Assembly: GCA_947476645.1 (NCBI GenBank)
Contig: CANJRM010000013.1
Coordinates: 1-50,816 of the forward strand
Direction: 5' to 3'
Length of the DNA: 50,816 bases
Source of the DNA: Bacteroidota bacterium
GTDB taxonomy: Bacteria > Bacteroidota > Bacteroidia > Chitinophagales > LD1
The position numbers were made by a program, and so were the translations under genes. Under the pieces are notes generated by a model that saw only the letters and a list, made by a program, of their open reading frames with translations, was not told where the DNA came from and searched no databases. Below, piece by piece: positions 1 through 50,816 of this stretch (its first letter is position 1; every line of letters starts with the position of its first letter).

Positions 1-11
1 GTATCAAAACA

Positions 12-350
12 TCAACCGCCTTTCTTCTTTGTTTTATATCCCTGTGCCGAAAGAAGCTGAATCACTTTATCGCGGTGTTCGCCTTGTAGCAGGATTATTC
101 CGTCTTTCACAGTTCCACCCACTCCGCATTTACTTTTCAAATGTTTACCTAGCGTTTCCAAATCGGTTTCACTCCCAATGAAACTGTCGACAACCGTTGC
201 CACCTTGCCGCCTTTTAATCTTTCCAAAGAAATATAAAGTGTTTGCTGTGCGGGCGAAACTGCCTCTTGCTTATTTATTTCTTCCTCCTCTTTAAAATCA
301 GGATTGGTAGAAAATACAATGGGGTTTTTAAAGTCTTTGTTCTTGTTCAT
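12..350 (-). CDS. SUI1/eIF1-like (YciH family) translation factor
   Basis: A 112-residue protein whose second half (about residues 36-108) carries the SUI1/eIF1 fold, including the run LKSKCGVGGTVKDG followed by an LQGEHRDKVIQLL-type helix, which is the family signature. Bacterial members (YciH) are thought to influence start-codon fidelity at the small ribosomal subunit, but their role is poorly defined. The N-terminal third is charged and probably flexible. I start at the ATG at position 350; a longer frame adds 12 residues that do not look like part of the domain. The gene ends close to the left edge and appears complete. Family assignment is confident; the biological role is inference. 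Confidence 0.85.
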   Translation of the reverse strand: MNKNKDFKNPIVFSTNPDFKEEEEINKQEAVSPAQQTLYISLERLKGGKVATVVDSFIGSETDLETLGKHLKSKCGVGGTVKDGIILLQGEHRDKVIQLLSAQGYKTKKKGG

Positions 351-534
351 CTTTAATCTACATTTAAGAACACATAAATAATACACTATCTTAAAAATCA
401 GAACTGTTTACTAAAAAAAAGACTTGTTATTCCCAACCTAGGTTGGTTCCTGACTTTTCGTCACTTTTCCTATCTAAACCCAAAACTTAAATTTGCAACC
501 CATTGATTATAAGCCTCTTTTACCCAATTTGTTA

Positions 535-618
535 AATGCCATAAACGGTTCGCGCCTTTCCATAAGTCATTCGCGCAATACCATAAATGGTTCGCGCTTT
601 TCAATAAACGGTTCTCGC
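535..618. repeat. Four-copy 21-bp degenerate tandem repeat
   Basis: Four consecutive units share the core ATAAACGGTTCGCGC with 1-4 substitutions each and spacing of exactly 21 bases (cores start at 541, 562, 583 and 604). A decayed fifth unit may follow. The period is a multiple of three, so it reads as a heptapeptide repeat in the open frames on both strands. It lies in non-coding DNA as far as I can tell. Confidence 0.85.
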
Positions 619-784
619 CCTTACATAGCCCGTATTGGTAGCACAGGCACGCTTTACGTTTTCTCATCTTTACCAAGTCAGCAGTCTTGCATTTAGTAAT
701 TGAACTGATACAACATGCCCGCCTCAACAAAACGGGCAGGTCTAGTTTCGGTAACCTCACTCTACATCACAACCTCTTTTAGTT

Positions 785-812
785 TTGCCATGTCTTAAAC
801 TTTTTAGATTTG
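785..812 (+). promoter_or_regulatory. Bacteroidota-type promoter for lipoprotein gene
   Basis: The -7 element TAGATTTG lies at 805-812 with a TTG at 785-787, a spacer of 17 instead of the usual 19. Transcription would begin near 818. That excludes the upstream in-frame ATG at 810 and supports translation from 834. Confidence 0.5.
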
Positions 813-833
813 CCACACCACATATTCAAACGC

Positions 834-1289
834 ATGAAACGAAATTTTCTTCTTCAATATCTTCTACCCGTATTTTTCATACCATTCATTCTATCCTCCT
901 GCCGCGAAGCCTGTGATAAAGGGTACGAAGGCAAACGCTGCGATGTGCCGCAACGCGATAAATTCAAAGGCATTTGGAACGCAGTAGATAATCCGGGCTC
1001 TTTAAGCTATACAGATACGATTACTGATGGCAGCGATATTATAGAGTTAGTTATGTCGAAAAACTTTTCGGGCAACAGGTATTATAAAGCGGTAAAGGCA
1101 ACTGTTTTGGAAAATACCATTTCAATTTTTCCTACCGACCAAAAAATAGATACGAGTAAAACGTATGCTATAGGAAGTGGGGTTATGAGTAGCGACAACA
1201 AAACGATTAACTGGACTTATACACTAACCAACAAAACAGATACCCCTTTTATTATTACAAATTACACCGGAGTGTGGACAAAACAATAA
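834..1289 (+). CDS. Lipoprotein with EGF-like cysteine motif (copy 1)
   Basis: A 151-residue predicted lipoprotein. A basic N-terminus and hydrophobic stretch lead to a lipobox ending at Cys23 (ILSSC), so it should be lipid-anchored in an outer or inner membrane. Immediately after it is a short cysteine-rich segment CDKGYEGKRCD, like the C-terminal half of an EGF repeat. The rest is a beta-rich domain with alternating Thr/Ser and aromatic residues. The product is clearly paralogous to the next gene: both share the lipobox position, the CDKGYEG motif, a K-F-x-G-x-x-x-A-x-DNPG segment and a Y-T-G-x-W-T-K end. I chose the ATG at 834 because the alternative at 810 lies in the -7 box. Function unknown. 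Confidence 0.75.
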   Translation: MKRNFLLQYLLPVFFIPFILSSCREACDKGYEGKRCDVPQRDKFKGIWNAVDNPGSLSYTDTITDGSDIIELVMSKNFSGNRYYKAVKATVLENTISIFPTDQKIDTSKTYAIGSGVMSSDNKTINWTYTLTNKTDTPFIITNYTGVWTKQ

Positions 1290-1309
1290 TTACTTAACGT
1301 AAACTTCGC

Positions 1310-1339
1310 TTGTCTGTTTTGGTTAACTTTCTACATTTG
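1310..1339 (+). promoter_or_regulatory. Consensus Bacteroidota promoter (TTG-N19-TAnnTTTG)
   Basis: TTG at 1310-1312 and TACATTTG at 1332-1339 are separated by exactly 19 bases, matching the primary sigma factor consensus of this phylum. It drives the second EGF-like lipoprotein gene, whose ATG is 35 bases downstream, so the two paralogs can be transcribed separately. Confidence 0.75.
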
Positions 1340-1373
1340 CGCCACTAAATTTTATAACTTAAACAAAATCATT

Positions 1374-1817
1374 ATGAACAAAATTTTCAAAGGAATCTTA
1401 GGCGTTGCAATATTAGCAACAATGGTGTCTGTATCTTCTTGTACTAAAACTTGTGACAAAGGATACGAGGGCAGTGATTGCAAAACCGAAGTTAGAACTA
1501 AGTTTGCAGGAACTTATTCAGCAACAGATAACCCTGGGGCTTTAATCTATTCTGTAACAGTTGGAAGTGGTTCAGCTATTAATGATGTTCTTATTTCTAG
1601 CAATTTTTCTGACAGCTACTTTGTGAATAATGTAAAAGGAACTGTTGATGGAACAACATTAACTGTTGCGAGACAACAACCTGATGGAGATAACTATTTT
1701 GTAGAAGGAACTGCTACATTGAGCAACAAAACGCTTACATGGAATTATAAAATTATCAATGCTACTGTAAGCCCTGAAACTTCAATTGCTTATACAGGAT
1801 CTTGGACTAAACCATAG
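1374..1817 (+). CDS. Lipoprotein with EGF-like cysteine motif (copy 2)
   Basis: A 147-residue paralog of the preceding gene. Signal peptide II with Cys23 as lipidation site (SVSSC), then CDKGYEGSDCK, then a beta-rich domain of about 110 residues ending in YTGSWTKP. It differs from copy 1 through most of the domain, which points to an old duplication and not a recent one. It has its own consensus promoter. The closest description is a surface lipoprotein of unknown function; a ligand-binding or adhesive role is conceivable but not shown by the sequence. Confidence 0.8.
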   Translation: MNKIFKGILGVAILATMVSVSSCTKTCDKGYEGSDCKTEVRTKFAGTYSATDNPGALIYSVTVGSGSAINDVLISSNFSDSYFVNNVKGTVDGTTLTVARQQPDGDNYFVEGTATLSNKTLTWNYKIINATVSPETSIAYTGSWTKP

Positions 1818-1830
1818 TTTTTTTTTGAGT

Positions 1831-2301
1831 TTACTGAGGATTTTTAAATCTGTCACCTTTCTTCTTTGTTTCTTCAGGGGTTACAGTTTTTGGAGCGTTA
1901 GGGTCTTTAAATCTATCGCCCTTTGCGTCTGTTTGTTCCTTAGTTACAGTTTTACCTCCATTCGGATTGTCGAATCTATCTTGCTTAGGATTCTTAGGTT
2001 CAACTTTAGTTTCTTTTGGTTTTGGTGCTGGCTTTGGTGCAGGTTTCTTTCCTTTATGCGCCTTAGCTTCTTCAGCCTGCCATGCGTCAAAAGCTACAGT
2101 AGCTAATGAATCAACTGTAGCTGCACATGTTTTGCTTACTTCTTCATTTAAGCCATTGAGTTTTTCGTCAACTGCGCCTTGAATTTTTGCATTTTGTTCG
2201 TCAACTTGTTTTTTTACCTGCTCTGCATTATTGCAAGAGGTTAATACGATAGCTGCTGAAAAAGTAGCAACTGCCGAAAATGTCATGAATATTTTTTTCA
2301 T
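1831..2301 (-). CDS. Repeat-tailed lipoprotein of unknown function
   Basis: A 156-residue lipoprotein: signal sequence with lipobox LTSC (Cys23), then a helical, coiled-coil-prone segment (about 25-85, rich in Gln, Lys and Glu), a Lys/Pro-rich linker (about 86-105) and three copies of a motif of the form GDRFKDPNAPKTVTPEE at the C-terminus (about 106-156). The helical region resembles small Lpp-like anchoring proteins, and the basic Pro-rich tail could contact cell wall or DNA, but that is guesswork. It is 28 bases downstream of another small lipoprotein on the same strand, with which it probably forms an operon. Confidence 0.7.
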   Translation of the reverse strand: MKKIFMTFSAVATFSAAIVLTSCNNAEQVKKQVDEQNAKIQGAVDEKLNGLNEEVSKTCAATVDSLATVAFDAWQAEEAKAHKGKKPAPKPAPKPKETKVEPKNPKQDRFDNPNGGKTVTKEQTDAKGDRFKDPNAPKTVTPEETKKKGDRFKNPQ

Positions 2302-2329
2302 TGTCTTTTTTGTTTTAGTGGTTCACAAA

Positions 2330-2578
2330 TTATTTAGTAGCAGTTTCAGCAGCAGCAGCTTTCTTAGCTTCAACAGCTGCGTTTACCTGTGCTTCCAATC
2401 CGCTTTGGCAAGCAGCTTGTAACTCAGCTAATTTTGCATCTTTCTGTGCATTGAATAATGAATCAACCTGTGCATTGATTTGCTCCTGACTTAGCGGTGC
2501 AAATTTCTCTCCACATGCCGCAAAGGTGAGGGAGAAGAAAACTCCCGCCACGAATGTCAGATGTTTTACTTTTTTCAT
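2330..2578 (-). CDS. Small helical lipoprotein
   Basis: An 82-residue lipoprotein: signal peptide to lipobox FAAC (Cys22), followed by about 60 residues of Ala/Gln/Lys-rich helix (QINAQVDSLFNAQKDAKLAEL region). It resembles the helical part of the downstream 156-residue lipoprotein (both contain QVD-like and AQV/AVE-AK segments), so the two may be distantly related. No catalytic motif is visible. It is the first gene of a likely two-gene minus-strand unit. Function unknown. Confidence 0.7.
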   Translation of the reverse strand: MKKVKHLTFVAGVFFSLTFAACGEKFAPLSQEQINAQVDSLFNAQKDAKLAELQAACQSGLEAQVNAAVEAKKAAAAETATK

Positions 2579-2679
2579 AATGATTTTTGTTTTTGTTATT
2601 TAATAAGGCGAAAATAAATTTTGCAACGGAATTATCGCTAACTCGTTTCTCACAAAATTATTTAAGGTGTGGAAATAAT

Positions 2680-2695
2680 AAAGGCACCTGCCTTT
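2680..2695 (-). terminator. Hairpin downstream of secG
   Basis: The stem AAAGGC / GCCTTT with a 4-base loop is followed on the minus strand by an AT-rich stretch (ATTATTT). It lies about 40 bases past the secG stop and is a plausible terminator for the minus operon. A second TAAAGGCA-type arm nearby could pair alternatively. Confidence 0.45.
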
Positions 2696-2732
2696 ATGAG
2701 ATAGATGCCTTTACAGAAAAAGAAAATATTTT

Positions 2733-3074
2733 TTACTTGGTTGGTGCTGGTTTGTTTCCTCCGGCAGGAAGACTACCATTAAACGGTTGCTGATTTTGCA
2801 TCTGCTCAATTTCTGATTTTTGAACCACATCTTTTTTAGTTGCCTTTCCTTTTTCAACAAAGAAAGAAGTAGAGAGGCAAAACACTAAAAGAGCCAGAGC
2901 AAAACCCCAGGTAAGTTTTTCAATTACATCGGTAGAGCGTCTTGCACCAAGTAATTGCTGACCCACACCGCTCATAGAGGCATTTAAGCCACCGCCTTTA
3001 GGATTTTGAATTAAAACTACTGCTCCAAGGAGCACACAAACAATAATAACTAGAATGGTAACGAAAGCGTACAT
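2733..3074 (-). CDS. secG: Preprotein translocase subunit SecG
   Basis: A 113-residue membrane protein with two transmembrane helices (about 3-23 and 54-72). The conserved SecG loop follows the first helix: IQNPKGGGL, then a Ser/Gly stretch with LGARRSTD. SecG associates with SecY and SecE in the inner membrane and helps SecA-driven export. The C-terminal tail of about 35 polar residues (Lys, Gln, Pro) is typical of Bacteroidota SecG. It is the last gene of a minus-strand run, 2 bases after the TPR-like gene. The assignment is secure from the motif and topology. Confidence 0.92.
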   Translation of the reverse strand: MYAFVTILVIIVCVLLGAVVLIQNPKGGGLNASMSGVGQQLLGARRSTDVIEKLTWGFALALLVFCLSTSFFVEKGKATKKDVVQKSEIEQMQNQQPFNGSLPAGGNKPAPTK

Positions 3075-3076
3075 GA

Positions 3077-3997
3077 TTATAAAAGGTTTTTCAGTTGAAT
3101 AATTCGGGCGGCAAAGAAATCATTTTTTTTGGGATATTTTAATGCCAGCACTTCATAGGCGCGAATGGCTTTCTGATACTTCTTCTGCCCTTCATAAAGT
3201 TTAGCTAAAGTTTCTGTCACCATATCAGCACTCATTTCATTTTCGTTATGAGGAACTTTTGTTTCAGATTGTTTATGCTTTTGCTTTTGTTCTTCGATAA
3301 ATGCATTTAATCCTTTAGAGTAATTCGATTCGCCTTCAACTAATTCGTGTAAACGAACAGCAGTGTTTTGTAAAATTATTTTGTCGAGTTCTTCATCCTG
3401 CTTTTCGGGTTCAGTAGGAATTTCTTCATGAACAAACTCAATTTTAATAGTGTCTCTTTGACCAAAGGCTTTCAACCATTCATCAAAAGTGTGCGGCTCG
3501 CTTACATTGAATTTTTCTTCGGCTATAAATTCTTCTTCAACAGTTGTATCAACCGTTTCCTGGGTTTCAAGTTCTTCGTTTTGTGCTTCCAGTAAAATCT
3601 CTTCTTCTTTCAATTGCTCTAACTCTTCAACGGCTTCTTCAACAGGCGAAGTTTTGATTACAGATTCAGTAAGCAAGATTTCTTCCTGAACAATAATTTC
3701 TTCTTTTTCTGAAATTACTTCTTCCTGGACAACAGGAATAGATGGAACAACAAAAACAGGAGAGGAGATATTTGTTTCGTTGAAAATAGCGAAGAGTAAA
3801 TCTCTATCCTGTAAATAAAGTGCTGCTAACTGAAGTTGTTCATCAAACTTTGCACTGTTTTCTTGCTGATATTTTTTTGCAAGCAGCAAATGAGCCTGAT
3901 GGAAATACGGAAACTTCTGAATCAGATTTTCTAACTCGGGAGTAGAAAACCTGTTTAATGTTTGATAAAAATTTTCTCTGTTGATGTTCTGTAGCAC
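3077..3997 (-). CDS. TPR-like hypothetical protein with acidic linker
   Basis: A 306-residue cytosolic protein with no signal peptide. Residues 1-75 are helical (LENLIQKFPYFHQAHLLLAKKY-like pattern). Residues 85-215 are very rich in Glu and Val and probably disordered. The last 55 residues form a TPR-like pair of helices (LAKLYEGQKKYQKAIRAYEVLALKYP). Proteins of this form next to secG are a recurrent Bacteroidota arrangement, to my knowledge without an assigned function. It starts at a GTG 9 bases after the stop of the upstream glycosyltransferase and ends 2 bases before secG, so it is translationally packed into that operon. Confidence 0.75.
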   Translation of the reverse strand: MLQNINRENFYQTLNRFSTPELENLIQKFPYFHQAHLLLAKKYQQENSAKFDEQLQLAALYLQDRDLLFAIFNETNISSPVFVVPSIPVVQEEVISEKEEIIVQEEILLTESVIKTSPVEEAVEELEQLKEEEILLEAQNEELETQETVDTTVEEEFIAEEKFNVSEPHTFDEWLKAFGQRDTIKIEFVHEEIPTEPEKQDEELDKIILQNTAVRLHELVEGESNYSKGLNAFIEEQKQKHKQSETKVPHNENEMSADMVTETLAKLYEGQKKYQKAIRAYEVLALKYPKKNDFFAARIIQLKNLL

Positions 3998-4006
3998 CGT
4001 GTGAAA

Positions 4007-4744
4007 TTAATACAAATCACTTTTCAAAATTCCCCATTTGCATAAGCGATGAAGCAGCGAAACTTGCAAACAACCCAAACCATACGTTACACTGCGACTG
4101 AAATTAATAGAGCTTGCTCCTTCAAAGTATTTAGTAGGACAAGTCACTTCACCAATTTGAAAGTTTTTATAAAAAATCTGCGATACCATTTGATTATCAA
4201 AAACAAAATCATCGCTGTTGTTCATGAACTTGATGGAAGTTAGTACCTCACGATTGAATGCCCGATAACCTGTGTGATATTCGGAAAGCTTTTCGCCAAT
4301 CAAAATATTTTGTGTAAGCGTAAGAAAGCGATTGAAAACATATTTATACTTCGGCATGCCGCCTTTGAGTGCACCGCCACCTAAAATGCGCGAACCGAAA
4401 ACCACCGGATAAACTTCATTGCCGATAATGGAAATCATTGCCGTTAAAAGTTTGGGCGTGTATTGGTAATCGGGATGAAGCATCACCACAATATCTGCAC
4501 CTATCTCTAAAGCTTTAGTGTAACAAGTCTTCTGGTTGCCGCCATAACCTTTATTCTGCTCGTGTTTGATTACATGATGAACACCAAGTTGTTTTGCCTT
4601 GCCGAATGTATCGTCCTTACTGGCATCGTCCACCAAAATCAATTCATCTACCACATCCATTGGCACTTCCCGCAGGGTTTGCTCTAAAGTTTTTTCTGCG
4701 TTATAAGCCGGCAGAACTACGACTACTTTTTTATTGTTATACAT
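4007..4744 (-). CDS. Family 2 glycosyltransferase, DPM1-like
   Basis: A 245-residue GT-A fold glycosyltransferase. The start VVVVLPAYNAEKTLEQTL and the LVDDASKDDT segment bind the nucleotide sugar. MLHPDYQY takes the place of the DxD-type metal site, and a later segment runs SEYHTGYRAFNREVL. This is the undecaprenyl/dolichyl-phosphate sugar synthase-like subgroup, which normally moves a hexose onto a lipid phosphate. No transmembrane helices are evident. It is first in a minus operon with the TPR-like gene and secG and is divergent from another glycosyltransferase. The sugar and acceptor cannot be read from the sequence. Confidence 0.85.
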   Translation of the reverse strand: MYNNKKVVVVLPAYNAEKTLEQTLREVPMDVVDELILVDDASKDDTFGKAKQLGVHHVIKHEQNKGYGGNQKTCYTKALEIGADIVVMLHPDYQYTPKLLTAMISIIGNEVYPVVFGSRILGGGALKGGMPKYKYVFNRFLTLTQNILIGEKLSEYHTGYRAFNREVLTSIKFMNNSDDFVFDNQMVSQIFYKNFQIGEVTCPTKYFEGASSINFSRSVTYGLGCLQVSLLHRLCKWGILKSDLY

Positions 4745-4809
4745 CAGTTGTAATTACGAATTTCCGAATTCTCAAATTGCTACATTCGCGCGCAAATCTA
4801 AAAGAAGAA

Positions 4810-6027
4810 ATGACTGTTTCTGCCTCGGGCAAACTTCGTGTTTTGATATTGTTGAACAGAATTCCTTTTCCTTTAAATGACGGAGGTGCTATTGGTGCTT
4901 TTAGTTTTGTTAAGGGTTATGCTGAAAGCGGAGCAGAAGTTACTGCACTTGCCATGAACACAGCAAAGCATTTTGTAGACAGAAGTTTGCTGAAGGATTC
5001 GCTGTTAAATTATGCTACTCTTCATGACGTGTATATTGACAATAAAATAAAACCGGTAGATGCTCTGATTAATCTGTTTACAGGTGAATCGTATTTGATT
5101 GAAAGGTTTAAATCAAAAGTGTTTGATGCCAAATTGCAGGAACTTCTGCAACAGAACAATTTCGATGTGGTGCACATTGATGGTCTGCCACCTGCGCTTT
5201 ACATTCCTACGATTCGAAGATTTTCCAAAGCTTTTGTTTCTATGCGCGCGCATAATGTGGAGCATGTGATATGGCAGCGAACTGCTGCAAACACAGTCAA
5301 TATTTTCAAGAAATGGTATCTGGGCTTACAGGCAAAGCGATTGAGCAATTTCGAGTTTACTGCCTTGGAGCAAACGGATGTGACGATGGCAATTAGCAGA
5401 GAAGACGAGCAAACAATTAAGGATTTTTGTCCTGCTGCAAAAACAATTATTGTTCCTGCAAGCATGGATATTGCTGATGAATGCCCCAAAGGAAATGCGG
5501 AAGTGAATCCATTGTTCTTGATTGGTTCTTTTGATTGGTTGCCGAACGAGCAGGGAGTAGAATGGTTTATTGCAGAGGTATGGACTAAACTTTCATCAGC
5601 TTTCCCAGATTTAAAGTTTGTGATTGCAGGAAAGAAGATGAGTGAGAAAATGAAGTCCGTGAAGACAGAAAAACTTCTGCCAATAGGTGAAGTGCCCGAT
5701 GCAAAAGAGTTTGTTTTGAAAGGCGGTATAATGATTGTTCCCATTATTTCAGGTAGCGGAATCAGAATTAAAATATTGGAAGGTATGGCACTAGGTAAAT
5801 GTATCGTTGCTACTACTATTGCTGCGGAAGGTTTGGGATTGACGGACGGAGAAAATATTTTGATTGCCGATAGTGCCGATGAATTCATAGAGAAAATCGG
5901 CAGGTGTTTAAGCGATGCTGCCTACCGCGAAAGGATTGCGAAGAATGCGCATACATTCGCACTCGAAAATTTTCAGAACAAAAAAGTATTTGATAAGCTG
6001 ACTGCTTTCTATCGTCAACAAATATGA
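4810..6027 (+). CDS. Glycosyltransferase, GT4/GT1 type (GT-B fold)
   Basis: A 405-residue GT-B enzyme. The N-terminal domain begins LRVLILLNRIPFPLNDGGA, the Gly-rich acceptor loop. The C-terminal domain carries the nucleotide-binding GSGIRIKILEGMALGK block (E-x7-E region) near residues 315-330. I start at the ATG at 4810, since the open frame upstream overlaps the divergent gene and looks like noise. A close paralog lies at 32186-33385 with the same NGGA, SMNTSKHF-like and GSGIRIK motifs. The last codons overlap the next glycosyltransferase by 4 bases (ATGA), so the two are coupled and probably act on the same glycan. Confidence 0.88.
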   Translation: MTVSASGKLRVLILLNRIPFPLNDGGAIGAFSFVKGYAESGAEVTALAMNTAKHFVDRSLLKDSLLNYATLHDVYIDNKIKPVDALINLFTGESYLIERFKSKVFDAKLQELLQQNNFDVVHIDGLPPALYIPTIRRFSKAFVSMRAHNVEHVIWQRTAANTVNIFKKWYLGLQAKRLSNFEFTALEQTDVTMAISREDEQTIKDFCPAAKTIIVPASMDIADECPKGNAEVNPLFLIGSFDWLPNEQGVEWFIAEVWTKLSSAFPDLKFVIAGKKMSEKMKSVKTEKLLPIGEVPDAKEFVLKGGIMIVPIISGSGIRIKILEGMALGKCIVATTIAAEGLGLTDGENILIADSADEFIEKIGRCLSDAAYRERIAKNAHTFALENFQNKKVFDKLTAFYRQQI

Positions 6028-7199
6028 TTTCAGTTTTTCTTTTTTGGCTTTGTGTGCTCGTTATGTTTCATTCATACGTGTTGTTTCCGCTTTTGCTGAA
6101 TGTGTTTTCAAAAGGGAAGAAGCCGAATTCAATTAGTTTTTCATCGACTGATTCTGATTTGCCGAACGTGTTTTTGCTTATGTCTGTTTACAATGAAGAA
6201 AAAGTAATCAGGCAAAAGTTGGAGAGCGTTTTTTCTACTTCTTATCCTTTGAATAAGCTTCACGTTTATATCGGCTCCGATAATTCAACTGATAATTCTA
6301 ATTCCATTGTTCAACAATTTCCAACAGTAAAGTTCTTTAACTACGAAGGAAGAAACGGTAAACCCAACGTATTGAACAAACTGATGCTTGAAGTAAAAAA
6401 CCGATTGAATAAATCAACGGACATTCTCCTGTTTACAGATGCCAATGTTTTTTTTGAACCCAATACCGTTTACGAAATGGTAAAACATTTTAAGAACGGG
6501 AATATCTCATTGGTAGGTGCAAACATCTTAAACAAAGGAGTTAGAGAAGACGGCATTTCATTTCAGGAAACCAGTTACATACAAAGAGAGAACGGCATTA
6601 AATATTTCGAAGGTTTAAACTGGGGAACAATGATGGGAGCTTTTGGTGGCGGTTATGCCTTGCGTGCTGATTGCTGGCTGCCTATTCCACCAAAATTTAT
6701 TGTTGATGACTTTTATTTAAGCATGAACGTGCTGGCTAAAAACAAGAGAGCCATTCTTGAATTGAATTCAATTTGCTACGAAGATGTTTCGAACGAAATG
6801 GAAAATGAGTTCAATCGCAAAGCACGCATGCAGGCGGGCAATTTTCAAAACCTGGCTGTTTATTGGAAACAACTGTTTCGTTTCGATGCGGTATCGTTTT
6901 GTTTTCTTTCTCACAAAGTAATTCGCTGGTTCGGTCCTTTATTTTTGCTCTTGGCTTTTGTTTCCAATTTATTCCTGATTCAACTCAATACATTCTACCA
7001 ACTCACATTTTTGTTACAATGCTTTTTGTTGCTTTCTCCAATGATTGACGCAGCCTTCAAAAAAATAAATCTGCATTTACCGCTTCTGCGTTTTGGTTCT
7101 TACTTTATTATCATGAACCTTGCCCTCGCAAAAGGATTTCTGGTTTTTGTAAAGGGTGTAGAAACAAATGCATGGAACAGAACAGAAAGAAACATTTGA
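6024..7199 (+). CDS. Membrane-bound family 2 glycosyltransferase
   Basis: A 391-residue processive-type GT2. One N-terminal membrane helix (1-24) is followed by the GT-A domain: LMSVYNEEKVI, IGSDNSTDNS, and the metal-binding FTDANVFFEP. Further on come a GGGYALRAD segment and a VDDFYLSM acceptor motif. Two to three membrane helices lie after about residue 290. The layout matches cellulose synthase/hyaluronan synthase-like polymerising transferases or N-glycosaminyltransferases. Start ATG overlaps the upstream stop. Product and polymer are unknown. Confidence 0.85.
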   Translation: MISVFLFWLCVLVMFHSYVLFPLLLNVFSKGKKPNSISFSSTDSDLPNVFLLMSVYNEEKVIRQKLESVFSTSYPLNKLHVYIGSDNSTDNSNSIVQQFPTVKFFNYEGRNGKPNVLNKLMLEVKNRLNKSTDILLFTDANVFFEPNTVYEMVKHFKNGNISLVGANILNKGVREDGISFQETSYIQRENGIKYFEGLNWGTMMGAFGGGYALRADCWLPIPPKFIVDDFYLSMNVLAKNKRAILELNSICYEDVSNEMENEFNRKARMQAGNFQNLAVYWKQLFRFDAVSFCFLSHKVIRWFGPLFLLLAFVSNLFLIQLNTFYQLTFLLQCFLLLSPMIDAAFKKINLHLPLLRFGSYFIIMNLALAKGFLVFVKGVETNAWNRTERNI

Positions 7200-7215
7200 A
7201 CAACGAAATTTTAAA

Positions 7216-7246
7216 CCCGTAACTCGCAACCCATAACTCGTAACAC
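7216..7246. repeat. Dispersed-type microrepeat upstream of ribBA
   Basis: Two copies of TAACTCG (7220 and 7234) with 14-base spacing, embedded in similar flanks (CGTAACTCGCAAC and CATAACTCGTAAC), sit directly before the ribBA start. The same 14-base spacing occurs in a different short repeat inside mazG. It looks like a short sequence repeat of unknown role. Confidence 0.55.
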
Positions 7247-7250
7247 AACA

Positions 7251-8465
7251 ATGAAACTGAATACCATTCCCGAAGCCATTAAAGAAATCAAGAACGGCAA
7301 ACTCGTTATTGTAGTAGATGACGAAGACCGCGAGAACGAAGGCGATTTTATTACTGCCGCGCATAATGTAACTCCGCAAATCATCAACTTCATGGCTACT
7401 GTAGGTCGCGGATTAATCTGCATGCCTATGAGCGAAGACCTTTGCGATAAGTTGGACTTACATCCTATGGTGCAGAAGAATTCTTCGAACCACGAAACTG
7501 CATTTACTGTATCGGTTGATTTGTTGGGTCATGGTTGCACTACAGGTATTTCGGCAACTGACCGCGCAAAAACAGTTCAACAACTTATTCATAAAAATGC
7601 GAAAGGCGAAGACTTTGCACGTCCAGGACATATTTTTCCGCTGCGCGCAAAAACTGGAGGTGTGTTACGCAGAGCTGGTCATACCGAAGCAACAATTGAT
7701 TTAGCCCGAATGGCGGGCTTTGAAGAAGCCGGAGTATTGGTGGAAGTGATGAACGAAGACGGCTCTATGGCGCGACTGCCGGAGTTGTTGGCTATTGCAA
7801 AGAAGCATAACCTCAAAATTATTTCTATCAAAGATTTGATTGAGTATCGCATGAAACACGATAGCTTAATCAAGCGCGAAGTAGAAGTGGATATGCCATC
7901 GAAGTACGGAAAATTTAAAGTGCGTGCTTACTCGCAAGTTGGCACTAATGAACCGCATCTTGCTATCATAAAAGGAACATGGAAAAAGAACGAGCCCGTG
8001 TTGGTGCGCGTTCACTCTTCGTGTTTAACGGGCGATATCATTGGCTCTTTGCGTTGTGATTGTGGCGACCAACTTGCTGCCGCGTTAAAGACAGTTGAGA
8101 AACACGGTAAAGGCGTGGTGCTGTATATGCAGCAGGAGGGAAGAGGTATTGGTTTGCTCAATAAACTGCGTGCCTATCAATTACAGGAACAGGGATACGA
8201 TACGTATGAAGCCAATCTTCACCTCGGTTTGCCTATGGATGCACGCGACTATGGTGTGGGCGCACAAATTCTGCGCGACCTCGGCATTACAAAAATGAAA
8301 TTGATGACCAACAATCCGAAAAAGCGCGTGGGCTTAATTGGCTATGGTTTAGAAATTGTAGAAAATGTTTCAGTTGAAACTGAACCCAATAAATACAATA
8401 AGAAATATCTCGAAACCAAAAAGAAAAAAGGCGGGCACGATATTTTGAAGAAGAAAAAGAAGTGA
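7251..8465 (+). CDS. ribBA: Bifunctional DHBP synthase / GTP cyclohydrolase II
   Basis: A 404-residue fusion catalysing the two entry reactions of riboflavin synthesis. The N-terminal RibB domain (1-205) makes 3,4-dihydroxy-2-butanone 4-phosphate from ribulose 5-phosphate and shows the acidic [11 protein letters not shown] motif (23-33) and GHTEAT (143-148). The RibA domain (about 206-390) opens GTP and binds zinc through Cys258, Cys269 and Cys271 in [17 protein letters not shown], with the QQEGRGIG loop at 294-301. The C-terminus is a Lys-rich tail. Both halves retain their key residues. No FMN riboswitch is evident in the short upstream gap, which instead carries a microrepeat. Confidence 0.96.
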
Positions 8466-8500
8466 TGTTGTTCAAAGTAAAGGGCAACAGTTTTCTGATT

Positions 8501-8520
8501 GTGTGAAATTACTTTCACAC
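8501..8520. promoter_or_regulatory. Perfect 8-bp inverted repeat before the peptidase gene
   Basis: GTGTGAAA and TTTCACAC, separated by 4 bases, form a perfect palindrome just upstream of a TATCTTTG -7 box (8526-8533) that precedes the M1 peptidase ATG at 8541. It overlaps the expected -33 region, so it could be an operator. It could equally be the ribBA terminator, as it is followed by TTTATT. Confidence 0.45.
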
Positions 8521-8540
8521 TTTATTATCTTTGACAATCG

Positions 8541-10457
8541 ATGCAAAAACTGGCTTTCGTTTTTTCTCTTTTACTTTTTTCAATCTCAATAAAAGCACAG
8601 GATGCACTCAGCGAAATTGTGGAGAATGAGAAAAAACATTTTCTGCATTTACATAAATCTACCTTGGGCGGTGCAGCTAATAATGAGAACGTAATTTATC
8701 ATAGACTGGAATTGATAATTGACCCAAGCGTAAAATACATAACGGGAAAAGTGACCACATATTTCATTCCTGCTTCTGCTTCTAATGTTATAGAATTTGA
8801 TTTGAGCGATTCGCTTAGGGTGGATAGCATTATCTATCACAACACTTCGATTTCGTTTTCGCATACCAACGAAATTATTCACGCTAATTTCCCATCGGCA
8901 ATTCCAGCTACTCAAACTGATTCCATTGCAGTTTATTATCAGGGAGTGCCAACGGGGTCCGGTTTCGGTTCGTTTGCGCAAGGGTTGCATGATAGTGTGC
9001 CTATCATCTGGACACTCTCTGAACCTTATGGTGCTAAAGACTGGTGGCCGTGCAAACAAAACCTAAGTGATAAAATTGATTCGATTGATATTCTCGTTAC
9101 CGCGCCAGATACGTTCAAAGTGGCAAGCAATGGTTTACTTGTAGAAGAAACCATCAATGGAAATTTGAAGACAACACATTGGAAACATCGTTATCCAATA
9201 GCGGCTTACCTGGTTTGTTTTGCAGTCACTAACTATACCACATTCAATCATTACATTCCTTTTAATGGCGATACACTGTTGATGAGTGTTTATGCATATC
9301 CCGAACATTTAGCCGATGCGCAGTCACACATTCCTGATTACACTGCGTTCATGCAATTGTATGATACGTTGTTTGGTGCATACCCATTTTACGAAGAGAA
9401 ATATGGTATAGCAGAATTTGGTTGGGGCGGAGGTATGGAACACCAAACTATGACTTTTCAAACCGGTTATGGTTTTGAATTAACGGCTCACGAGCTTGCG
9501 CATCATTGGTTTGGAGATAAACTCACGTGCAGCACATGGAATGACATATGGCTCAATGAAGGTTTTGCAACTTATCTTGCAGGGTTGTGCTATGAACATA
9601 TTGGTCCGCAATGGTGGGAAATCTACAAATCGCAAAAGCGTGGTGCCGCTCTTGCTGAGCCACATGGTTCGGTTTGGTGCGATGATACCACGAGTGTTGG
9701 AAGAATTTTCAACGGACATCTTTCCTATGCAAAGGGAGGAATGGTATTGCATATGCTTCGCTTTGTTTTGGGCGATGAATTTTTTTACAGTGCATTGAAA
9801 AAATATTTGAGTGATCTAAATCTTGCTTATTCGTTTGCGTCAACTTCAGATTTGCAACATCATTTTGAAGCTGAAAGCGGAAAAGATTTATCGCAGTTTT
9901 TTGCTGATTGGATTTACGGCAAAGGATTTCCCACATATCATTTGACCTGGTCACAGAATTTTGAAAATATAATTACCGTAATGGTTGATCAAACGCAAAG
10001 CGACCCATCGGTTTCATTTTTTGAAATGCCGCTGCCGTTGTTTATAAAAAATGGAAATCGTGACACCACGATTATCATTGACCATCATTTTTCAGGCGAA
10101 ACATTTTCGTTTCCTGTTTCATTTCTTGCTGATAGTTTAATCTTCGACCCGCATCAATTTATTATTTGGGATACCGCTACTATAACCCGCCAACCTGCTT
10201 ATGATTTTTCTTTTTTCGTTTATCCAAATCCGGTGAAAGACGAATTGCAACTGCGCATAGAATCGTTACAAGGCGGAAAAGCAGGAGTGAAAATTTACAA
10301 CGCGCTCGGGCAAATAGTAACAAACACAACACAGGAATTTACTGCGGGCAGAAACACCGTTCAACTCGATGTGAAAAATCTTTTAGCAGGCTCTTACCGA
10401 ATCAATATGAATGCGCTGGGTAAAAAAGTTACCTCTTCATTCATAAAAACGAACTAA
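8541..10457 (+). CDS. Secreted M1-family aminopeptidase with T9SS sorting domain
   Basis: A 638-residue zinc peptidase. Signal peptide 1-19 (cleaved near IKAQ). The M1 exopeptidase motif GGGMEH (296-301) binds the substrate N-terminus. The zinc site is HELAHHW (His317, Glu318, His321) plus Glu340 in NEGFATY. The last 80 residues, from about YPNPVKDELQL, form a Por secretion system C-terminal domain with the terminal GKKVTSSFIK pattern, so the enzyme should be exported by T9SS and anchored on or released from the cell surface. All catalytic residues are present. It is probably a nutrient-scavenging aminopeptidase. Confidence 0.93.
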   Translation: MQKLAFVFSLLLFSISIKAQDALSEIVENEKKHFLHLHKSTLGGAANNENVIYHRLELIIDPSVKYITGKVTTYFIPASASNVIEFDLSDSLRVDSIIYHNTSISFSHTNEIIHANFPSAIPATQTDSIAVYYQGVPTGSGFGSFAQGLHDSVPIIWTLSEPYGAKDWWPCKQNLSDKIDSIDILVTAPDTFKVASNGLLVEETINGNLKTTHWKHRYPIAAYLVCFAVTNYTTFNHYIPFNGDTLLMSVYAYPEHLADAQSHIPDYTAFMQLYDTLFGAYPFYEEKYGIAEFGWGGGMEHQTMTFQTGYGFELTAHELAHHWFGDKLTCSTWNDIWLNEGFATYLAGLCYEHIGPQWWEIYKSQKRGAALAEPHGSVWCDDTTSVGRIFNGHLSYAKGGMVLHMLRFVLGDEFFYSALKKYLSDLNLAYSFASTSDLQHHFEAESGKDLSQFFADWIYGKGFPTYHLTWSQNFENIITVMVDQTQSDPSVSFFEMPLPLFIKNGNRDTTIIIDHHFSGETFSFPVSFLADSLIFDPHQFIIWDTATITRQPAYDFSFFVYPNPVKDELQLRIESLQGGKAGVKIYNALGQIVTNTTQEFTAGRNTVQLDVKNLLAGSYRINMNALGKKVTSSFIKTN

Positions 10458-10463
10458 TAATTT

Positions 10464-11237
10464 ATGCAGGAAAAACTCGATGCCTTTGCGCGTATTCTCA
10501 AAATTATGGACGAGTTGCGTGAACAATGTCCTTGGGATAGAAAGCAAACCTTAGAAACACTGCGCCCTTTGACTATTGAAGAAACCTACGAATTAAGCGA
10601 TGCTATTTTGAAAGGCGATATGAAAAACCTGAAAGAAGAATTGGGTGATTTGCTTTTGCATTTGGTTTTCTACGCAAAAATAGGAGAGGAGAAAGGGGAG
10701 TTCGATATGGCACAAGTGATAAACGATTTGTGCGAGAAATTAATTTATCGGCATCCGCATATTTATGCTGATGTAAAAGTGAACAACGAAGAAGACGTGA
10801 AGAAAAACTGGGAGCAGTTGAAAATGCGCGAAGGGAAAAAATCTGTTTTATCAGGTGTGCCAAATGGATTGCCTTCGTTGATTAAAGCATATCGCATACA
10901 GGACAAAGCCGCGCAGGTAAAATTTGAATGGGAAAATATTGAAGATGTGTGGAAGAAAGTAGAAGAAGAAATGGAGGAGTTACAGTCCGAAGTCGGAAGT
11001 CCGAAGTCTGAAATTGCAGTTGAAGAAGAATTTGGCGATTTACTTTTTGCGCTCGTTAACTATTCGCGCTTTTTAAAAATAGATGCTGAAGCGGCTTTGG
11101 AAAGAACCAACATAAAATTCATTCGCAGATTCAAGTTCATTGAAGAAAAAGCAGAAGCGATGAACAAAACTTTAAACGATATGACACTCGGTGAAATGGA
11201 TGCTATATGGAATGAAGCCAAAACAAATGGATTGTAA
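10464..11237 (+). CDS. mazG: Nucleoside triphosphate pyrophosphohydrolase MazG
   Basis: A 257-residue MazG with two all-alpha repeats that hydrolyse NTPs to NMP and pyrophosphate. The first carries CPWDRKQTLETLRPLTIEETYE (about residues 20-41) and LKEELGDLLLHL. The second carries EEEFGDLLFALVN (about 186-198). Length matches E. coli MazG (263). Between the two Glu-rich motifs of the second domain is an odd segment SEVGSPKSEI (174-183) encoded by a direct repeat, absent from what I expect of the family. ATG lies 6 bases after the peptidase stop. Confidence 0.93.
   Translation: MQEKLDAFARILKIMDELREQCPWDRKQTLETLRPLTIEETYELSDAILKGDMKNLKEELGDLLLHLVFYAKIGEEKGEFDMAQVINDLCEKLIYRHPHIYADVKVNNEEDVKKNWEQLKMREGKKSVLSGVPNGLPSLIKAYRIQDKAAQVKFEWENIEDVWKKVEEEMEELQSEVGSPKSEIAVEEEFGDLLFALVNYSRFLKIDAEAALERTNIKFIRRFKFIEEKAEAMNKTLNDMTLGEMDAIWNEAKTNGL
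10984..11008. repeat. Direct 14-bp-spaced repeat inside mazG
   Basis: AGTCCGAAGTC occurs at 10984-10994 and 10998-11008, separated by three bases, and is read in frame as the SEVGSPKSE segment of MazG. It looks like a small repeat acquired by the coding sequence. Confidence 0.65.
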
Positions 11238-11272
11238 AAGCAAACCCTGTTTTTGTAGCGGTGTTTGCTTTT
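11236..11272. terminator. Bidirectional terminator between mazG and convergent gene
   Basis: A 10-bp perfect stem AAAAGCAAAC / GTTTGCTTTT with a 17-base loop lies between two convergent stops. Flanking A and T runs give U-tracts on either strand, so it can serve both genes. Confidence 0.65.
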
Positions 11273-11285
11273 AGAGATTATGTGC

Positions 11286-13412
11286 CTACTCTTTTACTAT
11301 CCTGATACGTTTTGAGGTATTGTCTTTGTATATCGAAAACAAATAGACTCCCGATGCTTCAGTGCCTATATCCAAATCTGTTTTGTTGATACCCTCTGCT
11401 GAATTGATAATTTGCTCCTTTACCAACCTTCCTGTTATATCAAACAGTTTTAATTCTACTTTCTCTCCACTGGCAGCAACAAACTCAATAGTAAATCGAT
11501 TTCTAAATGGATTGGGATAAACCTCCAACTCTGTAAAATTTACACTTTCTTCCTGTTCTTCGTCAATAGCATCAGGGTTCGCAGTTCTGCAACCCGCATT
11601 AATTGTTAATGCTTTTGTTCTGATTGCACTGGTTCCGCATCCGTTACTTGCGGATACAGTTATATTACCTGCCACATTACCTGCTGAAACATCTACAGCT
11701 GTTGTTCCTGCTCCTGATATAATACTCCATCCAACCGGTACTGTCCAATTATATGATGCGGCACCATTTATTGCTATGATACTATAGGTATTTATTGCAG
11801 TGGCACAGGCTGAAGTAAGTCCTGCAATAGCAGTTGGAGTTGCAGGCTTTTGAGACACTGTTATTCCTCTTAGAGCCCCGCTCGAAGAACAGGTTGTTAT
11901 TTCTCTTACTTTTATAATTGCTGATACGAACACTAAAGGGAAATTTACTACGATGCTGGTAGTTCCCTGTCCCGATACGATAGACCCGCCTGTTACAGTC
12001 CACTGATAACTGCTTGCACCTGTAATTGGCGCAATAGAATAAACCAAACCTGTAGTAGTACCACATACCGAATTGGTAGGTCCGCTGATAACACCCGGAG
12101 CTCCCGGTGTAGTAATCAAATTAAGATTTCGTGGTGCACCGGTTCCTGCGCAATTGCTTGCTCTTACACTTAAAATTCCTGTGGTAAACCCTGCTGAAAC
12201 GGTTAATGTAATGAAATTAGTCCCTTGACCAGCTGTTACTCTTGATAAAGGAGGAGCTGTCCAGGTATAGATGTTATTTGCTACTGCAGGTACCTGATAA
12301 GTATAAGTACCGGGGCACACGGCTACAGCACCCGAAATAACTGTTGGTATAATTGGAACTGTAGATTTGTTTATAGTCAGTACACGGTAAGTAGAAGTGC
12401 CCATGCAGTTAGATGAGCGTACTTTAATGGTTGATGAATTAAAGCCCGCTAAGAATTGAACCTTTATGGTATTAGTTGCTTGCCCCGACATAAGGTTTAC
12501 GTGTGCAGGAACAGTCCAGATATAAGTTCCGGTGTTGATGTCAAGAGGGACTGTATAGGTTTTTATATCTCCAATGCATACGTAATTGCTTCCATTGATA
12601 TATCCGGGTATTTGCGGAAAGGAACTTGCTCCTAAAGGATAAATGTCGAATGAAGCAGTAGTTGTAGCATTGTCAGCACCTGTAACGGTTACGGTGTAAG
12701 TACCTGGTGCTAAACCTGCGATATCTTCCGTAACCTGTCCCGAACTCCATAAGAAGGAATACGGAGAAACACCACCCGATGCGGTGATATCAATAAAACC
12801 GTTTGATGCCAGATTACATACTTCATGATGAACAATTCCGAGAACAGAGAGTGGACATCCTTCATCAATTAATCCGTTACAATCATCATCAATTCCGTTT
12901 CCGCAAATTTCCACACCTCCTATAACAGCGGCATCGTTGCAATCTGAACCCAAACTGATAGCAGCATAACCTGAAGGTAAGGATGCTCCGCTACAAACGG
13001 GGATATAATTTCCTGTTGTATAGCCGTCTCCATCGGCATCCACATAGCCGTTTATCATTTGCCATTTATTTCCATCTAACGATGAGCAGTCAGTGTTATT
13101 CAAAGAAAATCCATCAGGTGGTGTGTTACTGCTGACAGCACATACGCTTACTAAACTTCCTGTGCCATAGCCATCATAATCGTCATCCACATAAAAACTG
13201 TATGTAGCGTGTACCGCTGGGTCTGTGTCATCACAATCTCCGTTTTGTGTTGCAGTTTGGTTATAACCTGGTCCGGGCGAACCGATAGAGGAAGTACTGC
13301 TAAGGTAATATCCGTCATTATCAGCATCTAAATACCAGATAGTTGGTGTTTGAGCAATTGCACTTCCTAAACAGGTAAGAAAAACAAAAGAGAGGAAAAT
13401 ATTTTTAGCCAT
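11286..13412 (-). CDS. Large secreted T9SS protein with MopE-like and PKD-like repeats
   Basis: A 708-residue secreted protein. Signal peptide from MAKNIFLSFVF to a cleavage after AIA. Residues about 25-190 carry Asp-rich MopE-like motifs (DADNDGYY, CDDTDPAVH, DDDYDGYGTG, GNGIDDDCNGLIDEGC), which likely bind calcium. Next comes a SprB-like repeat segment (ASGGVSPYSFLWSSGQ), then four PKD/Ig-like modules of about 90 residues with repeated pattern Y-x-W-T-V-P/G-T-x. The last 75 residues are a T9SS C-terminal sorting domain (VYPNPFRNRFTIEF). I prefer the ATG at 13412 over the frame-start 21 bases upstream, because it begins a clean signal peptide. Likely a cell-surface adhesin or gliding-related protein. 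Confidence 0.82.
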   Translation of the reverse strand: MAKNIFLSFVFLTCLGSAIAQTPTIWYLDADNDGYYLSSTSSIGSPGPGYNQTATQNGDCDDTDPAVHATYSFYVDDDYDGYGTGSLVSVCAVSSNTPPDGFSLNNTDCSSLDGNKWQMINGYVDADGDGYTTGNYIPVCSGASLPSGYAAISLGSDCNDAAVIGGVEICGNGIDDDCNGLIDEGCPLSVLGIVHHEVCNLASNGFIDITASGGVSPYSFLWSSGQVTEDIAGLAPGTYTVTVTGADNATTTASFDIYPLGASSFPQIPGYINGSNYVCIGDIKTYTVPLDINTGTYIWTVPAHVNLMSGQATNTIKVQFLAGFNSSTIKVRSSNCMGTSTYRVLTINKSTVPIIPTVISGAVAVCPGTYTYQVPAVANNIYTWTAPPLSRVTAGQGTNFITLTVSAGFTTGILSVRASNCAGTGAPRNLNLITTPGAPGVISGPTNSVCGTTTGLVYSIAPITGASSYQWTVTGGSIVSGQGTTSIVVNFPLVFVSAIIKVREITTCSSSGALRGITVSQKPATPTAIAGLTSACATAINTYSIIAINGAASYNWTVPVGWSIISGAGTTAVDVSAGNVAGNITVSASNGCGTSAIRTKALTINAGCRTANPDAIDEEQEESVNFTELEVYPNPFRNRFTIEFVAASGEKVELKLFDITGRLVKEQIINSAEGINKTDLDIGTEASGVYLFSIYKDNTSKRIRIVKE

Positions 13413-13593
13413 GGCAATAAGGCTTACGGTCATTACTATATACAGTTGCAGATTTTTATTGACAAAGCATGGAATACATATTGCAGGACATATAAAACAA
13501 GCTGCATCTTTTTTAGCTTTGTTGAGATATAATTTTCATTCACGCTTTTCCTCAACCGCTGGGTGAATTTCAATAACATTCTGTTTCAAACTA

Positions 13594-13624
13594 TTTGGAT
13601 AAAAACATTCTTCGGTTATATTTG
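13594..13624 (+). promoter_or_regulatory. Consensus promoter of the rpsP operon
   Basis: TTG at 13595-13597 and TATATTTG at 13617-13624 are separated by exactly 19 bases, a perfect fit to the Bacteroidota vegetative promoter. The TSS should be near 13631, leaving a leader of about 47 bases before rpsP. Confidence 0.8.
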
Positions 13625-13677
13625 CGCTCCTTTTTAAAGGAAATATTAATTAACCAATCCTAAAATTCATTTTAGAC

Positions 13678-14253
13678 ATGGCAGTAAAACTTAGACTTCA
13701 GAGACATGGTAGAGGCAAACGTCCATTTTACCACATTGTAGCATCAGACAGCCGCGCTCCTCGCGATGGTAAATACATCGAAAGAATCGGTGATTACAAT
13801 CCACTTACTAAACCCGCAACTATCAACGTAAACGTTGACAAAGCTGTTGACTGGTTAGTTAAGGGCGCTGAAATTACCAATACGGTAAAGGCAATTTTCA
13901 AATACAAAGGCATTCTTTACAAGAAACACTTGTTACGTGGAGTAGCTAAAGGTTCTTTTACTGCTGAAGTAGCTGAACAAAAATACTTGCAGTGGGTAGA
14001 CGAGCACAAAAACAAAGTGCTTGACCACGAGAAAAAACATCACAAAGACAAAACTGAAATAGCAGCTAAACTTTTGGAAAACGAACAAAAGAAAGCAGCA
14101 GACCGTGAAGCAAAACGTAAGGAAGCATTAGCAGCAGCTGAAGAGGCTAAGAAAACAGCAGATGCACCGGCAGTTAAAGCAACACCTGAAGTTACTACAG
14201 AAGCATCAGCAGAAACTGCTGCTCCTGAGACTACAGAAACTCCTGCAGAATAA
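13678..14253 (+). CDS. rpsP: 30S ribosomal protein S16 with long C-terminal tail
   Basis: The first 80 residues are S16 proper (VKLRLQRHGRGKRPFYHIVASDSRAPRDGKYIE), a protein of the 30S body that is needed for assembly. The protein is 191 residues, roughly double the E. coli form. The extension is a Lys/Glu/Ala-rich helix (about 95-160) ending in a Thr/Ala/Glu low-complexity tail. Long S16 tails are common in Bacteroidota and do not by themselves suggest fusion. It leads the rpsP-rimM-trmD-rplS operon. Confidence 0.96.
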   Translation: MAVKLRLQRHGRGKRPFYHIVASDSRAPRDGKYIERIGDYNPLTKPATINVNVDKAVDWLVKGAEITNTVKAIFKYKGILYKKHLLRGVAKGSFTAEVAEQKYLQWVDEHKNKVLDHEKKHHKDKTEIAAKLLENEQKKAADREAKRKEALAAAEEAKKTADAPAVKATPEVTTEASAETAAPETTETPAE

Positions 14254-14264
14254 TTATAGCAACT

Positions 14265-14786
14265 ATGGCTGAATCATTTATTTCAGTCGGAAAAATTGGA
14301 AAGCCCCACGGATTAACGGGGGCTTTTCGTTTTGTATTCTTCCGCGAACTCAAAAGCAAAAAGAAAATACCTGCACATTTCATGTTTTACAAAAACGGAA
14401 ACTACCTTCCGTGGTTTGTAAGAGAATTGGAATGGAATGGATTCAACGAAGGGTTTCTTTCGTTCGAAGAAATTACCACTCCTGAAAAAGCAAAGCAGTT
14501 CAGCGGTACTGAAATTTATGTTTCAGAAAAAGAGGCGGAGACTTTCTTTAAAGATAATGCAGGCGTTTATGATTTTCTTATAGGATACAAAGCCAATGAA
14601 GAAACTGAAGGATTGATTGGAGAAGTAACTGAAATAATGGAGAACCCCGGGCAACTTCTTTGTGTGCTCAAAAACAAGGATGAGAAAGAAATTATTATTC
14701 CTTTTGTAGAAGAGTTCATCATGAAAATAGATAAGCGCAAAAAGGAAATTTATTTCTGCCTTCCCGATGGAATGCTGGAGATATAA
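14265..14786 (+). CDS. rimM: 16S rRNA processing protein RimM
   Basis: A 173-residue maturation factor that binds S19 and helps assemble the 30S head. The N-terminal beta-barrel begins with SVGKIGKPHGLTGAFRF (about residues 7-23). The C-terminal PRC-barrel contains the IGEVTEIMENPGQLL and PFVEEFI segments. The order S16-RimM-TrmD is the ancestral bacterial one. The spacing of 11 bases after rpsP suggests co-transcription. A terminator-like hairpin lies in its first codons (14300-14326). Confidence 0.94.
   Translation: MAESFISVGKIGKPHGLTGAFRFVFFRELKSKKKIPAHFMFYKNGNYLPWFVRELEWNGFNEGFLSFEEITTPEKAKQFSGTEIYVSEKEAETFFKDNAGVYDFLIGYKANEETEGLIGEVTEIMENPGQLLCVLKNKDEKEIIIPFVEEFIMKIDKRKKEIYFCLPDGMLEI
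14300..14326 (+). promoter_or_regulatory. Terminator-like hairpin within the start of rimM
   Basis: AAAGCCCC (14300-14307) pairs with GGGGCTTT (14319-14326) across an 11-base loop and is followed by TCGTTTTG. The DNA also encodes the conserved GKPHGLTGAF motif. It could attenuate transcription between rpsP and the assembly factors, or may be coincidental. Confidence 0.35.
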
Positions 14787-14795
14787 ATACTAAGC

Positions 14796-15476
14796 ATGAG
14801 AATCGACATCATCAGCGTAGTTCCCGACTTATTACAAAGTCCGTTTAGCCATTCTATACTAAAACGCGCTAAGGAGAGAGGCTTGCTCGAAGTAAACGTG
14901 ATTAACCTGCGCGATTTTTCAACGAGCAAACAAAAGCAGGTAGATGATTATCAATATGGCGGTGGCGCCGGAATGGTAATGATGTGCGAACCCATTTCAA
15001 ATTGTATTGAGCATTTGAAAAAGCAGAGGAGCTACGATGAAATTATTTACATGACACCCGATGGTGAAGTGATGAATCAGAAAATGATGAACACACTTTC
15101 GCTCAAAAATAGTTTCATCATTCTTTGCGGACATTACAAAGGTATTGATGAACGCATTCGTCAGCTTTATATCACCAAAGAAATTTCAATTGGCGATTAT
15201 GTATTGAGCGGTGGCGAATTAGCGGCTGCGGTTTTTACCGATGCCATTGGCAGATTATTACCGGGTGTATTAAATGATGAAACATCGGCCCTTACCGATT
15301 CTTTTCAGGATAACCTTCTTTCGCCTCCGGTTTATACTCGTCCTGAAAATTTTAAAGATTTGATTGTGCCCGATGTTTTGCTTTCGGGTCACGAGAAAAA
15401 AATAAACGATTGGCGACATGAACAGGCATTGGAAAGAACTAAAACACGCAGACCCGATTTGTTGAATGAAGAATAG
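14796..15476 (+). CDS. trmD: tRNA (guanine-37-N1)-methyltransferase TrmD
   Basis: A 226-residue SPOUT methyltransferase that makes m1G37 in tRNAs reading CNN codons and prevents frameshifting. The trefoil-knot motifs are visible: [13 protein letters not shown] (about 52-64), [13 protein letters not shown] (about 109-121), and the AdoMet-binding [14 protein letters not shown] (about 131-144). Length is normal. It starts 9 bases after rimM and belongs to the same operon. Confidence 0.97.
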
Positions 15477-15510
15477 TATGTGGTTGATTTCCATTTCTAC
15501 TAAACATTTC

Positions 15511-15518
15511 TATTTTTG
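15511..15518 (+). promoter_or_regulatory. Possible internal -7 element before rplS
   Basis: TATTTTTG lies 35 bases before the rplS start in the 77-base gap after trmD, matching TAnnTTTG. No TTG is found at the ideal 19-base spacing, so a dedicated rplS promoter is only possible. Confidence 0.4.
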
Positions 15519-15553
15519 CGTGCCTTTTGAAAAAACAATAAAAGCGAATAATC

Positions 15554-15931
15554 ATGAATGCAAAATTAAAAGCCGTTGAAGATGCACTTTACCCTGTAAA
15601 TAAGCATCCGCAGTTTGGTCCCGGAGATAACATTACTGTATCATATAAAATTACTGAAGGCAACAAGGAGCGTATCCAGGAGTTCCGTGGCGATGTAATC
15701 CAAGTGCGCGGAAGTGGTGCTACTAAATCTTTTACCGTTCGTAAAATGAGCAACGGTGTAGGTGTAGAAAGAGTATTTCCTCTTTCATCTCCTTTTGTTG
15801 ACGAAATTTTGGTGAACAAAACAGGTCGTGTGCGCAGAGCTAAATTGTTCTATCAGCGTAAGAGAACCGGTAAAGCTTCACGTATTCAAGAGAAACGTTT
15901 GGTTGAGACAGAAACAACACCTGCAGAATAA
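15554..15931 (+). CDS. rplS: 50S ribosomal protein L19
   Basis: A 125-residue protein with the L19 core: FGPGDNITVSYKITEGNKERIQEFRGDVI (about 21-49), then VRKMSNGVGVERVFPL and a basic RRAKLFYQRKRTGKASRI tail. L19 lies at the interface of the two subunits. The final dozen residues are Glu/Thr-rich. It closes the ribosomal operon and is followed by a strong terminator. Confidence 0.97.
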   Translation: MNAKLKAVEDALYPVNKHPQFGPGDNITVSYKITEGNKERIQEFRGDVIQVRGSGATKSFTVRKMSNGVGVERVFPLSSPFVDEILVNKTGRVRRAKLFYQRKRTGKASRIQEKRLVETETTPAE

Positions 15932-15952
15932 TTCTTCAGTTGAAATAGATAT

Positions 15953-15986
15953 AAAGAAAAAGCCCCGAATCGGGGCTTTTTCTTTA
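15953..15986 (+). terminator. Rho-independent terminator of the rpsP operon
   Basis: The GC-rich stem AAAAAGCCCCGA / TCGGGGCTTTTT is flanked by A and T runs (TTTTTCTTTA), 22 bases after the rplS stop. It is bidirectional in form and could also stop transcription from the converging tRNA gene. Confidence 0.88.
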
Positions 15987-16034
15987 TATTTTAAAAAAAG
16001 GAGGATGTAACTTTCGCCACATCCTCTTATGGTG

Positions 16035-16109
16035 GGTGGCTGATGGGGCTCGAACCCACGACCAGCGGTACCACAAACCGCTACTCTAACCAACTGAGCT
16101 ACAGCCACC
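16035..16109 (-). tRNA. tRNA-His (anticodon GTG)
   Basis: A full cloverleaf folds on the minus strand: acceptor GTGGCTG/CAGCCAC, D arm starting at TAGCTC, anticodon stem GCGGT/ACCGC closing the loop TTGTGGT with anticodon GTG, and T arm GTGGG-TTCGAGC-CCCAT. The extra base G-1 opposite C73 is the tRNA-His identity element and is present at 16109/16035. The CCA end is not encoded precisely, so it must be added by the nucleotidyltransferase. Confidence 0.96.
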
Positions 16110-16253
16110 ATTTTCGGAGCGCAAAAATAATTATCTGTAATGAAAAGTGAAATAACTACACAGAGAAATAAAAATTATAAATGTAATGGAACCTAAATCT
16201 TTACAATTATGTAATTTAAACTAATTACAAGGGGAGTTAATCTGTGACAAAAA

Positions 16254-16282
16254 AATACCGCTCTTAAATTAAGAGCGGTATT
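16254..16282 (-). terminator. Rho-independent terminator for small minus-strand gene
   Basis: A perfect 12-bp stem AATACCGCTCTT / AAGAGCGGTATT with a 5-base loop is followed on the minus strand by a run of T. It lies 16 bases after the stop of the 60-residue gene and is strong evidence that this gene is transcribed. Confidence 0.82.
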
Positions 16283-16298
16283 CACCTAAAACAATTTT

Positions 16299-16481
16299 TT
16301 ACCTTCTTTTCAATTCGTCTTGTGCATCGCCATAACCGCTTTTATACGATTTGTTACATCCCATTTCGAATTCATCAAGTTCAATAAGCATTGGACTTGG
16401 AAATGGTTGTTCGTAAAAGCCAATTAAAAAATCCTGACGACCTTTTTGATAGTAATAATCTTTTGCCTCCTGAGTTGCCAT
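16299..16481 (-). CDS. Small conserved-looking hypothetical protein (60 aa)
   Basis: A 60-residue soluble protein with an aromatic, polar N-terminus (EAKDYYYQKGRQDFLIGFYEQPF) and a CNKSYKSGYGDAQDELK end. The pattern G-R-x-D-F and Y-x-x-G-x-x-D-A recurs twice, as in small helical proteins. No signal peptide or catalytic motif. I start at the ATG at 16481, since the 24 upstream in-frame residues are hydrophobic and look non-coding. A strong terminator directly downstream supports a real gene. Function unknown. Confidence 0.65.
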   Translation of the reverse strand: MATQEAKDYYYQKGRQDFLIGFYEQPFPSPMLIELDEFEMGCNKSYKSGYGDAQDELKRR

Positions 16482-16696
16482 AATCAATTTTCTTTTGGTG
16501 GTAAATAATACAGTCAAATATACTTGTAAGCTACTCATACGGAAAAATCGCATAAATGTTCTGTGTTGTGATTAGAAAAAGATGCAACTATTATATGCAT
16601 AATATCAAATACATCATAGGGAAACAAAATTTTAGTTTAATGAATGAATCTTTTCTATAGACATTGCGTAAGAAGTGGTAACTAAAATAAATTACT

Positions 16697-17254
16697 ATGA
16701 AAAAGTTGTTTTTTACAATGACCATGTTCTCAATGATTATTATGGCCAGTTCATTCAAAGGAATTGAAACACACAAACCGCTTGAACCGGTATTAAACGG
16801 AGGTCCATTTGCAGCACGTATTGATGGCTTTGCTTTTGATGCTCACAAAGACCACAAATATGAAGCTACTATTAAAGATGGCTCTAATGCTGAAGTTATT
16901 TTATACGGAAACGATGTAAAAGATAAGAGCGGTAATTATAATCCTCAGAAAATTGGTGTGGAGTTTTCGTTAAAGGATGGTGTAGTGGGTTTAGCATCGG
17001 GAAGCAAAGTGAGTTTCGAATTCAACAAGGAGAAATTTTACAGCAATCCCGCTTCTACTGAACTGACTATTAAAAAAGCAGTTTGGAGTGCCGACCACAA
17101 AAGCATGACCATTAGTGCAGATTTTAAATGTCAGGTAGAGAAACCAAGAACTTCAGACGACTATACCCCAAGTTTAGGAATTAGAGGAACGGTTGAGAAT
17201 ATAACTATCGCGGTTCCTTCGTCTGAAATAAATAATACAGCCACCGGCAAATGA
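16697..17254 (+). CDS. Secreted hypothetical protein
   Basis: A 185-residue exported protein with a signal peptide (MKKLFFTMTMFSMIIMASSF). The mature part begins with a segment FAARIDGFAFDAHKDHKYEA, similar in style to DUF6252-like beta-sandwich domains that open with an F-x-A-x-x-DG-x-x-F/W pattern. The similarity is only by eye. No cysteine pairs or enzyme motifs stand out. It sits alone between the small minus gene and a lipoprotein. Function unknown, probably periplasmic or surface. Confidence 0.65.
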   Translation: MKKLFFTMTMFSMIIMASSFKGIETHKPLEPVLNGGPFAARIDGFAFDAHKDHKYEATIKDGSNAEVILYGNDVKDKSGNYNPQKIGVEFSLKDGVVGLASGSKVSFEFNKEKFYSNPASTELTIKKAVWSADHKSMTISADFKCQVEKPRTSDDYTPSLGIRGTVENITIAVPSSEINNTATGK

Positions 17255-17408
17255 AGATTTATAACCAAATGACATAAGCCAATTCAAAAATTTATTTGAG
17301 TCGGTTTTTACATTTTTATAGGTTGATATACTAAAGTATACAGGCATTAATTACAAATTTTGCACACCCCCTGCGCATCATTTTATAACTTAGCTTCAAA
17401 TTAGGTTT

Positions 17409-17876
17409 ATGAAAATGAAAAATTTTTTTTTGCCAGTTGTTGTTTTTGCCATGATTGCTGCTGGTTTTAGTTCTTGTAAAAAAATCCAGGAAGACAATTT
17501 GGTAAATGGATTATGGCGTTTTAATCAGGTTTACATAGGCGGTTCAACTACTAACTACCTTACCGGATTTTCCAATTATACTAATGGAAATAACTGTTGC
17601 GCTTACAAAGTAGATTTTCAGCGCGATGATATTGTGTTTGCCTACTACATTACTTACGACACCTTTGGTTACGTGGTTGGCGGCAACTGGCATTTAGATG
17701 AATTCAACAAAATACAGCTACACTTCGATAATTATTTTGATGGCACATTTGATATGAAGAAGATCACTCAAAAACAATTTGAATTAAACAGCGATGCCAA
17801 CCATATAAAGTTTTATGATGGCGTTGACCCTGCTTTAGATACTACTTCTACCAAAATTGAAATGGAAAGAATTTAG
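17409..17876 (+). CDS. Lipoprotein, lipocalin-like (unassigned)
   Basis: A 155-residue lipoprotein: signal peptide with lipobox GFSSC (Cys23), then a domain starting LVNGLWRFNQVYIGG, with beta-strands (GNWHLDEFNKIQLHFDNYFDGTFDMKKIT). The motif G-x-W-x-x-x-x-x-x-x followed by regular strands is common in lipocalin-like Bacteroidota lipoproteins, but the family cannot be fixed by eye. Converges on the dCMP deaminase gene, whose stop lies 13 bases away. Function unknown. Confidence 0.65.
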   Translation: MKMKNFFLPVVVFAMIAAGFSSCKKIQEDNLVNGLWRFNQVYIGGSTTNYLTGFSNYTNGNNCCAYKVDFQRDDIVFAYYITYDTFGYVVGGNWHLDEFNKIQLHFDNYFDGTFDMKKITQKQFELNSDANHIKFYDGVDPALDTTSTKIEMERI

Positions 17877-17889
17877 CGAAGAGAAGGAT

Positions 17890-18396
17890 TTAACTCTTCC
17901 CCTTTTCGTATTGCTGCACTTCTTCGTGAAAGAACTCCAACTTAACTCCCGCAGTTTTAAACATATCCTCGCTCTCTGTGCCTGCATGATATTTCCGTTG
18001 GCAAACCACACGCTTAATACCGCAGTTGATAATAAGCATAGCACATACCCTGCATGGTGTCATTCTGCAATAAAGTGTAGCGCCATCTAATGCAACTCCG
18101 TTTTTTGCGGCCTGGCAAATTGCATTCTGTTCAGCATGAACCGTGCGCACACAATGTTCCGTAACACTTCCGTCTTCGTGAATAACCTTTTTCATTTGAT
18201 GCCCTACTTCATCGCAATGCGGCAAACCAACAGGTGAACCAACATAACCCGTTACGAGCAATTGATTCTCGCGCGAAATAACACATCCGCTTCGTCCTCT
18301 GCCACAGGTAGCTCGCTTGCTTATAGCATCCATCACTTCCATAAAATATTCGTCCCAGCTCGGGCGTACGTAGTGTTCTTCTTTAGTAGTACTCAT
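17890..18396 (-). CDS. dCMP deaminase (ComEB/DCD family)
   Basis: A 168-residue zinc deaminase. The catalytic pair is His87-Ala-Glu89 (TVHAEQNAICQ) and Cys115-x2-Cys118 (TPCRVC). An additional Cys31/Cys38 pair in CGRGRSGCVI suits dCMP deaminases. It converts dCMP to dUMP for dTMP synthesis. Length matches the family. The gene follows a P-loop kinase-like gene by 6 bases on the same strand, so the pair is probably co-expressed in deoxynucleotide metabolism. Confidence 0.92.
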   Translation of the reverse strand: MSTTKEEHYVRPSWDEYFMEVMDAISKRATCGRGRSGCVISRENQLLVTGYVGSPVGLPHCDEVGHQMKKVIHEDGSVTEHCVRTVHAEQNAICQAAKNGVALDGATLYCRMTPCRVCAMLIINCGIKRVVCQRKYHAGTESEDMFKTAGVKLEFFHEEVQQYEKGKS

Positions 18397-18402
18397 AGTC
18401 TT

Positions 18403-18966
18403 TTAAATTTTAGTTGAAATGTGTTTTAATGCTGAATCAATTTCGGCATATAAATTTTCGAAACTGCCATTATTGGTGAATTTGAAATCAGCCAGTAGCA
18501 TACAGGCAGAAAGATTCTGTTTGTTCGGGTCGGTGGAATTCATTTCGCGATTTTCATTTTTTACAAAAGTTTCAAAATTTATTTTGTCGGTCTCCGATGC
18601 CCGCTCCACAATTCTTTCGTAACGCAAATGCTGGTCTGCGTCCACCGCAAACAAATTGAAGTTCCCTTTAGCATGCAATGCGTTCACTTCTCCAACCGTG
18701 CGAATGCTTTCAATAATACAATCTTTGCCGCTTTCTTTTGCTTCGCGATAAAGTTCTTCGGCAATAAAACTCGGTGTGTTTTGGGCACGCAGTTCATTGG
18801 CAGTTGCCACTAATGAATCGCGGTTTATTTCTTCTCCTTTGGCTTTGATTAATTTACTCAAATATCCACGCACCGAAAAATGCTGAAAGCCATGATGCTT
18901 GGTGAGATAATCAACAATGGTTCCTTTGCCCGCGCCTAATGTGCCTGTAATGCCGATAATTTTCAA
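18403..18966 (-). CDS. P-loop (deoxy)nucleotide kinase-like ATPase
   Basis: A 187-residue protein with a Walker A motif GTLGAGKGT near the N-terminus, then a helical NMP-kinase-like body (CIIESIRTVGEVNAL, FNLFAVDAD, ERASE) that suggests an adenylate/dephospho-CoA kinase-type fold. I start at TTG 18966, which gives MKIIGITGTLGAGKGT; the alternative GTG at 19035 adds 23 residues and runs into the divergent gene's region. Operon with dCMP deaminase: a role as a nucleoside monophosphate kinase is inferred. Fungal dCMP deaminases reportedly carry a P-loop-like N-terminal domain (from memory), which would fit. Confidence 0.65.
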   Translation of the reverse strand: MKIIGITGTLGAGKGTIVDYLTKHHGFQHFSVRGYLSKLIKAKGEEINRDSLVATANELRAQNTPSFIAEELYREAKESGKDCIIESIRTVGEVNALHAKGNFNLFAVDADQHLRYERIVERASETDKINFETFVKNENREMNSTDPNKQNLSACMLLADFKFTNNGSFENLYAEIDSALKHISTKI

Positions 18967-19068
18967 TGCAGAAATATTTATGAGTGAAAATAAACGAATT
19001 GAAATGCGAAGCAGACTCGTGTGAATAATTTGCACCGCGATGTGAAAAACAAAAATACTTTTACTTAC

Positions 19069-19533
19069 ATGAATCCTAAACGAATCGGCTTGCTCATTTT
19101 TATTGTATTGGCGGCTGCCGTGCTTTTGCTCAATAGAAAAGATGTAGTGCTTTCCTCACAAAACGATTTCAAGCTCACTGAAATTTCTACTACTGGTTAC
19201 GAATTGCAATCAGTGATTCATTTACACAATCCGAATTTTCTTTCGGCTACCATCAAAACCATTCGCGAGGATTTTTACATCAACGGAGTAAAAGCAGGTG
19301 AGTTAAGCAGCGAAATCAATCAAGGAACTCCCGGATGGAAAGAAACTTCATTTCCGGTAAGCATTCGTTTTACCACCGAAGATTGGCAAAGAATATTTTC
19401 TGATTCGCTCGTACATGCAAAAGCAGAAGTGAATGTTAAAGGTGAAATCAATTTTCAAAATCTCACCGGTTCAGGCAAGATTACAGTGGATGAAAAGCAA
19501 TCCTTTTCTATAGCCAAGTGGAATGTACTATGA
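19069..19533 (+). CDS. LEA14-like (WHy domain) membrane-anchored protein
   Basis: A 154-residue protein with an N-terminal membrane segment (RIGLLIFIVLAAAVLLLN) followed by a WHy/LEA14-type beta-sandwich: ELQSVIHLHNPNFLSATIKTIREDFYINGVKAGE matches the hallmark hydrophobic-N-P-N pattern of LEA_2 domains. Such proteins are linked to desiccation or lipid stress in other organisms. Bacteroidota examples are mostly uncharacterised. The start is the ATG at 19069; upstream in-frame residues are polar and overlap the kinase promoter region. Stop overlaps the next gene's ATG. Confidence 0.75.
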   Translation: MNPKRIGLLIFIVLAAAVLLLNRKDVVLSSQNDFKLTEISTTGYELQSVIHLHNPNFLSATIKTIREDFYINGVKAGELSSEINQGTPGWKETSFPVSIRFTTEDWQRIFSDSLVHAKAEVNVKGEINFQNLTGSGKITVDEKQSFSIAKWNVL

Positions 19534-20801
19534 ACGAAAAATTACTTCATTTTATATGGAAGTTTCGTTTGTTCGACACGAAAGATTTGGTAACCACCAA
19601 TGGTGAGAGAATTGAAATAGTTCAGTCTGGCGCGCACAACACCAATGCAGGAGCCGATTTTCAAAATGCAAAAATCAGAATTGGAAAAACATTGTGGGCG
19701 GGCAATGTTGAAATTCATATCAGTTCAGGCGATTGGTTTTTGCATAAGCATGACAAGGATGCGGCTTATAACAATGTGATTCTACACGTAGTGTATGAAG
19801 CCAAAGAAAGAATGGCGTTGCGAAGCAACGGAGAAGAAATTCCAACGCTTGAATTAAAGAGCCGTATTCATCCTTCCGTGCTTTATCGTTATGAGGAATT
19901 GGAGAAAAGAAAAACGTGGATTCCGTGCGCCAAGTTCTTTCATGAAGCAGACGAATTTACGGTGAGCAATTTTCTTAAGCGTTTATTGATTGAAAGACTA
20001 GAAGCGAAAGTAGAGCAGATAGACGAGCTGCTGAATGAAAGCGGAAACGATTGGGAGCAGGTGATGTTTCAAATGATTGCACGCTATCTAGGAGCGGGCA
20101 TTAACAAAGAACCGTTTCAGTTACTTGCAAAAAATCTACGCGTAAATGTTTGGGCAAAACATATTCATGAACCGTTGCAAATTGAAGCTATGGTTTTTGG
20201 CACAGCCGGAATGCTCGATGAAGATTTTGATGATGAGTACGCAAAACAATTGCGAAAAGAGTTCCTTTATCTAAAACGATTGCATCAGTTACAACCGCTG
20301 GATAAAAAGGTTTGGAAGTTTCTCCGTTTACGCCCTTCTAATTTCCCAACTATTCGGTTAGCTCAGTTGTCGGGTTTAATGTGTTTCGATGCAAAAATGT
20401 TTTCAAGAATTCTCGAAGCAAAAAACGTCAAAGCAATTCATCGCTTATTTGATGTTGATGTTTCGGAGTATTGGCAAAATCATTATCGTTTCGATAAGCC
20501 ATCGAAGAAAGTGAATTCGCACTTGGGCACTTCTATGAAAAATACTTTGCTGATTAATGCAGTAGCTCCTGTGCTATTCGCGTATGGTAAATACAAAGAC
20601 AATGAAGAGTATTGCGACAGAGCTTTTGCTCTATTGCAAAACTGCGAAGCAGAAAGTAATTCCATTATAACTGGTTGGAAGAAGTTGAATCAAATTCCTT
20701 CTTCGACTTCAGAGTCGCAGGCACTGTTGCAACTGAAGAATGAATACTGCGATAAGTTCCGCTGTGTGGATTGTGCAATAGGAAGTAAGATTTTGAAATG
20801 A
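19530..20801 (+). CDS. DUF2851 family protein
   Basis: A 423-residue cytosolic protein of the DUF2851 family, recognisable from its opening (NEKLLHFIWKFRLF), the HNTNAGADFQNAKI and GNVEIHISSGDWFLHKHDKD segments and the long C-terminal helical half with paired Cys. The family is widespread in Bacteroidota and has no established function; charged residues in the first domain (H, D and E in HNTNAGAD and GNVEIH) resemble a nuclease fold, but that is inference. It overlaps the LEA14-like gene by 4 bases (ATGA), so translation is coupled. Confidence 0.8.
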   Translation: MNEKLLHFIWKFRLFDTKDLVTTNGERIEIVQSGAHNTNAGADFQNAKIRIGKTLWAGNVEIHISSGDWFLHKHDKDAAYNNVILHVVYEAKERMALRSNGEEIPTLELKSRIHPSVLYRYEELEKRKTWIPCAKFFHEADEFTVSNFLKRLLIERLEAKVEQIDELLNESGNDWEQVMFQMIARYLGAGINKEPFQLLAKNLRVNVWAKHIHEPLQIEAMVFGTAGMLDEDFDDEYAKQLRKEFLYLKRLHQLQPLDKKVWKFLRLRPSNFPTIRLAQLSGLMCFDAKMFSRILEAKNVKAIHRLFDVDVSEYWQNHYRFDKPSKKVNSHLGTSMKNTLLINAVAPVLFAYGKYKDNEEYCDRAFALLQNCEAESNSIITGWKKLNQIPSSTSESQALLQLKNEYCDKFRCVDCAIGSKILK

Positions 20802-20834
20802 TATTTTCATACATTCGAAAACAAATAGCTCAAC

Positions 20835-21062
20835 ATGCCACAAGTAGATACTTTTAAATTTTTGGTAGAGTCAAACGCCTTTGGTGTTTGTGAGCGGATT
20901 GGCGAGCGGTTGAAAATGCCGGTGAAAAACATTCGCCTGTTTTTTATTTACGCCAGTTGTATGACCATCGGTTCTCCTATTATCATCTATATGATTCTCG
21001 CCTTCTGGATGAAGATGAAAGACTACGTGCGAAGCAGCAGAACCACCGTGTGGGATTTGTGA
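20835..21062 (+). CDS. PspC-domain small membrane protein
   Basis: A 75-residue protein with the PspC core: FGVCERIGERLKMPVKNIRLFFIYASCMTIG and a single hydrophobic helix (about 40-60, SPIIIYMILAFWMKM). PspC proteins are inner-membrane components of phage-shock/envelope-stress responses. This isolated minimal form is common in Bacteroidota. It follows the DUF2851 gene by 33 bases and may be co-transcribed. Function within this operon is unknown. Confidence 0.8.
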   Translation: MPQVDTFKFLVESNAFGVCERIGERLKMPVKNIRLFFIYASCMTIGSPIIIYMILAFWMKMKDYVRSSRTTVWDL

Positions 21063-21144
21063 TATTAAAATTTCACAACGCTTTCATTAAAGTAAATTCT
21101 AAAATTACTTTTGTCGCTCTTTGCTAATATTCTAAAACTGTGTT

Positions 21145-21894
21145 TTGAGCGATAGCCTCGTTATTATTCCTACTTACAACGAACTGGGCAACATTGAAAA
21201 AATGGTGCGCAAGGTTTTTTCATTGTCGCGCGTTTTCGATTTGCTGATTATTGATGACGGCTCACCCGATGGCACCGCACAGAAAGTAAAACAACTTCAA
21301 ACCGAATTTGCCGGTAAACTTTTTCTGATTGAACGCAGCGGCAAACAAGGGCTCGGTACGGCTTACATCGCGGGTTTCCGTTTTGCACTCGAAAAAAGTT
21401 ACGAATACATTTTTGAAATGGACTGCGATTTCAGTCATAATCCTGATGATTTAGTTCGCTTGTATGAGGCCTGCAAAAATCAGAATTGCGATTTAGCAGT
21501 TGGCTCTCGTTATGTAGAAGGCGGTGGTTTTGTCAACTGGCCTAAAGACAGAATTCGTTTATCGAAGAACGCTTCGCGCTATGTAAACCTGGTAACAGGA
21601 ATTAAAATACAAGACCCTACTGCCGGTTTTATTTGTTACAAACGAAATGTTTTAGAAACGATTGACTTGAACAAAATCCGTTTTGTTGGTTACGCTTTTC
21701 AAATTGAAATGAAATTTGCTGCACGTAAACTCGGTTTCAAAATAGTTGAAGTGCCTATCATTTTTACAGAGCGTGTTGAAGGTGTTTCGAAAATGAGCCG
21801 CAACATTATTAAAGAAGGAATTATAGGTGTGCTCCAGATTGAATGGAACAGTTTCTTCTCTGATTACAGAAAAAATAAAACTATGTCACGTTGA
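21145..21894 (+). CDS. Polyprenol-phosphate mannosyltransferase-like (DPM1-type GT2)
   Basis: A 249-residue GT-A enzyme closely following the dolichol-phosphate mannose synthase pattern: SLVIIPTYNELGNIEKMV, LIIDDGSPDGT, EMDCDFSHNPDDL (metal-binding), GSRYVEGGG and the terminal SKMSRNII. It lacks the C-terminal membrane domain, as in bacterial stand-alone DPM synthases. It likely transfers mannose from GDP-mannose to polyprenyl phosphate to feed GT-C transferases. Start is a TTG preceded by a TACTTTTG -7 box (21106-21113). The last codons and the stop overlap a palindromic repeat. Confidence 0.88.
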   Translation: MSDSLVIIPTYNELGNIEKMVRKVFSLSRVFDLLIIDDGSPDGTAQKVKQLQTEFAGKLFLIERSGKQGLGTAYIAGFRFALEKSYEYIFEMDCDFSHNPDDLVRLYEACKNQNCDLAVGSRYVEGGGFVNWPKDRIRLSKNASRYVNLVTGIKIQDPTAGFICYKRNVLETIDLNKIRFVGYAFQIEMKFAARKLGFKIVEVPIIFTERVEGVSKMSRNIIKEGIIGVLQIEWNSFFSDYRKNKTMSR

Positions 21895-21925
21895 GCTTGT
21901 CGAAGCGCATCCTTCGACAAGCTCA
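21892..21925. repeat. Palindromic (REP-like) intergenic element
   Basis: TGAGCTTGTCGAAG and its exact complement CTTCGACAAGCTCA form a 14-bp stem with a 6-base loop, followed by GGATGACA. This is a widely dispersed bacterial palindrome type. Here it supplies the stop codon of the upstream glycosyltransferase and lies in the gap between two convergent genes. Confidence 0.85.
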
Positions 21926-21938
21926 GGATGACATTTCT

Positions 21939-24086
21939 CTACTGAGGGTGATAAACACTCTCTGCCCGTTTCATCACATCTTCTTTCTTCAAACTCAACG
22001 TCCTCATTTCCTGTTTTGTAAATGATTCCATTTGGTCGTTGTAATGTTTGCTTGTAGGGTTCAATGAATTCCCAAGCGGTTGAAGTGCCTGCAATTTCTC
22101 CATTCCGTTTTTTCCAAAAGAAGCGAGCATCGTATAGGTATCACCGTAATCAGCTTTGAAAGCAAGGCGACCATCTATCTTTTTAGGATAACTCGGACTC
22201 AACATATCAGGAAAACCGCGTAGCGGTAAATCTTTATTGCCCCGCACTAGTCGGTTAACTGTTCCCCATTCAACTTTGATACTTCCGAAGTTAGATTTCA
22301 AAGTATCGCAAGTTGCACGCAGCGTGCTCACCCATTCATCTTCTTTTACGTCAAAGCCCATTACAAAATTTGCATCGTCATAATGATACTTGTCGAAAAT
22401 AGTTTTGATGCATAAGCCCAGCAGGGTAGGAGCGTAGGCATGAATATCAGAAACACGATTCCAGGAATTAAGAATTTGTAACGGCTCTTTAAGATCGGGA
22501 TATTTTTTTACATCCAAATCGTAAAGCGGTTGTAATGATTTTGCAAAATTGCCCTTGCGCGAAAACGTAATGTCAAATTTTATATCGTGCAAATCCTGCA
22601 AACTGAATTTGTCTTTAGCCGAAATTAATTCAGTAAAACGTTGTGCTCGGTTGTTATCACCCGGGCGCATATCCATCAATTTTCGTGAAGTGTAACAATA
22701 TCCATTCTCGCAACATTCGTTGGAGGAAGCATGAAAAGGAGTGTTGTTCGTATTGAAAACATAACCGCAACTCGGGTTAATTGTTTTCGGCATGCTGTCA
22801 AGCGGAATCAATTTTGTCCAGAGCGTTTTAGAAGTATTTCCCGCTACCAAACCGCTCCAGTCAATCGTTGTATCGCGGTCAGGCATCATGCCGTGGTGGA
22901 TGTAGAAGATATTGTCTTTGTCATCGGCATAAACAATATTAAAGAGCGTAATAGCATGTGTGCGAATGGCATTCCAATACTCATCGTAATTTTTTGCCTT
23001 GTTCATTTTATAAAGTTGCTGTCCGGTTTGTATAGTTGTGTTTGCGGGAAAGCGAATTGCATAATAATTTTCACTCTTGCCGCTCTTCAACGTTGCTCCG
23101 TACTTACTCCAGTACGACATCTTCTTCACAGGCAAAACAAATTTTCCCTTTTTGCTCAAATTCACTTTCAGCCAAACGGGTTTCTTTTCCAGCTTCACCC
23201 AGTTGCCGTCAAATTCGTATTCGAGTTTCTTCTTCGGGTTCATTTTTAATTTGAACACATCCACTTTATCAAAAGTGTTCCAGGTCATGCCCCAACCCAA
23301 ATGTTCATTTACCCCCATTGCCAGCGAAGTGCTTCCCTGAAACATACAGCCTTCAATGTTCAATCCCTCTTCACTTTGTAAGTGCGCTTCGTAAAAAGAA
23401 AACTGTCCTTCCATTCCTAAATGCGGATTGATACAGAGATAAGTTTTGCCGTCAACTGTTTTTGTGCTATTGAGCGCAAATGCATTTGAACCAACTGAAG
23501 GAGTTGTATGTGTTGGAAACACCAAAGGCACATTATCATATTTTCCGCCTACCGCATCTGCTACTTGATGTTGAGTCCAACTCAAAGCCGACATAATCAC
23601 CACATAAGCTGTAACAATATCGTGCGAAGAAATAGGGAAAGCACTTTTCACTTTCACTTCGTTAGGATGCGCTTTTGCATAAGCGTTATACCCCTGCACC
23701 CATCCGTCAACATACTTTTTGAATTCAGGAGACAAATCTTTTTCGAAATTTTTCTCTACTAATTCGCGTGCACCAATGGCGTGAACAAAAAAGTCAACTG
23801 CTGCTCCCTCAATACCCTGCTTTCTTCCCATGTAACCTTTGCTCGTGTAAATCAAATCCTGTGTTATTGCAAAAGCATCTTCGGCATTTGCCCAGGCTAA
23901 ACCATAAGCCACTTCAGCATCGGTCTTTCCAAAAATGTGTGGAATGCCAAAGCTATCGCGCACAATAGTTACGTTTTCAGGATTGATTACAGGGAATTCC
24001 GAATCGTTGTTTTGAGCGAAAGAAAATAGCGGAGAAATAAAGGTGGCAATGCAAATCAGCAAACTGAAGAAGGAAGTTTTTTTCAT
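21939..24086 (-). CDS. Penicillin acylase family protein (Ntn hydrolase)
   Basis: A 715-residue exported precursor: signal peptide to about residue 25 (FSFAQ), alpha chain with IVRDSFGIPHIFGKTDAEVAYGLAWANAEDAF, then an autoprocessing site before Ser200 in GSNAFAL, which becomes the N-terminal nucleophile of the beta chain. The beta chain holds CINPHLGM (about 213-221) and the later Asn/Arg active-site region. Relatives cleave amide bonds of penicillin, acyl-homoserine lactones or other N-acyl compounds. The substrate cannot be assigned. Start is the ATG at 24086, since the longer frame has no signal-like sequence. Confidence 0.88.
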   Translation of the reverse strand: MKKTSFFSLLICIATFISPLFSFAQNNDSEFPVINPENVTIVRDSFGIPHIFGKTDAEVAYGLAWANAEDAFAITQDLIYTSKGYMGRKQGIEGAAVDFFVHAIGARELVEKNFEKDLSPEFKKYVDGWVQGYNAYAKAHPNEVKVKSAFPISSHDIVTAYVVIMSALSWTQHQVADAVGGKYDNVPLVFPTHTTPSVGSNAFALNSTKTVDGKTYLCINPHLGMEGQFSFYEAHLQSEEGLNIEGCMFQGSTSLAMGVNEHLGWGMTWNTFDKVDVFKLKMNPKKKLEYEFDGNWVKLEKKPVWLKVNLSKKGKFVLPVKKMSYWSKYGATLKSGKSENYYAIRFPANTTIQTGQQLYKMNKAKNYDEYWNAIRTHAITLFNIVYADDKDNIFYIHHGMMPDRDTTIDWSGLVAGNTSKTLWTKLIPLDSMPKTINPSCGYVFNTNNTPFHASSNECCENGYCYTSRKLMDMRPGDNNRAQRFTELISAKDKFSLQDLHDIKFDITFSRKGNFAKSLQPLYDLDVKKYPDLKEPLQILNSWNRVSDIHAYAPTLLGLCIKTIFDKYHYDDANFVMGFDVKEDEWVSTLRATCDTLKSNFGSIKVEWGTVNRLVRGNKDLPLRGFPDMLSPSYPKKIDGRLAFKADYGDTYTMLASFGKNGMEKLQALQPLGNSLNPTSKHYNDQMESFTKQEMRTLSLKKEDVMKRAESVYHPQ

Positions 24087-24186
24087 TGTAGAAATGTTGT
24101 AATTAAAATGGAAGCCGCGAATGTATAGGAATGAGTGAATAATTCTGATTATCCTCAGCCACCTCAGCACAGTCTCTCTGCCTTGC

Positions 24187-24260
24187 TCCCGACAACTATT
24201 GGGACTGCGTAAAACACAAACAGTCCCAATCTCTCAGGCCTGCCTCCCGTCAGGCAGGGC
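24187..24260. repeat. Cluster of three palindromes downstream of pseudogene
   Basis: Three inverted repeats lie side by side: TCCCGA/TTGGGA around CAACTA (24187-24204), ATTGGGACTG/CAGTCCCAAT with a 13-base loop (24198-24230), and CCTGCCT/AGGCAGG (24239-24258). The first two share bases. None looks like a typical terminator; they resemble the palindromic debris of Bacteroidota intergenic regions. Confidence 0.6.
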
Positions 24261-25018
24261 TGCTTGTATTTACTTCCATTTTCCGACTCCTGTCTTTATC
24301 AAAGCATCTTTCTGCTCCAGCTATCGGGTTACCTCTTTGTCAGTTACAAAAACGCCTATTTTTGTATGGTCGGTTCTTGGGTCAACAACAATGCGGACAT
24401 TATCGTAATTCTTAACAAAATCAGGATTGGCATCCTTAAACACCACCGCCAATTTATCTATGCGGTTGTTCAAAAACTTCTTCACCTGACTCACAGCAGC
24501 ATTCAAATTCGCAGTATCGGTTTTCTTCTCACTGCGTTTTGTTCTTGGCTGCGGCACTAACCCTTCAAAATTGTCAATGGCACTTATAAAATCGGTGAGT
24601 ATCAAAGGGGTAATTCCGTAGTTAGCCAAATTAACTGCGTTTGTATTACCAGAGTATAAATGTTTCGGCAATTCGAAATCAAATCATCATCCTTTGCTTT
24701 TTGCAAACCGCTGAGCATAAAACGCATACTCTCTTTTAGGGTAGTCATTTCTTTTTCATCAGCATAAGCAAACACAATTCCTGCCAATGAATTTCCAAAC
24801 TCAGCTAAGTTCTTCTTCATCGCATTCTTGTTCGCGGTATAACCTTTTATGTTCATCGCTTGCCGCGGGGCAAGCGAGTTTATATTAGCGTTCTTTGCGC
24901 TAAATAAAATAAATGAATTTTTAAATCCCGTGTTGGTATCTACAATACCTTGGTTGGCTTTGCATTCGGTTTCAACTACACGGCTCATATTAAACCCCGC
25001 CATTGTTAAAGTATTCAT
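24250..25018 (-). pseudogene. Frameshifted hypothetical protein gene
   Basis: Two minus-strand frames join into one protein. The first (25018 downward) is helical (MNTLTMAGFNMSRVV... KAKDDDLIS) and breaks near 24671, where one base appears lost in a GAATT/GAAATT context. The second frame then continues LPKHLYSGNTNAVNLANYG to VFVTDKEVTR. Around 24325 a third frame would continue P-I-A-G-A, the usual start of a carboxypeptidase-regulatory-like domain, and then stops at 24250. The family looks like the helical plus CarboxypepD_reg-like proteins of Bacteroidota. A palindrome (24856-24877) sits in frame inside it. Two frameshifts and a missing end indicate decay, although sequencing error cannot be excluded. 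Confidence 0.7.
24856..24877. repeat. Palindrome inside the pseudogene
   Basis: TCGCTTGCC and GGCAAGCGA form a perfect 9-bp stem with a 4-base GCGG loop; on the minus strand it codes the odd SLAPRQA stretch. It appears inserted in frame, like palindromic elements known to invade coding sequences in other bacteria. Confidence 0.6.
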
Positions 25019-25111
25019 AACATTTTTGTTTTGTGCCCACCTCCCTCTTTCAACTGCATTGTTTTTTTTAGTTGCTCAAGTAAAGTAAGCGGTTATTAAA
25101 AAAATGTTGAT

Positions 25112-25321
25112 TTGCTTCATCTATGGTATCGCTGTTTTAAATTAGTAATTCAGTTTTCGTATTTCGTAGTATTTTATAATGCGCATCCATTTACCGAAGC
25201 GGGATTTAATCAACTAAAGCAACTATCAGACGATATTTTTATAGCAGGGGGACAAGGTATTAACTGGAATGATGTTTCACAAACCTATTTCCCTGCTGGC
25301 TGGTTTGGAGTTAATGGTTAA
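25112..25321 (+). pseudogene. Possible C-terminal gene remnant
   Basis: A 69-codon frame whose second half (HPFTEAGFNQLKQLSDDIFIAGGQGINW, then DVSQTYFPAGWFGVNG) has the composition of real protein, while the first 24 residues are hydrophobic and non-specific. A hairpin with a T run follows the stop at once (25321-25347), as expected at a gene end. I read it as the end of a truncated gene, adjacent to a pseudogene, but a genuine small protein is possible. Function unknown. Confidence 0.35.
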
Positions 25322-25349
25322 ACAGAATCACAATGGTTCTGTTTTTTTT
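25321..25349 (+). terminator. Terminator after remnant ORF
   Basis: AACAGAA / TTCTGTT with a 9-base loop is followed by TTTTTT. It overlaps the stop of the remnant ORF and lies just before the tRNA methyltransferase start (25366). Confidence 0.65.
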
Positions 25350-25365
25350 ATTTTCAACTCTTGGT

Positions 25366-26073
25366 ATGGGGCAAAACACTTTTCATTTCAAACAGTTTTC
25401 GGTCAAGCAGGATAGGTGCGCCATGAAAGTAAATACCGATGGGGTGCTGTTAGGAACCTGGGCAAGCGGGAGAGGAGCTGCCCGAATTTTAGATATAGGC
25501 ACAGGAACGGGTGTAATAGCACTGATGCTGTCACAGCAGAACCCCGAAGCAAAAATTACCGCTATTGATATTGATGAGAAGGCTTACCTGCAGGCAAAGG
25601 AAAACTTTGCTGCAAGTTTGTGGAATAAAAATCTGGTAGCTCAGCACATAGGGCTTCAAAACTTTTCAAACGAAACCAAATTCGATGTCATTATTTCTAA
25701 CCCGCCTTATTTTATTCAGGATTACAAAACAGAAGATGAAGCCAAGAATGTGGCAAAGCACAGCACCGCATTAAGCTACGATGAATTATTGGAAGGAATA
25801 AATCGTTTGCTTTCAGATAACGGTAAAGCATTCTTGATTATTCCAATTTTCAATTTGCCGTTGTTGCAAACCAAAGCAGAGAACTTGGAAATCTACTTAA
25901 CTAAACTAACCGAAGTAACAGCCGTTGAAAGTAAACCGCCATACGTAGTTTTAATTCAATTAGAGAGAGAAAGAAGAGAGGTAGTAAAAAGTCATCTGCT
26001 TATTCAAAAAGCAACCGGTGAATTTACCCAAGAGTATAAGGAACTAACAAAGGAGTATTACCTGAAGTTCTGA
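25366..26073 (+). CDS. trmN6: tRNA1(Val) (adenine-37-N6)-methyltransferase
   Basis: A 235-residue class I methyltransferase. AdoMet motif I is ILDIGTGTGVIALM and the catalytic amino-methyltransferase motif IV is SNPPYF (ISNPPYFIQDYKTE). The start FHFKQFSVKQDRCAMKVNTDGVLLG is the typical YfiC/TrmN6 opening. It methylates N6 of A37 in tRNA-Val. I use the ATG at 25366, since the upstream in-frame codons lie in the terminator. Confident for family, slightly less for the exact substrate. Confidence 0.88.
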   Translation: MGQNTFHFKQFSVKQDRCAMKVNTDGVLLGTWASGRGAARILDIGTGTGVIALMLSQQNPEAKITAIDIDEKAYLQAKENFAASLWNKNLVAQHIGLQNFSNETKFDVIISNPPYFIQDYKTEDEAKNVAKHSTALSYDELLEGINRLLSDNGKAFLIIPIFNLPLLQTKAENLEIYLTKLTEVTAVESKPPYVVLIQLERERREVVKSHLLIQKATGEFTQEYKELTKEYYLKF

Positions 26074-26120
26074 GCAAAGAAGCCTGAATCTTCAGATAAC
26101 ACTACTTTACATAACGTCAA

Positions 26121-27056
26121 TTATAAACTTAAGGTAGCAAGAACACTGTTCATGCTGCGAACTGCTTCAGCGCTTTTGTTGAAAGCCTCTTGTTCACTGG
26201 TAGTCAGCTTGTAATCTACTATTTGTTCCCAACCTCCTTTACCTATAACTACAGGAACGCCAAGGCAGATATCGTTCTGTCCGTATTCGTCATTCAACGA
26301 AACACAGCAAGGAAAAACTTTCTTTTGGTCGCGCACAATGCTCTCTACTAAAGCAGCTCCAGCAGCACCCGGTGCATACCATGCTGAGGTTCCAATCAGC
26401 TTAGTTAAGGTAGCTCCTCCAACCATCGTATCGGCTGCAACTTTATCCAAAGCTTCGGCACTTAATAAATTAGAAACGGGGTTACCGTTTAGGGTTGCTA
26501 AACGCGTTAAAGGAATCATGGTAGTGTCACCATGTCCGCCAACAACCACAGCGTGTAAATCACTTGGTGAGCAATAGAGCGATTGGCTCAAATAATATTT
26601 AAAACGGGCGCTGTCGAGAATTCCACCCATGCCTATAATTCTGTTTTTAGGAAGTCCGCTTGATTTTAAAGCCAGGTATGTCATGGTATCCATCGGATTG
26701 CTAATAACAACAATGATGGCGTTAGGCGAATGCTTCAAAATGTTTTCGGTAACATCTTTTACGATGGATGCGTTAGTACCGATTAATTCTTCACGGGTCA
26801 TGCCGGGTTTGCGCGGAATGCCTGAAGTAATTACCGCTACATCGGTACCGGCAGTTTTGGTGTAATCGTTGGTAGAGCCGGTAATGCGGGTATCAAAACC
26901 AAGCAGCGATGCTGTTTGATTCATGTCCATAGCTTTGCCTTCGGCAATGCCTTCTTTAATGTCAACTAAAACGAGTTCGTGGCAAAGTTGTTTGCGTGCA
27001 ATGTTATCGGCAACGGTAGCTCCTACTGCTCCTGCTCCTACTACGGTAATTTTCAT
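26121..27056 (-). CDS. mdh: Malate dehydrogenase (LDH-like type)
   Basis: A 311-residue NAD-dependent enzyme of the TCA cycle. The Rossmann motif is VVGAGAVGATVADNIARK, and the catalytic loop has PRKPGMTREEL, with Arg residues for dicarboxylate binding. The catalytic His lies in VVGGHGDTTMIP (about 173-184). The GxGxxG and length fit the LDH-like MDH clade common in Bacteroidota. A consensus promoter precedes it. The gene is transcribed away from the histidine kinase gene's end. Confidence 0.96.
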   Translation of the reverse strand: MKITVVGAGAVGATVADNIARKQLCHELVLVDIKEGIAEGKAMDMNQTASLLGFDTRITGSTNDYTKTAGTDVAVITSGIPRKPGMTREELIGTNASIVKDVTENILKHSPNAIIVVISNPMDTMTYLALKSSGLPKNRIIGMGGILDSARFKYYLSQSLYCSPSDLHAVVVGGHGDTTMIPLTRLATLNGNPVSNLLSAEALDKVAADTMVGGATLTKLIGTSAWYAPGAAGAALVESIVRDQKKVFPCCVSLNDEYGQNDICLGVPVVIGKGGWEQIVDYKLTTSEQEAFNKSAEAVRSMNSVLATLSL

Positions 27057-27090
27057 GAAGTATTTTTTTATTGGTTTGAAAAAGCGGGTG

Positions 27091-27120
27091 CAAACTTAAA
27101 CGAAAACCAATAACGCGCAA
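27091..27120 (-). promoter_or_regulatory. Consensus promoter of mdh
   Basis: On the minus strand TTG (27120-27118) and TAAGTTTG (27098-27091) are separated by exactly 19 bases, with the mdh ATG 35 bases downstream. This is the vegetative sigma pattern. Confidence 0.75.
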
Positions 27121-27176
27121 CTGAGTTTTGTTAGTGCAATTAGCTGAACGAAATTTTGATTAACTGAGCTAACAAA

Positions 27177-28568
27177 TTACGCTGCCTTAAGCACAACATT
27201 TGTTGCCGGATTTATTTGCAGCACAGTTTGAGCTACAGGTTTTTCTAAAGTAAAGAAAAATGTAGTTCCTTTTGAAGGTTCGCTTTCGAACCATATTTCG
27301 CCTTTGTAGAAGTTGATTACCTTTTTGCAAACCGCTAAACCAATACCCGTTCCTTCAAACTGGTCGGCTGTGTGCAGGCGCTTGAACATTTGGAATAGTT
27401 TATCCTTATAAGCAGCCGCTATTCCAATACCATTATCGCTTACGCTGAAAGTAAATACACCGTTTTCTTCTTTGTAATCAATTCGCACTTCTGCTTTTTC
27501 TGTAGTGTTGAATTTAATAGCATTAGCAATTAAATTTTGAAACACGTGGTGCATCATACTAGAGTGTAATTCATCAAGTACCGGCAATTCACGTTCAACA
27601 ATTATTTCGGCATTCTTCTCTTTAATCTTTTCATTCAACTCCATTTGAATGGTTCTTATCATTTGATTTAAATCAACCGGAGATGTTGACGGAAGATTTC
27701 TATCAACACGACAATAAGAAAGCATATCCTCTATTTGTTTATTGAGGCGGTCGGCACTTTGTTTCGACATTTCTACAAACTCGCGTGAGCCTTTAGGTGA
27801 TGATTCATTAAACTGTTTGCCCAGCAAATTCATAAAGCTGCTGATGTTTCGAACAGGTGCTCGTAAATCGTGCGAAATAATGTAGGCAAACTGTTCCAAG
27901 TCTTCATTGCTGCGTTTAAGTTCAATAGCCTGTTCTTCTAATTTGCTATTTGATTCTTCTAATTTATGGTTGGCATCTGCCAGTTGATTTTCGGTTTTAT
28001 AATTATAGTAAGCTAATATGTAAACCGCCATACCAAACAGCACAAATATGACACCCGTGTTTATTTTGAAAATGGTTAGCTGAGTAGCTACATCAACATT
28101 GTAAGCTGTAAAGAAAGGGAACACGTGCGGATATGCCATGAATCCTAAAACAGCCACGAGCACTCCGGTAATAATGTATTTGTAATCGCGCACGCTAAAT
28201 AACAAGAAAGGAATAGTATAACTGATGTAGAAGAACTCGTTAATGCCACTGCTGTTTCCTATAAAACATGCATCAATCAGAATGATTGAGTTGAGCATAA
28301 ATAAGAAAACCATTCGCGCGGTTTTGTGAAACAGTTTATAGTTTAACCAAAGAACTATAACAGCTAAGATGGCATCGGCACCTTGCAGCGAACCCAGCAA
28401 AAAATATCCTTTGAAGAAAGAATAGAAAACGTACAGCGTAACGCCAACCACAGTAAGCAATGCCTCTACATTAGTGAAACGTATATAGCGTTCTTCGCTA
28501 AACGAAGTAGTTTCAGTTACTCCAATTTTTATAAAGCGATTCCAGAGATTTTGCAGGTGGTTAATCAC
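27177..28568 (-). CDS. Membrane sensor histidine kinase
   Basis: A 463-residue kinase. Residues 35-190 contain six hydrophobic membrane segments. A coiled coil follows (about 192-225), then the dimerisation/phosphoacceptor helix with His233 in IISHDLRAPVRNISS. The HATPase domain has NLIANAIKFN, DNGIGIAA and a GTGIGLAVCKKVI G2 box. The membrane region is MASE-like or 7TMR-like with no obvious ligand site. No response regulator gene is adjacent, so the partner is encoded elsewhere. ATP and His motifs are intact. Confidence 0.9.
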   Translation of the reverse strand: MINHLQNLWNRFIKIGVTETTSFSEERYIRFTNVEALLTVVGVTLYVFYSFFKGYFLLGSLQGADAILAVIVLWLNYKLFHKTARMVFLFMLNSIILIDACFIGNSSGINEFFYISYTIPFLLFSVRDYKYIITGVLVAVLGFMAYPHVFPFFTAYNVDVATQLTIFKINTGVIFVLFGMAVYILAYYNYKTENQLADANHKLEESNSKLEEQAIELKRSNEDLEQFAYIISHDLRAPVRNISSFMNLLGKQFNESSPKGSREFVEMSKQSADRLNKQIEDMLSYCRVDRNLPSTSPVDLNQMIRTIQMELNEKIKEKNAEIIVERELPVLDELHSSMMHHVFQNLIANAIKFNTTEKAEVRIDYKEENGVFTFSVSDNGIGIAAAYKDKLFQMFKRLHTADQFEGTGIGLAVCKKVINFYKGEIWFESEPSKGTTFFFTLEKPVAQTVLQINPATNVVLKAA

Positions 28569-28724
28569 GGTTCTTCTGTTTTATTCAATACATATACGCA
28601 TAGAATGCATAACTGTTTTAGGTTTAAAAGTTTTTACTTGTAAAAAAGAAAATAAACGAGTGTTAAACTTTTTGTGCTGATTGCACGTTGTGTTTTATCT
28701 GTTCACTAATACCGTTGCCTAACT

Positions 28725-29912
28725 ATGATTCTAAAATTTCTATTTGCTGTTGCCCTCCTTTTCATTATTGCATTGGGGGTTTTGTATTTGCAGGTGTTTG
28801 TGCTGGGCAAAAAGAGAAAAAAACTGGTATTTGACGAGGAGTATGAAAAGGAGCGCGCTAAAACTTATCCGCCACCTTTTCCAAACGGCTGGTTTAGTTT
28901 AGGAAGTTCAGATAGTGTAAAGAAAGGTCAGGTAATTGAGGTGGATTCGCTTGGGCAAAAGTTTGCCGTGTTCAGAGGTATGGATGGCAACGTGGGTGTG
29001 CTCGATGTGTATTGCCCGCACCTGAACGCCAATTTAGCTTTTGGCAAAGTGAAAGGCAATAACCTCGTTTGCCCGTTTCATGCCTGGGAGTTTAATACCA
29101 ATGGACAATGTGAGCATATTCCTTATTGCGATAAAGTGCCGCAAGGTGCTGCTGTAAAAAAATGGCAGGTAAAAGAAAACTGGGGTGTAATTATGATTTG
29201 GTATCACGCCAATAACGAATTGCCTACCTGGACAACAGACGGACATTATCCTGAAATACCCGAACTTAAATTTTACAAGAAAACAAGCGAAGTGCTGCGC
29301 ATTCACTTGCAGGATTTTAATGAAAACGGTGCCGACCATGCGCACTTTGCTTTTGTGCACGATCTGCTAACTATTCCTTTGGCTAACCGATGGGTAACTG
29401 TAAAGCACCAACTCAATCTCGAATATGGCGAAGGCGATATAAAGAACCTGGCTTGGTTTACCGACCAGGCTGATTTGCACTGGAGAAAATCGGGTAAAAA
29501 GATTGAGCGAGCGGGCGGCAAAGCAGAGGTTACATTTTTTGGTCCCGGTTTTTTAGTGTTTAAGTTTTACACCGAAATAGGCGATATGACATTGGTGAAG
29601 ACCTTCACTCCTATTGCGCAACTTAAAGTGCGCATGGATGATTACGTGTATGCGCCTAAAGGAACTTTTAAACTGGCTATTAAATATTTACTGGGCGAAG
29701 CTACTACGCAGTTTCACGATGACATAGCTATTTGGGAGCGAAAGAAATTTGCACAAAAGCCGCTGCTGGTTAAAGGCGATGGCCCTATTATGAAAATGCG
29801 CCAGTGGTATAGTCAATTTTATACCGACTCCTCTCCTGCCCTGCCTACCCAGCCACAAGCTGATATTCCTCAGCCCCAGCCGGAGCAAATAAAATTACTT
29901 TCGCCCGCTTAA
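28725..29912 (+). CDS. Rieske non-heme iron oxygenase, DAF-36/Neverland-like
   Basis: A 395-residue oxygenase with an N-terminal membrane helix (1-28). The Rieske cluster ligands are Cys97-Pro-His99 and Cys116-Pro-Phe-His119 (YCPHL...CPFHAWEF). The catalytic iron motif is NGADHAHFAFVH: Asp204, His207 and His212. The order, the PPPFPNGWF lead-in, HIPYCDKVP and the W-x-V-K-E-N-W-G segment strongly recall cholesterol 7-desaturases of animals (DAF-36/Neverland) rather than bacterial KshA. That would suggest a sterol or related terpenoid as substrate. The family call is firm; the substrate is inference. No reductase lies nearby. Start ATG is close to a possible -7 box (28710-28717), giving a very short leader. 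Confidence 0.85.
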   Translation: MILKFLFAVALLFIIALGVLYLQVFVLGKKRKKLVFDEEYEKERAKTYPPPFPNGWFSLGSSDSVKKGQVIEVDSLGQKFAVFRGMDGNVGVLDVYCPHLNANLAFGKVKGNNLVCPFHAWEFNTNGQCEHIPYCDKVPQGAAVKKWQVKENWGVIMIWYHANNELPTWTTDGHYPEIPELKFYKKTSEVLRIHLQDFNENGADHAHFAFVHDLLTIPLANRWVTVKHQLNLEYGEGDIKNLAWFTDQADLHWRKSGKKIERAGGKAEVTFFGPGFLVFKFYTEIGDMTLVKTFTPIAQLKVRMDDYVYAPKGTFKLAIKYLLGEATTQFHDDIAIWERKKFAQKPLLVKGDGPIMKMRQWYSQFYTDSSPALPTQPQADIPQPQPEQIKLLSPA

Positions 29913-29922
29913 AATCAAAAAC

Positions 29923-30501
29923 ATGAGTGTGGAAATTACTTTGAGAGCGCGTGGTAATAATCAGTGCGAATTGTGTAAGTCTGAAAACAACTTAACGGTA
30001 TATGATGTACCGCCTCATCCCGAACAACGAATGGAAGACAGTTTGCTGGTTTGCGAAAAATGCAATTTACAACTCACTAAAAAGGAGGAACTCGATAGTA
30101 AGCACTGGAGTTGTTTAAATGAGAGCATGTGGAGCGAAGTGCCCGCTGTGCTGGTAGTAACCTGGCGAATGCTGAATAGATTAAGAGATGAAAGTTGGGC
30201 AGCTGACGCTATTGACCAAATGTTTTTTGACGAACCTACTCTGGCTTGGGCAAAAACAACTGGCGACCATGAAAACAGCAGTGCGGTAGAACTCCACCGC
30301 GATTGCAACGGCAATCAGTTACATGATGGCGATAATGTAGTGCTTACAAAAACTCTTGATGTAAAAGGTTCTTCGCTCAATGCAAAACTGGGTACAGTAG
30401 TAAAAGGAATAAAGTTAGTGCCTGATAATGTGGAGCAGATTGAAGGAAAAATAGAAGGACAGACTATTGTTATCCTGACTAAGTATTTACGGAAGGGATA
30501 A
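29923..30501 (+). CDS. yjdM: PhnA/YjdM family zinc-ribbon protein
   Basis: A 192-residue protein. The N-terminus bears a zinc-ribbon-like pair (CELCK ... VCEKC), then a helical part, then the C-terminal PhnA domain DCNGNQLHDGDNVVLTKTLDVKG and a lysine-rich end. PhnA was named from the phosphonate operon in E. coli but is not needed for phosphonate breakdown, and its function is unknown. It lies 10 bases after the Rieske gene and probably shares its transcript. Length is longer than E. coli YjdM (111) because of the N-terminal part. Confidence 0.85.
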   Translation: MSVEITLRARGNNQCELCKSENNLTVYDVPPHPEQRMEDSLLVCEKCNLQLTKKEELDSKHWSCLNESMWSEVPAVLVVTWRMLNRLRDESWAADAIDQMFFDEPTLAWAKTTGDHENSSAVELHRDCNGNQLHDGDNVVLTKTLDVKGSSLNAKLGTVVKGIKLVPDNVEQIEGKIEGQTIVILTKYLRKG

Positions 30502-30659
30502 ATTCTTCTCACTCACTATTTTCCGTGCAACGTTCCTTTAACACGGTTAGTATGTTTTGCAAACTATATTTTCAAAATATTTTTTTGGCGCAACCAAGTG
30601 GTTTTGCCAGCAGTCTTTTACGTAATGCTAACCTGCCGAAAGCACCAAAGCAGATTTAT

Positions 30660-30667
30660 TATTTTTG
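30660..30667 (+). promoter_or_regulatory. -7 element upstream of rocD
   Basis: TATTTTTG lies 19 bases before the rocD start and fits TAnnTTTG. A good -33 element is not seen at 19-base spacing. Confidence 0.35.
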
Positions 30668-30686
30668 AAACGAAAAACATTTTACC

Positions 30687-31919
30687 ATGACAAGCGAAAC
30701 AATGACCTCCAAAACAGAACAGCTGATTGAAATGGAAGAACGCTACGGAGCGCATAATTATCATCCGCTGCCGGTAGTACTTGACCGCGGGCGCGGTGTT
30801 TATCTTTGGGATGTAGAAGGAAAACGTTACTACGATTTTCTCTCCGCTTATTCAGCCGTTAACCAGGGGCATTGCCATCAGTTACTGGTGGATGTAATGA
30901 AAAAACAAGCCGAAAAATTGACGCTGACTTCTCGTGCGTTTCATAATTCGGTGCTGGGCGAATACGAAAAATACATTACCGAATACTTTGGTTACGATAA
31001 AGTGTTGCCGATGAACACCGGTGTAGAAGCCGTAGAAACTGCTATCAAATTAGCGCGCAGATGGGCTTATGAAGTAAAAGGTATTAAAGACAAAAAAGCA
31101 AAAGTGATTGTACCCGAAAACAATTTTCACGGACGCACGCTTATGGCTATTTCTGCTTCTACCGACCCATCGAGCTATAAAGGTTTTGGTCCTTTTGTTC
31201 CCAACTTTGTTCATGTGCCTTACAACGATTTGAAAGCGCTGGCTGCGGCATTGGAAGATAAAGATGTTTGCGCTTTTATGGTAGAACCTATTCAAGGCGA
31301 AGCGGGGGTTGTAGTGCCTGACGAAAATTATTTAGCAAAAGCAAAATTTCTTTGTGAAAAAGCAGGTGTGCTTTTTATTGCCGATGAAGTGCAAACCGGT
31401 TTGGCGCGCACAGGTAAAATGTTGGCTTGCGACTGGGAAGATGTTCGCCCCGATATTTTGATTCTGGGAAAAGCGTTGAGCGGTGGTATGTTGCCCGTAT
31501 CGGCTGTGTTGTGTGATGACCCTATAATGATGAACATTAAACCCGGTGAACACGGTTCTACTTATGGCGGCAATCCGCTGGCCTGCAAAGTGGCTATGGC
31601 GGCTCTACAAATTATAAAAGACGAAAACCTCGTTTACAATGCCTTTTATCTCGGTAAGTATTTCCGCACCGAACTTGAAAAAATTAAGCACCCCCTTATT
31701 AAACAAATTCGCGGTAAGGGTTTGCTCAATGCAATTGTATTGAAAACCGAAGACCAAAACTGCGGATGGGATTTATGCCTCAATTTTATGAGCAACGGTT
31801 TGCTGGCTAAACCTACCCATCACCATATCATTCGCCTGGCACCGCCTTTGGTTATTACTAAAGAACAGATTGATGACAGCGTGCGCATCATTCGAAAAAG
31901 TTTTGAAGAGTTGGAATAA
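30687..31919 (+). CDS. rocD: Ornithine--oxo-acid aminotransferase
   Basis: A 410-residue class III PLP aminotransferase that moves the delta-amino group of ornithine to 2-oxoglutarate, giving glutamate semialdehyde for proline or glutamate. The family opening [20 protein letters not shown], the [15 protein letters not shown] cofactor loop, the [13 protein letters not shown] motif and the PLP lysine in [10 protein letters not shown] are all present. Length is typical. It is separated from the glycan locus by a non-coding gap holding a nested hairpin. Very confident. Confidence 0.95.
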
Positions 31920-32052
31920 TTGTGGATTTCTGGGAAGGTTACTAGTTGACTTTGGCAGGCTACCAGTTTGGTTACTGAATAGCTGAAATGGATAGTTTAC
32001 TAATGAAAAATCTCCTACATTATTGCAGAAGATTTTCTATTTTGTGAGCCTG

Positions 32053-32110
32053 GTGGGAACTGTAACCGAATCCTTTTAAAATTTTGAGGGATTCCGTTTT
32101 TATTTCCCAC
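32053..32110 (+). terminator. Nested hairpin downstream of rocD
   Basis: An outer pair GTGGGAA / TTCCCAC encloses an inner pair CCGAATCC / GGATTCCG (one mismatch) with the T-rich tail TTTTTATTT between the right arms. It lies 130 bases after rocD and may terminate it or act as a leader for the next gene. Confidence 0.4.
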
Positions 32111-32185
32111 TACCCCTACTCCCATTTGCAATACAGAATCTTCAACTAATTTGCATTTTATTGATGTCTAATTGTAACAGATACT

Positions 32186-33385
32186 GTGGACAGTAGCAAA
32201 AAGAGGTTGAAAGTTATAATGCTCTTTAATCGGGTGCCTTATCCGCTAAATAACGGAGGTGCCATAGCCATGTTCAGTTCAGTGAAGGAATATGTAGAGC
32301 AAAATTTCGAAGTTCATATCCTGAGTATGAATACTTCAAAACACTTTGTTCCGGAACAACAGGTTCAATCTGTTTTTGCTCCTTATGCTAAAATTGAACT
32401 TGTTTATGTTCCTAACGATATAACATTTACAGGTGCCTTATTAAATCTCTTTTCACGCCATAGCTACATATTAGAGCGTTTTATTTCAAAAAAATATGAC
32501 GAAAAGTTAAGCGAAATCCTGAAGAACAACACCTATGATATTATTCACTTGGATGCGCTCTCAAGCTTGCTCTATATCGAAACGGTAAGACGGTATTCAA
32601 ACGCAAAGGTGTTTTATAGGGCTCAAAATCTGGAATCACAGATATGGAAGCGTTCCATAAGCAAAACCCGCAACCCGGTAAAGTTTTTGTATTTAAAAAC
32701 GCAGGTGTCTAGGTTAGAAAAATTTGAGCTGAATGCCCTTAAGAAACCAGACGTGATACTTACTCTCTCATTGTTAGATGAAGATACATTTAGGAAAAAC
32801 ACAGAGGTCAGCGTGATTTTCCTTCCTGTGCGCATTCTTGTTAACTCAACATATTCGGATAGGTTAGAGAATGATGATATTTTTTTTATTGGTGCTCTTG
32901 ATTGGTCTCCAAATGCAGAAGGTATAGAGTGGTTCTTAAAGTATATCTGGCCCGCCATTGCGAAAGAATTTACATCGATAAAGTTTTATATAGCCGGCAG
33001 AAAGATGCCCGAATGGCTACACCGTTTAAAAAGCGAAACAATCATTCCTTTAGGAGAAGTAAAAGATGCTAAACAATTTATGCTTGCCCACGGAATTATG
33101 GTGGCACCTATTTTAACCGGAAGTGGAATACGAATTAAAATTATGGAAGCGATGGCTCTTGGTAAAGTGGTGATTGCAACAACTATTGCCGCAGAAGGAT
33201 TAGAAGCAACTGATGATGTAAATATTTTGATTGCCAATACAGCAGATCAGTTTATTGAAAAACTCACTAAATGCCGACAACATACTTTCAGAAAACTAAT
33301 TGGGGAGAATGCATTACGGTATGCCACTGAAAATTTTTCCGAGTCAAGACTACCGAAGGTTCTTGAGCAATGTGGTTTCACCTGA
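32186..33385 (+). CDS. Glycosyltransferase, GT4/GT1 type (paralog of 4810-6027)
   Basis: A 399-residue GT-B transferase. It starts with KVIMLFNRVPYPLNNGGAIA (Gly-rich acceptor loop) and ends with GSGIRIKIMEAMALGK, the nucleotide-sugar site, and the TIAAEGLEA loop. Residues and order match the glycosyltransferase at 4810-6027 along the whole length, although the two differ throughout. Start is a GTG; an internal TTG codon just before KVIML is a possible alternative. It opens the glycan locus and converges with the methyltransferase gene, overlapping its end by 8 bases. Confidence 0.88.
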   Translation: MDSSKKRLKVIMLFNRVPYPLNNGGAIAMFSSVKEYVEQNFEVHILSMNTSKHFVPEQQVQSVFAPYAKIELVYVPNDITFTGALLNLFSRHSYILERFISKKYDEKLSEILKNNTYDIIHLDALSSLLYIETVRRYSNAKVFYRAQNLESQIWKRSISKTRNPVKFLYLKTQVSRLEKFELNALKKPDVILTLSLLDEDTFRKNTEVSVIFLPVRILVNSTYSDRLENDDIFFIGALDWSPNAEGIEWFLKYIWPAIAKEFTSIKFYIAGRKMPEWLHRLKSETIIPLGEVKDAKQFMLAHGIMVAPILTGSGIRIKIMEAMALGKVVIATTIAAEGLEATDDVNILIANTADQFIEKLTKCRQHTFRKLIGENALRYATENFSESRLPKVLEQCGFT

Positions 33386-34055
33386 GTTTTCTTGTGAAGA
33401 TTAACTGGTAGATAAAATTCTTCTCAAAACAAATTACTTTTTCACGAACCAATGAAAAAGCAATATTCCGTTGAGCGCCTATGTTTGCTATCTCGTTCCA
33501 GGTAACATCTTCGCTAACCACCATAAGCACAGTCGAATTTTCATGAGTGTGTTCTTCAATTTGCAAAAAAAGTTTCTGAAAATATTCGAGATTCTCTCCG
33601 GCATACCAAGCCGCGCCTGAGTGATCAACAGGATTCTTTTTATAGTAAGGCGGGTTAATAGCTATCAAATCAAATTGCCGCTTGGTCAGGTTTGAAAACA
33701 AATCACTTTGCAATACCTCAACATCAACTCTATTGCTTTTTGAATTTGCCTTCGTTATTCTTACTGCTTCATCGTTTACATCAATGGCTGTAGCAATAGC
33801 CCCATTTTTTGATGCTACAATGGATATCAATCCACTGCCACACCCTAACTCTAAGAACGATTTACCCTTTAATGGATTGCGTTCTAATTCCTCTATTAAA
33901 AAGGTGGTACTAAAAAATAAACCGGGGTGGAAGACACCCTTTGGTACTTTTACAGTGGTATGCTTATAGTTATAAATAGACTCTTTGGAAATAACGCTTA
34001 GCGTGTAAATCCTGTAAAAAAACAAAAAGCATTTCCGTAATACTTTCCGTATCAA
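33378..34055 (-). CDS. SAM-dependent methyltransferase (HemK/PrmC-like fold)
   Basis: A 225-residue class I methyltransferase with motif I SFLELGCGSGLISIVASK, motif II AIDVNDEA, and motif IV INPPYY, the N-methyltransferase signature. The N-terminal 40 residues are hydrophobic and basic. The TTG start overlaps the stop of the radical SAM gene, so they are probably translated together. NPPY implies a planar nitrogen substrate (amide or base), but the glycan context makes sugar amine methylation an alternative. Confidence 0.8.
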   Translation of the reverse strand: MIRKVLRKCFLFFYRIYTLSVISKESIYNYKHTTVKVPKGVFHPGLFFSTTFLIEELERNPLKGKSFLELGCGSGLISIVASKNGAIATAIDVNDEAVRITKANSKSNRVDVEVLQSDLFSNLTKRQFDLIAINPPYYKKNPVDHSGAAWYAGENLEYFQKLFLQIEEHTHENSTVLMVVSEDVTWNEIANIGAQRNIAFSLVREKVICFEKNFIYQLIFTRKLR

Positions 34056-35551
34056 AATCCTTCTGTTTCAGGTTGACGATACTTGAAAACTTTTTGCAGG
34101 GCTTTTATTTCATAAGGATATTTGTGGTAGCCAGTTTTAAACCGCAAAGATGAAATGGTGCGCAATAATTTCCTGCGTGAAGAATTTAGTTTGATGTCGG
34201 TTATAGTTGGGTAATAACCATTCAACACGGTTTCAAAGTTTTGGATTTTGTCCACCATTTCCACAGTGAGCCAAAGCGTGAGTGGATTTTTGCGCAAATC
34301 AAATTTTTCCCAAGCGGGCGCCAACCAGTCTTCTAACTTTTCAGGAAAACGAAAACCGCTCGCCAGAACTTGTTTGTACATGTCGCTTCCTTCAGTAGGC
34401 ACAGGGCTATACACGTAAATAATTATTTCGGTGGCAGGATTTGCTTCTTTCACTTTGGTAATGAATGCAATGTCGCCATCAATTTGCTGCATCACTTTTT
34501 CAGGTGTGTCAGCTGGTGTGCCAAGCACAAAAGAATATTCAGGAATGATGTTGAATTTTTTCATGCGCGCGGCAAACGATAAAATTTGTGCGCCAGATTG
34601 CTTGCCTCCTTTATCCATTTTTTTCAGCACTTCATCATTACCTGTCTCTGCACCAAAAAAAATCATACGGCAACCGGCATCTCGCATTAAGGCTAACGAT
34701 TCATCGCTGTATTTATCTAGTGTATCAATCCGCGCTTCGCCCCACCAAATCATGTTTTCGTTTTTAATGAGCCGCGCAAATTCAACCGTGCGTTTTTCGC
34801 TCACAAAAAAATTATTGTCATGAAACTCAATGGCATTGCCGCCAAATTTTTCCTTGAGCAATTTGATGTTGCGATAAATTTTTTCGGCACTTTGTCCTTT
34901 CCACTTCGCTTCATAAATGGGAACCACCGCACAAAACGAACAGGTAAACGGACAACCAAAACTGCTGTGGTATGCAATAGTTTTAGTACCTAAATAGCTT
35001 TTCCCTAAATATTTTTGTAGCGGATAAAAAGAGTTCAATTTTTCATACGGTAAATCGGGCAAGGTGTCTTGCTCGTGTAGCGCATCCTTTTTTGTAGTAA
35101 CAATTTCGTTTCCCTTTTTAAAAATGAGATTTGAAATGTTTTCTAAAGGCAAATTATTTTCAAAAGCGTCCAATAATTTTGGAAAAGCAAAATCTCCTGG
35201 GCCATTAACAATAGCATCTACAAAGCCCGATAGCATCACACTCTTGTTTTGGTTTGACGCAAAATAGCCACCCCAAATAATTTTGACAGCGGGAAATTTT
35301 TCGCGCACCAACTTAGTAATAGGAATAGCCTGACGCAATTGCGGCCCCGGCATAACGGTACAACCAAAAAATTTAAAATCATCAGCCTTTAAGTAGTCCA
35401 GAATTTTTTGGTGAGGGGCGTCTTCTAAATTTCCATCTACAATAACCCAGTCATACTTTCCCTGTATGCTTGCTGCTACCTGCAACACACTATTCGGTAT
35501 GCGCGCTAGGTGATTGTTGCTACGAGGGTTGAAGAGGAGAACTTTTTGCAC
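34052..35551 (-). CDS. B12-binding domain radical SAM protein
   Basis: A 499-residue enzyme. The first 140 residues form a cobalamin-binding-like Rossmann domain (VLLFNPRSNNHLARIPNSVL, IIWGGYFASNQ). The radical SAM core follows, with the 4Fe-4S ligands in CPFTCSFCAVV (Cys-x3-Cys-x2-Cys), and a GAETGNDEVLKKMDKGG pattern typical of B12-radical SAM methylases. GTG start. No SPASM domain. Such enzymes methylate or rearrange unreactive carbon centres, including in glycan and hopanoid biosynthesis. Coupled to the downstream methyltransferase by overlap. Confidence 0.88.
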   Translation of the reverse strand: MQKVLLFNPRSNNHLARIPNSVLQVAASIQGKYDWVIVDGNLEDAPHQKILDYLKADDFKFFGCTVMPGPQLRQAIPITKLVREKFPAVKIIWGGYFASNQNKSVMLSGFVDAIVNGPGDFAFPKLLDAFENNLPLENISNLIFKKGNEIVTTKKDALHEQDTLPDLPYEKLNSFYPLQKYLGKSYLGTKTIAYHSSFGCPFTCSFCAVVPIYEAKWKGQSAEKIYRNIKLLKEKFGGNAIEFHDNNFFVSEKRTVEFARLIKNENMIWWGEARIDTLDKYSDESLALMRDAGCRMIFFGAETGNDEVLKKMDKGGKQSGAQILSFAARMKKFNIIPEYSFVLGTPADTPEKVMQQIDGDIAFITKVKEANPATEIIIYVYSPVPTEGSDMYKQVLASGFRFPEKLEDWLAPAWEKFDLRKNPLTLWLTVEMVDKIQNFETVLNGYYPTITDIKLNSSRRKLLRTISSLRFKTGYHKYPYEIKALQKVFKYRQPETEGF

Positions 35552-35655
35552 TATAAAAAAGAGTTGATGTTTTTCGAAATTGCAAACTAAAACTTTTGCG
35601 TGGCTAAACTATATGTTTTATTTTTTTTCAAAGCTACTTCGCATCATTCCAGCAA

Positions 35656-35692
35656 TTTTTCATTATTGCAAGATTGCAATCAAAATGAAAAA
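35656..35692. promoter_or_regulatory. Long imperfect hairpin upstream of the sulfotransferase-like gene
   Basis: TTTTTCATT/AATGAAAAA and inner ATTGCA/TGCAAT form a 15-bp stem interrupted by a 3-base bulge, loop AGAT. It lies 70 bases before the 35763 gene and might regulate the glycan-decoration operon. Confidence 0.35.
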
Positions 35693-35762
35693 AATTAGTG
35701 CACGACCACTTTTCATTATTAGAATTAAACACTCTGGTGGTCTGACACTTAGTAAATAGAAG

Positions 35763-37442
35763 ATGATACAAAAACTTAAAAAAGCATTGGCCTATAAGTT
35801 AATTATATGTGCAGCTATAAACTGTATTGGACAATCGAACAGAACGGTTGGGTTACTTGCCTACGACAAAAAATATTCTTATGAAGGATTGAATCTTTTT
35901 TTTCCGCGTGGTGCAGCTAATGTTTACCTAATCAATAATTGCGGACAGATAGTACATACATGGCTTGATAGTTCCAAAACAGGACCTAATCAATCTGCTT
36001 ATTTACAAAACGATGGAAGTATTTTTATGGCAAAAGATAGTGAGCCTGATACTGTACTTCAATTTACAACCGGGAACGAAAAAATTGAACACCGTGATTG
36101 GGATAACAATTTATTGTGGAGTTTTATTTACAGTGCTTCACCGGCAAAGCCTCATCATGATTTTAAAGTTTTGCCTAATGGAAATATTCTATTGATTGCT
36201 TGGGAGGTTAAAACAGAACAGGATGCCCTTTCTTCAGGAAGAAAACAATCTCTCCTCCCAAGGAACAGAATAATTTCGGAGCAGATTGTTGAGATAGAAC
36301 CCACTGGAAAGTATTCAGGTGAAATAGTTTGGGAGTGGCACGCATGGAATCATTTAATTCAGAATAACGATTCTTCTAAAAAGAATTATGGGGAAGTAAA
36401 ATCACATCCCGAGCTCATTGATTTTAACTACAAAACATACAGCACCAAAGATGATTGGCTACACATAAACTCCATAGATTATGATAAGCAGAGAGATTTG
36501 ATTTTACTTTCTATTTCAGCCTTCAACGAAATTTGGATAATTGATCACAGCACAAATTCTGTAGAAGCCACAAGCCATAGAGGGGGAAACTTTAAGAAAG
36601 GAGGAGATTTAATTTGGCGTTGGGGAAACCCCGAAGCTTACGGAATGGGGGACAGCACTCTGAAGAAACTATACTTTCAGCATAATGCACACTGGGTAAA
36701 AAATGAAGTTGGCAGTAAAACCGAAAACAATGAATCAATCATCCTATTCAATAATTTCTATCCAGATTCTGCATCAGCGGTTTGTGTAGTTACCCCCATA
36801 TTCAATACCACTTCAAGTTTATTCGAAAAACGAAAGGACATTTTTTTGCCCGAAACCTACGACTGGACATATACTACCGAACAGCGCAGTAAAATGTTTT
36901 CACCTATAGGAAGCAGTGTTCAGCTTTTGCCAAACGGGAACTTACTTATATGCGTGGGTAAAAAGGGATATGCATTTGAAGTGGCCGAACGGAAAAATAT
37001 AGTTTGGGAATATGTAGTTCCCACAAAAATGGGTATCCCTGTTAAACAAGGAACCTCCATCACACCGAGCGACAACCGCACTTTTCGTATGGAGCGCTAT
37101 CCGACAAGTTGGTTAAGGGTTAGCGAAAAATTATTCAAACCACAATTTCCACTCGAAACTTTTACCGACACTGCATTTTGCAATTCGCTTCATTATATTG
37201 ATTGCCTTGGAAAAAGAATAGGGCTATATGTCTACTGGAATCAAACCGCAAAACAAATTTCCATTGCTCTTTTAATGCCCCTAGAAGTACCAATAAAACT
37301 GCTAATTAAGGACAGTCAGGAAAAAAGTGTTACAGATATTTTGCTTAACAAACCGATAAAAGTAAAAGTTGACAATTGGAAGAAAGGTAAATACGCAATA
37401 TATGTTGAAGAAAATTTTGTGTCTTCATTTACTTATAATTAA
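35763..37442 (+). CDS. Arylsulfotransferase (ASST)-like protein
   Basis: A 559-residue exported protein (N-terminal signal-like helix to about residue 22). It has the six-blade propeller-type signature of the ASST/Kelch-like family: TVGLLAYD, YLINNCGQIVHTWL, HHDFKVLPNGNILLIAWE, WLHINSIDYD, FSPIGSSVQLLPNGNLLICVGKKG and a His in HNAHWV. True ASST transfers sulfate between phenols; family members occur in glycan loci without sulfotransferase proof. It starts the operon with SGNH, deacetylase and GNAT genes. A C-terminal beta module may follow the propeller. Confidence 0.8.
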   Translation: MIQKLKKALAYKLIICAAINCIGQSNRTVGLLAYDKKYSYEGLNLFFPRGAANVYLINNCGQIVHTWLDSSKTGPNQSAYLQNDGSIFMAKDSEPDTVLQFTTGNEKIEHRDWDNNLLWSFIYSASPAKPHHDFKVLPNGNILLIAWEVKTEQDALSSGRKQSLLPRNRIISEQIVEIEPTGKYSGEIVWEWHAWNHLIQNNDSSKKNYGEVKSHPELIDFNYKTYSTKDDWLHINSIDYDKQRDLILLSISAFNEIWIIDHSTNSVEATSHRGGNFKKGGDLIWRWGNPEAYGMGDSTLKKLYFQHNAHWVKNEVGSKTENNESIILFNNFYPDSASAVCVVTPIFNTTSSLFEKRKDIFLPETYDWTYTTEQRSKMFSPIGSSVQLLPNGNLLICVGKKGYAFEVAERKNIVWEYVVPTKMGIPVKQGTSITPSDNRTFRMERYPTSWLRVSEKLFKPQFPLETFTDTAFCNSLHYIDCLGKRIGLYVYWNQTAKQISIALLMPLEVPIKLLIKDSQEKSVTDILLNKPIKVKVDNWKKGKYAIYVEENFVSSFTYN

Positions 37443-37445
37443 GAA

Positions 37446-38444
37446 ATGAAAAACAAGTTTATAACTATCATTTCAGCAATAACTTATTGCATTACAATAT
37501 TGATAGTCACTCTTTCTGTTTTAGAAGTTGTTTATCACAATCAGCTGTTTGATTTTTATTGCGTAGAACTTAATACCTTAAACTCACAGCAAGAGTTACA
37601 TAGCAACAAAAAGAAAATTCTGATTCTCGGAGACTCTTTCGGTGCACAACAGAAAAGCTATGTGCAGCTCTTAAAAGATTCTCTTCACAATTTTTCGGTT
37701 ATAAACTCTTCAGTTCCAGGAACAAGCGCGAGAGAAATGAGTTATTTATCTCAACGGAGAATTGACCAATTTAATCCTGACAAAATTATTATTCAGATGT
37801 ATGTGGGCAATGATTTGATTGACATTAAACACGCATACAACTTTCATACAATTTCTTGGGTTCGAAATTTCTATTGGTTCATGGCAGATAATTTCAGTTC
37901 GCTTGCCTGGATTAATTACAAACTGGGAGCCTTGCGTACAAATTTAGATTATGAACAAAATTTTGTGGTGCCAAGCAACACAGATTCTTTTTCGGTAGCC
38001 AATTATAATGGGCGAGTAAAACTCTTGATTCGTGCTAATGCAAGATTTATCGCACAAAGCATTTTGTTGGAAGACGAAAAGTATCAATGCGCGTTTAGGG
38101 AGCTGACTAATTACATTTCAGCCATTGAGAAACGTTTTCACCAAACACACCCCAATGGTGAAATTGTTCTGGTATGCATCCCGCATTGTTCCGAAGTGAA
38201 CCAGCATTACAAAATCAACTATGAAAAATTAGGTGCGCTGTTCAACAGAAGTGAGTACAAAAGTGAAGTGAATTTCAATTCCAAATTGAAATTGCAATTT
38301 GAGGAACTCACTTTTGTCAATATTATGGATTCGTTATCACAAGCAGAAATAAACGGCACGGCAGTCTATTTCCAAAACGATGAACACCTCAACAAGAAGG
38401 GGCAACAAATAGTGGGACAACAAATTCTTCATCAATTGCAATGA
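37446..38444 (+). CDS. SGNH/GDSL-type hydrolase or O-acetylation factor
   Basis: A 332-residue exported or membrane-anchored SGNH protein. Membrane helix 5-30. Block I is ILILGDSFG (Ser64 nucleophile), block II has the Gly in SSVPGTSAREM, block III MYVGNDLID (Asn), and the Asp-x-x-His pair occurs near residues 312-314 in NDEHLNKKGQQ. Relatives in glycan loci are esterases or acetyltransferases. All catalytic blocks seem intact, so enzymatic activity is likely. It follows the sulfotransferase-like gene by 3 bases and overlaps the deacetylase start. Confidence 0.85.
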   Translation: MKNKFITIISAITYCITILIVTLSVLEVVYHNQLFDFYCVELNTLNSQQELHSNKKKILILGDSFGAQQKSYVQLLKDSLHNFSVINSSVPGTSAREMSYLSQRRIDQFNPDKIIIQMYVGNDLIDIKHAYNFHTISWVRNFYWFMADNFSSLAWINYKLGALRTNLDYEQNFVVPSNTDSFSVANYNGRVKLLIRANARFIAQSILLEDEKYQCAFRELTNYISAIEKRFHQTHPNGEIVLVCIPHCSEVNQHYKINYEKLGALFNRSEYKSEVNFNSKLKLQFEELTFVNIMDSLSQAEINGTAVYFQNDEHLNKKGQQIVGQQILHQLQ

Positions 38445-39430
38445 ACATTCCTATCCATTATTTACGAACCGCTAAATGGATTTTGCAAGGCAAATGGAAA
38501 GCTGCGCAACTATCGCCAGAAGTATTGCAAAACGCTAGAGGCAAAATAGTTTTAGCATATCATGGCATAGATATGGTCAACGGCACCAGTGTGAATACAA
38601 AATTCAGAGGTGTAAAGAAATTTGAAGAAGAAATTCGGTTACTAAAGAAACACACCAATGTAATTTCATTGAAAGATTATGTAGATGACAAATTGAATCC
38701 AGAAAAGCTAAATGTGGCTATCACCTTTGACGATGGATTTCAAAACAATTTCTTTTTGGCGAAACCGATTTTAGAGAAACATAACTTGCCTGGCACTTTT
38801 TTTATTACGCCCATTTGGGAACAAGAAAAAAATATTCTCTGGGCAGATTTGGTAGATCAGGTTACCTCGTTTGCACCACACACAATAAGTATAGCAGGCG
38901 AGGCATACACCAAAAATATTTTCGGAAAATATTTTCACACTTCAGGCTTATCAATTCATCAGCATGTTATTACACAGAATGGAAGTTTTATTGAAGAGCT
39001 ATATACAGAGTTTATGCCGTTCGCAAAATTTATGCAGAATGATTCAGTCGATATTTATTGGAAGGTGATGACACCGCGAATGGTGAAAGAGTTGAGCGAC
39101 TGTGACTTGTTTACAATAGGCTCGCATGGGTTTACTCATACCAACCTTTGTTTTCTTTCAAATGAAGAAACAATAGATGAGTTGAAAATCTCAAAAATCA
39201 TTTTGGAAAAGCTTATACAGCAACCCGTAGATTTTTTTGCCGCTCCATTTGGCGCTCATGACGAGCGAACAATTTCGCTAACCCGACAAGCAGGTTATAC
39301 GCATCAGGTTTTTGCAACACTCTTTATCAAAAAATTGGAAACCGAAAAAGATATTGTTCCGCGTTTTGGCATCAATCCCTATCTTTCACCTAAGCATCAA
39401 CTATTGTTCATCGCAAATAAAAAATTTTGA
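38441..39430 (+). CDS. Polysaccharide deacetylase family protein (NodB-type)
   Basis: A 329-residue CE4 enzyme. Motif 1 is VAITFDDGFQNN (catalytic Asp pair), motif 2 lies in IGSHGFTHTNLCFLS (SHGxTH metal ligands), and motif 3 corresponds to FAAPFGAHD. It removes N-acetyl groups from a polymer. Signal peptide is not obvious, so it may act on lipid-linked or cytoplasmic-side intermediates. It overlaps the SGNH gene by 4 bases and the GNAT gene by 4. Confidence 0.9.
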   Translation: MNIPIHYLRTAKWILQGKWKAAQLSPEVLQNARGKIVLAYHGIDMVNGTSVNTKFRGVKKFEEEIRLLKKHTNVISLKDYVDDKLNPEKLNVAITFDDGFQNNFFLAKPILEKHNLPGTFFITPIWEQEKNILWADLVDQVTSFAPHTISIAGEAYTKNIFGKYFHTSGLSIHQHVITQNGSFIEELYTEFMPFAKFMQNDSVDIYWKVMTPRMVKELSDCDLFTIGSHGFTHTNLCFLSNEETIDELKISKIILEKLIQQPVDFFAAPFGAHDERTISLTRQAGYTHQVFATLFIKKLETEKDIVPRFGINPYLSPKHQLLFIANKKF

Positions 39431-40350
39431 GCTTCACATTTGAGCGGCTTTCCAAAGCTAATATTCATTGTCTCGTTCCCTTGTATTTTGCCTTGTATAA
39501 AAAGCAACTTCCAGTTACTTATTTTGAAAAAAAATACGACACAAATTATTTAACCGAAAGCTTATTCGGATACTTTGCCTTTTATAACGGTACTCCTGCT
39601 GGCTTTACCGGGATGATACCTTACGAATTACAGTATAAAGGGAAAACAGAATTAGCTGTGCAATCGCTTGACAGCATGACTCACCCGCAATACATGAAAC
39701 GCGGTTTGTTTAAAACACTCATGGAAAAAGTGTATGAAGATTTGAATGCTGAAAACATTTCGTTCATCTGGGGTTTTCCCAACGATGGGTCAATAAAAAG
39801 CGCAACTAAAAAATTGAACTGGCAACCTACTGTGCCAATGAACGGCTATTGTATTCCAGTGCTGAATCGTTACGTATCATTTACCAAACGGAAGATGAAT
39901 AATTTGTATTATGGTAAAGATGCGCTGTCTAAAATTTTCGAAAATGAATTGACCAACGAATTTCCTAACCATTCGTTAATGGGTTGTGATTATGTAACCA
40001 CAGTACGCAACAAAAATTATTTCGACTACAAAAAATTTGGCGGAAGTATTTTGATAAACATGAAAGGAGTAAAAATTTGGCTAAAGCTTAATGGCTCTAT
40101 CTTCATTGGAGATATGGATAATATTTCTGCCGCAGAATTGAAACAGTTAATGCCTTTGTTAACAACCAAAGCAATGCAATGCGGAGCAACCAATATTTAT
40201 TTTCAAACGCATTCGGATTCTGAAATTGATAAATCTTTTGCCGTCCTTTATCCCAATTTTAGTTCTTGGAAAATTCTCTATCACGATTTGGGTTCCACCT
40301 TTCCACTTGAAAAAATTGGCGTAACTTTTGGCGATTTAGATTCCTTCTAA
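39427..40350 (+). CDS. GNAT-family acyltransferase
   Basis: A 307-residue protein with a GNAT-type N-terminal half: FAFYNGTPAGFTGMIPYEL and the acetyl-CoA loop MTHPQYMKRGLFKTLMEKVYEDL, followed by FIWGFPNDGSIKSATKK and a C-terminal domain of about 120 residues. In glycan loci such proteins N-acylate amino sugars left by a deacetylase. Start is a TTG overlapping the deacetylase stop. Its stop overlaps the stop of the convergent O-antigen ligase-like gene. Confidence 0.8.
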   Translation: MSFTFERLSKANIHCLVPLYFALYKKQLPVTYFEKKYDTNYLTESLFGYFAFYNGTPAGFTGMIPYELQYKGKTELAVQSLDSMTHPQYMKRGLFKTLMEKVYEDLNAENISFIWGFPNDGSIKSATKKLNWQPTVPMNGYCIPVLNRYVSFTKRKMNNLYYGKDALSKIFENELTNEFPNHSLMGCDYVTTVRNKNYFDYKKFGGSILINMKGVKIWLKLNGSIFIGDMDNISAAELKQLMPLLTTKAMQCGATNIYFQTHSDSEIDKSFAVLYPNFSSWKILYHDLGSTFPLEKIGVTFGDLDSF

Positions 40351-41654
40351 TTCGATTTTTTAAGGGTCCAGATTTGTTGATCACTTAAGATTACCGCGCA
40401 ACAAGACCACATTATACCAGCAAGTTTGTCTTCATGAATGAAATTATTGACCAAAACATGCATGAAGAAAGTAGTTAACGCAAAGAAGATGAACAGAAAA
40501 AGTATCTCCTCCTTTTGAAAAAATAGTTTGGCCGCAAATAAAAGAGAGAAAAAAACAATACCACACCAGAATAGAAAACCGGGCAATCCCAATTCTGTCA
40601 AAGCCGCTAAATAATCAGAATGAGAATTTCCTCCGGTACCCAAGCGAGCTAAAGGCAATGCCTCGACTAAACTAATACGGGTCATTTCCTCTTTTTTTTG
40701 GTATGCCAGATACCTGAATTTATAAAGGTTATTTCCGAATCCGGTTAAAGGTCTTTCCTGAAACATTCGCCACGCACATTTATAACGATTCAGTCTTTCT
40801 AAGTTAGCAACATCATAAGTCCAGTTAAACGCAGAAAGCAGTTGATGATAAACAGTTGTGCTTTTTACGTACTCTTTTTTTTGCGTAACCCCCGTGATTA
40901 ATAAACCAACAACAGCGAGCATTATCACCAAAGAAGAAAAAGCGATAACAAGATGTTTTGTCTGACTTCTGAAACAATAAACTAAAAGCGCACCAATACC
41001 TCCAATTATTATCGTTAACCACGCAGCACGGGAAAACGATAGAAACAAACCAGTTAGTAGCAAGAACAAAATACCTGCGATAAGTTTTTTATCCCGGAAA
41101 AACCTTGGAAGTGCTTCTGGTCTTTGAAAAAAATAAACCCAAAACGGAATTAGAAAAGCGAGCACTGCGCCATAAAATGGATGGTCATGGTAAAAAGGAC
41201 GCATGGAAGCTGCTGAAAAATCAATCACAAAATTATACTGCGCATGCAAATACAAGCCCCGTAATAAAATAAGACCAAAGGAAAGCGTGTAAGCAAAAAT
41301 GCAGAGTAAAAAAAAACGAAAATCTTTCTTTTGAACAAAAATATAGCCAGCTACAAAAACTATCAAATGAAGAGTTTCGATAACGGTGTATTTAATTGAA
41401 ACCTTAGGCATATCGGAATAAATGCAACTAACCCATGACCAAAGAATATAACCGGTAATAGAAAGAAAAAGCGGATTTGTATAGACTTGCTTAACCGCCT
41501 CATACAATTGTTTCCAATAAAACAAAAGAGTAAAAGCAATTACAATTTCAATTGGCTCACTAGGTATGTTTATTCCAAAACCTAAGCTTAAGTTTTCTAC
41601 CGAAACAGGCAAAGTGAAAAACAAAGCGATGTATAAGAACCGAAGGATTAGCAT
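40347..41654 (-). CDS. O-antigen ligase family membrane protein (Wzy/WaaL-like)
   Basis: A 435-residue polytopic protein with about ten to twelve membrane segments and a large periplasmic loop (about 255-325). The key loop residue pattern appears in GTGGNSHSDYLAALTELGLPG (about 340-360), matching the HN/HS-x-x-L-x-x-x-x-E-x-G-x-x-G signature of O-antigen ligases and Wzy-type polymerases. It likely joins or polymerises lipid-linked oligosaccharide. Convergent with the GNAT gene; upstream it faces the DprE1-like gene divergently. Confidence 0.88.
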   Translation of the reverse strand: MLILRFLYIALFFTLPVSVENLSLGFGINIPSEPIEIVIAFTLLFYWKQLYEAVKQVYTNPLFLSITGYILWSWVSCIYSDMPKVSIKYTVIETLHLIVFVAGYIFVQKKDFRFFLLCIFAYTLSFGLILLRGLYLHAQYNFVIDFSAASMRPFYHDHPFYGAVLAFLIPFWVYFFQRPEALPRFFRDKKLIAGILFLLLTGLFLSFSRAAWLTIIIGGIGALLVYCFRSQTKHLVIAFSSLVIMLAVVGLLITGVTQKKEYVKSTTVYHQLLSAFNWTYDVANLERLNRYKCAWRMFQERPLTGFGNNLYKFRYLAYQKKEEMTRISLVEALPLARLGTGGNSHSDYLAALTELGLPGFLFWCGIVFFSLLFAAKLFFQKEEILFLFIFFALTTFFMHVLVNNFIHEDKLAGIMWSCCAVILSDQQIWTLKKSN

Positions 41655-41756
41655 AGCAAAAACAGTTGCGTTTAAATGAATTCAGAAATAAAGCATGTTT
41701 ATTGTTCGACAAATATTCTGACATTCACTTTGTAATATAGCCAATGACCCAATTTA

Positions 41757-43100
41757 ATGAATACCGAAAGAAATAAAATTGCAGGATGGGGAAACTATCC
41801 GGTGATACACAGCAATATATTTAACCCTGAGAACGAAACTGAGGTTACTGAACTTGTTGCTAAAACAAACGATATCATAGCTAGAGGTAACGGCAGAAGT
41901 TATGGGGATTCAGCGTTGGGAACTCAAGTTGTTTCTTCGCTGCTCTGCAATAAAATTATCGCATTTGATAAAGCAGAAGGCATCCTTACTTGCGAAAGCG
42001 GAGTATTGCTTTCAGAAGTTTTAACCACAACTATTCCATGTGGATTTTTCTTACCCGTAATGCCCGGCACAAAATATATTACGGTAGGCGGTGCGGTTGC
42101 GACTGACGTGCACGGGAAAAATCATTTTCACAAGCAAAGTTTTTCTGCGCATGTTTTGGAAATAAAATTGCTGCTTTCCAATGGCGATACTATTATTTGT
42201 TCCAAACAAAACAACCGCGAATTGTTTTGGGCTACATGCGGTGGCATGGGTTTGACGGGATTTATCTTAGAAACGAAAATTCAATTATCAAAGATCGAAA
42301 CCGCTTATATTAAACAGCAAAATTTTTGTTGTGAAAATCTTTCCGAATTATTTTCTGCTTTTAAAAAGCATAATCAATTCGACTATAAAGTTGGATGGCT
42401 CGATTGTTTTGCAACAGAAGATAATTTAGGTAAAGGCATTTTTACCGTAGCAAGCCATTGTTTAACCAAAGACTTGTCACTACAAAAACAAAACAACGCA
42501 TTAAAGGAAGAGAGGAAAACGCAGTTTACGATTCCTTTTTTCTCGCCTGCATTTTTAATGAGTCGTTGGGCCATACAAGCAATGAATTTTTTACGGTGGC
42601 GAAGAGCTAAGTCCAATAAACAGGTAGAAATTATTCCTTTAGAGCAATTCTTTTTTCCGCTCGATTCTATTTTACAATGGAATAAACTGTATGGTCGAAA
42701 GGGTTTTTTGCAATATCAATATGTGTTGCCTACCAATAATGCCGAGCAAGGGACGAAAGAAATTCTACAACTGATGGCAGTAGCAAATGACAAATGCCTT
42801 TTAGCCGTACTCAAGCAATTTGGCAAGTGTAATGACCGCACGCTTTTAAGTTTTCCGATGGAAGGTTTTACTGTTTCTCTCGACTTCAAATTTAGCCCGA
42901 GCTTGTTTGCGTTATTCGACAGATTTGATGAAGTAGTTTTGAAACACGGAGGCAGAATTTACTTAGCTAAAGATGCCCGCATGAAAACCGAGATGATGCA
43001 AAAAGGATATCCTAAACTCAAAGAGTTTCAGTTCATTGTTAAGCGCGTAAATTCAAACAATAAATTTACATCGGCACAGCGCGAACGAATCAATTATTAA
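41757..43100 (+). CDS. FAD-binding oxidoreductase, DprE1-like
   Basis: A 447-residue PCMH-type FAD oxidase. The FAD segment is IARGNGRSYGDSALG (41-55) with MPGTKYITVGGAVATDVHGKNHF (about 110-132), and the C-terminus ends with a DprE1-type substrate domain. In mycobacteria DprE1 oxidises C2 of decaprenylphosphoryl-ribose. The next gene (3 bases on) is a short-chain dehydrogenase like DprE2, and the pair occurs with UbiA nearby. The cysteine and Lys/Tyr details of the DprE1 active site cannot be confirmed by eye, so the reaction is inferred from context. Confidence 0.85.
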   Translation: MNTERNKIAGWGNYPVIHSNIFNPENETEVTELVAKTNDIIARGNGRSYGDSALGTQVVSSLLCNKIIAFDKAEGILTCESGVLLSEVLTTTIPCGFFLPVMPGTKYITVGGAVATDVHGKNHFHKQSFSAHVLEIKLLLSNGDTIICSKQNNRELFWATCGGMGLTGFILETKIQLSKIETAYIKQQNFCCENLSELFSAFKKHNQFDYKVGWLDCFATEDNLGKGIFTVASHCLTKDLSLQKQNNALKEERKTQFTIPFFSPAFLMSRWAIQAMNFLRWRRAKSNKQVEIIPLEQFFFPLDSILQWNKLYGRKGFLQYQYVLPTNNAEQGTKEILQLMAVANDKCLLAVLKQFGKCNDRTLLSFPMEGFTVSLDFKFSPSLFALFDRFDEVVLKHGGRIYLAKDARMKTEMMQKGYPKLKEFQFIVKRVNSNNKFTSAQRERINY

Positions 43101-43102
43101 AA

Positions 43103-43834
43103 ATGAAGACAGCCTTAATACTCGGTGCCAAGTCTGATATTGCCAAAGCCATTGCAACTGAATTATCTAAACAGAAAGTGAATCTTCTTTTGGCTGCGCG
43201 TAATGCAAATGAGTTGGCGAACTTTAAAATTGATTTACAAAACAAATATGGCAACACCATTTCGATAATAGAATTTGATGCGCTTGCTTACGCTACGCAC
43301 GAAAATTTTGGAGAGCAACTACCTACAAATTTAGATGTCGCGTTTTGTGTGTTTGGTTTTTTAGGAGAACAAAAAAATGCAGAAACGAACCGAGCAGAAA
43401 TGTTTCGCATTGTAGAAACAAATTACACTGGTGCTATTTCAATTTTAGAAATTATTGCCAGGCAGTTTGAGAAAAAAAAACAGGGATTGATTGTTGGTAT
43501 TTCTTCAGTGGCCGGGGAGCGTGGCAGACAGTCCAACTATTTTTATGGAAGTAGTAAAGCCGGTTTTACCGCCTACTTAAGTGGCTTGCGAAATCGTTTG
43601 CACAAAAGTAATGTACATGTGCTCACGGTAAAACCTGGTTACGTGAAAACAGCCATGACAGCACATTTGCAAATGCCGCCTGTCATTTCTACATCGCCTG
43701 ATGTAGTGGCTAAAAAGATTCTTAATGCTATAGATGCCGGCAGAAATGAAATTTACGTTCCTGCCATTTGGCGAGTAATTATGCGTGTAATAAAAGACAT
43801 GCCCGAATTTATTTTTAAGCGACTGAAACTTTAG
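43103..43834 (+). CDS. Short-chain dehydrogenase, DprE2-like
   Basis: A 243-residue SDR. Cofactor motif is LILGAKSDIAKAIATEL. Catalytic Ser and Tyr-x3-Lys appear in ISSVAGERGRQSNYFYGSSKAG (Y-G-S-S-K). In the mycobacterial pathway DprE2 reduces the 2-keto intermediate to decaprenylphosphoryl-arabinose, acting with DprE1. Here it follows the DprE1-like gene by 3 bases, which supports the pairing. Other SDR roles remain possible. Confidence 0.88.
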   Translation: MKTALILGAKSDIAKAIATELSKQKVNLLLAARNANELANFKIDLQNKYGNTISIIEFDALAYATHENFGEQLPTNLDVAFCVFGFLGEQKNAETNRAEMFRIVETNYTGAISILEIIARQFEKKKQGLIVGISSVAGERGRQSNYFYGSSKAGFTAYLSGLRNRLHKSNVHVLTVKPGYVKTAMTAHLQMPPVISTSPDVVAKKILNAIDAGRNEIYVPAIWRVIMRVIKDMPEFIFKRLKL

Positions 43835-43837
43835 GGT

Positions 43838-45298
43838 TCAATGGTTTAGCTTAAAAACGCGCAACGAACCTTGTTTAGCAATTTCTTTTCCGAAATAATT
43901 TGAAAGTAAAGGTCGGTGTAAATACGAAGTATCGGTAAGCACTGCGTAATCGCAAATTTTTAATGCTTCAAAAGTGTAAGACTCGCGTACATCGCCCATA
44001 CCATTCCAGCCTTGTTGATTCATTAAATAGAGCGAAATATTGTAGCTCTTATCATTTGCCGAAAAAACTTTGTCGCTATTTTTTATTCCCGCTTTTCGCA
44101 GAGTGGGTTCCACCGTATTCCAGTCTGTATTTACCAAATCGTAGTGGGAATAAATTTTTTGAAGCGTATTTCCATACAAGGCAAAGGATATAAAGAAGAA
44201 GAATGCAATCCCTGCTTTTCTATAAGGGGTAACACTCCATTCTTGTTCTTCAGCAATTTTGAAGGCAGAAGCAAAAAGTGTAAAAACCGTAAATTGAAAC
44301 GGCACATGATAGTAGCCATGGAATGAAGCATTACGCATCATAAGACAATAGAACAACAACCAAAAAGCAAAACCTGAAGCGGTAAACACATGTAGACAAT
44401 TTCGCGGATTGAAATTTTTGAACAACAGCAGTAACGAAAGCAAAATCAAAATCAAAATTGGTAGTGGATATATCTTTGGAAGATTTACAGCCATTTTAAA
44501 ACTGTATTGCATTACATCGTTTAATGTTTTGGGCGACATAAAACCAAGTTTAAAAACATTGGAATGATACAGAATTTGCAACTGCTTTGCATACGTTAAC
44601 CACGCCACACAAATTATCACAGGAATTGAGAGCAATAGAATTTTGACAGAAATACTTTTATGAGCTTTATTTTTATCGCCACTAAAAAGCAAGGCAACAA
44701 AAGTTGCAGCCACTAAAAACAAAACCGAAGACTTAAGTAAAACTGCAACAGAAGAAAAGACAGCAAAAAGCAAAATGCTTCTTACGCTTTTAAAATTCCC
44801 TTTGACTAAAAAGTAGAACCCGAGTATAAAAAAAGTGAGTGCCACAGTATCGGGGAGAAAACCAGTTGAGTAATAAATAAGATTGGGTGATACCAACCAA
44901 AGCGTGGCGGCAAGCAGTTGAAACAGAACAGTCTTCAAAAAATCTTTCGAAATAAGGAAGGCAATAACAAAGCCGAAGAGAGAAAACCCGAGTATAAAAA
45001 AGCGATATAGAAACTCATGAAAACCAAAACAGCGATACAGTTTCGAAACCAGAAAAGGAATTAGAGGAAACTCGCCAACAGCAATACCCGATGAATTATA
45101 AACGAGATTATGTGTATGTGGTATAAGAAGTTTCTGATCAAACTGAAAATAATTTAACGCAATAGATGCTCTGTCACATTGAGCCCACGCATGGTCACCA
45201 TGAGGACGGGAGAAAAAATACGTTACAGGATTTAGCACAGAGTATAAAATAGCAACCATTGTAATGAAACACAAAACCTGTTTAAAAAAACTATTCAT
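43838..45298 (-). CDS. Polytopic GT-C-like glycosyltransferase (GT39/ArnT type)
   Basis: A 486-residue membrane protein with about ten membrane helices. Near the start the periplasmic loop PHGDHAWAQCDRASIALNYFQ carries an acidic residue that fits the GT-C Asp-containing first loop. GT-C enzymes use polyprenyl-phosphate sugars as donors, so a DPA-like product is a plausible donor. The start overlaps the HAD gene by 8 bases. Sugar and acceptor unknown. Confidence 0.75.
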   Translation of the reverse strand: MNSFFKQVLCFITMVAILYSVLNPVTYFFSRPHGDHAWAQCDRASIALNYFQFDQKLLIPHTHNLVYNSSGIAVGEFPLIPFLVSKLYRCFGFHEFLYRFFILGFSLFGFVIAFLISKDFLKTVLFQLLAATLWLVSPNLIYYSTGFLPDTVALTFFILGFYFLVKGNFKSVRSILLFAVFSSVAVLLKSSVLFLVAATFVALLFSGDKNKAHKSISVKILLLSIPVIICVAWLTYAKQLQILYHSNVFKLGFMSPKTLNDVMQYSFKMAVNLPKIYPLPILILILLSLLLLFKNFNPRNCLHVFTASGFAFWLLFYCLMMRNASFHGYYHVPFQFTVFTLFASAFKIAEEQEWSVTPYRKAGIAFFFFISFALYGNTLQKIYSHYDLVNTDWNTVEPTLRKAGIKNSDKVFSANDKSYNISLYLMNQQGWNGMGDVRESYTFEALKICDYAVLTDTSYLHRPLLSNYFGKEIAKQGSLRVFKLNH

Positions 45299-45914
45299 AA
45301 GGCAGTACTTTTTTCCCTTTTACCAAAAATGCTTTGTCGGCCAATTTCATGTAATACAAATCAGAGCGGTGATTCCCGTAAGCATAAATCTCCCTTATCT
45401 TTTTCAAATCGTAAGCCTCATTCAGCCTTTCAACTTTCGCTTTTCCATAACAATTTCTGCCCAGTAGATTTCCCGTGTAAAAACCATCCACTTCCTCCAT
45501 TTCAGAGCATAGTAGGTCGATACTTTCTTTTCTACACCAATAATTTAACCACACCCTACACGAAGCAGAAAGCAACAAAATTTCAAAACCATCTTCTCTA
45601 AGTCTTTTCACTTCAGCGTAAACTATTGAATGAAGGATTAGAGGGATTTCATTTGTTCCAAATTCATCGCCACGCAATTTTACAGCAGCTACAGCATGTC
45701 CTCCAAATATGTTCCGGAACAATTTTTCTTTAACAGCTTGCATATTTAGATAGCCAAATTTAGCCAAGACTAACTGAGGAATAATGGATACAAGAGCAGT
45801 TATCGCTTTCATTTTGCCGGCATAGAAAAAAATAAACCTAAAGGTTGTATCGCGCGTGGTTAGGGTACCGTCAAAATCAAAAATGGCAAGTTTGGTGGGT
45901 ATTCTTTTTTGCAT
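45291..45914 (-). CDS. HAD-IB family phosphatase
   Basis: A 207-residue HAD phosphatase. Motif I is FDFDGTLTTRDT (Asp13, Asp15), motif II the LLSASCRVW Ser region, and motif III the acidic C-terminal YAYGNHRSDLYYM. It belongs to the phosphoserine-phosphatase-like group. Its place between a UbiA-type transferase and a GT-C suits a phosphatase removing the 5-phosphate of polyprenyl-phosphoribose (the Rv3807c-type step, though that enzyme is a PAP2 type). Overlaps the GT-C gene; starts 2 bases after UbiA. Confidence 0.85.
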   Translation of the reverse strand: MQKRIPTKLAIFDFDGTLTTRDTTFRFIFFYAGKMKAITALVSIIPQLVLAKFGYLNMQAVKEKLFRNIFGGHAVAAVKLRGDEFGTNEIPLILHSIVYAEVKRLREDGFEILLLSASCRVWLNYWCRKESIDLLCSEMEEVDGFYTGNLLGRNCYGKAKVERLNEAYDLKKIREIYAYGNHRSDLYYMKLADKAFLVKGKKVLPYE

Positions 45915-45915
45915 T

Positions 45916-46818
45916 TTATCTTCGGTAAATAAAATATACCATCATTAAAAGCCAACAAAGCAAAGCTAATTGAACAGGTAAATTTTCACGCAAAACGACT
46001 TGTGGTGCTATGGATTCATTTCCTCGTTTTACCAAAACGATGTAGTGATACACTCCAAATGAAACAGGCAAACAGGTAATGAAAACGTAGGAGGAATGTA
46101 AACGTGAAATAGTTTCAGCACTAAATACATACAAGACATAACAGACGAAGGCAATTGAAATAATAGCAACAATCCCATTCCTTAAAAATTCTGCTGAATA
46201 AAATTTTAAGGAAGGACGAACAGATGAAAACTCAATTTTATATCCTGAAAGCAAGTGAATTTCTTCCAATCGTTTGGCAAAGCCAAAACTTATGGCGAAG
46301 AGAAATATCATGACGTAAAGCCAACTGGAAATTTCAGTTGCGCTTACCATTCCTCCTAATTGAATACGAAGCAGAAATCCAAAAGCAATTAACAGTAAAT
46401 CAAAAGGGGCAAAGTGTTTAATGTAAGTTGAATAAAGCAAGTTAGTGACGAAGTAAATTGCAAATAACACAGGCAATTCAGAAGAAATAAAAAAAGATGA
46501 GCCAATAGCTACCAGTAATAAGAAGGAACCTACTATTGCAGCTGCGGGCTTTGAAATTGCACCTTCCGTTATAGGTCTTTCTCTTTTTGTTGGATGTTTT
46601 AAATCCAAATTAAAATCAACCAAATCGTTGATGATGTAAACTGCACTGGCGAGTAAAGAGAAAAGAAAAAATGTAGCCGTAAGTAAAACCAGATTATTGC
46701 CCACAAAAATTCTTCCGCCAAAGAAGGCGGGGAAAAAAATCAAACCATTTTTTATGTAGTCGTTTATCCGTAAAAGGCGAAACCAGTTCAGCATTTGAAA
46801 ATATTTTGAAACGTTCAC
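45916..46818 (-). CDS. UbiA-family prenyltransferase, DPPR synthase-like
   Basis: A 300-residue polytopic enzyme with about eight helices. The metal-binding motif is NDLVDFNLD (Asn64, Asp65, Asp68, Asp72) followed by HPTKRERPI. This spacing and the start are those of decaprenyl-phosphate 5-phosphoribosyltransferase (UbiA, Rv3806c) more than of quinone UbiA enzymes. It would transfer phosphoribose from PRPP to a polyprenyl phosphate. GTG start. It heads a minus unit UbiA-HAD-GT-C. Confidence 0.85.
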   Translation of the reverse strand: MNVSKYFQMLNWFRLLRINDYIKNGLIFFPAFFGGRIFVGNNLVLLTATFFLFSLLASAVYIINDLVDFNLDLKHPTKRERPITEGAISKPAAAIVGSFLLLVAIGSSFFISSELPVLFAIYFVTNLLYSTYIKHFAPFDLLLIAFGFLLRIQLGGMVSATEISSWLYVMIFLFAISFGFAKRLEEIHLLSGYKIEFSSVRPSLKFYSAEFLRNGIVAIISIAFVCYVLYVFSAETISRLHSSYVFITCLPVSFGVYHYIVLVKRGNESIAPQVVLRENLPVQLALLCWLLMMVYFIYRR

Positions 46819-46878
46819 GATAATAGCACAGTTTCATTTATGCTTTGAGTCAGCAAATATTTGTGTTTATTTATTTCA

Positions 46879-48285
46879 GTGAAAAACACCAAAGCCTTTT
46901 TTGCCCTGTCTGTATACTTTATTGCTTGTTTATTTTTTACGCAATGGAGAAACTTCAATGGTTTGTGCGGACAAGACGCACATGAATACTTCCGTTACAG
47001 CAAAGCCTTGTTGAATTATTTTAAAACAACACAACATGCGGGAGATTATTTTTGGCCGGTATGGTATCCGTTATCCGCTGCATGCTTGTCTCTTTTAACC
47101 AGAATCCCAGTTATATTTTCGTTGCAATTAGTATGCCTTCTTAGTGTAACACTTATAGTAGCGGTAGTTCTATTTTGGCAGGGAGAAAACAAGAACAAGT
47201 CACCAAAAATTATTTACGCACTGTTGGCGGTTGGGTTTTCTCCATTTTTATGGCGAAGCGGATTATCCTGCATGGCAGATGCTATGAGTGTAGCGCTTTT
47301 AATGATGGCACTTTTTGCATTCAGTAAATTCATTAATCGCGAAAGCAACAAATGGATTTATGCTTTTGTCTTTTGTGCAGCACTTGCTACCATGACACGC
47401 TATGCTTCTGCTGTTGTTTTGTTGGCACCATCTATTTTGTTGTTACTGAAAATGCTTTCAAATAAAAACTGGAAGTCACTTTTGTTATGCGGAATGATTG
47501 TTTTGCTCGTTTGTGTTCCTCATTTACTTATTCGCCATAATACCCCTTTGGCCTTTGTGCATCATGAGTGGATTAACTCTTGGTCTTTGTTTAATTTTTT
47601 CAAAGCAGATTTTGTTACGCGCGATGGAATACAGCACTACAAGGTTTTCAATTTAGCTTTCATGGTTTTGGCATTTGTTCATATTGGTTTTGGTGTTTTA
47701 GTCTTGCCCCTTTTGTTTTTCGCTAGACCGAAAGATTTTTCAAGCACGCTGAACAAAACACTTTTATTCAGCGTTGTTTTTTACTCGCTTTTTTTATCGG
47801 GCATACCTTTTCAGAACAAACGCTTTTTGTTAGCTACTTTTCCAATTATTATGCTGTTACTTGAACCCGCATTTGAACGCATGCTCCACTTTGTAAAATG
47901 GAAAGGGCTAGTGCTTTTGATTGTAGCGGCAGTACAGTTGTTTCTTTGCCACAAATTTTTCGAAGAATATGCACAACGCAGTTTGCTAGAACAAAAACTA
48001 GCATCATTTGTTCGGCAGCACAATGAAAAAATCCTTTACACTTTTAATGTAGATATGGCGTTAGCCAGTTATGATACAAGTAAAGTCATGCGAAATCTTT
48101 GGAAAGAGAAATACGATTCATTCGAAATAAAATCGTTAGTGCTTTTTAATGAGACGGAATTTGCGCAACAATGGAAAGGAAAAAATCCGATGTTGAACTG
48201 GGAGAATTTGAAAAAATATTATCTCCTCGAAAGAATTTCCAATGAGGGCACTTGGGTTTTATACCGTATTGAAAGCAGAAAATGA
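46879..48285 (+). CDS. Polytopic GT-C-like glycosyltransferase (second copy type)
   Basis: A 468-residue membrane protein with about ten helices. The first periplasmic loop has CGQDAHEYFRYSKALLNYFK with an Asp-Ala-x-Glu pattern, the GT-C catalytic-type loop. A soluble C-terminal part of about 80 residues follows. I start at GTG 46879 (KNTKAFFAL), since the in-frame TTG at 46861 gives an unlikely N-terminus. Divergent from UbiA. It precedes a methyltransferase and a glycosyltransferase, with 4-base overlap to the former. Possible acceptor of the polyprenyl-phosphate pentose donor. Confidence 0.75.
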   Translation: MKNTKAFFALSVYFIACLFFTQWRNFNGLCGQDAHEYFRYSKALLNYFKTTQHAGDYFWPVWYPLSAACLSLLTRIPVIFSLQLVCLLSVTLIVAVVLFWQGENKNKSPKIIYALLAVGFSPFLWRSGLSCMADAMSVALLMMALFAFSKFINRESNKWIYAFVFCAALATMTRYASAVVLLAPSILLLLKMLSNKNWKSLLLCGMIVLLVCVPHLLIRHNTPLAFVHHEWINSWSLFNFFKADFVTRDGIQHYKVFNLAFMVLAFVHIGFGVLVLPLLFFARPKDFSSTLNKTLLFSVVFYSLFLSGIPFQNKRFLLATFPIIMLLLEPAFERMLHFVKWKGLVLLIVAAVQLFLCHKFFEEYAQRSLLEQKLASFVRQHNEKILYTFNVDMALASYDTSKVMRNLWKEKYDSFEIKSLVLFNETEFAQQWKGKNPMLNWENLKKYYLLERISNEGTWVLYRIESRK

Positions 48286-49073
48286 AAAAAACGACAGAAT
48301 TATTTTCAGCATATAAAAAGATGGAAGGTGTTTACTTTCTTTCTGAACCCGACAACAATTTTGAAGAAAACTATATCGCGCTTCGCGAAAAGGAAAATTG
48401 GATTGCCGATAGTGACACCCTCCGTTCGTTGCCAGATGTATCGAAGCAAAACATCAATTACAAATTGTGGATGATGCGAAAAGATACAGCGAAACGGTTT
48501 GTAAAATATCTTTCACACAAAAGTGCGCCAACTAAAATTCTTGACTTGGGTTGTGGTAATGGTTGGTTTACGAATATGCTTTCACAACATGCCCAGGCAG
48601 AAATTGTTTGCGGTATAGATGTCAACTTCACAGAACTAAAACAGGCGGCAATTATTTTCAAGAACAAAAATTTGTATTGGCTCTATGCTGATATATTCCA
48701 AGCAGAATTACCCGAAAACTACTTTGATGTCATTACACTCAACGCCAGCTTTCAATATTTTTTCGATGCAGAAGTAACTATTCAACGCCTGCTGGCTTTA
48801 CTAAAGTCTGATGGGGAAATTCATATTCTAGACACACCGTTCTATTCGCTGAGCGAAATAGTCAAAGCAAAAGAGCGAAGTGCCAATTATTTTTCTGAAC
48901 AGAAAAGCGAGGGAATGTCCAACTTATATTACCATCATTCTTTAGAAGAATTGAAAAGATTCAACTATCAATTTTTTTATGCGCCATCAAAAAATTGGAA
49001 TCGGGTAAAGTCCTTTTTTGGAAAGTATACTTCACCATTTACATGGGTAATTATTTCAAAAGTGAAGAACTAA
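48282..49073 (+). CDS. Class I SAM-dependent methyltransferase
   Basis: A 263-residue cytosolic enzyme. Motif I is ILDLGCGNGWFTNML, motif II IDVNFTELKQ, and LNASFQYFFDA corresponds to motif IV. The protein has an N-terminal helical extension of about 75 residues. It likely O- or N-methylates a sugar or lipid head group of the glycan. ATG start overlaps the stop of the GT-C gene and its own stop overlaps the next glycosyltransferase start. Confidence 0.85.
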   Translation: MKKTTELFSAYKKMEGVYFLSEPDNNFEENYIALREKENWIADSDTLRSLPDVSKQNINYKLWMMRKDTAKRFVKYLSHKSAPTKILDLGCGNGWFTNMLSQHAQAEIVCGIDVNFTELKQAAIIFKNKNLYWLYADIFQAELPENYFDVITLNASFQYFFDAEVTIQRLLALLKSDGEIHILDTPFYSLSEIVKAKERSANYFSEQKSEGMSNLYYHHSLEELKRFNYQFFYAPSKNWNRVKSFFGKYTSPFTWVIISKVKN

Positions 49074-50134
49074 TGCACATCGTATTTATTACACCCGGCT
49101 TCGCGAAGAATGAAAATGACACGACCACCATTCCTACACTATTAGCACTTGCTAACTATTTAACCGGAAAAGGAAATCGTATTTCTGTAATTGCGTTGGA
49201 TTATCCATTTGAACAAACGAATTACCAATGGAAAAACGTAAAAGTGTATTCCTGCGGTGGAGGCAACCGGAAATTTCCAATGAAATTTTTCACCTTGTTA
49301 AAAGCTTATTCTCTCTTCAAAAAAATCCAAGCTGAAAACGCGGTGAATATTCTCCATAGTTTTTGGTGGCAGGATACTGTTGCAGTGGGAAATTTTCTTT
49401 CAAAAAAATTTTCGATTCCGCACCTCACAACTTTAATGGGGCAAGATGCTTTGCCCTCGAACAACTATTCTAAATGGCTTTCTGCAAAAGGGAAAAACAT
49501 TGTTGCTCTTTCTGAATCTCATGCTAAATATTTCGAGAAAACTTTTGGCAGAAAGCCTAATCAAATTATTCCCTGGGGAATTGATAAAAACGATTTTTTA
49601 GCTCTTGAAAATACAGACCGCACAATTGATATAATAGGCGTGGGCTGGCTGAACGAAATAAAAAATTATTCTGCTTTTATTGATGTCATCTATTTAGTTA
49701 GAGAAAATATTCCGCAAGTAAAGAGTGTAATTGTTGGCGATGGCGAACAAAGGAAAATGTTAGAAACAAAAATCCATGCTCTTCAATTGCAAAACAATAT
49801 CAGCATTGTTGGTTTGCAATCGCGAAACGAAACATTGCGACTAATGATGCACAGTAAAGTGCTCTTGCATACTTCGGCTTTTGAATCTTTCGGCTATGTT
49901 TTTGCTGAAGCCATATATGCAGGTGCAACAATCGTTTCAAGTGAAGTAGGTATGGCAAATTCAACCAATGCTTTGATTGGAAATTCAATTGAGGAATTGG
50001 CAGAAAAAGTTTGTGTGGCGTTAACGCAGAAACAAAATGTGGATACTAAATCAGTTTTTACTATTGGGCAAACAGCAAAGGCATATCTTGAATTGTATAG
50101 CAGCCTTCAATCTGCACAACCCACTAAGAATTAA
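49073..50134 (+). CDS. Glycosyltransferase family 4 (GT-B)
   Basis: A 353-residue GT4 enzyme. The start IVFITPGFAKNENDTTTIPTLLALANYL is the acceptor loop, with VVGDGEQRKMLE and SFGYVFAEAIYAGA (E-x7-E nucleotide site) at the C-terminal domain. I use the ATG at 49073 that overlaps the stop of the methyltransferase gene; the longer frame lies inside that gene. It closes the plus-strand unit and converges on the radical SAM gene. Confidence 0.88.
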   Translation: MHIVFITPGFAKNENDTTTIPTLLALANYLTGKGNRISVIALDYPFEQTNYQWKNVKVYSCGGGNRKFPMKFFTLLKAYSLFKKIQAENAVNILHSFWWQDTVAVGNFLSKKFSIPHLTTLMGQDALPSNNYSKWLSAKGKNIVALSESHAKYFEKTFGRKPNQIIPWGIDKNDFLALENTDRTIDIIGVGWLNEIKNYSAFIDVIYLVRENIPQVKSVIVGDGEQRKMLETKIHALQLQNNISIVGLQSRNETLRLMMHSKVLLHTSAFESFGYVFAEAIYAGATIVSSEVGMANSTNALIGNSIEELAEKVCVALTQKQNVDTKSVFTIGQTAKAYLELYSSLQSAQPTKN

Positions 50135-50816
50135 AACGCACTGCAACATCTAGTGCAAGCGGGAAACAATCCGTTGGCTTTCATCAAATCTTTTCTGAAC
50201 GCAGACAGTTTTTGTGAGTTCCAGATTTCCTTCAATGACTGTTGATACACGTTTCCAAGGGTTATGTTATAACAACGTCCGTGTGCCGGAATTACAGAGC
50301 CGTCACTTTTAATCATGATGTTAGTGAAAGCATCGTTGCAAATTTTTCCGATTCGCTTTTCAGGCTCGTTGTAAAAAACTTCCAAATGTTCTGCATAGCG
50401 CAAATCGGGAGAGAATGAAACTTTAAAGGGAAATTTCTCTCTACACAGTAGTTGTATCTGTTCCAACAAAATCTTCACATCAATTTTGTTGGTGTCGCTT
50501 TGCTCAACGTTAGAATGTGAAGCAGAATATAAATCTCCCCAAAGTGCATTATGCGCGGCTGCTATTTCGTTTGTGGTAAAATTGGAATGCATAAAACCCA
50601 ATTGAACAATCGGATATTTGAGGAAGTAGTCGGTGAATAATTTTAGCTCTGAAAAATTCCATTGGGTGATTGTGCAGAAAATAGAAATGCGTGGAGCGTC
50701 TTTTCGTATCACTAATTTTTCTATGCCTTCTATGGCTCGTTGAAAAGAAAGTTTGTGACCGCGAATTTCGTTGTGCGTTTCTTCTGTTCCATCTAACGAA
50801 ATGTAAATTTCTTTCA
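50131..50816 (-). CDS. Radical SAM/SPASM protein (partial, runs off right end)
   Basis: The frame stays open to the right edge, so the N-terminus, including the core CxxxCxxC, is outside the window. The visible 228 residues have the radical SAM body (EIYISLDGTEETHNEIRGHK) and a C-terminal SPASM domain with Cys ligands in CNDAFTNIMIKSDGSV, AHGRCYNITLGN and PACTRCC. A GTG at 50712 is not the true start. SPASM proteins use extra iron-sulfur clusters. Other members modify peptides or sugars; here it may act on the glycan locus. Stop overlaps the convergent glycosyltransferase. Confidence 0.85.
   Translation of the reverse strand, partial: KEIYISLDGTEETHNEIRGHKLSFQRAIEGIEKLVIRKDAPRISIFCTITQWNFSELKLFTDYFLKYPIVQLGFMHSNFTTNEIAAAHNALWGDLYSASHSNVEQSDTNKIDVKILLEQIQLLCREKFPFKVSFSPDLRYAEHLEVFYNEPEKRIGKICNDAFTNIMIKSDGSVIPAHGRCYNITLGNVYQQSLKEIWNSQKLSAFRKDLMKANGLFPACTRCCSAF

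Follow-up and report, generated by a model that had tools for sequence, protein, structure and literature searches.

The six genes at positions 41757–48285 of the window (the whole stretch of 50,816 nucleotides analysed here) raise the question of whether this bacterium makes a lipid-linked pentose, and what it would decorate with it. Mycobacteria and certain other bacteria form an unusual lipid-bound arabinose that serves to decorate surface sugars. The mycobacterial DPA pathway, the enzymes of which are drug targets, consists of Rv3806c, Rv3807c, DprE1, DprE2, and the Emb/Aft transferases. All open reading frames named in a preliminary description of this DNA were recovered at their claimed positions (Table 1), together with the arrangement that it had proposed: a DprE1-like FAD oxidase and a DprE2-like SDR run as one plus-strand unit (41757–43834) and face a minus-strand unit of GT-C, HAD, and UbiA genes (43838–46818), and a second GT-C gene follows on the plus strand. 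The two UbiA motifs singled out there, NDLVDFNLD and HPTKRERPI, are residues 64–72 and 75–83 of the protein. Strong matches to the UbiA-phosphoribosyltransferase and to DprE1 occur once each in the genome of the window (~90% complete), in both cases within the window. Because the same genes co-occur in many other genomes, their grouping goes beyond chance. The predicted identities of the four enzymes are supported by profiles, best solved-structure matches, active-site residues, and conserved gene order.

Table 1. Features of the pentose locus and its flank (positions in the window)
Feature	Position	Strand	Length	Remarks
Polysaccharide deacetylase and GNAT genes	38441–40350	+		Syntenic with the DprE1–DprE2 block
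Wzy_C (O-antigen ligase/polymerase-like) protein	40347–41654	-		Adjoins DprE1; PF04932, 2e-21
DprE1-like FAD oxidase	41757–43100	+	447 aa	Proposed 2'-oxidation of polyprenyl-P-ribose
DprE2-like SDR	43103–43834	+	243 aa	2-nt gap to DprE1; proposed reduction to the arabino epimer
GTC1, GT-C-like membrane protein	43838–45298	-	486 aa	Candidate pentosyltransferase
HAD-IB phosphatase	45291–45914	-	207 aa	8-nt overlap with GTC1; proposed 5'-dephosphorylation
UbiA-type polyprenyl-phosphate phosphoribosyltransferase	45916–46818	-	300 aa	1-nt gap to HAD
GTC2, second GT-C-like membrane protein	46861–48285	+	474 aa	Weaker candidate

The UbiA protein matched PF01040 (6.2e-21) and NCBIfam NF008977 (181 bits, under the equivalog cut-off of 234), and its only matches among solved structures in the PDB were the Rv3806c entries 8j8j and 8j8k. 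Ten of the 13 substrate-site residues of Rv3806c (PRPP and Mg2+ site), as named in PMC10994848, are identical in the UbiA protein; the departures are Q135N, Y157F, and Lys208, which is aligned with a proline beside a gap. In the UbiA tree, 33 phosphoribosyltransferase-type rows were separated from five heme O rows with a support of 100/100, and the protein sided with the Rv3806c type, not with the heme O synthases; grouping with menaquinone or heme O synthases was what the preliminary description had set against its assignment. This tree excludes eight of 46 rows (C55, C82, C7, C21, and L018, long-branch paralogues from the same genome or its relatives; L132, 24 aa in a wrong frame; L017; and L098), and the split drops to 68/68 with the long-branch own-genome paralogues retained (46 rows). 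No menaquinone family was among the profile hits of UbiA, and as no tree row was labelled menaquinone, the comparison with that family is one of profiles. Identity as a menaquinone or heme O enzyme was rejected from the scores of the 4-hydroxybenzoate and heme O models (≤33 bits), the exclusive PDB matches to Rv3806c, and the tree. A contig scan with the single UbiA protein as the query returned one weak locus, in a Neptuniibacter MAG.

The gene adjoining UbiA encodes a HAD-IB protein and not a PAP2-type phosphatase as in the mycobacterial DPA pathway. The protein matched PF12710 (1.7e-28) and TIGR01490 (103.9 bits, above the cut-off of 98.3), and contains the DFDGT, SAS, Lys, and GNHRSD motifs. 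The earlier suggestion that a HAD enzyme may replace the PAP2 phosphatase fits, and has a published parallel in Citrobacter, where the PRP domain of ORF15 is of the HAD family (PMC11127046). In Rhodococcus, a PAP2 gene adjoins UbiA. Across Bacteroidota, three genes are candidates for the 5'-phosphatase step: a free HAD, a fusion of HAD and UbiA, and a divergent-PAP2 gene (DUF212).

The DprE1-like protein contains FAD_binding_4 (Pfam, 7.8e-18), with ALO falling narrowly under its cut-off. Its score against NF053785 was 394.6 bits, missing the cut-off of 500, which is non-discriminating in this phylum because none of the 395 Bacteroidota genomes reaches it. Among solved structures, DprE1 scored 248 bits and other oxidases ≤38.8 bits, and the tree placed the oxidase with DprE1 (89/97, not starred; the outgroup consisted of two long-branch oxidases from the same genome, and one 47-aa wrong-frame row, G008_weak, is uninformative). 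The oxidase thus does not group with alditol oxidases, the outcome that was held to count against a DprE1 assignment, and an alditol or lactone oxidase was rejected on profiles, PDB scores, and tree. A search of phages with the DprE1 query gave no match. The DprE2-like protein matched adh_short (1.2e-32); its top curated family was the unnamed SDR PRK07102 (315.8 bits, exceeding the cut-off of 267), followed by the DprE2 model NF053786 (204.8 bits, missing the cut-off of 250), and its best solved match was DprE2 (126 bits; next, 55). All seven other cassette DprE2s scanned likewise had PRK07102 first and DprE2 second, in a scan confined to cassette SDRs.

The identities of the genes, their key residues and order, and their positions in the trees were computed here; from these we infer a pathway in which each reaction, the sugar, the flip, the GT-C donor, and the acceptor are predictions. 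UbiA would convert PRPP to polyprenyl-P-ribose-5-P, from which HAD would remove the 5'-phosphate to give polyprenyl-P-ribose; DprE1 would oxidise C2', and DprE2 would reduce it with inversion to yield polyprenyl-P-arabinofuranose. A flippase would move the lipid-linked arabinose across the membrane, and GTC1, encoded with UbiA and HAD, would act outside the cytoplasm, attaching the pentose to a glycan or glycoprotein of the cell surface. We consider it likely that the cell makes polyprenyl-phosphate-D-arabinofuranose, flips it, and uses it through GTC1 in this way. No GtrA protein was found in the genome of the window, and neither a MATE nor a GtrA flippase was matched among the genes scanned (28725–50814).

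This layout resembles the three-component systems of Citrobacter youngae O1/O2 (PMC11127046), with a PRPP-using UbiA-type synthase, a HAD-family 5'-phosphatase, one or more epimerising enzymes, and a GT-C protein in a glycan locus; the Citrobacter pentofuranose chemistry (ribose and xylose), including the HAD phosphatase, was published in 2024, and the same paper describes DprE1/E2 homologues accompanying Araf-bearing glycans. In C. youngae, however, HAD is fused to UbiA, the locus encodes a MATE flippase, and epimerisation falls to a single SDR for xylose, with no epimerase for ribose, whereas the window has a free HAD gene, lacks such a flippase in the scanned region, and has DprE1 plus DprE2. 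The GT-C proteins of the window, placed by weak PMT_2 scores, are putative counterparts of the GT-C transferase (GT136 or other) of such systems. With the mycobacterial DPA pathway, the window shares homologues of Rv3806c, DprE1, and DprE2, but differs in the phosphatase, the lack of GtrA, and the lack of a match to an arabinosyltransferase structure. The Gram-negative systems of PMC11127046 are nearer in layout than the mycobacterial pathway, the sole comparison drawn in the preliminary description. A plasmid cassette of Rhizobium leguminosarum (L131) likewise lines up UbiA, DprE1, and DprE2, but its UbiA is a 513-aa protein on a tree branch apart from that of the window, and GtrA is encoded between UbiA and DprE1. 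The window adds a good example to a known pathway rather than representing a new kind of system.

Another reading of the transferase step is that the donor is as proposed and the pentose is moved by GTC2 or an unlinked GT-C protein; we regard this as a real, if lesser, possibility. PMT_2 was barely above the gathering threshold in GTC1 (26.6 versus 26.1 bits) and scored 33.5 bits in GTC2; it was found in GTC1 of the window and both close relatives, and together with Glyco_transf_22 in all three GTC2 orthologues. The HGDHAWAQCDRAS loop of GTC1 is conserved save for one A/T change. GTC2 is adjacent in the window, with close copies in the same three genomes as GTC1 (G000, G007, and G017), and weaker GTC1-like proteins (23–31% identity) occur in genomes lacking strong UbiA or DprE1, e.g., G013 and G015. 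Against this, GTC1 is encoded together with HAD and UbiA in all three genomes with a close copy, whereas GTC2 and UbiA lie on separate contigs in both sister genomes. The linkage evidence for GTC1 is only moderate because the three genomes are close kin: a control class-III aminotransferase (98–99% identity to the copy in the window, as against ≤91% in others) shows G000, G007, and G017 to be nearest kin. For this reason, the sharing of GTC1, GTC2, and Wzy, close copies of which are confined to them, was not counted as independent linkage evidence. PDB searches gave no solved arabinosyltransferase matching GTC1 or GTC2, and profile searches of the PDB with three-row alignments of the two gave no hit and one weak cupin hit. 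The single-sequence structure model of GTC1 had a mean pLDDT of 44, and neither protein matched plasmids. A family of 526–557-aa multi-span proteins was observed in five other cassette loci.

An unlikely alternative is that UbiA, HAD, and GTC1 use polyprenyl-P-ribose as the donor while DprE1 and DprE2 serve another glycan, their proximity being incidental. Ribofuranose transfer without epimerases is known from Citrobacter O1 (PMC11127046), the two units lie on different contigs in G007 and G017, and G021 (73% complete) encodes UbiA and HAD but gave no match to DprE1. Yet both units are present in G000, G007, and G017, and are contiguous in G018 and G019; moreover, the genome of the window has a single strong UbiA, so that DprE1 and DprE2 would have no other nameable source of substrate. 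Among the 30 genomes of the family, strong UbiA occurs in six and strong DprE1 in five, all within those six (hypergeometric, 4e-5, the genomes not being independent given their kinship). DprE1-like genes were found in 81 of the 395 Bacteroidota genomes; in the 34 of these 81 loci that were read, DprE2 was nearby in 26 (absent in eight), UbiA in 24 (no match in ten), and both in 19, and seven had contiguous UbiA–DprE1–DprE2–HAD cassettes. The L099 cassette, missed by ORF calling in the locus reading, was detected by tblastn. Finally, a different function for these genes, as relatives of quinone or heme O prenyltransferases and of alditol or lactone oxidases, is very improbable in view of the low scores of those models and structures, although UbiA, FAD_binding_4, and SDR are large superfamilies and ALO comes close in the oxidase.

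The locus extends the polyprenyl-phosphate-pentose donor pathway to a lineage of Bacteroidota, a phylum in which DprE1-like genes are common; it predicts D-arabinofuranose in Bacteroidota glycans, and names candidate GT-C families with a directly testable donor. No literature on the cassette in Bacteroidota turned up among the papers listed by the searches, as far as their titles and the openings of their abstracts indicate. Tentatively, surface glycans or glycoproteins bearing D-arabinofuranose might form a widespread, undescribed class in Bacteroidota, with unclassified cassette-encoded GT-C families (GTC1 and the 526–557-aa family) as the transferases; the genes would be scattered in part and, like antigenic loci, would diverge quickly from one sister species to the next. 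The locus in the window is a partly scattered, fast-diverging instance of the pathway. Between G007 and G017, four-fold-site distances are 0.82–1.06 for GTC1, HAD, UbiA, DprE1, Wzy, GNAT, GTC2, and GT4, 0.39 for DprE2, 0.45 for the deacetylase, and 0.36–0.70 for six flanking genes. Horizontal import is a possible cause of the cassette's divergence; of the genes flanking it in G007, TonB alone was present in the stretch of the window's genome that was read, and therefore no empty site was demonstrable. The Wzy_C gene adjoins DprE1–DprE2 in G007 and G017 as well, and the deacetylase and GNAT neighbours recur in L122 and L123.

The six genes at 41757–48285 lie as the preliminary description had placed them, with DprE1–DprE2 on the plus strand, a GT-C protein (GTC1), HAD, and UbiA on the minus strand, and a second GT-C protein (GTC2) on the plus strand, in a complete contig of 50,816 bases from a 3.56-Mb genome (201 contigs; ~90% complete). 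The spacing suggests two short units, in transcription order DprE1–DprE2 and UbiA–HAD–GTC1: DprE2 lies 2 nt from DprE1, HAD follows UbiA after 1 nt, and HAD and GTC1 overlap by 8 nt. The surrounding glycan region also encodes an arylsulfotransferase-like (ASST) protein, and is edged by a B12-binding radical SAM protein at one end and a SPASM protein at the other.

In a profile scan, the window UbiA scored highest against curated models of decaprenyl-phosphate phosphoribosyltransferase, at 181 and 162 bits; it reached 151 bits against PRK08238, which a HAD–UbiA fusion from another genome (L083) matches over its full length (644 bits), and 47 bits against generic prenyltransferase and EboC models. 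Assignment as a menaquinone or heme O enzyme was rejected: 4-hydroxybenzoate and heme O models gave at most 33 bits, and its 15 profile families included no menaquinone model. The sole matches among solved structures were two sequences of the mycobacterial enzyme Rv3806c, whose substrate-site residues R22, K28, Y70, N73, D77, K87, R90, Y138, K143, and K191 are identical in the window UbiA, with Q135 replaced by Asn, Y157 by Phe, and K208 aligned to Pro next to a gap. Residue roles were taken from the available part of PMC10994848, according to which Phe at the Y157 position occurs in some mycobacteria. A 38-row tree separated 33 phosphoribosyltransferase-type rows, including Rv3806c and one Rhodococcus protein, from five heme O rows (100/100), a split that fell to 68/68 when long-branch paralogues were added. 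The heme O synthase of the same genome is a separate gene scoring above its cut-off.

The window oxidase aligned over its full length to DprE1 (248 bits; best non-DprE1 oxidase among solved structures, 38.8), and the DprE1 rows stood apart from two oxidases of its own genome in the tree (89/97). In the printed alignment it carries Ser in place of the Cys in WNVCVDF of the DprE1 row; this Cys is the benzothiazinone target. The top solved match of the SDR was DprE2 (126 bits; next, 55), and among curated families the DprE2s of seven other cassettes all matched PRK07102 first and DprE2 second, as did that of the window, exceeding the PRK07102 cut-off in six of the seven. DprE1, DprE2, and UbiA of the window all scored under their NCBIfam equivalog cut-offs; that for DprE1 was passed by none of 395 phylum genomes. 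The HAD protein, which had no match in a sequence search of solved structures, is of the HAD-IB type (TIGR01490, above cut-off) and carries DFDGT, SAS, Lys, and GNHRSD motifs like the free HADs of other cassettes.

On the basis of published work on the same enzyme families (PMC11127046 and PMC10994848, in the parts available), the pathway would run from PRPP through polyprenyl-P-ribose-5-P and polyprenyl-P-ribose to polyprenyl-P-arabinofuranose. The cassette is placed as a further instance of an already known pathway type. The main text of PMC11127046, the part covered, contains no word starting "bacteroid", and, judged by titles and abstract openings, none of the open-licence papers listed in literature searches dealt with the cassette in Bacteroidota, which is weak evidence of absence.

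DprE1-like genes (E ≤ 1e-60) occurred in 81 of the 395 genomes drawn evenly across the phylum, the window's own included. We read 11–20 kb around 34 of these loci, a non-random choice that took in the 11 belonging to the order or class and sampled the others broadly. By tblastn (≥60 bits), DprE2 was found at 26 and not at 8, a UbiA relative at 24 and not at 10, both at 19, a free HAD at 8, and a UbiA gene of >400 aa at 10; the N-termini of all 10 long proteins align to the HAD motif, and Pfam assigned HAD and UbiA domains to that of L083. Contiguous UbiA, DprE1, DprE2, and HAD genes occur in L073, L074, L076, L077, L078, L079, and L103, and in G018 and G019 of the same family (L065 and L066). 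DUF212 divergent-PAP2 or GtrA genes between UbiA and DprE1 at three loci hint at alternative phosphatase and flippase genes; a genome-wide search found no GtrA protein in the window's genome. Plasmid records matched the UbiA (88) and DprE1 (73) queries, and a Flammeovirgaceae plasmid carries UbiA–DprE1–DprE2 with UbiA already annotated as decaprenyl-phosphate phosphoribosyltransferase. A UbiA relative (34% identity) also lies on an unannotated 6.6-kb clone from human feces labelled bacteriophage (L134, MT837543.1).

Within the family, 6 of 30 genomes have a strong UbiA (>150 bits; next score, 46), and five of these six are the only ones with DprE1 at E < 1e-100, weak matches occurring in two further genomes. 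The sixth, G021 (73% complete), has a 4.5-kb contig with UbiA, HAD, and a weak PMT_2 protein. In the sister genomes G007 and G017, the window's gene content is spread over three contigs each: UbiA–HAD–GTC1 (block A); deacetylase, GNAT, Wzy_C, and DprE1–DprE2 (block B); and GTC2, methyltransferase, GT4, and SGNH (block C, which in G007 also holds relatives of the radical SAM and SPASM proteins). The three sister species differ in what comes after DprE2: the window has GTC1–HAD–UbiA there, G007 has a subtilase, and G017 has an MBOAT gene paired with an AlgX-like one, possibly marking a variable cargo site. The cassette diverges fast: UbiA, HAD, GTC1, DprE1, and DprE2 are 53–64% identical between window and sisters (aminotransferase, 98–99%; TonB receptor, 86–88%), and between G007 and G017 the values are 71–75% for UbiA, HAD, and GTC1, 67% for DprE1, 83% for DprE2, and 85–99% for eight other proteins of the UbiA stretch. 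The sister UbiA proteins read HPQKKHKLL at the window's HPTKRERPI, keeping K87 and replacing R90 by Lys.

GTC1 is the likeliest candidate pentose transferase, because it is linked to UbiA and HAD in all three genomes with a close copy. That GTC2 or an unlinked GT-C protein acts instead is the less probable reading, and is given appreciable weight because these three genomes are close kin. A multi-span family (526–557 aa) with a conserved WEGAYR loop, without a Pfam family in L075 or an NCBIfam family in L071 and L104, occurs in five cassette loci; its gene sits between UbiA and DprE1 in L071, and the family is a candidate arabinosyltransferase.

Coordinates of features in the window and in loci of other genomes
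Feature	Locus	Position	Strand
B12-binding radical SAM protein	window	34052-35551	
ASST-like protein	window	35763-37442	
GTC1	window	43838-45298	-
GTC2	window	46861-48285	+
SPASM protein	window	50131-50814	
Site after DprE2	window	43834-46861	
Site after DprE2	L122	6854-8546	
Site after DprE2	L123	5978-8540	
Sister UbiA	L068	9499-10371	
Sister UbiA	L069	9525-10397	
DUF212 divergent-PAP2	L081	10659-11087	
DUF212 divergent-PAP2	L087	8667-9071	
GtrA	L083	8974-9375	
WEGAYR-loop protein	L071	10693-12366	
WEGAYR-loop protein	L073	11847-13502	
WEGAYR-loop protein	L075	6403-7986	
WEGAYR-loop protein	L077	14002-15633	
WEGAYR-loop protein	L104	10814-12394
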